Position numbers and translations under genes: made by a program | Notes under the pieces: generated by a model | Told to the model about the DNA's origin: nothing | What the model saw: the letters and a program-made list of their open reading frames with translations, nothing else | Databases searched by the model: none | IMG/VR virus record: IMGVR_UViG_3300030333_006866 | Location: 11,653-32,684 of that record | DNA from: a virus | Reading direction: 5' to 3' (one strand) | DNA: 21,032 nucleotides | Part shown: one piece after another, positions 1 through 21,032 of the stretch | Numbering within the stretch: the stretch's first letter is position 1 | Layout of the letters: every line of letters starts with the position of its first letter

Positions 1-828
1 TCTGGTGCTTGGTTTATGCAGTCATCTGAGCGTAAATTAAGGCGTGATGCATTCGTTGCACATGCCTTACAATACAGGGATAGATGGGGGCGTTATGGAT
101 CAGAATTAACATTAAATGATCCAGCAGTAGTACAAGCAGGTTTAAAAGGAATAGAAGCTACTCAGTTCCTATATCATAGTGCTTTTAGACCAGCTTATAT
201 GAGAACTGCTCTCGGTAAAGTATTGACAAGATTTAAGCTTTTTGTATTTAATTCTGTAAGAACTAGAAAAGAATTCTTTAGACAAGCAAAGTATTATGGA
301 TTTGAAAAAGGAACTGCTTCTTATGAGAAGTTTAAAACAGATTTTCAAATTAATATGTTTGTCATGGCTCTTGCTAATTTATTACCATATAGCCTATTTG
401 ATACAGCTTTACCTCCGCCTTATGATTGGGCTCAGGAAACATCTGAATGGTTATTTGGAAATAAACGAGAAAGGGAGAAAGCATTTTTTGGACAATGGCC
501 TTATCCTATTGCTCCACTAAATGTTATTACTCCTCCAGTAGCAAGAATACCAATGGAATTTTTTGCTAGTTTGATTAATAATGATTGGGAACGTTTTGCT
601 GATTATCATGTTTACACAATGTTTCCATATGGCAGATTAGTTAGATCTGTAGATAAAACCATAGATGAACCTTATGGAACTACTTTTGGTAGATTATCTC
701 AGCAATTTGCTGGAATACCTACAGATAAGATTAAAAGTAGAATAGATAAAAGAAAGTTAATTAATACTAGAAGAAGAATGATAGAACGTGAATTAGAAGA
801 TTTAAGTAAACTAGAAGGGATAGAATAA
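1..828 (+). CDS. C-terminal part of a large virion/internal protein (5' end outside window)
   Basis: The frame is open from base 1, so the ATG at 16 is probably internal and this is the C-terminal 275 or so residues of a longer protein. It is rich in aromatic and basic residues. Notable stretches are ALGKVLTRFKLFVFNSVR, a hydrophobic segment MFVMALANLLPYSLF, a WPYPIAPLNVITPPVARIP block and a basic, helical C-terminus. From memory, similar C-termini end very large structural or polyvalent proteins of aquatic phages that are thought to enter the cell with the DNA; that is recollection, not a search. Its place at the end of the late operon fits a virion protein. Its stop codon overlaps the next ATG (TAATG). 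No enzymatic motif is visible in this part. Confidence 0.6.
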   Translation, partial: SGAWFMQSSERKLRRDAFVAHALQYRDRWGRYGSELTLNDPAVVQAGLKGIEATQFLYHSAFRPAYMRTALGKVLTRFKLFVFNSVRTRKEFFRQAKYYGFEKGTASYEKFKTDFQINMFVMALANLLPYSLFDTALPPPYDWAQETSEWLFGNKREREKAFFGQWPYPIAPLNVITPPVARIPMEFFASLINNDWERFADYHVYTMFPYGRLVRSVDKTIDEPYGTTFGRLSQQFAGIPTDKIKSRIDKRKLINTRRRMIERELEDLSKLEGIE

Positions 829-1409
829 TGGCAGAAAGACCAATACCAAATCCAGATTCAACATTATTGGATAATGAATTTATATTCAATGAAGGCTTGA
901 ATAAAGGACAACCTAAATTAAATGAATTTATTGGAGAAGAAGGAGAAAAGGATTCCTATGGCTTTGGAATGGCTAAAATGGATTCCCAAGTTAGAGATCG
1001 TTTAACTCAAAAATTTAAAAGTCATGTAGCAGTATGGGATGGATTAATAGGTGGAAGACAAGGAATTGCTTTTGAACAATCTAAAAAAGATTGGAAATCA
1101 AGAGCTAAGATGCTTATGGAAGATCAGGCTTTTGTTAATTTCTTAGAATCCGATAAGATAGAAGATAAAGTTGCTATTTTAAGAGATACAGGTTTGCATC
1201 CAAATTTTAGACAATGGAACGATGCAGATATGCTTAAATACATATCTCAAGTTCAAGGAGAAATTCCAATTGATAGCAAACCTGCTGAAAATTCAACAAT
1301 AGCACAAATTAATCAAGTTAAATCTGATATTGCTGAAGAGCAAGAATCTAACAGAGTGTCAAGAAAGACTACAGGAAATGTTCCTGGTAGTAGAAGTGGA
1401 GGATATTAA
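828..1409 (+). CDS. hypothetical late protein, 193 aa
   Basis: I do not recognise this family. The start ATG shares its A with the stop codon of the preceding gene, which suggests translational coupling. The protein is hydrophilic and mostly helical by composition. It has an acidic N-terminal third (GEEGEKDSYGFGMAKMDSQV), a central DWKSRAKMLMEDQAFVNFLES segment and a low-complexity, Ser/Arg/Gly-rich tail. There is no signal peptide, membrane segment or cysteine cluster. Lying between the large virion protein and a small membrane protein in the late operon, it is most simply a minor structural or assembly protein. That role is inferred from position only. Confidence 0.6.
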   Translation: MAERPIPNPDSTLLDNEFIFNEGLNKGQPKLNEFIGEEGEKDSYGFGMAKMDSQVRDRLTQKFKSHVAVWDGLIGGRQGIAFEQSKKDWKSRAKMLMEDQAFVNFLESDKIEDKVAILRDTGLHPNFRQWNDADMLKYISQVQGEIPIDSKPAENSTIAQINQVKSDIAEEQESNRVSRKTTGNVPGSRSGGY

Positions 1410-1411
1410 TA

Positions 1412-1777
1412 ATGCAGGAATTACAAGGACAAGTTCCACCTATGCAAGATGAATTCGGTGGATTTGAAGAAGCCAGAGATGGCTTTAAATATAATACAAA
1501 AATGGGAGAAGATCCAAGGAGACCTAGAGAGCAAGCTAACACAAATAGAGCTATGATGGTAGCTGGTATTTTAGGTATATCTACAATTGCAGCTGGGATA
1601 TTACTTAGAAATCCAATGATCACTTCTAGAATGACAGGAGCTGGAAGGGATGTGTCTGGATTTATCTCTTCTTTACAAGGATCTCCTATAGTTAAAAAAG
1701 CAGTAGAAGCTGCTGAAAAATTAACTGGAGGAGTTAAACAAGCTGGCTCTAAAGTCAAAGGCATGTTCGGATATTAG
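1412..1777 (+). CDS. small late protein with one membrane-like segment, 121 aa
   Basis: The start is supported by GGAGG about 9 nt upstream, and the gene begins 2 nt after the previous stop. Residues 1-45 are hydrophilic and charged. Residues about 47-65 (AMMVAGILGISTIAAGILL) form one clear hydrophobic helix long enough to cross a membrane. The remainder is Gly/Lys/Ala-rich and amphipathic (AAEKLTGGVKQAGSKVKGMFGY). It is too small and single-pass for a tape measure. A membrane-active virion or lysis-related protein would fit the layout and the holin-like neighbour, but I do not recognise a family and the role is inference. Confidence 0.6.
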   Translation: MQELQGQVPPMQDEFGGFEEARDGFKYNTKMGEDPRRPREQANTNRAMMVAGILGISTIAAGILLRNPMITSRMTGAGRDVSGFISSLQGSPIVKKAVEAAEKLTGGVKQAGSKVKGMFGY

Positions 1778-1786
1778 GATTGAGAA

Positions 1787-2095
1787 TTGGATTGGTTTCA
1801 AATATTAGAACAATATGGGGTTCCCCTAGTTGTAGCTATAGCTTTTTGGCTATTTATTCAAAAGCAAAATAAATATATACAAGATGAGCTTTCCAAAGAG
1901 ATGAGGGAAAGCTTTACCAGAGTTGAATCTATAATAGTGAAATTAATAGATCAACAAAAAAAGATGCAATTAGAACAAAAAGGTATTGAACAAAGTATCA
2001 AAGCTATTGTAAGTTTAATGGCCGCTCTTTCTGGTAATGGTTTAAAACACAAGTTTCTAAGAATATTAGAAAAAAATGAAAACGAAAAATACTAA
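1787..2095 (+). CDS. holin-like small membrane protein, 102 aa, TTG start
   Basis: The start codon is TTG, placed 7 nt after TAGGA, a usable SD that overlaps the previous stop. The N-terminus (DWFQILEQYGVPLVVAIAFWLFIQKQNKY) has a single membrane helix at about residues 10-24 followed at once by a charged, coiled-coil-like segment (residues about 30-75). This short N-terminal helix plus charged coil is the layout of BhlA/UviB-type holins and of related small phage membrane proteins. No endolysin is visible in the window, so a lysis role is not proven. It could instead be a membrane anchor for the DUF2589 proteins encoded just downstream. Confidence 0.55.
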   Translation: MDWFQILEQYGVPLVVAIAFWLFIQKQNKYIQDELSKEMRESFTRVESIIVKLIDQQKKMQLEQKGIEQSIKAIVSLMAALSGNGLKHKFLRILEKNENEKY

Positions 2096-2104
2096 GGAGA
2101 ATAA

Positions 2105-2641
2105 ATGGCTAACATAGCAAATCAATTTACAGGGTTACCAATGGAAACCTTGATAGCAGCACCATTATTAGCTGCTTCAGAAGGACAAAAGTCTTTAGCA
2201 GCAACTACTGCTTCTTTTATACAAGAAGTTGGTATGGACAAAGATGGCAATACTAAATCAGTTAAATTTAAATATGAAGATGGATCTGAAAGCGTTGCAT
2301 TGGATGTCCCATTATTATCAATTATCAATATACCTAGTTTATGTGTCAGTGAAATCGACATAAACTTTGATATGGAAGTATCAACTCAAACAGCTAGCAA
2401 ATCATCAACTGATTCAAGTGCTACTGCAAGTGCTTCTGTAGGATGGGGATGTTGGAGTGCAAAATTTGAAGGTAAAGTTTCTCACCATAGTGAAAATAGC
2501 AGGAAGTCTGATACATCAGCTAAATACAGTGTATCAGTTAAAGGTGTTCAAGAAAAACCTGAAGGTTTAATGAAAACTCTAGATATGCTAAACAATAGTA
2601 TTGGTAAACAAAAAGAGGCTCCTGCCACTAGTGGACAGTAA
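2105..2641 (+). CDS. DUF2589 family protein (first of a pair), 178 aa
   Basis: AAGGAG stands 6 nt before the ATG. The N-terminus FTGLPMETLIAAPLLAASEGQ, the central VPLLSIINIPSLCVSEIDI core followed by NFDMEVSTQT, a Ser/Thr/Ala-rich linker (TASKSSTDSSATASASVGWG) and the C-terminal PEGLMKTLDMLNNSI are the marks of the DUF2589 family, which is found in many Gram-negative bacteria and has no agreed function. The length fits the family. The alternating polar and hydrophobic strands suggest a beta-rich fold. The next gene encodes a shorter paralogue and overlaps this one, so the two proteins probably act together. In this window they follow a holin-like gene at the end of the late operon. The assignment rests on remembered family motifs and not on a search. 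Confidence 0.8.
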   Translation: MANIANQFTGLPMETLIAAPLLAASEGQKSLAATTASFIQEVGMDKDGNTKSVKFKYEDGSESVALDVPLLSIINIPSLCVSEIDINFDMEVSTQTASKSSTDSSATASASVGWGCWSAKFEGKVSHHSENSRKSDTSAKYSVSVKGVQEKPEGLMKTLDMLNNSIGKQKEAPATSGQ

Positions 2642-3086
2642 GGTTAAAAAAGGTAACTTTTTAGATGAATTGTTAAAGGGCTTGAATGACGCTGTTGCTC
2701 AAGCCCAATCCTTAGCAAATAATCAACATATTGAATCTTTAAAACCATTTTTAAATGAAGATGGAACTCCTAAGTGTATGGATATAACGATAGGAAATGA
2801 AAAGGTTCATGTCCCACTTATAACACTAGCACCTCAAAATAGTATCAAGATCAAAGAACTTACTATGGAAATGAAGGTAAAGATTACTAACTATGGTAAA
2901 CGTAAATCTACATTCCTTGGTGGTATTTTTAAAGGAAATGATACTGGTGCAATTAGTGTTGATCTTGGATCGTCTATAATTCCTTTTAAGAATAATTATG
3001 CTAATTTAAAAATTACATTTGAAGGCACAGATCCACCTGAAGGTGTAGTAAGATTAAACAATAACTTAGTTAAGCAAATACCATGA
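2631..3086 (+). CDS. DUF2589-related protein (second of the pair), about 151 aa, GTG start
   Basis: The frame opens upstream at a TTG (2601) without an SD. The GTG at 2631 has GAGG 12 nt upstream and overlaps the previous gene by only 11 nt, so I prefer it. The protein has an N-terminal helix (FLDELLKGLNDAVAQAQSLA), then DGTPKCMDITIGNEKVHVPL, ITLAPQNSIKIKELTMEMKV, and ends with ITFEGTDPPEGVVRLNNNLV. The VPL-ITL-P-S-KI-EL-EM core and the PEG end match the first protein's VPLLSI-P-L-V-EIDI-DMEV core and PEG end. This makes it a divergent DUF2589 paralogue lacking the Ser-rich linker. The stop overlaps the next ATG (ATGA). Confidence 0.75.
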   Translation: MDSKVKKGNFLDELLKGLNDAVAQAQSLANNQHIESLKPFLNEDGTPKCMDITIGNEKVHVPLITLAPQNSIKIKELTMEMKVKITNYGKRKSTFLGGIFKGNDTGAISVDLGSSIIPFKNNYANLKITFEGTDPPEGVVRLNNNLVKQIP

Positions 3087-3247
3087 TGTTAAAAATAATA
3101 AACCAACTTCATAAAACTTTAAATAAGTATGGAAAAAGTTTAGAATCTATTGAAAAGGAAGTAGCGATTTTAAAAAAAGATAGCCACGCTCCAATCAAAG
3201 GACTTGAAAAGAGGCTTAAAAAACTAGAGAAGAAATTATTTTCTTAA
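3083..3247 (+). CDS. tiny basic coiled-coil protein, 54 aa
   Basis: This short frame begins at the ATG inside the ATGA overlap with the previous stop. It encodes a Lys/Glu/Leu-rich protein (LNKYGKSLESIEKEVAILKK then GLEKRLKKLEKKLFS) with heptad-like spacing of Ile and Leu, so a coiled coil is likely. There is no signal or membrane segment. It is the last gene of the + strand operon. Its stop codon lies in a CTTAAG palindrome that also supplies the stop codon of the convergent - strand frame. The coupling to the DUF2589 pair suggests a third subunit, but this is inference. Confidence 0.6.
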   Translation: MMLKIINQLHKTLNKYGKSLESIEKEVAILKKDSHAPIKGLEKRLKKLEKKLFS

Positions 3248-3360
3248 GCTTTACTGTTCCTTCTACGATAACCAGACATTATGTGTTTATATATCCACCA
3301 ACATCTTCCATTATCTGATGACACTAAAGCTGCTTTTTTAAATCTATCTCTTCTTGACAA
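3244..3360 (-). CDS. possible tiny basic protein, 38 aa, TTG start
   Basis: From a TTG with AAGGAA about 10 nt upstream, this frame encodes SRRDRFKKAALVSSDNGRCW followed by WIYKHIMSGYRRRNSKA. It is strongly basic, with a WW pair, as in small nucleic-acid-binding proteins. The frame is open further upstream to 3411 (REFSFANIFIKEYRNL also looks protein-like), where it meets a TAA three codons after an ATG. The gene may therefore have lost its start by mutation or a sequence error. It is the last frame of the - strand operon and its stop overlaps the convergent + strand stop. Confidence 0.35.
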   Translation of the reverse strand: MSRRDRFKKAALVSSDNGRCWWIYKHIMSGYRRRNSKA

Positions 3361-3385
3361 GTTTCTATATTCCTTTATGAATATA

Positions 3386-3713
3386 TTAGCGAACGAGAAC
3401 TCCCTTAAACCTTAATAAGACATGTAAAAATAAAGGATGCGATTCATCCTTGTTGGAATAAAATTTACAACCTTTATCTACAATATTGCTAGGAATTTCT
3501 TTTTCTTCGACCTGCTTATGTGCTTTCCACCAATAGCAGAATCCAAATAAATAAGATTTCTTGTCTTTGCGATATACGCAATTCCAGCAAGATCTATTTT
3601 TTTCTTTTGCGATGTATTCTTGTTTGATGTTTAATAGCTTGTTGTTTTGTAAAATGTCTTTTTTTATCTGAAGTTATATATACAGACATTAATTCATGTG
3701 TTATTACTTTCAT
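3386..3713 (-). pseudogene. small cysteine-rich phage protein broken by a +1 frameshift
   Basis: An ATG at 3713 with a good AAGGAG starts MKVITHELMSVYITSDKKRH then FTKQQAIKHQ. In that frame it stops after about 40 codons, just past an A-run at 3597-3603. One frame over, the sequence continues as EYIAKEKNRSCWNCVYRKDK, then FGFCYWWKAHK, then NIVDKGCKFYSNKDESHPL, ending at 3386. The C-x2-C, F-C and G-C-K cysteines look like a metal-binding site. The span is 328 nt, one base more than 109 codons, so a single extra base explains the break. It probably lies between 3597 and 3665, perhaps in CAAACAAG near 3619-3629. It may be a real decay, an assembly error in an A-run, or a programmed shift. Confidence 0.6.
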
Positions 3714-3729
3714 TTGTTCTCCTTTTTAA

Positions 3730-3918
3730 TAAGGCGCAGCTACATATTATGCGTTTGACTAACCTAACTTAATAGCTGTTTTATTTATAGTTCCCATCTG
3801 AACACCGATGTCGTGTCAGTTTTTATACTGCAACTTGAAGCCAGTCACTACGCCTTAAAAATTTGAGGGAGCCCATAAACGAAGGTAAGTGCTATGGGTG
3901 TGAGAGGTGGACTCCCTC
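3730..3918 (-). ncRNA. structured noncoding RNA candidate N1 (two adjacent closed domains)
   Basis: This gene-free stretch holds two domains. Domain 1 has GAGGGAG (3865-3871) pairing with CTCCCTC (3912-3918) and CCCATA (3872-3877) pairing with TATGGG (3893-3898), stacked on one side. Domain 2 is closed by TAAGGCG (3730-3736) with CGCCTTA (3851-3857), encloses TGACT (3756-3760) with AGTCA (3843-3847), and contains a bulged hairpin at 3798-3819 (CTGAACAC with GTGTCAG). The closing helix ends next to the AAGGAG of the gene starting at 3713, so the fold could control that SD. The strand is inferred from the flanking genes. Domain 1 begins at the stop of the preceding gene and might instead act as a terminator. 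Confidence 0.55.
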
Positions 3919-4205
3919 TAAGATTCTCCGCTAACCTGATCTTCTAATAGTTGATCATTTTCAAACTTAATAGTTTCAATTAAATCACCTCTCTTTGTGC
4001 ATATATCTACTGATATGTAATCATCATGATTATCTACAAAGATAGCATATTTATCATTTGAAACTTTTAGTTTATTTTGCTCTAAATAAGTTATAGCTAA
4101 TTTGAGAGAACTTAAATATTCATATCCATTTATAGTTTCCCCAAATACATCTTTTATTAAGACGTATAACTTCTTCAGATTATGTATAGCGTTATTTCTT
4201 TTCAA
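3918..4205 (-). CDS. hypothetical protein, 95 aa, TTG start
   Basis: I do not recognise this family. The frame begins with TTG inside the 3' end of the nuclease gene (14-nt overlap) and has only a weak GGA upstream, so expression is probably coupled to the nuclease. The protein has a basic N-terminal helix (KRNNAIHNLKKLYVLIKDVF), a middle SLKLAITYLEQNKLKVSNDK segment and an acidic C-terminus. No cysteine pairs or membrane segment are seen. It is the last gene before the structured tract N1. Confidence 0.5.
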   Translation of the reverse strand: MKRNNAIHNLKKLYVLIKDVFGETINGYEYLSSLKLAITYLEQNKLKVSNDKYAIFVDNHDDYISVDICTKRGDLIETIKFENDQLLEDQVSGES

Positions 4206-4554
4206 TTAATTTAATCCAATCATTTAAATCCATTACTACTTTTGGATTTTCTCTGTTCTTCTTTATCACTAATATAGGTGTATGATCTTTTGCATTATCT
4301 TCACATTGTTTAAATGACTTCCAAACATTAAGTTTTTCAACATTTTTACATTCAAACGAATAAGGTATGTAAAGCCTTGCATTAGGGGAAAGGACTATAT
4401 CCTCTCCCGTCATGCCCATAGTTTGTGACTTAATATCGTCTTCTTCAAGCTTAGGATATAAATTGTTTTTTACAATAAATGTTTCTCTAAGTTTGTCTCT
4501 GACAATATTCTGCAATTTTCTTCCTTTAGCTTTGATCGATTTTACATTTGTCAT
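4192..4554 (-). CDS. PD-(D/E)xK nuclease, Holliday-junction-resolvase-like, 120 aa
   Basis: The start is the ATG at 4554, with GGAGG 11 nt upstream and an ATGA overlap with the previous stop; the in-frame ATG at 4572 carries the SD itself and is rejected. The protein begins with a basic KAKGRKLQNIVRDKL helix. It then has QTMGMTGEDIVLSPNAR with Asp52, IPYSFECKNVEKLNVW with Glu68 and Lys70 (the E-x-K signature), then PILVIKKNRENPKVVMD. This order and the GEDIVLSP-A / ECKN motifs match a widespread phage family annotated as Holliday junction resolvase or PDDEXK endonuclease. It probably cleaves branched DNA made during replication and ERF-driven recombination. Confidence 0.8.
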   Translation of the reverse strand: MTNVKSIKAKGRKLQNIVRDKLRETFIVKNNLYPKLEEDDIKSQTMGMTGEDIVLSPNARLYIPYSFECKNVEKLNVWKSFKQCEDNAKDHTPILVIKKNRENPKVVMDLNDWIKLIEKK

Positions 4555-4733
4555 GGCAATAGTTTCCTCCATATAGATAATCCTATTGATACTTCAAATG
4601 GTCCAAATCCAAAATTAAAGGATATATGATCTCCACGTAATATATTATACGATAAAGTGACTGAAAAAACCCACAAAAGAATTAAAGTAACCATAAAGTT
4701 ATTAGATTCATTTGCTGTTTTAATACTAATCAT
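4551..4733 (-). CDS. small single-pass membrane protein, 60 aa
   Basis: The ATG at 4733 has GGAGG 5 nt upstream and overlaps the end of the primase-helicase gene by 8 nt, which makes it a better start than the frame's upstream codon. The protein has one hydrophobic helix at about residues 14-31 (MVTLILLWVFSVTLSY) followed by an aromatic and glycine-rich tail (FNFGFGPFEVSIGLSIW). The family is not recognised. Its position between helicase and nuclease is probably an accident of gene packing. An early phage membrane protein of this type could act in host take-over or superinfection exclusion, but nothing in the sequence proves it. Confidence 0.6.
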   Translation of the reverse strand: MISIKTANESNNFMVTLILLWVFSVTLSYNILRGDHISFNFGFGPFEVSIGLSIWRKLLP

Positions 4734-6501
4734 TACTACCTCCAATCGGAACAAATTGAAAAGTTCTATAATCAAAAGAGAATGTCATCTTGAAATCAGT
4801 TTCATCTCTAGATGCTAATGATTGAATAGTTCTATTATTATTAGATTCTCTTTCTCCTGTAATACCTATGATCTTATCTGCCTTTTGTTCTATAGCTGAA
4901 CTACCTTTAGCACTATGAACAGTTAATGGTCCATATGAAGCACCTTTGCTTATATGAGATATTCCTATAAATATTACATCCATTTGATTTGCAATTTGTT
5001 TTAAACTATTTACTATTACATCCATTTTATTTAATGGATCATTATTATACCTAACCTCTATTGCATCTATAGTGTCTATACATACAACTTGAGGTTGGTT
5101 ATCCGATATTATTTGTTTCATAGAGTCTATATCTGGACTAACAGTCATTACTTTTATATTCTTTACTTGATCAGTTATCTGATGTATAGCAAGTTCATCT
5201 CCACTTTCATATATATCGTGGATTTGCTGTTTAGTCATACTATTAGCAACTTGAAGAAATCTTCTGAAGATTAACCATGCTCCTACCTCTAGTGATAAGT
5301 ATAGTATATTTAAATGTTTTAACTTTACTATCACATTTTGTAGCCATGCTGTTTTTCCAAGTTTAGTATCTCCCAATAGTATTGCTAGTTCTCCTGGTAA
5401 GAATCTATAATCTGTCTTTAATGGATATATATTTTTAAGATTAAAACTATTATTATCCAAATCCATATGTATAAATTCTTTCAATTGATCTGAAAGTTCA
5501 CTTACATTCATTACTTCCATACCATAGTTTTTATGCTTATAAAACTTGCATATTTGATCGCAGAATTCAGCCATTATAACATCATTGCAACTATATCCAT
5601 TATGATCCCATGCATATACATCATCTACTATTTTAAGTATTTCGTTGTGATCTAAAGATTGAACATTATGTGCAGCCATTTTAATTGATCCTTCTTTTGG
5701 AATACCCATTCGTTTCCATCCATTGATCATTCGTAGCAATGTAATATGTCTTCTTCCATCTTTGTCATCATCCCACATTTTCTGTATACATGTGACATTA
5801 GCATTATATTCTGATGTTTTAACTGGTTTTTCTTCTGTTTTGATCTTAGGTGTATCTTCAGCATAATCCTTCCATATTTCGTTATATTCTCCAAAGGGTT
5901 TATGATGATAACCTACTTTATTACTAGATGCATAATCACATATAGTATCATAATCCATTTCCATTAGCATATCAATAGATAAAGGTATTTTATATAATTG
6001 ACTTTTCATATTAACTGTATAGCCAACTCTAATTAATCTACCTTTATCGTATATATTATCTACTTGATTGCCGAAATGTTTATCTATTGTGAGTTTTGCT
6101 TGATAGGGAAGCTCAGTGCTTTCTTGGAGTCCATATAAATTAGGAATATCTATATGAAAACCTCTACCGCTGAACCATATATGGATCCATTCATCTTTTA
6201 CGCCTTGCTCAGATAAATGTTCCACAAAAGATCTAACTTTATGCATTAAATTTGTTCCTATTAGCTTTCCTTTGTCAATATCAAAAGTAATTTTATCAAT
6301 TGCATATGTTCCTTTGTAACTCTTTATTGATCCCTTATCTCTAAAGTGTTCAAATGCAGTATTATCTAATAAGAATAAACTTCTATAAAGCTCTTGATCT
6401 TCTTTAATGTATTTCGTTATATATTCTGGTTGAATAGCATAAGCCCTGTTTGAAACAGAGCCTATTGCTAATTCAATGTATTTTAAAGTATTATTTTCCA
6501 T
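4726..6501 (-). CDS. bifunctional DNA primase-helicase (AEP primase + RecA-fold ATPase), 591 aa
   Basis: The N-terminal half has the three signatures of an archaeo-eukaryotic primase: ITFDID (DxD at residues 74-76), WFSGRGFHIDIP (sxH-type motif II, about 109-120) and RLIRVGYTVNMKS (motif III, about 155-167). A helical PriCT-like segment follows (about 250-300), with a few cysteines (SCNDVIMAEFCDQIC). The C-terminal half is a RecA/DnaB-like ATPase with Walker A GDTKLGKT (377-384), Walker B VVCIDTID (472-479) and a GISHISKG motif near 515. It should lay primers and unwind DNA at the phage fork. The start overlaps the preceding gene by 19 nt. Bacterial-type TOPRIM primase motifs are absent, so the primase is of the PrimPol-like class. 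Confidence 0.85.
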   Translation of the reverse strand: MENNTLKYIELAIGSVSNRAYAIQPEYITKYIKEDQELYRSLFLLDNTAFEHFRDKGSIKSYKGTYAIDKITFDIDKGKLIGTNLMHKVRSFVEHLSEQGVKDEWIHIWFSGRGFHIDIPNLYGLQESTELPYQAKLTIDKHFGNQVDNIYDKGRLIRVGYTVNMKSQLYKIPLSIDMLMEMDYDTICDYASSNKVGYHHKPFGEYNEIWKDYAEDTPKIKTEEKPVKTSEYNANVTCIQKMWDDDKDGRRHITLLRMINGWKRMGIPKEGSIKMAAHNVQSLDHNEILKIVDDVYAWDHNGYSCNDVIMAEFCDQICKFYKHKNYGMEVMNVSELSDQLKEFIHMDLDNNSFNLKNIYPLKTDYRFLPGELAILLGDTKLGKTAWLQNVIVKLKHLNILYLSLEVGAWLIFRRFLQVANSMTKQQIHDIYESGDELAIHQITDQVKNIKVMTVSPDIDSMKQIISDNQPQVVCIDTIDAIEVRYNNDPLNKMDVIVNSLKQIANQMDVIFIGISHISKGASYGPLTVHSAKGSSAIEQKADKIIGITGERESNNNRTIQSLASRDETDFKMTFSFDYRTFQFVPIGGSND

Positions 6502-6752
6502 TCAGATTCTTTAGATTTTGAGTTACTAATTTTCTGTATTTCTTTAATACCTATGTCTATATATTCTTTATCAGACCTTATTAATCTCCATTGTCTATTA
6601 TATGTAGATGGACTATAGATTTTATCAAATTTTTGCCATCCATACTCAACTACATTATGTTGAAATTCATGTGAACGAAAAGTATGTTTTCCTGTTTTTA
6701 TTGAATTTTCTAGATAATTTAAGATTATAGTCTTTGCAGTTTCTTTATGCAC
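6483..6752 (-). CDS. small winged-helix-like protein, 89 aa, GTG start
   Basis: The longest frame starts at a TTG (6791) inside the neighbouring gene. The GTG at 6752 shares a base with the preceding TAG (TAGTG) and has AAGGAA upstream, so I choose it. The protein has a helix (KETAKTIILNYLENSIKTGK), then HTFRSHEFQHNVVEYGWQK, then YSPSTYNRQWRLIRSD, then a short strand and a basic tail. The spacing of helix, helix, recognition-like PSTYNRQWR and strand suggests a winged helix that binds DNA. Between the ssDNA-binding candidate and the primase-helicase it could act as a loader or origin factor. That is inference. Confidence 0.55.
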   Translation of the reverse strand: MHKETAKTIILNYLENSIKTGKHTFRSHEFQHNVVEYGWQKFDKIYSPSTYNRQWRLIRSDKEYIDIGIKEIQKISNSKSKESEWKIIL

Positions 6753-7345
6753 TATGTAGGCATTCCTTGGAACTGATCTTCTTCTTGCCAAGGACTTTCT
6801 TCTTGAGCATTACTCGGAGAAGAGAAGTCTTTTACATAGTTTTTACTTACAGATTCTTTAAATTTAGCTTTAAAATCTGCAATATTACTGCCTTGTCCTT
6901 GAGCTGGACGAGTTTCTTGCCAATCTTTCCATAATGCTCCACCATCACGTTTAGTTTTGGTAGATAAATATGTTAATCTTAGAAACTCTTTACCAACTAA
7001 TAGTCTTTCTGCGTCAGCAGGTAATCTACTAGACTGGGCATTCTTGCCTTTATCTAGTTTTATAGGCATTCCAACTGCGTCAAAGAACATTTTAATTTTA
7101 AATGCTGTTGACCATCCTTCAATAGCTCCACTTACATCATCTTTCTTAAATGATCCACCTATATACATATTAGGTTGGAAATCTTTACCTATATCTAATG
7201 TTAAGTGTATGCTAATATCGTCTGAATAAGTTTGCCATTCTTCCTTAACGCCATACTTAATTTCAGCTGTTGCTATTTTAACTGTATCTACAAAGATATT
7301 ATCTTTTGTTTTAGAACTGGAACTTCCTGAACTTACGAACTCCAT
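6752..7345 (-). CDS. putative single-stranded DNA-binding protein, 197 aa
   Basis: The ATG at 7345 has a strong AAGGAGG and lies 1 nt after the ERF stop; longer versions of the frame run into that gene. The protein starts with a Ser-rich segment, followed by beta-type sequence (NIFVDTVKIATAEIKYGVKE, SIHLTLDIGKDFQPNMYIGG). The C-terminus is flexible, Gln/Ser-rich and acidic (SSPSNAQEESPWQEEDQF). That acidic tail and the position between an ERF annealase and a primase-helicase are typical of phage ssDNA-binding proteins, whose tails recruit partners. I do not see a textbook OB-fold signature, so the call rests mainly on context and tail. Confidence 0.6.
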   Translation of the reverse strand: MEFVSSGSSSSKTKDNIFVDTVKIATAEIKYGVKEEWQTYSDDISIHLTLDIGKDFQPNMYIGGSFKKDDVSGAIEGWSTAFKIKMFFDAVGMPIKLDKGKNAQSSRLPADAERLLVGKEFLRLTYLSTKTKRDGGALWKDWQETRPAQGQGSNIADFKAKFKESVSKNYVKDFSSPSNAQEESPWQEEDQFQGMPT

Positions 7346-7346
7346 A

Positions 7347-7805
7347 TTACCTACCTCCTTGGTTAACTTTTTGTGGTTGTGATGCTGCATTACCATCATC
7401 ATCTGTTTGTGCTATACCGCATATTGATGCTAGTCCATATCTACGACCATAAGTATTTAATGATCCTATAGCTTGAGCATTTGCACCTTTAGGCATTGGT
7501 AATGCTAATTCAGATGATAACCATTCTCCTGAAGAATGTATTAGTTTTGTTACTACCATAAATACACCATTTTTAAACCTATTACCTTGAACGAATGCTA
7601 TTTGATGTTTAGATAATACCTCTCTGCAACTTTCTATGACTGTAAATAAGTCTGCATAGTTACTTTTGAAAAATGGATTTTTTGAGTTATTCTTAGCACC
7701 TGATATTTCCATTTGAGCTTTTGATAGTGCTAATGCTATTTTCGCAATTGATCTGGACTGATCCTCACAACTACGTCTGTCTGTTATTGCTTGATTTTCT
7801 TCCAT
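7347..7805 (-). CDS. erf: ERF-family single-strand annealing protein, 152 aa
   Basis: AAGGAGG stands 6 nt before the ATG. The sequence carries the ERF signature in order: helix SIAKIALALSKAQMEISGAK, NPFFKSNYADLFTVIESCRE, LSKHQIAFVQ, VTKLIHSSGEWLSSELALPM and QAIGSLNTYGRRYGLASICG ending in TDDDGNA (about residue 135-141). ERF proteins anneal complementary single strands and promote phage recombination and genome circularisation. At 152 aa it is short for the family, essentially the core without a long C-terminal extension. Its gene is followed after 1 nt by the ssDNA-binding candidate, a common partner. It lies directly downstream of the large structured tract N2. Confidence 0.9.
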   Translation of the reverse strand: MEENQAITDRRSCEDQSRSIAKIALALSKAQMEISGAKNNSKNPFFKSNYADLFTVIESCREVLSKHQIAFVQGNRFKNGVFMVVTKLIHSSGEWLSSELALPMPKGANAQAIGSLNTYGRRYGLASICGIAQTDDDGNAASQPQKVNQGGR

Positions 7806-7864
7806 TCTACCTCCTTCGTAGGGCTTTTAATTTATAAACTTTACGATAAAAATACTAGAAAAAA

Positions 7865-8300
7865 AGAAGATACTCTCGTGAAAATATTTACTCAATATTT
7901 ATCTTTCACACGTCTGCTACTTCTGATAAATAATTTCTTTATATCAGAGAGTATCTTCTCTTTATTAATGTAGTCAATGCAACTGTAACCCTTCGTCCAC
8001 GGGACTTGCCCATGAGGCTTCGGCTGGGCTTATTAAGGAAGCAGGTCCAACACGTTGCTTTTAGTTAGATGTCAGGATATCCACGCTACACTACTCCCTT
8101 TTAGCTTAGTTAATACAGCGCCATACAGGTTCTCTTAGAGTTCTGGTTTGTCCGACTCCGTGACTGACATGACTACATTAAATTTATACAAGCTTTTTTT
8201 TCGTTTAATAGTAGTGCTTTTGGGTTCTAGACATATTACTAATATTAACCAAAAGTTCCTGGAATAAACTTAGTGCAACTTCTCAGGACTGCTACTAAAC
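7865..8300 (-). ncRNA. large structured noncoding RNA candidate N2 (three adjacent domains, about 436 nt)
   Basis: The 514-nt gap between ERF and DUF6915 has no gene but holds three closed domains end to end. Domain A (8203-8300) is a three-way junction: GTTTAATAGTAG (8203-8214) with CTACTAAAC (8292-8300) encloses 8217-8226/8247-8255 and 8254-8261/8284-8290. Domain B (7965-8181) is closed by a perfect 12-bp helix (7965-7976 with 8170-8181). It encloses 7979-7986/8050-8058, hairpin 8008-8029, 8069-8075/8164-8170 and hairpin 8084-8093/8111-8120. Domain C (7865-7959) has a 13-bp closing helix and two inner hairpins. A U-rich tract follows on the - strand, so domain C may also terminate transcription. 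The 8084-8120 helix has three G-U pairs only on the - strand. Confidence 0.7.
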
Positions 8301-8319
8301 TAGTTGCATACTTGTAATT

Positions 8320-8670
8320 TTACATCAGATTCATTTTCTTTAAAGTATTCTTCTTGGTACTTGCCATCCAAGGTTTTGGTTTAATTTCTTTAAGCCAATC
8401 TTGAACTGTAGGAATAAAGCCTAGATCCTCTCTTATATGTTGTTCTGCTATAGAACGTACTGGTATTATTTTACCATCAGAGTTCTTTATTGTTATTCCA
8501 ATCTGTTCTTCACACATTTTAATACCTAATGTATGATGTCTTAAAGCACGATGTCTTATATCTCCATAATGATCTTTAGTTTGATCAAACCAATCATGTA
8601 TGTGCCAATAATCATCTTCTATACCACCAAATAGCTTTACACTTGATTTGCAATGATTAAATGACTTCAT
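8320..8670 (-). CDS. DUF6915-like protein, 116 aa
   Basis: The start overlaps the preceding stop (ATGA). The protein shows HIHDWFDQTKDHYGDIRHRA, then LRHHTLGIKMCEEQIGITI, then IIPVRSIAEQHIREDLGFIP followed by TVQDWLKEIKPKPWM. The order HDWxDxxK, HRALRHHxxGI, GxxIPVRxIAEQHxxEDLGxIPT, DWLxxIxPxPWM is how I remember the DUF6915 family of phage and mobile-element proteins, which has no assigned reaction. The conserved His and Asp residues could bind a metal ion, but a catalytic role is not established. It forms a coupled pair with the DUF6878-like gene upstream. Confidence 0.65.
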   Translation of the reverse strand: MKSFNHCKSSVKLFGGIEDDYWHIHDWFDQTKDHYGDIRHRALRHHTLGIKMCEEQIGITIKNSDGKIIPVRSIAEQHIREDLGFIPTVQDWLKEIKPKPWMASTKKNTLKKMNLM

Positions 8671-9224
8671 CTTTCTTGCAATTCCGAGTTAAAGGTTTGT
8701 TCTATTTTATTTCCTGACATATTATATGTAGTGGTTATTTCATTATATGATTGTACATTTTGCTGTCCTTCAATCTTTATAGTTCCTTTATTCAAGTCCC
8801 ATATTACTTCGCCTTGTCCACCTTCATTATTATACCAATCATAATCTATCATATCAGCTAATACATATTGCAAGTCATCATTACTAGTAAGAAGATCTTG
8901 ATAGTTTCTAGAGAATTCCTTAAATATTTTATGAACTTCTCTTTGATTCCTAGTCATATCTTTCCATTCATCAAAGTTTTCTTCTCTATTATGATTCCAA
9001 GCTATACTTTCGTATGTATTTGGATAGTATCCATTTTCATCTTTAGTTTCCAAGTCTATTTTACCTTTCCATCCTTCTGCATGAAAACATTCTCCACTAT
9101 CACCGCATCCTTCGTACCATACTCTAATATATTTGTAACCTTTTTCAAGGTATATTTTCGATAATATTTTCAATGCTTCTAATCTATTTTTAGTCTTTTT
9201 TTCATAAAGTTCATTGTAGTTCAT
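8667..9224 (-). CDS. DUF6878-like protein, 185 aa
   Basis: The ATG at 9224 has AGGAGG 6 nt upstream and overlaps the previous stop (ATGA); the longer frame to 9248 places the SD inside the gene and is rejected. The recognisable parts are YIRVWYEGCGDSGECFHAEG near residue 32-51 and DYDWYNNEGGQGEVIWDLNK near residue 126-145, the paired GDSG and NNEGGxGEV blocks that I associate with the DUF6878 family. No function is known to me. The gene sits with DUF6915-like and another unknown gene as an overlapping three-gene unit bracketed by the structured tracts N2 and N3. Confidence 0.6.
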   Translation of the reverse strand: MNYNELYEKKTKNRLEALKILSKIYLEKGYKYIRVWYEGCGDSGECFHAEGWKGKIDLETKDENGYYPNTYESIAWNHNREENFDEWKDMTRNQREVHKIFKEFSRNYQDLLTSNDDLQYVLADMIDYDWYNNEGGQGEVIWDLNKGTIKIEGQQNVQSYNEITTTYNMSGNKIEQTFNSELQER

Positions 9225-9655
9225 TTTATCCTCCTGATTAATTTCCAATCACCTTCTCTAACTATTTTTTGATATACTTTTTCTATTACAGTATATTCGT
9301 TTAGTTCACCATCTTCCCACAAATCTTCTTGTGGCACTTCTTCCCAATGATAAGATTGATCTTGCCAATTCATATCGTTAGATTTAAAGTGTTTTGACCT
9401 TACTGTACTTAACACAGTATTGAATAAATTGTTAATATATAATACTGCTTCATCTATATCTTTACATTCTTTGCTTTTCTTATGATCGTAAGCTTCATCA
9501 TTATCTTTAATCCAATGTTTATGTATATCTACATATATTGGATCATCTCCATCTAGATAGAACTCGTATTCTTTTCCATCGATAATCCCAACACCTGCTA
9601 TATTCTTATTTTTTAAATCATATATATTCAATCGTTTTAATGATCTTTTTTCCAA
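9221..9655 (-). CDS. hypothetical protein, 144 aa, TTG start
   Basis: The frame can be read from an ATG at 9736, but the segment 9680-9733 is an inverted repeat with perfect 10-bp arms and that ATG has no SD. The TTG at 9655 has AAAGGAG 6 nt upstream, so I start there. The protein begins EKRSLKRLNIYDLKNKNIAG, continues with VGIIDGKEYEFYLDGDDPIY and has an acidic, Trp-rich second half (NWQDQSYHWEEVPQEDLWED). The family is not recognised. The stop overlaps the DUF6878-like start. Confidence 0.55.
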   Translation of the reverse strand: MEKRSLKRLNIYDLKNKNIAGVGIIDGKEYEFYLDGDDPIYVDIHKHWIKDNDEAYDHKKSKECKDIDEAVLYINNLFNTVLSTVRSKHFKSNDMNWQDQSYHWEEVPQEDLWEDGELNEYTVIEKVYQKIVREGDWKLIRRIK

Positions 9656-9679
9656 TTTATCTCCTTTATTTAAATCTTT

Positions 9680-10114
9680 GAAGCAGTATCTGTTATTTAC
9701 AGAGCCAATAGTAGTGATCAGCCATACTGCTTCCATGCATATGTAGGTATAAGGATTGTTATCTAGTTGGCTACAGAGTGATCATCTGCCGATACCAATG
9801 CATATCATCCGTACCTCTTCATTCCTTTGTTTCAGAGTTGGACTAAGTTTATTAAATTTATGAGAGAGACCACGCTTAACTAGCACGCTAGATACGAATA
9901 CCTTGTGTTCTAGTATATTAACGAACGGTGGTTTTAGCCGTAACTCTCTCAATTGTATGAGAGCCTCACATATTCCTTTGCCTTACAAGTAAACAGGTTT
10001 TACATCTTACGAATACCATTCCTCTTGTCAAGGACTTATTTTCCCTGTAGATGACTGGCCAAATTGGAAATATGTCATCTTTACCATACAGGAGGACCAG
10101 TTATTGGCTCTCAT
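9680..10114 (-). ncRNA. large structured noncoding RNA candidate N3 (four adjacent domains, about 435 nt)
   Basis: The gap between the 10131 gene and the TTG at 9655 contains four closed domains in a row. They are 9957-9965 with 10106-10114 (ATGAGAGCC/GGCTCTCAT), 9861-9868 with 9944-9951 (TGAGAGAG/CTCTCTCA), 9735-9740 and 9746-9750 with 9792-9796 and 9798-9803, and 9680-9689 with 9724-9733 (GAAGCAGTAT/ATACTGCTTC). Inside the first, CCTGT and AGATGAC (10044-10055) pair with GTCATCT and ACAGG (10074-10092) over an inner CCAAATTGG hairpin. Nearly every base between 9680 and 10114 is inside a domain. The strand is inferred from the surrounding genes. No tRNA, riboswitch or intron core was recognised. 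Confidence 0.7.
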
Positions 10115-10130
10115 TAGAGTATCCTACCTC

Positions 10131-10418
10131 TTAATTTACTTTTCTAAGCATATATAAGGGAACGTCCCACTTTCGATCCTCAACCATTACTATAGCTCTA
10201 GTTCTTTTTACTTTTTCTATTCGTCCTTCTTCTAATTGAGAAGTTCCTAGAACTACAACTTTGTCTCCCTTAATTAATTTATACTTATTTTCAGATCCAA
10301 GAGACCTTATCTTACCTCTAAGCATTTCTTTGATCTGTTTAATTTCATTAATGTCATCTACATCATTGATAAGTTTCTGAATTGTCCATAATCTTGTTTC
10401 ATTTTCAAAATTAGTCAT
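10131..10418 (-). CDS. small KOW/SH3-like protein, 95 aa
   Basis: The ATG at 10418 overlaps the previous stop (ATGA). AAGGAG lies directly against the start codon, closer than usual, so initiation may rely on re-initiation. The N-terminal half is helical (TIQKLINDVDDINEIKQIKE), the C-terminal half beta-rich (YKLIKGDKVVVLGTSQLEEG then RIEKVKRTRAIVMVEDRKWD). The GDKVVVLG...GRIEKVKRTRAIVMV pattern resembles a KOW or SH3-like barrel used by RNA- or ribosome-binding proteins. It is encoded just upstream of the structured tract N3, so RNA binding would be attractive, but that is inference. Confidence 0.55.
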   Translation of the reverse strand: MTNFENETRLWTIQKLINDVDDINEIKQIKEMLRGKIRSLGSENKYKLIKGDKVVVLGTSQLEEGRIEKVKRTRAIVMVEDRKWDVPLYMLRKVN

Positions 10419-10642
10419 TTCATCTCCTTAATTTGTATTATCATTTTATTAGGGTTTTTAGGTATCGTTCCTTGTGGACCTCCTTGCTTAAAACCTGGAA
10501 ATAGCTTTATATATAGCTTTTTTCCTGATTTTAACTCAATAGTCCCTTGAAACCTATGATGCTTATTAACCCATATATCTTCTTTGGTTCTTTTTAAGTG
10601 ACTTAAATATTTTCTGGATTTATTAAGATAAAACTTACACAT
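10415..10642 (-). CDS. small basic hypothetical protein, 75 aa
   Basis: The ATG at 10642 has AGGA 6 nt upstream and overlaps the end of the zinc-ribbon gene; the GTG at 10666 is less well supported. The protein is strongly basic (KFYLNKSRKYLSHLKRTKED), with a middle RFQGTIELKSGKKLYIKLFP and a Gly/Pro-rich loop (GFKQGGPQGTIPKNPNK) before a final beta strand. A small nucleic-acid-binding role would fit the charge, but the family is not recognised. Confidence 0.55.
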   Translation of the reverse strand: MCKFYLNKSRKYLSHLKRTKEDIWVNKHHRFQGTIELKSGKKLYIKLFPGFKQGGPQGTIPKNPNKMIIQIKEMK

Positions 10643-10787
10643 TACTATCCTGTGATAATTTATCACATTCTTTACATATAGAATGCATATATCCTTGCAG
10701 TTTTATTATTTTTTTCACTCTATCGTCACTAGGTGTGAAAATAACACAGCAAGAAAGACATTTTAGCTTAATATCGGATACTATCAA
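10635..10787 (-). CDS. tiny zinc-ribbon protein, 50 aa, TTG start
   Basis: This frame starts with TTG inside TTGA, overlapping the DUF2958 stop, with AAAGGA 6 nt upstream. It encodes cysteines at 10, 13 and 14 (KCLSCCVIF) and at 38 and 41 (SICKECDKLS), the two-knuckle spacing of a small zinc ribbon. It overlaps the next gene by 8 nt. It is one of several tiny Cys-pair genes in the early region, probably a nucleic-acid- or protein-binding host take-over factor. Confidence 0.65.
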   Translation of the reverse strand: MIVSDIKLKCLSCCVIFTPSDDRVKKIIKLQGYMHSICKECDKLSQDSNV

Positions 10788-11074
10788 TCTAGATCCTTTA
10801 TTTTTGTAGGTTTGAAATACATATCTCTTTCTATTCTTAAACCTTTAAAATTAAAAGATTTAAGTTCAAATAAAGAGAAATATCCAAATTCATTTACGAA
10901 TCCTTTAACATAACCAAAAAATCTGTCCTCTCCATCATATTCTATTCCATACCAAGTCCAATTATTGATTGGGTTAAAGTATTTTACATATGCTACTTTG
11001 TCTTCCATAGGAATATTTTCAGTATCATATAGCTTAGGTATTTTCTTTTCTATGTCTTTAGTCATTAATTTCAT
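10784..11074 (-). CDS. DUF2958 family protein, 96 aa
   Basis: The protein starts MKLMTKDIEKKIPKLYDTEN, continues with KVAYVKYFNPINNWTWYGIE then YDGEDRFFGYVKGFVNEFGY and FSLFELKSF, and ends with IERDMYFKPT. The K-L-x-T-x-x-x-x-x-x-P-x-L-Y start, the KYFxPxxNWTWYxxExDGEDxFFG core, the GYFSLxEL block and the IERDxYFxP end are the hallmarks of DUF2958, common on plasmids and phages and of unknown function. Length fits the family. It is upstream of and coupled to the 50-aa zinc-ribbon gene. Confidence 0.85.
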   Translation of the reverse strand: MKLMTKDIEKKIPKLYDTENIPMEDKVAYVKYFNPINNWTWYGIEYDGEDRFFGYVKGFVNEFGYFSLFELKSFNFKGLRIERDMYFKPTKIKDLD

Positions 11075-11078
11075 AATC

Positions 11079-11252
11079 TTACCCTATTTGTACTATTTTA
11101 TCGCATATTACACATGAGTAATGATGCTTTTCAATGGAATATTTATTTCCATCCCTATCTTTATATATTTTTCCGCTAAAGTCGTCATGGAAATTTGCAT
11201 CATCTGTTTCGCAATTTCCATCACACCAAATGTCCCATTCATTATCACTCAT
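11079..11252 (-). CDS. tiny Cys-pair protein, 57 aa
   Basis: The ATG at 11252 overlaps the end of the upstream gene by 8 nt. The product has C10 and C14 (DIWCDGNCETDD) and C47 and C50 (YSCVICDKIV), with an acidic linker between, consistent with a single zinc-binding ribbon. No SD is obvious except the coding end of the upstream gene, so coupling is likely. Function unknown. Confidence 0.6.
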   Translation of the reverse strand: MSDNEWDIWCDGNCETDDANFHDDFSGKIYKDRDGNKYSIEKHHYSCVICDKIVQIG

Positions 11253-11547
11253 CTTCAACTCCTAAAACAGGTAATATTTCTTCTCCGTTTTTGGTAAGAC
11301 ATGTCAAAACGCCTCCGTCATTACCTTCATCGTCCATTTGAGCGATAACTCTTGTCCCATTATCTAATATAAAGGTAATAGGTTTTTTATGCCACATATA
11401 TTCGTTACATTCTTCATCTTTCATGTATTCTACACGTAATATTTTCCTTCCAAGTAGCATATTTTGGGCTAATTTCTCCCAATATGCATTTCTTTGGATT
11501 GGATCTCTGAAATCGTATTCTTTTCCATTTAATGTAGCTAGACTCAT
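11245..11547 (-). CDS. hypothetical protein, 100 aa
   Basis: AAAGGAG precedes the ATG at 11547. The protein has an N-terminal ATLNGKEYDFRDPIQRNAYW segment. A beta-rich part follows: RKILRVEYMKDEECNEYMWH, then ITFILDNGTRVIAQMDDEGN, then DGGVLTCLT. The V-x-Y-M-x-x-E-E, W-x-x-x-P-I-x-x-x-L-D-x-G-x-x-x-x-x-x-x-D-E-G-N-D-G-G pattern recurs, as far as I recall, in short unknown phage proteins. No function can be assigned. It is the first gene after the structured element at 11581-11699. Confidence 0.6.
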   Translation of the reverse strand: MSLATLNGKEYDFRDPIQRNAYWEKLAQNMLLGRKILRVEYMKDEECNEYMWHKKPITFILDNGTRVIAQMDDEGNDGGVLTCLTKNGEEILPVLGVEDE

Positions 11548-11580
11548 TATACTCTCCTTTTAAAATTCAAAAAAAAAGAA

Positions 11581-11699
11581 AAAGGTAAAAGTATAACCTA
11601 CTCGAATTACTGCAGTTAGACTTTCGATGACTAGTAGCTTACCATTTCGCTACTAAGTAGCTATATTGGGCTCCCTATCTTTATTATACTCTTACCTTT
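11581..11699 (-). ncRNA. structured element N4 with a 16-bp closing helix and U-rich 3' end
   Basis: The arms at 11581-11596 and 11684-11699 pair over 16 positions, with the single odd pair being G-U on the - strand. Inside are four copies of one hexamer or its complement: CCTACT 11597-11602, AGTAGC 11633-11638, GCTACT 11649-11654 and AGTAGC 11656-11661. These allow mutually exclusive hairpins, as in a switch or attenuator. On the - strand the closing helix runs into a T-rich tract, then into the SD of the 11547 gene. It could be a terminator with a regulated interior. The strand call rests on the G-U pair and the tail. Confidence 0.6.
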
Positions 11700-11725
11700 T
11701 ATTGATTTAGGGGTGTAATTAACCC

Positions 11726-11944
11726 CTATTTTTCTTTATCTGGATTCAACATTCCTGATATAACTTCATTTTGAAAATCTATAGTAGATTTAACATTGTT
11801 TGCGAAACTTACACTATCTTCTGTATATCTGATATTGTTAATTTCAACCATATGTTCCACAATGTCCCAAACAAGTTGTCTATCTCTACTACCTAATCCT
11901 CTATTAGCTTTCTTGATTCTGTCAAAGAATTCCTTTTCTCCCAT
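11726..11944 (-). CDS. hypothetical protein, 72 aa
   Basis: The start shares a base with the preceding stop (TAATG). The protein is helical and mixed-charge (EKEFFDRIKKANRGLGSRDR, then QLVWDIVEHMVEINNIRYTE). There is no cysteine or membrane segment. The family is not recognised; it belongs to the chain of overlapping tiny early genes. Confidence 0.5.
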   Translation of the reverse strand: MGEKEFFDRIKKANRGLGSRDRQLVWDIVEHMVEINNIRYTEDSVSFANNVKSTIDFQNEVISGMLNPDKEK

Positions 11945-12150
11945 TATTTACCTCCCATAGTTCTTAATCTATTCTTAGCATATAGAACTTTTGAAGATAA
12001 TAATTGTTGATCTCTACTGTATTTAGATCTACTTTTAAATATTAATTGTATCGATCTGTTTTCTTTGATGAATTTTCTTAACTCATATTTACTCATGTAT
12101 CGAATTTCATCGAATCTGTTAGGCAAAATGCCTGGTAGTGTCATTTGCAT
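11944..12150 (-). CDS. hypothetical basic protein, 68 aa
   Basis: AGGAGG lies 10 nt before the ATG at 12150; a second ATG at 12144 forms an ATGA overlap with the previous stop and is equally possible. The protein opens with a Pro/Leu segment and becomes basic (KYELRKFIKENRSIQLIFKS, RSKYSRDQQLLSSKVLYAKN, RLRTMGGK). It is probably helical and may bind nucleic acid, on charge alone. Confidence 0.5.
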   Translation of the reverse strand: MQMTLPGILPNRFDEIRYMSKYELRKFIKENRSIQLIFKSRSKYSRDQQLLSSKVLYAKNRLRTMGGK

Positions 12151-12383
12151 GATTTCTTACCTCCTATGTATTCTTCTCTTGTTACTCCCATGTAATCCCA
12201 AATGTGTATTTGTCCTAACAATACTTCTTTTAGGTGTGTTATGTCAAGTATATTGCAATTATCTGCATCGTATCCTAGATCATATCCACCTTGTTCTAAA
12301 AAGACCTGGTAAGTTTCTATCTTTATCAGCTCTTTTTCTTCTAATAATTCCTGATTTTTATGTAATAATTCATCATATTTCAT
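12141..12383 (-). CDS. hypothetical protein, 80 aa
   Basis: The start shares a base with the preceding stop (TAATG) and CAGGAG lies upstream in the coding end of that gene. It has an N-terminal coiled-coil-like helix (YDELLHKNQELLEEKELIKI) followed by GGYDLGYDADNCNILDITHL and HIWDYMGVTREEYIGG. The family is not recognised. The DYMGVTREEY ending looks like a short helix-turn-helix or substrate loop, but this is weak. Confidence 0.5.
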   Translation of the reverse strand: MKYDELLHKNQELLEEKELIKIETYQVFLEQGGYDLGYDADNCNILDITHLKEVLLGQIHIWDYMGVTREEYIGGKKSCK

Positions 12384-12544
12384 TACTTTTTCTCCTGTTT
12401 AATGTAACTAAAGTTCTTTAATTGTTTATATTCTCCGTAGCAATAATCACACATCCATATAGATCCGTCTTCAAATAAATCTATAGCTTCTCCATAATCT
12501 ATATCTAGATTTCTATCGCAATCTTCGCATTTTACAATACTCAT
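12383..12544 (-). CDS. tiny zinc-ribbon protein, 53 aa
   Basis: The start codon shares a base with the previous stop. The product has VKCEDCDRNL (C6, C9) and WMCDYCYGEYK (C32, C35), two classic C-x2-C knuckles 22 residues apart, in an acidic context. It ends with a basic tail (YIKQEKK). Its stop overlaps the next start. It probably folds around one zinc ion; the partner is unknown. Confidence 0.65.
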   Translation of the reverse strand: MSIVKCEDCDRNLDIDYGEAIDLFEDGSIWMCDYCYGEYKQLKNFSYIKQEKK

Positions 12545-12696
12545 TAGTATGTCCCTGCTTCATGTGTGTTTTCTGACATCCATAAAGCCCAACAGTCCCA
12601 TTCTGCACATAAATATTCATACCTACAGTAATAGTTTTCATAAGCTGGACCTGATATTTCTTCTCCGCATTGAATGCACTTTTCTTTTTCTGGCAT
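12544..12696 (-). CDS. tiny cysteine-rich protein, 50 aa
   Basis: AAAGGAG lies 5-6 nt before the ATG at 12696. The product has EKCIQCGEEI (C7, C10), then C24, C30 and C35 in an aromatic stretch (YYCRYEYLCAEWDCWALW). Five cysteines in 50 residues suggest a zinc-binding ribbon with a non-standard second half. It is the first gene after the repeat-bearing intergenic stretch 12697-12937 and is coupled to the second zinc-ribbon gene. Confidence 0.6.
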   Translation of the reverse strand: MPEKEKCIQCGEEISGPAYENYYCRYEYLCAEWDCWALWMSENTHEAGTY

Positions 12697-12759
12697 TTGA
12701 TCTCCTTTACTTAATGATCATATATATCAGACAAAAAGAAAGGGAATAAGTAGGAAAAA

Positions 12760-12843
12760 CCCGCTTTTTTATATCAGGCGCGCTTTTTTATCCGTCCCGT
12801 TTTTTTAGATCTACGATATGTTATGTCCGTCGAATTTTTTTTA
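12760..12843 (-). repeat. four degenerate T-tract/GC direct repeats (iteron-like)
   Basis: Four units share a GC-rich head and a T-run. They are CCCGCTTTTTTATAT at 12760-12774, GCGCGCTTTTTTA at 12778-12790, CCCGTTTTTTTA at 12796-12807, and GTCCGTCGAA plus an eight-T run ending at 12843. T-runs start at 12765, 12784, 12800 and 12835, so the spacing is 19, 16 and 35. A fifth copy (CCGCTTTTTTT) is at 13382-13392. They could be binding sites of an early regulator or part of an origin. They do not look like coding sequence. Confidence 0.45.
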
Positions 12844-12883
12844 TATACCCTTTAATCTTAATGATTTATGAAATAAATCAGAA

Positions 12884-12929
12884 AAAAAGAAAGTGTCCAC
12901 CACAATTAAGTAGTAAACACTTTCTTTTT
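12884..12929 (-). terminator. bidirectional intrinsic terminator-like hairpin
   Basis: AAAAAGAAAGTGT (12884-12896) and ACACTTTCTTTTT (12917-12929) form a perfect 13-bp helix with a 20-nt loop, right after the stop of the 12938-13264 gene. A-rich and T-rich arms place a U-tract at the 3' side on either strand. It probably ends - strand transcripts of that gene. Confidence 0.65.
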
Positions 12930-12937
12930 AGAACTTA

Positions 12938-13264
12938 CTAAAATGGAACTTCTGACACTTTCGCAAGTTTAGTTAAGAAGTCTTTTTCGACCTCTATTTC
13001 TTCCATTTTGGTATCTACATCTCCTCTGTAGAGGTTGTAAGATTTTCCACTTGCTGATAATCGTAAATTACCTGCAAATGAAAACTTATTTTGAAGATAT
13101 TTCTGCACTAATTCGTGTTTTTCTTCATTTACCTCTATTTCTTCAAATAAAGATTGTTCGGTAGGCATAGAGATGAAGCTAGTTTCTTCTGTTATTTTAT
13201 CTTGTTTCGTATTCTCATCTTCTTTTGTTTCTCCAATAATCCAAGCTACATATTTAAGTTTCAT
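12938..13264 (-). CDS. hypothetical acidic protein, 108 aa
   Basis: The ATG at 13264 with GAGG 6 nt upstream is a better start than the GTG at 13270. The N-terminus (KLKYVAWIIGETKEDENTKQ) has a short beta segment followed by a Glu/Thr-rich linker. The second half contains LVQKYLQNKFSFAGNLRLSA, SGKSYNLYRGDVDTKMEEIE and a final helix. The family is not recognised. The gene stands alone, with a hairpin before it and a terminator after it, so it may be a separately regulated early gene. Confidence 0.55.
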   Translation of the reverse strand: MKLKYVAWIIGETKEDENTKQDKITEETSFISMPTEQSLFEEIEVNEEKHELVQKYLQNKFSFAGNLRLSASGKSYNLYRGDVDTKMEEIEVEKDFLTKLAKVSEVPF

Positions 13265-13295
13265 AAACACCTCGTTTTCGTTTTAGTTATATTAA

Positions 13296-13376
13296 CATAA
13301 ATAAAGAAAACACATAAGCTAGGTTTAAATAAAGGTTCTCCCCTGGTAAACAGAAAGAGAACATATATGCTAGGTT
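13296..13376 (-). promoter_or_regulatory. regulatory segment: direct repeat, hairpin and conserved TTTTCTTTAT element
   Basis: GCTAGGTT occurs at 13318-13325 and again at 13369-13376, flanking a hairpin (13335-13340 with 13357-13362). On the - strand these are followed by GTTTTCTTTATTTATG (13296-13311) and then a TATAAC-like box before the SD of the 13264 gene. The same 16-nt element recurs before two other small genes. Promoter or terminator-plus-promoter function is inferred. Confidence 0.4.
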
Positions 13377-13404
13377 AGTAACCGCTTTTTTTGTAATTGT
13401 TTAA

Positions 13405-13436
13405 AGCATAGGCTACTATTTCTAGTAACCCATGCT
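13405..13436 (-). terminator. 13-bp hairpin between small early genes
   Basis: The arms 13405-13417 and 13424-13436 pair at 13 positions around a 6-nt loop. Two pairs are G-U on the - strand and A-C on the + strand, so the helix is complete only in - strand RNA. It lies 10 nt after the stop of the 13446-13703 gene. The 3' side lacks a long U-tract, so it may be an RNA-processing or protective hairpin and not a strict terminator. Confidence 0.5.
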
Positions 13437-13445
13437 ATATTTCTT

Positions 13446-13703
13446 TTATTCTTCAACCTTACCATCTAAAGCTTTAACTCTGTCTACTGTTTCTTTTAGA
13501 GCGTCTGCATTTAAATTACCAAGTGTATCATCAGTTATAGGTGTATCATATGTTAAATCATAACTATTAACTTTCATTGGTTTATTAGTAGTATTATCCC
13601 AAACGCCATTCCATTTTAATACTGCTAATTCTAAGCCTCGGCTAAATTCATTACATATAATACTAACTCCATAACCATTTTTAAATAATGTTATATCACT
13701 CAT
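13446..13703 (-). CDS. hypothetical protein, 85 aa
   Basis: The ATG at 13703 has GAGAGG about 7 nt upstream. Longer frames to 13784 begin inside a hairpin and are rejected. The product reads SDITLFKNGYGVSIICNEFS, then RGLELAVLKWNGVWDNTTNK, then SYDLTYDTPITDDTLGNLNA and an acidic end. It looks like a compact beta-rich protein; the family is not recognised. It is flanked by hairpins on both sides. Confidence 0.6.
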   Translation of the reverse strand: MSDITLFKNGYGVSIICNEFSRGLELAVLKWNGVWDNTTNKPMKVNSYDLTYDTPITDDTLGNLNADALKETVDRVKALDGKVEE

Positions 13704-13750
13704 TTTGCTACCTCTCTTTTTTATAGTTTCGTAAATAAAGAAAACATAGA

Positions 13751-13787
13751 ATAATACAGACCACTCATTACAAGTAGTCTGCATTAT
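13751..13787 (-). promoter_or_regulatory. 15-bp hairpin upstream of the 13703 gene
   Basis: The arms 13751-13765 and 13773-13787 pair over all 15 positions in - strand RNA (two pairs are G-U) with a 7-nt loop. On the - strand it is followed after 5 nt by GTTTTCTTTATTTACG (13730-13745) and then TATAAA and the SD. It may be a terminator of the upstream unit followed by a new promoter. Confidence 0.5.
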
Positions 13788-13806
13788 CTGTTATTGCATT
13801 GTAATT

Positions 13807-13965
13807 CTACCACATAAAATGATCATCTACACATTCACTACACATATTGTGACCTGTATATTCTCTAGTCACGATATGTTTGTCCGTATTGATCATATGA
13901 CAACAATAGGCACATTCTACCCAATTGTTCATATAAGACTTTACTACTACATCTAATTTATGCAT
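13807..13965 (-). CDS. tiny zinc-ribbon protein, 52 aa
   Basis: AAAGGAG lies 6 nt before the ATG at 13965; the longer frame starts inside a hairpin and is rejected. It has VECAYCCHMI (C18, C21, C22) and NMCSECVDDH (C42, C45), plus histidines, fitting a zinc ribbon. It stands alone between two hairpin elements, so it may have its own promoter. Confidence 0.65.
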   Translation of the reverse strand: MHKLDVVVKSYMNNWVECAYCCHMINTDKHIVTREYTGHNMCSECVDDHFMW

Positions 13966-14006
13966 AACTGCTCCTTTATTTTTATAGCTATCATATGAAA
14001 AGAAAG

Positions 14007-14041
14007 AGCCTGTACTACACATTGAATGCATAGCACAGGCT
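14007..14041 (-). terminator. 16-bp hairpin with 3-nt loop and U-rich tail
   Basis: On the - strand, 35 nt fold back with 16 consecutive pairs, three of them G-U, around a TCA loop. The 3' side runs into CTTTCTTTTC. This is an excellent intrinsic terminator on the - strand, between the 14103-14312 and 13807-13965 genes. On the + strand three pairs are lost and the U-tail is absent. Confidence 0.7.
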
Positions 14042-14102
14042 TGTAAGGAGCAAATTTAATTGCTGAGATAGGATATGAGGTAGGAACATATATAGAGAAA
14101 GC

Positions 14103-14312
14103 TTATGATTGAGACCATTGTTCGTAGATATCCTTTAGCTCTTCAGCAGTATATCTATTTACATATTGCTTATCTCTATAATCTATTGTTATTTGAGTAT
14201 CTTCATAGCCTTGCTCATATGCTTTCCATAATCTACCAAGGTTAAATAACTCAAAGAACTTATTGTTAATTCTACCAACAAACCTGCCCATTAAATAAAA
14301 TAACTTAGACAT
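14103..14312 (-). CDS. first early-region gene, hypothetical protein, 69 aa
   Basis: GAGAGG precedes the ATG at 14312. The product begins SKLFYLMGRFVGRINNKFFE, continues LFNLGRLWKAYEQGYEDTQI and ends ELKDIYEQWSQS. The N-terminus is amphipathic and basic, the C-terminus acidic. The family is not recognised. As the gene nearest the divergent control region it is probably the first early transcript product. The element GTTTTCTTTATATATG lies at 14342-14357 upstream. Confidence 0.6.
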   Translation of the reverse strand: MSKLFYLMGRFVGRINNKFFELFNLGRLWKAYEQGYEDTQITIDYRDKQYVNRYTAEELKDIYEQWSQS

Positions 14313-14746
14313 ATTATTACCTCTCTGTTTAATTACAATAACATATATAAAGAAAACATTTTCAACTAGATAGATACAAAGTAGACTAACCTTACTCTCA
14401 TGTCAGTGTGTGGATTTTAGTAATGTGTGTACATTCAGGTTATATAAAGTGATAGGTTACAGTCGTTCACACAGAGCTACACCGAACACTCTGTCAGGGT
14501 TATCGTGTCCATATGTGTGCTCTACGACACGATAAGGGGGACGAGGTGAGGTGTCTCATGTGTGGGTGGGGGAACATTACAGTTGTGTGGTGAGTTTAGG
14601 TTGAGTGATCGTAATGTAACTAGCTCAACTCAACCTAATCGAACCGCACCAACCTAGAATGTAGGGGGGTGACTATAACCTATCTCTCTCACTCACAATC
14701 TAAAACTATTTTTTGATTTTATACTCTCCTTTGTGTATATTACATT
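14313..14746. promoter_or_regulatory. 434-nt divergent control region with strong inverted repeats
   Basis: There is no gene here. It is richer in GC and in TGTG runs than the flanks. Inverted repeats include 14471-14476/14489-14494 (6 bp), 14500-14509/14526-14535 (perfect 10 bp, TTATCGTGTC arms) and 14596-14606/14628-14638 (perfect 11 bp, TTAGGTTGAGT arms). ACATTAC at 14574-14580 also matches GTAATGT at 14611-14617, crossing the 11-bp pair. A G-rich stretch at 14536-14572 has several G runs. It lies between early and late operons next to terminase, so it is the place to expect early and late promoters, an origin or a packaging site. Confidence 0.6.
14713..14741 (+). promoter_or_regulatory. 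sigma70-like promoter of the late operon, apparently leaderless
   Basis: TTGATT (14713-14718) and TATATT (14736-14741) are 17 nt apart, ideal for a sigma70-type promoter. A start site 6-7 nt downstream of the -10 box falls on or next to the ATG at 14747. There is no SD between, so the first message may be leaderless. Core consensus match is good but not perfect. Confidence 0.45.
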
Positions 14747-14935
14747 ATGAGCATAAAGAAGAAATACTGGATCTTTGATATATTTAAAGGGACATTTGTC
14801 AAAGAACAAGAGAGGGAAGATGACTACTGTGAATACGCTGAGATCTTAAAAGCTGAAAAACAGATAGCTAGAGAGATGATCAAACAGAAGTTAGATAAAA
14901 TTAATCCAGAAGATTATGATGAGAGTAGGGATTAA
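14747..14935 (+). CDS. small charged protein before terminase, 62 aa
   Basis: The frame begins a few bases after a promoter-like -10 box and has no SD. The protein is highly charged: SIKKKYWIFDIFKGTFVKEQ, then EREDDYCEYAEILKAEKQIA, then MIKQKLDKINPEDYDESRD. It is probably a long helix. Position before the terminase genes could suggest a packaging or regulatory helper, but nothing specific is visible. Two strong hairpins follow it. Confidence 0.5.
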   Translation: MSIKKKYWIFDIFKGTFVKEQEREDDYCEYAEILKAEKQIAREMIKQKLDKINPEDYDESRD

Positions 14936-15022
14936 AGTACTACTACATGTGTATAGTAGAATAAATGTAAACATCTTTACACGTATAGTACTCTAACATA
15001 ATGTTTTTATACATTATGTTAG
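14936..15022 (+). terminator. two tandem hairpins between leader gene and terS
   Basis: Hairpin 1 pairs AGTACT (14936-14941) with AGTACT (14987-14992) and, inside, TGTAAA (14966-14971) with TTTACA (14976-14981). Hairpin 2 is a perfect 12-bp helix, 14993-15004 with 15011-15022, loop TTTTAT. No U-tract follows on the + strand, so attenuation, RNA processing or a protein-binding site is as likely as termination. A packaging site is another option given the adjacent terS. Confidence 0.55.
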
Positions 15023-15048
15023 AATAAGTGTAAAGTAGAAGGGGATAA

Positions 15049-15840
15049 ATGGATATTATATTTAGAAAAATAAACAATATAAGTACCAGATTTATAGTAT
15101 ATACCGAAGATGAGGCACATCAAAGGGGTATATGTTTTATTTATTGGAAGGATGCTGATCAGGGGGATCAAGCAATATCCGATGATGGATATGTAAGTGA
15201 ATGTTTAGATAGAAAGGTCTATACAGATAAGAAATCTAGAACTAAAACATTCGTAAAGTGTGCCCATGGTGTAGGTTGGGTAACTAAATCTAGCAAGTTT
15301 AATTATATACCCAATAAAGAGGCAAGATGCTATTCATATGTAAAGCCAACACATTGGGCAGAGAAGGAAGCAGGTAAAACTAGGACAAAGAATGCTGTTA
15401 CTGCTTATATAGCTGACATTACCAGTGGTAATAAGCCAGACTGGGAGCAGATAGGGAATATTTACAGGCCAGATGAGAAATATCCAGAGGCTACTGCTAG
15501 AAGATTGTTTAAACAAAAGAGGATTCAAACTATGGTGGAAGAAAAGCTACAAGAAATACTTATCAATAAAGGTATTACCCAAGATCAAGTGCTAGATCTG
15601 CAGTTAGAAGCTTTGGAATTAGCTAGAAACAAGGGAGATGTATCTAACTTCCTTAGAGTTACAGAGAATTTTATGGATTTATTGCAAATGAAGCCTGGAA
15701 AGAAAGTAACTACAGATACTGTTGAAATAGATCTAACAAATAAAATATCAGATCAAATTGAGCAGGAAGATAAAAGATTAAAGCTTGAAAGAAGAGAAGA
15801 AGTACCTTATGAAAAAGACGAATCTAGAGATATTAAGTAA
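15049..15840 (+). CDS. terS: terminase small subunit, 263 aa, with an unusual N-terminal domain
   Basis: AAGGGG precedes the ATG. The second half is TerS-like: NKPDWEQIGNIYRPDEKYPE (helix-turn-helix region), ATARRLFKQKRIQTMVEEKL, then QEILINKGITQDQVLDLQLE and LELARNKGDVSNFLRVTENF, ending in a charged tail. It should recognise phage DNA and hand it to the large subunit, whose gene overlaps by 32 nt. The N-terminal 100 residues are extra: RFIVYTEDEAHQRGICFIYW, then DADQGDQAISDDGYVSECLD and TFVKCAHGVGWVTKS. I do not recognise this part. The call rests on layout as well as sequence. Confidence 0.75.
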   Translation: MDIIFRKINNISTRFIVYTEDEAHQRGICFIYWKDADQGDQAISDDGYVSECLDRKVYTDKKSRTKTFVKCAHGVGWVTKSSKFNYIPNKEARCYSYVKPTHWAEKEAGKTRTKNAVTAYIADITSGNKPDWEQIGNIYRPDEKYPEATARRLFKQKRIQTMVEEKLQEILINKGITQDQVLDLQLEALELARNKGDVSNFLRVTENFMDLLQMKPGKKVTTDTVEIDLTNKISDQIEQEDKRLKLERREEVPYEKDESRDIK

Positions 15841-17305
15841 ATTAAAGCAAAATATGATACTATTCGGTAAGGTAGTTATGCCGAATATGTTTTCTGCCCC
15901 TTCTCCTGACTTTCATTATACGATCGCTGAAGATCTAATGGTTAAAGATAAGAAGCAGATAAATATTATTGCACCTAGAGGTCATGCTAAGTCTTCTATT
16001 GTAGGTGGTGTATTCCCATTATATCATATTGTATTTGATAAAGGTCCAAAGCTGATAGTCCTTGTATCTAGAACGCAAGATCATGCAGTTAAACTACTAG
16101 GTACAATAAAGGATGTATTTGATTATTCAAATGAATTCAGACAATTGTTTGGATATTGGGGAGTGAATTCCGCTAGATCATGGGCTAAGACTGAAGTTGA
16201 ATTAAAAGATGGTACTATGATTGTATGTAAAGGTACTGGCCAGCAATTACGTGGAATAAAACACGGTAATCAAAGACCTACCTTAATAATTGTAGATGAT
16301 CCAGAGGATGAGAACAATACAAAAACATCTCAAGCTATGGAGAGTAATCTAAGATGGTTATTACAATCAGCTTTACCATCATTAGATCCAACAAAAGGAA
16401 GAATTGCTATTATTGGAACTCCGATACACCAAAGATGCTTAGTTGAAACCTTAAAAGAGATGGAAGGCTGGACAAATCACTTATTTAAACCTGATATAGA
16501 AAATAAGGTAGCATTATGGGAAGATTGGCAGCCTATAAAGAAATTATTAAAGAAAAAAAGAGAATTAGAGTCAATTGGAAGAGTTAGTGTGTTCTATAGA
16601 GAATATCTCTGTGAGATAGTTGGAGATGAAGATCAACTATTTAAAGAAGAGAATATTAGATACTATGATGGACATATAAGCCATAAAGATGACAAAGCAT
16701 ATTTAAATTTTACTTCTATTAATGGAAAGGAGGTAAAAGAAACTAGAGCAGTAAATTTATTTATGGGAGTTGATCCAGCATCATCTACAGCAAGAACTGC
16801 AGATTATAGCACTATAGTTACTATTGCAATTGACAAAGATGAGAATAGATTTGTATTACCTTATTATAGAAACAGAGCTACCCCTCTTAGCTTAGCTGAA
16901 TCTATATTAACTCAATACAAAACATATAAACCTAATAAAACTAGAGTTGAATCAGTAGGTTATCAGGAAATGCTTAGAGAGTATGTAAAAAAGAGATGTG
17001 AAGAAGAAAATATGTTTATTCCAGGGCTTGAAATAAAAGAAAACCCTAGAACTTCAAAATCTTTCAGGTTAGAAACACTGCAACCATATTTCGCTCAAGG
17101 AAAATTCTATATACGAAAAGATATGATTGAACTTAAAGATGAATTACTGCTTTATCCGAGGGGAAAGCATGATGATTTACTTGATGGATTATATTATGCA
17201 AATAAAAAAATATTCCCTCCGCACCATAAAAATGAGGACATTGATGACGCTACTTCTAAGAGAGATTTAAATATTTTTAAAAATGACTCTTGGATGACAG
17301 TGTAA
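15809..17305 (+). CDS. terL: terminase large subunit (ATPase-nuclease), 498 aa
   Basis: I start at the ATG at 15809; a TTG 24 nt upstream is less likely. Walker A is APRGHAKSS (about 55-63), Walker B LIIVDDPEDE (about 159-168), and the coupling motif IAIIGTP follows near 200. The C-terminal nuclease has GVDPASS (Asp about 322) followed by ADYSTIVTIAID, RVESVGYQEM and KHDDLLDGLYYA near the end. It cuts concatemeric DNA and drives it through the portal. The overlap with terS and the portal gene 50 nt downstream are the usual order. Length is normal. Confidence 0.92.
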   Translation: MKKTNLEILSKLKQNMILFGKVVMPNMFSAPSPDFHYTIAEDLMVKDKKQINIIAPRGHAKSSIVGGVFPLYHIVFDKGPKLIVLVSRTQDHAVKLLGTIKDVFDYSNEFRQLFGYWGVNSARSWAKTEVELKDGTMIVCKGTGQQLRGIKHGNQRPTLIIVDDPEDENNTKTSQAMESNLRWLLQSALPSLDPTKGRIAIIGTPIHQRCLVETLKEMEGWTNHLFKPDIENKVALWEDWQPIKKLLKKKRELESIGRVSVFYREYLCEIVGDEDQLFKEENIRYYDGHISHKDDKAYLNFTSINGKEVKETRAVNLFMGVDPASSTARTADYSTIVTIAIDKDENRFVLPYYRNRATPLSLAESILTQYKTYKPNKTRVESVGYQEMLREYVKKRCEEENMFIPGLEIKENPRTSKSFRLETLQPYFAQGKFYIRKDMIELKDELLLYPRGKHDDLLDGLYYANKKIFPPHHKNEDIDDATSKRDLNIFKNDSWMTV

Positions 17306-17355
17306 CTCGTAATTATATTATCTGATACATTTATAAATGAAAAGGTTTATAATAT

Positions 17356-19584
17356 ATGCCTCAAATAGATCCTAAAGTTAAACGTTCACAAGATTTGCTT
17401 GAAGAATATTCCTCTGCTCGTGCCGACTGGGCAAAACAAGCTATAGAGGATAATGAGTTTAGAAGTGGCAAGCAGTGGACTGACGATCAAGTAAAAACCC
17501 TAAAAGCTAGAAATCAATCACCTGTTGTTGTTAACGTTATACATAGTGCTGTAGAACAAGCGAAAGCACTGTTAACAACTAATAAGCCTAGATTCCAATC
17601 TACAGGTAGAGAAGATAGTGACAGAAAAACTGGAAGAATATTTTCAGATATAATGTCATATATATGGGATACTTCAAATGGAAATATGGCTCTAAAGCAA
17701 GCTATTGATGATTACTATGTAAAAGGTATGGGTTGTATAATGGCTTACCCTGATCCAAATAAAGATTTTGGAACTGGAGAGGTATGTATAAAATCAATTG
17801 ATCCCCTAGATGTATACATCGATCCAAGTTCCAGGGATCCTTTCTGTGAAGATGCACATCATGTCATTATTGCTAAAAAAATAATGGAGCATGAATTAAT
17901 AGGACAGTTTCCTGAAATGGCTGAACCTATTAAACAAGCAAAGCAAACTTCATTGTTAAATGGATATGATACTTCAAGACATGCACTTAATAATGAATTA
18001 GTTACGCCATATGAAAGAGGCACAACAGAATCAATAGCAGATGGAGATAGAGAGCTAGAAGTTATTGAAAGATATTCTAAGGCAAAGATGCCTATGAAAA
18101 AAGTTTATGATCCATTTACTCCAAAAGAATATGTGTTTGGATCTGAAGAATACTTTAGATATGCTTCTGGCGATGCTTTTATGATTCAAAAGAGAAATGT
18201 AGAAGAGCCTATTTTTGTAACTTCTAAGCGTGATGTGGCAGAAACTCAAGATATGTATGATAGATATGGAAATGAGTTTCATGAATATATGGATAAAAAC
18301 ACAGGACAAATTTCAATAATTAAAGGACCCGAAAGAGCAGGAAGTGTCCCTGGTTCTACTACATTTTTAACAAAATTAAAAATATCAGACCTTATAGCAG
18401 ATCAAATGATACAAGTTCAAGATGTTATGTGTGATAAAATCAATTGCACTATTTCAGTAGGCGATACATTATTATATCAATATATGAAGCCTATCAGTCA
18501 TTATCCTATCGTAACATTAATGAATCATCACTATAGGAATCCTTATCCTGTAAGTGATGTAAGATTAGTTAAGGGTTTGCAAGAATATGTAAATAAAATT
18601 AGAAGTCTTATTATTGCTCATGCATCTAGTTCTACTAATGTTAAGCTACTTATTCCTAGAGGATCCATGGATAAGAAAAGACTTGAGCAAGATTGGGGTA
18701 AAGCGGGAACAGCTGTTATTGAGTTTGATCCAGAATTAGGACAACCTGTTGTAGCAGGTCCAGTTCCACTACCTAATGAGTTATACAATAATGAAAAAGA
18801 AGCTAAAGCAGATATTGAAAAAATACTAGGTATATATGCATTAATGCAAGGCGATCAAGGAGCAGCACCTGGTACGTATAAAGGAACTATTGCTTTAGAT
18901 GAATTCGGGCAAAGAAGAATTAGATCTAAAAAAGATGATGTAGAAGCAATGTTAAATCAATTAGCTAAAGTTACAGTAGAAATGATACAATGGATATATA
19001 CTGATAGAAAAGTTATCCGACTTATACAGCCTAATAGAGAATCTAAAGAAGTAGTATTAAATCAAGATTTATATGATGATTTAACTAATTCCATTATAGG
19101 AAGAACTAATGATGTGACTATCGGTAGATACGATCTTGTTGTTATTTCTGGCTCTACACTACCATCTAACAGATGGGCAAGATATGAATATTATAAAGAA
19201 TTATATCAAATGCAGGTAATAGATCAGGTAGAACTATTAAAGCAAACAGATGTTGCTGATGCTGAAGGAGTTCTTGAAAGATCAGGTCAACAAAAACAAG
19301 CAATGCAACAAATATCAGCATTGCAAGATGAAGTTAAAAGGCTTAAAGGAGATCTACAAACTGCACAGCGTGAATCATTACATGATAGAAAACGTGTTGA
19401 ATTAAAAGATTTTGAGGTGAGACTTGCTAAACTTGAGTCATCTGCAAGCATGGCATCTCAATTGTATAAACATCGTGCCAATGATCATTTGAAAAAGTTA
19501 AAAGATGAAGTTAGCGTGCTACAAGATGACGCTAATACAACCCAAACTGATTTAAATGAACAAATTTTAGGCATGGATGAGTAG
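17356..19584 (+). CDS. P22-like portal protein, 742 aa
   Basis: AAAGG precedes the ATG. The N-terminus WAKQAIEDNEFRSGKQWTDD followed by NQSPVVVNVIHSAVEQAKAL, then KPRFQSTGRE and AIDDYYVKGMGCIMAYPD and IDPLDVYIDPSSRDPF, is the layout of P22-like portals. A middle LISHYP-type segment (KPISHYPIVTLMNHHYRNPY) and GTYKGTIALDEFGQRRIRSK follow. The last 100 residues are a coiled coil (ISALQDEVKRLKGDLQTAQR). The dodecameric portal forms the DNA gate at one head vertex and is the docking site of the terminase. Size matches the family. Confidence 0.85.
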   Translation: MPQIDPKVKRSQDLLEEYSSARADWAKQAIEDNEFRSGKQWTDDQVKTLKARNQSPVVVNVIHSAVEQAKALLTTNKPRFQSTGREDSDRKTGRIFSDIMSYIWDTSNGNMALKQAIDDYYVKGMGCIMAYPDPNKDFGTGEVCIKSIDPLDVYIDPSSRDPFCEDAHHVIIAKKIMEHELIGQFPEMAEPIKQAKQTSLLNGYDTSRHALNNELVTPYERGTTESIADGDRELEVIERYSKAKMPMKKVYDPFTPKEYVFGSEEYFRYASGDAFMIQKRNVEEPIFVTSKRDVAETQDMYDRYGNEFHEYMDKNTGQISIIKGPERAGSVPGSTTFLTKLKISDLIADQMIQVQDVMCDKINCTISVGDTLLYQYMKPISHYPIVTLMNHHYRNPYPVSDVRLVKGLQEYVNKIRSLIIAHASSSTNVKLLIPRGSMDKKRLEQDWGKAGTAVIEFDPELGQPVVAGPVPLPNELYNNEKEAKADIEKILGIYALMQGDQGAAPGTYKGTIALDEFGQRRIRSKKDDVEAMLNQLAKVTVEMIQWIYTDRKVIRLIQPNRESKEVVLNQDLYDDLTNSIIGRTNDVTIGRYDLVVISGSTLPSNRWARYEYYKELYQMQVIDQVELLKQTDVADAEGVLERSGQQKQAMQQISALQDEVKRLKGDLQTAQRESLHDRKRVELKDFEVRLAKLESSASMASQLYKHRANDHLKKLKDEVSVLQDDANTTQTDLNEQILGMDE

Positions 19585-19623
19585 TAATTGCTGATAATGA
19601 CAAATTACAAGGAGAAGTAAAAA

Positions 19624-20541
19624 ATGGAAGAAATCATAAAGACAAGTAACGCAGAAGTTAGCACAGCAAGTGCCAGTCAAGCTCCAGCAGGAGATACTGG
19701 TATTGCTGTTGAAAATCCAACTGTAGGAGCCGCTGGTGGTGATGCAGTTAGTCCAACTTCTGAAGTTGCGCCTGAGCAATCTGCACAAACAGATGCTGTT
19801 CAGAATAGACCAGTTAAAGAAGATCCAACTAGATATGAGTATTGGCAATCTCAGTATGATCGGCAAAAAAGTGAAACATCTAGAATTCAATCAGAATTGG
19901 AGAAATATAAACAGACTCTAGCACCAATTTCAGAGGCTATTAATAGAGATCCAAATATTATGAGAGCTATAGACCAATCGCTTTCCAATGGAGCACCCCA
20001 AGGTCAACCTCAAATGAGAAATCAAGGGAATTCATTGCAGCAGCCAGTAGCACCAGAGAAACCACATTCGTATAGCGAAGTTGAAGCTTATAACGATCCT
20101 GAAAGTGAATCGTTTAAATATCGTTTACAAAAAGAACAGTATAGAGATTCTATGATTGATTACTACGGAAAGGTAGATCAATATAGAGCTCAACAACAAC
20201 AACAAGCAGCTATGATCCAAAGACAAGCAGCAGCAGAATCCGATGCAAGATCGTATGCAATTCAAAATCTTGGATGGGATGAGAATAAAGCTAATAAAGC
20301 TATTCAATGGATGCAAAATCCTGCTAATGTTAATTTTCCTGCTCTTTTTAAACTATATGAATCGTTACACGCTAAGGATCCTAAGCAAGTTGAGGCGCAA
20401 AGAAGAGTTGCTGAAATGCAGAATCAACAAGAAAGAGCTAAGATACCTACTACAACAGCAGTTGCAACAGGTAGATCTGAAGCTCCTATGAATGATGAAA
20501 ATGCTTTTAGCCAGGCTCTCTTTCAAAACGCAAAACGTTAA
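19624..20541 (+). CDS. scaffold-like head assembly protein, 305 aa
   Basis: AAGGAG precedes the ATG, 39 nt after the portal gene. The protein has a low-complexity Ala/Ser/Glu/Pro-rich N-terminus (STASASQAPAGDTGIAVENP), a coiled-coil centre (YWQSQYDRQKSETSRIQSEL, EKYKQTLAPISEAI), a Gln-rich stretch (RAQQQQQAAMIQRQAAAESD) and a helical, partly conserved C-terminus (NLGWDENKANKAIQWMQNPA). This composition and the place between portal and capsid genes are typical of a scaffolding protein, which guides procapsid assembly and then leaves. Sequence alone does not fix the family. Confidence 0.7.
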   Translation: MEEIIKTSNAEVSTASASQAPAGDTGIAVENPTVGAAGGDAVSPTSEVAPEQSAQTDAVQNRPVKEDPTRYEYWQSQYDRQKSETSRIQSELEKYKQTLAPISEAINRDPNIMRAIDQSLSNGAPQGQPQMRNQGNSLQQPVAPEKPHSYSEVEAYNDPESESFKYRLQKEQYRDSMIDYYGKVDQYRAQQQQQAAMIQRQAAAESDARSYAIQNLGWDENKANKAIQWMQNPANVNFPALFKLYESLHAKDPKQVEAQRRVAEMQNQQERAKIPTTTAVATGRSEAPMNDENAFSQALFQNAKR

Positions 20542-20564
20542 TTAAGATAATTTAGGAGAAAAAA

Positions 20565-21032
20565 ATGGCAGCAAAAAATCTAGCGGCCAGTGGTGTACTC
20601 TATTTGGATAGACGAGATTTTTATCTCGATCCAGGAGTTGTTAAAGAGTTATGGACAGATGTAGCTCCTTTTACAACTACTATTTCTAATCAGGAGACAC
20701 GTGCTGTGCCCGATCCAGTGTTTAAAATGTTTGAACACAGACAACCTTGGCAAGAACAAAAATTCCAACTTAATGCTAACCCAGCAAGTGTTGCAGCAGC
20801 AGGTGAATTAAGCTCTGCATGTGCAGTTGATAATATAAAAGGGTTAAATTCAGATTGTGATGCATCATGGCTTGGTCTTGTATGTGAAGTATGGGATAGC
20901 TCATTGACTACATTAAGAGGTAATGTAATCGTGTCAGTTATCGGTTCAACAAGTTCTATCAAGTATAAAAATATCAGTAATGCAGCAATTGATGCAGCAG
21001 AAGATGATTGGTTTATAGTTGTTGGTAATGCA
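20565..21032 (+). CDS. major capsid protein, N-terminal 156 aa (runs off window)
   Basis: AGGAG stands 7 nt before the ATG and the frame stays open to the last base. The product starts AAKNLAASGVLYLDRRDFYL, then DPGVVKELWTDVAPFTTTIS and NQETRAVPDPVFKMFEHRQP, then WQEQKFQLNANPASVAAAGE. The W-x-D-V-A-PFTTTIS, ETRAVPDPVFKMFEHR pattern resembles the N-terminal arm and E-loop-like region of tailed-phage capsid proteins that follow P22-like portals. Position after portal and scaffold makes this the best candidate for the coat protein. Confidence 0.75.
   Translation, partial: MAAKNLAASGVLYLDRRDFYLDPGVVKELWTDVAPFTTTISNQETRAVPDPVFKMFEHRQPWQEQKFQLNANPASVAAAGELSSACAVDNIKGLNSDCDASWLGLVCEVWDSSLTTLRGNVIVSVIGSTSSIKYKNISNAAIDAAEDDWFIVVGNA

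Follow-up and report, generated by a model that had tools for sequence, protein, structure and literature searches.

The window analysed here, 21,032 nt (21 kb) of the 32.7-kb IMG/VR virus record IMGVR_UViG_3300030333_006866, encodes a primase/helicase, ERF, and a DUF6915 protein on the minus strand and terminase and portal on the plus strand. DNA similarity searches gave no match in 50,697 phage records or the plasmid collection, and the terminase has no near named relative, with identities below 60% everywhere. ARAGORN finds no tRNA or tmRNA in the window. A hairpin at ~12880-12940 on the minus strand (AAAGAAAGTGT..ACACTTTCTTTTTTT) is a likely terminator, and the region 14527-14745, located between the early and late blocks, is non-coding or poorly annotated and shares ~70-75% DNA identity with L182, L045, L104, L153, and L133.

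Between ERF and the DUF6915 gene (phrog_8143; 8320-8670, minus strand), which often precedes arrays of the kind described here, lies a tract without a conserved ORF. The first-pass annotation had recognised this gap and divided it into three closed domains, and the closing arms of A (7865-7877/7947-7959), B (7965-7976/8170-8181), and C (8203-8211/8292-8300) pair exactly as it placed them. The tract also folds better than its dinucleotide shuffles on both strands (z -2.45 on the minus and -2.96 on the plus strand). Judged by comparison with related sequences, it is a series of separate modules, C, B, and A, and not one RNA (Table 1).

Table 1. Modules, helices, and candidate modules in the window, numbered from its first nucleotide.
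Feature	Position	Strand	Description
Module C	8184..8319	-	Outer helix P1 8311-8319/8184-8192
C helices P2, P3	8302-8308/8274-8280; 8292-8300/8203-8211	-	
C helix P4 and variable arm P5	8284-8288/8257-8261; 8217-8255	-	
Module B	7962..8182	-	Three-way junction; P1 8170-8181/7965-7976
B helices P2, P3	8155-8159/8137-8141; 8114-8121/7979-7987 with bulge	-	
Module M3	8035..8100	-	Nested in B arm 3, replaces hairpin loop
Plug-in tip T1	7991..8021	-	GCCUCAxGGGCAAGUCCCxUGGACGA, near base of B arm 3
Module A	7859..7961	-	13-bp perfect closing helix, then U7; terminator-like with folded insert; from fold
Module D	9959..10112	-	GAGAGCCAAUAACUGGUCCU..UAAGUCCU-arm-AAGGCAAAGGAAUAUGUGAGGCUCUC; hairpin inserted inside core (10044-10092)
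Module M22	9862..9950	-	GAGAGAGUUACGGCUAAAACCACC..GUGGUCUCUCUC; related copies in L030, L105, L104, L162
Module M16	9737..9849	-	ACUUAGUCCAAC..; end near 9737 uncertain, may overlap next ORF
Candidate third-array module	3865..3918	-	Closed by GAGGGAG/CUCCCUC; from sequence and fold
Candidate third-array module	3731..3856	-	Closed by AAGGCG/CGCCUU; from sequence and fold

Module C contains a double pseudoknot, in which P2 crosses both P3 and P4; this pseudoknot and the outer helix P1 had been overlooked at first reading. We extracted 34 distinct copies of C, whose pattern occurs on 42 viral contigs, and the copy in L049 is identical at 106/106 positions. Module B is organised around the invariant core GUCAGUCACGGA..CUAAGAGAACC..GGCGCU..AGUUGCAUUG (23 distinct copies), and its start overlaps the DUF6915 stop codon in many phages. 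An inner pairing of B proposed earlier (7979-7986/8050-8058) runs into a nested foreign module; covariation assigns arm 3 to 7979-7987/8114-8121 and arm 2 to 8137-8141/8155-8159. Module A has the 13-bp stem and U7 tract of an intrinsic terminator, but its ~69-nt loop is far above the usual size, and a simple terminator scan missed it. Its folding energy is low on both strands (z -4.16 minus, -5.23 plus), and no homolog was found among the fetched loci.

A second array, not noticed in the first-pass annotation, occupies ~9737-10112 on the minus strand and consists of D followed by M22 and M16; like array 1, it sits within the replication block. The D pattern is present on 50 viral contigs, and the hairpin inserted into the D core of the window matches a C arm in L133. 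Copies related to M16 occur in L115, L066, L146, L061, L030, and L032. The minus strand at 3731-3918 probably holds a third, candidate array. Its module at 3865-3918 has no homolog among the fetched loci, and the one at 3731-3856 has a single weak match (L172). The folding energy of the second array reaches a z of only -0.73, though D is confirmed there by homology and covariation. Folding energy is thus a weak test here and would have missed this array; it is comparative evidence that decides.

Covariation was counted on aligned cores of equal length. In C, 20 of 37 pairs changed on both sides, the corresponding 196 cells being reached in 0/500 shuffles, and slid partners yielded at most 11 pairs; P4 lies outside this support because it is almost invariant. 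B shows double changes in 15 of 26 pairs (0/500 shuffles) and D in 12 of 19 (145 cells; 0/500 shuffles for cells). Compensatory changes in related phages, which the first-pass annotation had named as a check, are therefore found for B and C against shuffles and slid partners, and for D against shuffles. G-U pairs outnumber A-C pairs 84 to 12 in B and C, with related sequences counted more than once. The gene upstream of a copy is codirectional with it in 45 of 46 cases, and the gene downstream in 47 of 48; a coarser rule gives 112 versus 9 and 109 versus 11, respectively. Because of the large G-U excess and because the copies run with their flanking genes, the modules are best regarded as minus-strand RNAs. 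Covariation, G-U excess, and codirectionality together support the earlier proposal of structured non-coding RNA on this strand, and we infer from strand and covariation that the modules are transcribed.

Copies of B and C are found on dozens of contigs from uncultured marine phages, where each may stand by itself or appear in a different order or among different genes. A first exact 24-mer pattern had zero matches in viral contigs; a 16-base B pattern matched 22, of which ~18 are genuine by further similarity, and the matches in L037, L038, L039, and L046, with no further similarity, are probably due to chance. In relatives fetched via ERF and DUF6915, the gap shows conserved blocks and a variable middle, and it may hold either B or C on its own, both in a different order, and many more closed modules. 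By our own sorting, ~20 module types can be recognised. They measure ~65-240 nt, are independent, arranged in tandem or nested, and have AU-rich linkers between them; across the 109 non-redundant loci mapped, the modules recognised on any one contig all point the same way. Each module comprises an invariant core, sometimes pseudoknotted, plus one or two arms that different types swap, and the closing helices vary in sequence within a family with their pairing kept.

Nesting and arm exchange are illustrated by M3 and T1. M3 is free-standing in L036/L053, L049, and L057, nested in B in L028/L059, and located inside a different module in L064. Comparison of an empty with a filled B arm (L055 versus L059) places M3 where the hairpin loop would be, and inspection by eye of this single M3-in-B pair revealed no target-site duplication. 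The T1 tip recurs elsewhere: L061/L064 carry it on arm 2 of B, and L096 on the C arm. A local comparison of variable arms gave 33 matches across scaffolds or to free modules, 0 in antisense and 0 with shuffled arms; since part of the free-module query set had been derived from arms, the independent evidence consists of the scaffold-to-scaffold matches and those to free-standing modules. The former comprise B2-B3, B2-C5, B3-C5, B3-D1 (58 nt, 86%), eight C5-D1, and one D1-E1, and the latter involve M3, M14, and M21. The C arms of L105 and L107 contain AAGCGAAAGCGAGTC, which we take to resemble a stretch of bacterial 23S rRNA; this could be chance or mimicry. The tract is accordingly an array of modules that each fold autonomously, placed in early operons of a group of uncultured marine phages, and we are close to certain that it belongs to a family of shuffled structured RNA modules.

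The proteins encoded downstream of modules are diverse (103 in 42 clusters) and include primase-helicase, ERF, spore photoproduct lyase-like, AAA_24, DUF932, and sigma-70 region 4 proteins, among others. An SPL-domain protein (L005 2156-3061 and relatives) is encoded directly downstream of a B-M10 array. Of 63 primase-helicase orthologs, 17 have module D within the 420 nt upstream. A tested module precedes 12 of 49 ERF genes, and the other 37 lack any of the 11 module patterns tested, so that this absence is an upper limit. The control or packaging-related role that the position of the tract before ERF had suggested finds no footing in these neighbourhoods. B stays beside DUF6915 in L002 and L005 with ERF 3 kb away, so the link to ERF is incidental, and C adjoins many unrelated genes. 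DUF6915 itself is present in Streptomyces, Gordonia, and Sinorhizobium phages, and among the loci retrieved from viral contigs, those with the most distant DUF6915 lack the modules.

Among GTDB genome contigs, there is a single match, a viral contig of 46 kb within the single-cell genome of Prochlorococcus sp. AG-436-M02 (L090 / L186-L188; G001:C10). The cell may be the host of this phage or may have been co-sorted with it; the contig is in any case a rare clue to the hosts of this group of phages. B, D, and further closed hairpins are located at ~1.7-6 kb of the contig, among early genes and on one strand. The late block (11.5-46 kb) is almost gap-free, and recognised modules are confined to the early block.

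What might such modules do? Their optional presence and diverse neighbours argue against a metabolite riboswitch, for which no single downstream pathway is apparent, and against an obligatory leader, and fit accessory cargo. Cores that hardly vary, paired with arms that can be swapped, suggest a constant contact or geometry alongside a variable display. Together, accessory distribution and the core/arm pattern therefore favour trans-acting RNAs. We tentatively propose that early transcripts carry the modules as accessory RNA cargo, which acts in trans on host factors, a reading to which we would give not quite an even chance. In this proposal, modules would ride on early transcripts and fold on their own, and host RNases would probably cut them apart at the AU-rich linkers. 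Once released, the structured RNAs would target conserved components of the host, e.g., proteins or ribosomes. The core would keep a constant partner or geometry, while exchange of the arms would vary what the RNA presents, e.g., to serve as a decoy or inhibitor during host takeover or counter-defence. We infer the release, the stability, and the targets of the modules alike. More broadly, the modules might form a combinatorial phage RNA toolkit, in which ~20 conserved scaffolds draw on a shared pool of plug-in arms, are recombined and nested much as protein domains are, and act early and in trans on host machinery or defences; we consider this possible but doubtful.

The modules may instead act in cis, as intercistronic processing sites, protectors of 5' or 3' ends, conditional terminators, or translation-level switches that keep early genes separate and in balance. 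This is a serious rival because D precedes the next start codon by a median of only 31 nt (47 of 68 copies within 60 nt) and because some modules end in U-tracts, which directly follow some D copies, module A, and two hairpins of the phage in the single-cell genome. The position of D suits a cis role equally well, and the U-tracts are terminator-like; both count against action in trans. Modules are, moreover, nearly always located between codirectional genes, and B begins over a stop codon in many phages. A simple insulator would, however, need no near-invariant pseudoknotted core, the genes adjacent to modules are mutually unrelated, and a module may be present at or absent from the same gene. 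The array of many relatives also lies upstream of a putative conserved ERF promoter, which would put it outside the ERF leader there. Weighing both sides, we regard a cis role as tenable but not probable. The RNase III/intercistronic processing hairpins of T7 likewise place structured RNA between codirectional early genes; they are simple and have neither conserved pseudoknotted cores nor module exchange.

Nested insertions, mosaic orders, many genomic contexts, and presence/absence polymorphism at orthologous sites would also be expected of mobile or shuffling cassettes, i.e., small selfish or recombinogenic sequences, MITE- or PeSL-like, whose folding is incidental. Incidental folding is at odds with the compensatory changes and the near-invariant cores, and mobility with the single orientation and the lack of a target-site duplication in the one nested case compared. 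No transposase or integrase was seen in the arrays, and there is no shared terminal repeat, since the closing helices differ within a family. We thus consider such cassettes unlikely. The nearest parallel for the shuffling is provided by the PeSL cassettes of T4-like phages, which consist of an early promoter and a stem-loop (Arbiol 2010; Comeau 2014, as cited in PMC4503421) and, as described there, are likewise small non-coding cassettes that shuffle modularly between early genes. Compared with these PeSLs, the modules described here are multi-helix and covarying, with invariant cores and shared plug-in arms. Around array 1, promoter-like matches barely exceed their number in shuffles (14 versus 10.8, sd 2.9), and U-tracts follow some modules.

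Compact pseudoknotted cores at intercistronic positions would also suit ribozymes that cleave or splice themselves and thereby cut the early transcript, and the strand order of C, as we see it, loosely recalls HDV-like ribozymes. The topology resembles these only in part, however, as C is without the inner P3 hairpin expected of them, and no Rfam model of a ribozyme or intron, Group I and II included, matches the window or 20 relatives. We regard this explanation as very improbable. At gathering score, Rfam yields 0 matches in the window and 20 relatives (101,572 bases), and relaxed E-values add chance-level weak hits (E 6-9). The first-pass annotation had been unable to match the tract to GOLLD or ROOL, and this holds, as neither these nor any intron matches in the window. 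Its suggestion of a single large ornate RNA akin to GOLLD or ROOL, which a big gene-free structured phage tract with z of ~-2.5 to -3 might have recommended, is scarcely credible given that B and C occur apart, reordered, and nested with other modules and that Rfam finds nothing. Several further candidates were set aside: a coding sequence, for which there is no conserved frame; integron attC sites; and a phi29-type pRNA, which would leave the many tandem module types unexplained.

GOLLD and ROOL are single phage RNAs of ~600 to >800 nt with a characteristic architecture, often found near tRNA islands (PMC12286853). The modules resemble them in being phage-encoded and non-coding, with elaborate pseudoknotted folds of unknown function, but are shorter, independent, tandem or nested, and equipped with exchangeable arms, in a window without tRNAs. 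The cyanophage motifs manA, wcaG, and PhotoRC-II are likewise conserved RNA structures beside coding genes in marine phages; each is a single Rfam motif, with PhotoRC-II linked to a particular gene family (PMC2864571). In contrast, the modules described here are modular, tied to no gene, and absent from Rfam. No description of such arrays was found in the literature searched, with subscription journals mostly outside its coverage. Within this incomplete coverage, we would consider the modules, taken individually, to be new RNA families and their combinatorial organisation to be of a new kind.

The comparison adds the covariation-supported RNA families B, C, and D, all absent from Rfam, and some module families would be overlooked by folding-energy z-scores alone. 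With covariation behind them, the folds can be tested directly by structure probing and cryo-EM. Their early location, accessory distribution, and near-invariant cores point to contacts between these RNAs and the host. Domain exchange is a well-known route of modular evolution for proteins; we know of no natural set of RNAs in which unrelated scaffolds share interchangeable arms and carry modules nested in their loops. If the toolkit reading is true, these arrays would do for RNA, in the arms race of phages, what domain shuffling does for proteins.

Follow-up and report, generated by a model that had tools for sequence, protein, structure and literature searches.

Putative intercistronic RNA scaffolds with exchangeable hairpin modules in the early region of an uncultured marine phage

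The window analysed here is a 21,032 nt stretch of the virus record IMGVR_UViG_3300030333_006866 (positions 11,653 to 32,684). Sequence comparison identifies in it at least three conserved, predicted intercistronic RNA scaffolds: RNA-A (9954-10117), RNA-F (8184-8312) and RNA-B (7969-8177), all read from the minus strand. A fourth scaffold, RNA-D, was found in relatives. Each predicted scaffold has its own closing stem and conserved core, together with at least one slot that a covarying stem closes in turn and that receives differing hairpin modules. Judging by their distribution, the hairpin modules have been swapped between phages and between scaffolds with their orientation kept constant. 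A G-U wobble bias on the minus strand is the trace of RNA folding in the early transcripts, read leftward, of this uncultured marine phage. Our preferred account, that of structured early RNAs acting as cis intercistronic processing or stability scaffolds with exchangeable tips, is given as a whole a probability of about 0.4.

The preliminary description of this DNA listed five imperfect helices (8084-8120, 11581-11699, 13405-13436, 13751-13787 and 14007-14041) in which every non-Watson-Crick position was G-U on the minus strand. All five are present and the pairing is as described, though one of them (8084-8120) is unsupported. Counting terminal pairs, G-U accounts for 13/13 such positions; the earlier figure of 11/11 refers to the same helices without some terminal pairs. 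An unbiased inverted-repeat scan of the early region (3250-14400) was run at six settings, and the p values are uncorrected for the six. With compact helices 12 bp or longer, the G-U:A-C ratio on the minus strand was 12:0 (p 0.0005); other settings gave 10:0 (p 0.002) and 9:0 (p 0.004), and further ones 24:8 (p 0.007), 24:10 (p 0.024) and 36:20 (p 0.044). Since the ratio ranges from 12:0 at the strict setting up to 36:20 at others, the bias is real yet not exclusive, and it is uneven among helices. The G-U excess on the minus strand is thus borne out, while the claimed exclusivity is lost once looser settings admit A-C positions. Ten shuffles gave 182:232, with the A-C side favoured, so the null expectation holds no G-U preference. 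Nine related early regions were G-U-rich at all five settings used (78:16, 75:39, 44:21, 181:93 and 92:32), with p values overstated by the inclusion of near-identical regions. Late regions gave 13:8 and 41:32, neither significant, and the window's late right arm had the opposite lean at one setting (10:4 towards the minus strand).

Each helix was also folded and compared with 200 shuffles. Four of the five are strong on the minus strand (z from -3.5 to -7.7), and all four fold more weakly on the plus strand. The helix at 8084-8120 is unsupported as a native one: its z is -0.43, 67/200 shuffles fold equally well, and 9/11 distinct related sequences keep the 5' strand but miss its partner TAGTGTAGCG, which is present in the window and in L199. 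Its low z and missing partner require its three G-U sites to be dropped from the count. A sixth helix, a 20-bp terminator-like hairpin with three G-U pairs at 12884-12929 (minus strand, z -9.13), had been overlooked. A terminator scan of the region returned 7 sites against 3.6 in shuffles. On the transcribed strand a T-rich tail comes after the stem at 12884-12929, at 13750-13788 (minus strand, z -7.70 for 13751-13787) and in the 16-bp hairpin at 14007-14041 (minus strand, z -6.37); all three were picked up by the scan and look like ordinary predicted terminators. At the position corresponding to the last of them (2735), L067 has a hairpin whose outer seven pairs are identical to these but whose inner part differs. 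The 14-bp hairpin at 13405-13436 (minus strand, z -7.12) was not flagged by the scan. The structured element at 11581-11699 (minus strand, z -3.46) is closed by a 17-bp stem with a T-run behind it, and a BLAST search for its relatives gave nothing beyond a T-rich match. Three of the long hairpins are thus terminator-like; what is unusual here is the group of scaffold RNAs lying between them, absent from the preliminary list.

RNA-A (model R1, E 2.9e-10) combines the closing stem GAGAGCC/GGCTCTC, a conserved core (AAYAACTGGTCCT .. AAGGAATATGTGA), and inner modules. Scanning of viral contigs found at least 119 stretches. Across all loci collected, 108 instances passed the frame test and deduplication by sequence (89 unique flank pairs), so that marine phage contigs contain no fewer than 108 distinct forms. 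Alignment A3, made of the 38 instances with the standard start and a short inner part, contains 72 compensatory cells against 31.6 in shuffles, a value reached by 0/500 of them. At outer stem pairs 8-10, 216/267 pairs are Watson-Crick against about 115 expected, with 24 G-U and no A-C; our claim rests on these pairs because neither the search pattern nor the frame test touches them, the frame test having taken G-U as pairing, so that A-C at stem positions 1-7 is possibly under-counted. The core is almost invariant across phages with distant portals. The RNA-A model score was good for L222 and not for L221, L223 and L224 (L225 and L066 are one contig). A genome scan gave five matches against some 4 expected by chance on a rough estimate, and no convincing RNA match was found in cultured relatives.

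RNA-A lies in the sense orientation relative to its neighbouring genes in 101/108 instances, antisense in 2 and unclear in 5. A second measure, which took the longest open frame within the following 400 nt, is weaker (74 sense against 24 antisense). An ORF-based count (upstream 88 sense, 10 antisense and 10 none; downstream 82, 13 and 13) was replaced, as it picked up doubtful antisense ORFs, 23 of them scored as 'inside'. The median gap is 22 nt after the preceding stop and 28.5 nt before the next start. Among the 94 genes found downstream of the 108 instances there are 45 gene families, which argues against RNA-A being the leader of one gene family. It is not an intrinsic terminator in the sense of a GC-rich stem directly followed by a T-run either, since a T-run is present in just 7/108.

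RNA-F, which adjoins RNA-B in the window, is known from 27 distinct copies, 24 of them with a complete module, and both its frame and its slot stems covary. Its module in the window (8218-8254, minus strand) is the same as that of the RNA-F copy in L239 and is similar by eye to modules of RNA-A in L152 and of RNA-D in L217. RNA-B is conserved in L066, L067 and L068. In 11 distinct RNA-B frames the slot-closing pairs 1-3 are standard throughout, and at pairs 2 and 3 either side has changed; slot stems thus covary in RNA-B and RNA-F, as they do in RNA-D. The RNA-B module (7992-8020, minus strand) also occurs in RNA-A of L104 and L175 and in RNA-F of L248. Another conserved noncoding block, RNA-C (9803-9850, minus strand), is 96-98% identical in L068 and L076. 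A search of the window against Rfam 15 gave no match above the gathering score, three matches falling far below theirs at E up to 1, and neither ARAGORN nor Rfam found a tRNA or tmRNA in it. RNA-D, like the three scaffolds of the window, has no Rfam match.

Modules recur in other phages, other intergenic gaps and other scaffolds. The 63-nt hairpin nested within RNA-A (10032-10094, minus strand) is 100% identical in L103 and L128, where its flanks are less than 60% alike to those of the window, i.e. the same module stands in two unrelated contexts. Among RNA-A instances, 42 pairs share a module and have dissimilar flanks, while 24 pairs have the same flanks and no common module. Between scaffolds there are 21 pairs of module matches, all 21 on the same strand, against none in five shuffled repeats. 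One module can nest inside another. The module of L107 (GGGTTCGAATCCC) was considered as tRNA-like, which neither ARAGORN nor Rfam supports.

The one-sidedness of G-U had been read as pointing to selection for RNA structure. This logic is incomplete, since G-T wobbles form in ssDNA hairpins too; the bias therefore counts against a dsDNA palindrome, not against an ssDNA hairpin, and the pairing data taken alone may be compatible with an ssDNA role. It is the orientation data, rather than the wobble bias alone, that point to RNA. The conclusion itself, selection for structure in early transcripts read off the minus strand, is supported without the helix at 8084-8120, and is better founded on covariation, the sense orientation of RNA-A and the 24:0 ratio of G-U to A-C at its outer stem.

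The most probable function is that of an mRNA element placed between cistrons, with a tip that can be exchanged. The scaffolds would act in cis within polycistronic mRNA and most likely serve its processing or stability at cistron boundaries, in the manner of the RNase III hairpins between T7 cistrons, because RNA-A lies about 22 nt past a stop and about 28 nt ahead of the next start, with neighbours from dozens of unrelated gene families. The core would do the work, and the apical modules would hence be exchangeable. Exchange may proceed by DNA recombination between the short frame sequences that the scaffolds have in common. In some carriers a phage-encoded annealing protein may assist, and the Erf-like ssDNA annealing protein of the window (7347-7805, minus strand; phrog_2324, E 1.5e-37) is a candidate for this role in module recombination. 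The Erf family is present in 14/29 records and no Erf relative was found in the other 15, so this protein is not the general agent of exchange. The good conservation of recurring modules, which a neutral tip does not require, counts against our account, though it could reflect recent transfer.

Modules that nest in one another, scaffolds that occupy gaps between unrelated genes and high-identity recurrence in unrelated contexts also fit selfish, nestable hairpin elements settling in the loops of tolerant RNAs, the scaffolds being the largest of them. Intervening sequences in 23S rRNA and mobile GC clusters in yeast mitochondria are parallels. We consider this rather unlikely: free insertion, as by orientation-free mobile hairpins such as GC clusters and double-hairpin elements, would yield both orientations, yet all 21 cross-scaffold matches are on the same strand, and the core of RNA-A hardly varies between phages with distant portals. 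Moreover, Y1 transposases of the REP or IS200/IS605 type were found in 0/28 carrier records (one could act from elsewhere) and reverse transcriptases of the retroelement or group II type in 0/29. Alternatively, the modules could be ligands: their variable folded tips would bind host proteins, nucleases or defence sensors, or serve as decoys for them, with swapping to diversify the tips and the scaffold to keep them clear of the mRNA. The 24 pairs with the same flanks and different modules look as if variety were favoured, and several scaffolds draw on a common module pool; however, no binding partner is known and no Rfam family or tRNA was recognised among the modules examined, which makes this reading unlikely.

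That the scaffolds belong as domains to long ornate noncoding RNAs like GOLLD, and are not separate intercistronic elements, is improbable. GOLLD does occur in 8/50 carrier records (5 over the cut-off), L098 by eye has several such elements in series behind tRNA-Met and GOLLD, and F and B adjoin in the window. Against this, the GOLLD covariance model (RF02032) has no match above the gathering score in the window or the rest of its record, six GOLLD loci share no module with the scaffolds, and most RNA-A copies lie between two genes in short gaps. Assembly artefacts, i.e. contigs misjoined at the constant blocks of 20-30 nt, would be a natural suspicion with sequences that are mostly metagenome contigs and blocks that are short repeats. 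This is very improbable, since the two flanks of RNA-A form base pairs on either side of the swapped module (216/267 at pairs 8-10) and so belong together, a false swap thereby needing two wrong joins. The slot stems also pair each module's own ends, and an RNA-D module of the single-cell contig L066 is found again within RNA-A on two metagenome contigs.

Several known systems resemble the scaffolds in part. RNase III sites of T7 early mRNA are irregular hairpins between co-transcribed early genes, without a known pool of swapped apical hairpins; RNA-A may be likened to them in also sitting between cistrons. PeSL of T4-type phages are mobile stem-loop cassettes between small early genes, which carry an early promoter and a terminator and move genes. 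The stem-loops described here are likewise mobile and intergenic, but what moves is the module, from one RNA scaffold to another, and a T-run is rare after RNA-A. Integron attC sites are closely spaced imperfect hairpins between genes, with the same combination of conserved ends and a variable tip, whereas here modules enter or leave the hairpin itself. Mobile hairpins include rRNA intervening sequences (PMC4990558), yeast mitochondrial GC clusters (PMC4478555) and double-hairpin elements; they too are set in loops of other RNAs and nest, while in the phages one pool supplies, in a single orientation, several scaffolds that are conserved. GOLLD and other large ornate phage RNAs are structured, of unknown function, located near tRNAs and partly found in the same genomes, but A, B, D and F are small and intercistronic, with exchangeable modules.

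A promoter scan, limited to sigma-70-like sites, gave 55 of them against 64.3 in shuffles. Megablast found no cultured relatives and protein comparison remote ones only; a helicase scan with a single sequence found no relative.

No description of these RNAs was found in the open-access literature searched, including the available text of PMC12286853 and PMC2864571. The claim of novelty is bounded by that literature and Rfam 15. A wobble-pair strand asymmetry in one genome has thus led to RNAs later confirmed by comparison and, if we are right, to RNA families that Rfam 15 is without. Tentatively, we see in them a combinatorial RNA system, in which a few scaffolds with standard slots would draw on a shared hairpin pool by recombination that keeps orientation, diversifying what early RNAs bind or resist. 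RNA would then evolve by swaps of whole hairpins between standard sockets of different RNAs rather than by drift within one fold, which to our knowledge is known nowhere else and would be a form of cassette exchange acting on RNA domains. Constant sockets and variable plugs would offer ready test pieces for what phage early RNAs bind, and would bear on the function of GOLLD-type phage RNAs, found in some of the same genomes.

The window (G000:C1:11653-32684) belongs to a viral record of 32,684 bases. Late genes, read as including portal and terminase, are located on the + strand, while early genes occupy the - strand between about 14312 and 3918; among their products are an Erf-like annealing protein and a primase-helicase. 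Megablast against 50,697 phage records gave no match to a cultured relative, and protein-level matches to cultured phages were only remote; relatives were found among uncultured phages. One related contig, L066, originates from the single-cell genome of Prochlorococcus sp. AG-436-M02, which suggests, but does not prove, Prochlorococcus as the host. Between the divergent gene blocks lies a noncoding region (14320-14740) whose first 160-180 bases are about 74% conserved in the related loci L067, L068 and L076; this region may be the site of divergent promoters. By eye, a T-rich stretch resembling TTTTCTTTATTTATGTTAATATAA (- strand) recurs after several hairpins in the early gaps, e.g., near 12720, 13290, 13730 and 14330, and may be a phage promoter.

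BLAST with the relatives revealed two stretches of conserved noncoding sequence, 7957-8187 and 9803-9850 (RNA-C, - strand). Reading the relatives' sequences showed repeated noncoding elements, and four intercistronic scaffolds were used: RNA-A (9954-10117 in the window), RNA-B (7969-8177), RNA-F (8184-8312) and RNA-D, present in relatives. RNA-A comprises a GAGAGCC/GGCTCTC stem, a core of AAYAACTGGTCCT and AAGGAATATGTGA, and inner hairpins. At least 119 viral stretches carry the 3' pattern of RNA-A; 108 distinct instances came through a frame test, and the window copy matches the model with E 2.9e-10. Of 34 records tested with the model, most of them picked for having a pattern hit, 24 contained RNA-A. 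A relative of the window portal is encoded in 25/34 records of another, largely overlapping set, and since the best match per record is only 28-46% identical, the carriers are a wide group. The contigs are mostly metagenomic fragments, the carriers are related to each other and several thresholds were used, uncorrected for their number. Nothing in Rfam 15 matched the window above gathering score.

RNA-A-like variant scaffolds with an altered core (e.g., ..GAGTCGATAACTCGTCC..GGAACACGTATGGCTCTC) and the same modules (exchangeable hairpins set in the scaffold slots) were seen in L157 near 9370-9420, L093 near 654 and L090 near 8290. RNA-A and RNA-B also occur together in L222, a Flavobacteriales MAG contig which may be a phage contig put in the wrong genome bin. 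Just upstream of the Erf-like gene, the - strand of the window (7845-7962) carries a stem AGAAGATACTCTC/GAGAGTATCTTCT with a structured middle, then a T-run; BLAST found no relatives of this element. In relatives (L066 5704-5900, L067 9180-9370, L068 9245-9430) the sequence upstream of the Erf-like gene holds another conserved noncoding element, which is missing at the corresponding place in the window.

Covariation supports the pairing. In an alignment of 38 RNA-A sequences, 92.5% of pairing cells are paired (83.2 shuffled), both sides have changed at 9 pairs, and compensatory cells number 72 against 31.6 shuffled; none of 500 shuffles had as many, and slid partners gave 13-31. The inner UCCU/AGGA stem is invariant and therefore uninformative. 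Stem pairs 8-10, lying beyond every search pattern, are Watson-Crick in 216/267 cases (about 115 expected), with 24 G-U and no A-C (7.1 expected). Outward of pair 10 pairing declines, pairs 11-12 being still above expectation (G-U 7, A-C 8). Slot-closing pairs covary in RNA-D (19 modules), RNA-F (24) and RNA-B (11). In RNA-F, pairs 1-5 have five G-U and no A-C, and the frame stem is AGCA/TACTAT in 17 cases and GGCA/TACCAT in 7.

The preliminary description had reported five helices between 8084 and 14041 with G-U on the - strand only, read as selection for RNA structure in early transcripts. Counted by program, all 13 of their non-Watson-Crick pairs are G-U on that strand. Against shuffled sequence four helices, among them the - strand element at 11581-11699, are strong (z -3.5 to -7.7) and the one at 8084-8120 is not (z -0.43); a sixth, overlooked at 12884-12929, scores -9.1. 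In an unbiased scan of the window's early region G-U led on the - strand at all six settings, with A-C appearing at three (G-U:A-C 12:0, 10:0, 9:0, 24:8, 24:10 and 36:20). The early regions of nine relatives gave 78:16, 75:39, 44:21, 181:93 and 92:32 on the sense strand, and ten shuffles 182:232. The bias is not significant in late regions, and the right arm of the window leans the opposite way in small numbers. The effect is thus real and limited to the early side, and it weakens as the helix definition loosens. Since G-T wobbles occur in single-stranded DNA too, the bias taken by itself speaks against double-stranded palindromes only.

Modules are exchanged among RNA-A copies and between scaffolds. 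Among RNA-A pairs, 42 have a common module (at least 28 nt at ≥85%) between dissimilar flanks (both <60% alike), and 24 have like flanks (≥85%) without a common module by the same criterion. The nested 63-nt module of the window recurs in L103 and L128 at 100% identity. Among 155 modules (A 102, F 24, D 18, B 11) there are 21 cross-scaffold matching pairs, every one same-strand, against none in five shuffled repeats; the pairs have members in common and represent fewer independent events. The RNA-B module of the window (7992-8020), for instance, turns up in the RNA-A copies of L104 and L175 as well as in RNA-F of L248. Outside these counts, further sharing and nesting was seen by eye; the RNA-D module of L098, to give one case, contains an additional hairpin that L211 lacks. 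A module within RNA-A of L107 (near 1663-1800) has a tRNA T-arm-like GGGTTCGAATCCC, with a variant form in L202 (2097-2198); neither ARAGORN nor Rfam called it a tRNA.

RNA-A is sense to its neighbouring genes in 101/108 instances (2 antisense, 5 unclear), with median gaps of 22 nt from the previous stop and 28.5 nt to the next start; 45 families are represented among the 94 downstream genes found, and only 7/108 have a terminator T-run. For these reasons RNA-A is a generic intercistronic element. Reverse transcriptase was found in 0/29 records and Y1 transposase in 0/28; an Erf family member occurs in 14/29, own genome included, and is therefore not universal.

PeSL cassettes, T7 RNase III sites, attC sites and double-hairpin elements are known systems with which the scaffolds can be compared. 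GOLLD (RF02032) was detected in 8/50 records, 5 above gathering score, including L098 (799-1219) and L212 (848-1252), and the six GOLLD loci searched had no module in common with the scaffolds. GOLLD is a large phage RNA whose function is not known (PMC12286853). A tRNA-Met lies near GOLLD in both L098 and L212; behind it in L098 (2700-3750), consecutive noncoding stem-closed elements, including RNA-A and RNA-D, were seen by eye.

The swaps could be an assembly artefact, but pairing that spans the swapped module weakens this reading, as does the single-cell contig. Rival readings take the modules for selfish nestable hairpins or for variable ligands of host proteins, or the scaffolds for parts of long ornate RNAs. 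What the early regions show is sense-strand RNA structure, together with conserved scaffolds and module exchange in one orientation. We infer that modules may recombine through short shared frame ends, and that the scaffolds, with their exchangeable tips, would act in cis on processing or stability.

Follow-up and report, generated by a model that had tools for sequence, protein, structure and literature searches.

Otherwise unrelated RNAs are known to exchange domains, as in viroids and with the IRES domains of RNA viruses, and the nesting of hairpin elements is a feature of bacterial REPs and of yeast mitochondrial GC clusters. Among the RNAs of phages and prophages, GOLLD (RF02032) and ROOL are large and ornate, and GOLLD forms RNA cages according to a published report (PMC12286853). 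As far as such accounts extend, the candidate RNAs described here, which we call E-a, E-b and E-c, resemble GOLLD and ROOL in being structured and noncoding, in lying near tRNAs and in combining a conserved with a variable region. They differ from them in size (~90–180 nt), and the window has no GOLLD match.

The window, the whole stretch of 21,032 nucleotides that was analysed, comprises bases 11653–32684 of a 32.7-kb uncultivated viral record. Its large terminase shows <60% identity to those of isolated phages (~25% for the best match listed), and its minus-strand early genes encode a DnaB-like helicase, an Erf-type annealing protein, DUF6915 and DUF6878. No open frame in the ORF list spans the tract at 9680–10114; one short minus-strand ORF within the gap (9782–9952, 56 aa, TTG start) covers a stretch occupied by E-b and the 5' part of E-c. 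ARAGORN made no tRNA or tmRNA call in the window, and Rfam 15 gave no match there at gathering score, GOLLD included; at E ≤10 or 2, the scattered sub-threshold matches all lay at least ~17 bits under the gathering scores. Neither the tract nor the E-a core had a DNA match in isolated phages, and in the literature, chiefly openly accessible papers, we recognised none that describes these elements.

Candidate RNAs of the 9680–10114 tract

The preliminary description had divided the tract into four adjacent domains, and a check of the sequence found their closing helices exactly where it had placed them:

9680–9733: closed by a 10-bp helix, GAAGCAGTAT/ATACTGCTTC
9735–9803: closed by a 6-bp helix, ATGCAT/ATGCAT
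9861–9951: closed by an 8-bp helix
9957–10114: closed by a 9-bp helix

The 5-bp part of what had been given as a "6+5" helix is GGTAT/ATACC, which corresponds to columns 73–77/123–127 of alignment A3, is paired in 12 of 12 sequences there and has both-side changes at three of its five pairs. The nested CCTGT-AGATGAC/GTCATCT-ACAGG hairpin likewise exists (~10044–10092). What did not hold is the division of one 435-nt RNA into four domains: a further domain at 9806–9849 (GUCC..CUC/GAG..GGAU), recovered independently by RNAalifold in 12 relatives, had been overlooked, and comparison with relatives indicates that three independent putative minus-strand RNAs lie here in tandem. When the tract was compared by blastn with 12 loci of relatives obtained via the DUF6878 gene, its two halves were found apart, and E-a, E-b and E-c each recur separately in uncultivated marine phages. 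Three RNAs lacking an Rfam match are thus packed in one gap of ~475 nt, as follows:

9957–10114, minus strand: E-a, with P1 AUGAGAGCC/GGCUCUCAU, core loop AAUAACUGG/AAUAUGUGA, P2 UCCU/AGGA and a UAAGUCC..GGCA unit
10044–10092, minus strand: optional arm of E-a, the nested CCTGT-AGATGAC hairpin, which holds module M5 (~10050–10086)
9983–10031, minus strand: terminal variable arm of E-a, in the slot between AAGUCC and GGCA, with contents that vary among relatives
9862–9950, minus strand: E-b, with P1 GAGAGAG/CUCUCUC, P2 CCAC (9928–9931)/GUGG (9870–9873) and a variable arm between
9675–9852, minus strand: E-c, with domain I (~9806–9849), domain II (9735–9803), domain III (9680–9733) and a conserved 3' CAAAGA
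9221–9655, minus strand: gene after E-c, with the Shine-Dalgarno sequence AAAGGAG shortly past the E-c end and a TTG start at ~9655

By folding energy, the minus strand of the whole tract is unremarkable: z was −0.75, and 19 of 100 shuffles did as well, compared with z −2.0 on the plus strand (4 of 100). The elements folded separately gave z −2.38 for E-a (2 of 200 shuffles), −1.69 for E-b (11 of 200) and −0.54 for E-c (62 of 200). As the minus strand of the tract folds no better than its shuffles, the argument is a comparative one. Covariation was found in all three elements, each with compensatory helix changes above shuffled and slid controls, and the earlier view that structured RNAs lie on the early (minus) strand was supported. 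In sum, comparison shows E-a and E-b each closed by a P1 of its own, and for each putative RNA a conserved core whose helices covary.

E-a has one optional and one terminal variable arm, the optional hairpin preceding the terminal one, which is usually closed by GUAAGUCC..GGCA. Its core contains ~20 conserved non-helical letters and is almost invariant in 8 of the 12 DUF6878-relative loci, though at other sites. P1 is GAGAGCC/GGCUCUC, lengthened by a locus-specific A-U stem; the pair immediately outside it is A-T in 62 copies, T-A in 36, G-C in 3 and T-G in 1 (n = 102), and P1 can be wholly rewritten, for example to GGGGGC/GCCCCC in L240. Both-side changes occur at 10 of 12 P1 pairs across 33 distinct sequences, and the covariation score was 0.352 versus 0.119 for shuffled alignments and at most 0.109 for slid versions. 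The window's own copy scored 55.7 bits (E 1.5e-10) in a direct cmsearch. A pattern scan of viral contigs found E-a in at least 119 stretches, and at least 102 distinct copies with both core halves were obtained (131 loci). The loci of E-a, E-b and the modules were collected by patterns in which some letters are fixed, so that P1 variation is hidden and conservation inflated; alignment A2 was aligned to the model. Covariance models were also run on 45 whole records, which had been fetched largely by these motifs so that the fractions are not prevalences: E-a was present in 35 (26 of 28 plus 9 of 17; 0–2 copies per record, the window's own copy falling just short at E 0.016 and being counted as a miss), E-b in 12 and E-c in 13, 12 of these strong.

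For E-b, 48 stretches with 42 distinct copies were found, the shortest of ~49 nt (L207). A pseudoknot, ACGG (9938–9941)/UCGU (9921–9924), of the general form ACGG/YCGU, is predicted to cross P2. Whole-structure covariation was 0.193 versus 0.103 for shuffles (pair counts, 34 sequences), and in the diverged copy L069 compensatory changes reach P1, P2 and the pseudoknot; the measure of further pair types was weakly above shuffles (30 of 500 as high).

In E-c, the 15 named pairs are formed in 97.8% of cases and eight have both-side changes (12 sequences); covariation was 0.367 versus 0.206 for shuffles, while further pair types were not above shuffles (460 of 500 as high). RNAalifold, unprompted, returned the same helices plus domain I. 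A same-strand DUF6878 relative lies downstream of E-c in 12 of 12 aligned loci, at a distance of ~54–4180 nt, while the gene adjacent to E-c varies. In the window, the gene after E-c has no Pfam match; the ORF list gives its start as an ATG at 9736 (gene 9221–9736), inside E-c, and the Shine-Dalgarno sequence favours the TTG at ~9655. The position of E-c shortly before this Shine-Dalgarno sequence, with similar spacing in L002, L003, L004, L008, L011 and L223, would suit a leader, or a regulator akin to a riboswitch, acting on the gene downstream. However, what follows E-c varies: terminator-like hairpins that carry a T-run in L009, L010 and L113, E-b in L061 and differing genes in other phages. 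E-c is thus not one gene's leader, and E-a lies before and after many unrelated genes. With different genes downstream in relatives for both E-a and E-c, we consider such a leader very improbable.

Variable arms and shared modules

The frames are conserved and their arms variable, and arms that are nearly identical appear in unrelated frames. Among arm segments of ≥30 nt, 58 of 114 had a match of ≥30 nt at ≥85% identity in a non-homologous neighbourhood, defined as one where no gene within 1.5 kb is homologous, compared with 26 of 1000 coding controls. This final control was based on protein homology of the neighbours; with the same kind of neighbours and matches of ≥22 nt, the counts were 71 of 124 modules versus 101 of 600 coding segments. 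A first control based on nucleotide flanks (39 of 126 modules versus 97 of 400 coding) was unfair to coding sequence and was replaced. E-a and E-b share modules in five pairs (92–97% identity, E ~1e-8 to 4e-32), and two modules of ~86 and 44 nt are common to them at 92% and 95%.

Module M1 (GCCUCANGGGCAAGUCCCNUGGAC) was found in 27 stretches: in E-a (L039, L231, L240, L241), in E-b (L176, L208), in the tract at 7865–8300 of the window, within terminator-like hairpins (L021, L095, L195) and elsewhere, making at least ten different frames by eye. M5 was found in nine viral stretches plus the window; 8 of its 10 placements, across eight contigs including the window, are in the optional E-a slot, and the others are in the terminal E-a slot (L227) and in another frame (L052). 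The flanks of M1 and M4 pair better with their own partner than when swapped (5.65 versus 4.69, reached in 19 of 2000 permutations, and 7.0 versus 4.5, reached in 2 of 2000, respectively), and in the same test own-partner pairing was not significant for M2, M3, M5 and M6, leaving two of six modules significant. We read a module as an internal loop plus hairpin that would be joined to its frame via a helix of arbitrary sequence. Letters that we take to resemble a tRNA T-arm (GGGTTCGAATCCC, GGGTTCGATTCC) also occur as modules, in an E-a arm of L044 (~1700–1800) and in L033 (~3623–3649); a tRNA origin of the piece in the L044 arm was rejected, ARAGORN finding no tRNA there.

Among 129 distinct target places of modules, both neighbours are co-directional at 78, both opposite at 1 and mixed at 17, and 33 have one neighbour only (29 sense, 4 antisense); of the 79 places whose two flanking genes agree, 78 are sense. 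Taken together, the comparison shows wholesale replacement of arms in fixed slots by sense-oriented modules that unrelated frames carry as well. With one exception, the sources are metagenomic viral contigs, and chimeric assembly or chance could in principle create short shared stretches. Yet the same frame-module junctions are seen in contigs from different metagenomes (eight contigs, including the window, have M5 in one and the same E-a slot), the excess over coding controls is as given above, and E-a, E-b and E-c all covary; we find an artefact scarcely credible.

The same modules bear on the other intergenic tracts of the window, and the feature concerned is:

7991–8020, minus strand: a copy of M1 within the 7865–8300 tract, 100% identical over 30 nt to the E-b arm of L176

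This arm thereby recurs within E-a (L039) and E-b (L176, L208) of other phages. The preliminary description had taken the present tract and that at 7865–8300 as a set of related elements and not a one-off leader. A family-like set was indeed found, though with no structure common to the two tracts: blastn between them gave just an 18-nt opposite-strand match, and the covariance models of E-a, E-b and E-c, run on the window's record, matched nothing outside the present tract, 7865–8300 included (one match each for E-b and E-c; for E-a its own match and a weak one lying inside it). The 7865–8300 tract is composite, with parts that match relatives in rearranged order; within 7820–8320, pieces 1–140, 134–221, 221–291 and 329–356 occur in rearranged order in L002. 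The gap at 3248–3917 shares 43 nt at 95% (~3803–3845) with L228 and 28 nt with L201. Separately, ~103 nt of the gap at 11548–11725 are 85–87% identical to places in L123, L002 and L220, another conserved intergenic element. On these sequence matches, the tracts are related as a mosaic of shared putative hairpin modules and not by a common frame; as modules are shared where a frame is not, the set is real and is linked by its parts.

Tandem arrays also differ in order between phages: L061 has E-c, E-b and then parts of the 7865–8300 tract, and L063 has E-a, another frame, E-b and then part of that tract. A further frame, TATAAACCGAGG..TCGAGGAAAAAGTGTAGGTTTATA, with variable inserts of its own, was seen in L063 (9480–9579), L052, L062, L033 and L078.

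Strand, gene setting and occupancy of sites

On the sense strand, closing pairs retain G-U over A-C by 36:0 in E-a and 11:1 in E-b, the long outer helix of the model-aligned set A2 has 21 G-U versus 5 A-C cells, and the free pair of M1 is U-G in 13 cases, A-U in 5, C-G in 2 and U-A in 2 (n = 22) and never C-A. Neighbouring genes are co-directional with E-a in 86 of 91 cases upstream and 80 of 93 downstream, and with M1 in 19 of 20 and 18 of 19, respectively. The G-U bias together with the co-directional neighbours points to a role as RNA.

E-a typically lies 6–30 nt past a stop codon and 17–45 nt ahead of a start. This placement, past a stop and ahead of the next Shine-Dalgarno sequence, the T-run that ends some E-a copies (L009, L010, L019) and the presence of M1 in terminator-like hairpins would fit cis-acting intercistronic elements, that is, sites between co-transcribed genes that serve RNA processing, stability or termination and have a nearly free terminal arm. 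At some sites, such as those three T-run copies, a plain terminator role would suffice; the window's E-a, as read from the sequence, is followed by atacaattg and no T-run. Against cis elements stand the tandem of three different RNAs within a single gap, the ~20 conserved core letters outside helices, the retention of E-c upstream of the DUF6878 gene over ~54–4180 nt while the adjacent gene changes, and the absence of E-a from many other gene junctions. Given the tandem arrays and the changing neighbours, cis action would not be the whole story, and we consider it a possible but doubtful account.

Orthologous junctions vary in what they hold. Before the gene whose protein starts with MKYTVRNH or MYGLP, E-a occurs in seven relatives with seven different arms (L021, L025, L028, L048, L084, L095, L127). 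After the helicase homologue, E-a occurs in L022 and L029, a GAAAGAGAU-GUAAGUCC..GGCA-UUCUCUUUC frame in L003 and L044, another frame in L052 and L078 and yet another in L076. Orthologous sites are empty in L061 and L046 (helicase junction) and in L062 and L063 (before the MIREFAFG gene); a count of 100 near-empty locus pairs is an upper bound, as some of these places hold an element (for example, L037).

Empty sites in relatives are what a mobile element would leave, and selfish hairpins, short DNA palindromes that hop from one intergenic site to another, or into the loops of other such elements, and whose fold makes insertion harmless, would also explain the many sites, the nesting, the wholesale arm replacement and the lack of coding capacity. 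However, neither high copy number nor both orientations were found: records hold 0–2 copies of E-a and not many, and places are sense in 78 cases versus 1, whereas a DNA palindrome should go both ways. The retention of G-U and avoidance of A-C on one strand and the long conserved unpaired core also count against such hairpins, and in a non-systematic look no target-site duplication was recognised and no mobility gene could be tied to the elements. We therefore regard selfish hairpins as unlikely.

In cellular genomes, the pattern gave seven matches, about the number expected by our own estimate. A strong E-a (82.6 bits) lies in L167 (PCBP01000024.1), a contig of a Flavobacteriales MAG which is itself a phage, 97–99% identical to L058 (tblastx); its binning is a weak hint at a host. 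Two Streptococcus oralis loci (21.8 bits, E 0.0065, and 14.2 bits) were taken as chance.

Possible shuffling of RNA domains, and known systems

Our preferred reading, held with moderate confidence, is that the tract is a tandem of three independently folding elements that would be read together with the early minus-strand genes, act as RNA and evolve by domain shuffling. Counting against it are the ordinary folding energy of the whole tract and of E-c, the A-C cells in the A2 helix, the pattern-based collection of loci, the T-run at the end of some E-a copies and the four of six modules without significance in the flank-pairing test. Under the preferred reading, E-a, E-b and E-c would act as folded RNAs, with conserved internal loops that may form a functional platform for a phage or host protein or for another RNA and with arms that would be tolerated or selected extensions. 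Each unit would fold alone, and may be cut out at its closing stem, by analogy with phage tRNA or GOLLD clusters, and arms may be exchanged by recombination among co-infecting phages. An Erf-type annealing protein is encoded in the window, and nothing ties it to arm exchange.

A bolder form, offered tentatively and in our view improbable, is a combinatorial RNA system in which a few core frames (E-a, E-b, E-c and others) would draw on a common pool of modules attached to arbitrary helices and reshuffled by a dedicated or RNA-level exchange. If this were true, RNA domain architecture would diversify as protein domains do, perhaps as a means of varying what the RNAs bind, or how they assemble, in the face of hosts or rival phages. 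More generally, the interchangeable hairpin parts suggest that RNAs, like proteins, can evolve by domain shuffling. They would offer a measurable case of this in a group of DNA phages that bears GOLLD, open the way to testing whether RNA domains swap naturally and keep their function, and supply short, well-delimited RNAs for structural and binding work.

GOLLD itself is present in 8 of the 45 records of the phage group, five of them above gathering score, at these loci:

L033: 799–1219
L063: 6608–6999
L245 and L247–L251

Within ~3 kb after the GOLLD of L033 come a tRNA-Met, E-a and another frame. GOLLD was considered as a source of arms and rejected, as no E-a or E-b arms were present in the eight GOLLD loci fetched. 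Given that GOLLD forms cages and occurs in the same phage group, an assembly role for the smaller RNAs is worth testing. Like bacterial REPs and yeast mitochondrial GC clusters, the elements described here are small hairpin units at many intergenic sites; unlike these, they have few copies per genome, sense orientation and conserved unpaired cores. They also differ from the domain exchange of viroids and IRESs in concerning intergenic RNAs of DNA phages, with one module in at least ten frames by eye. Additional RNA families in phages are nothing new in kind; what is new is how extensively unrelated frames exchange arms.
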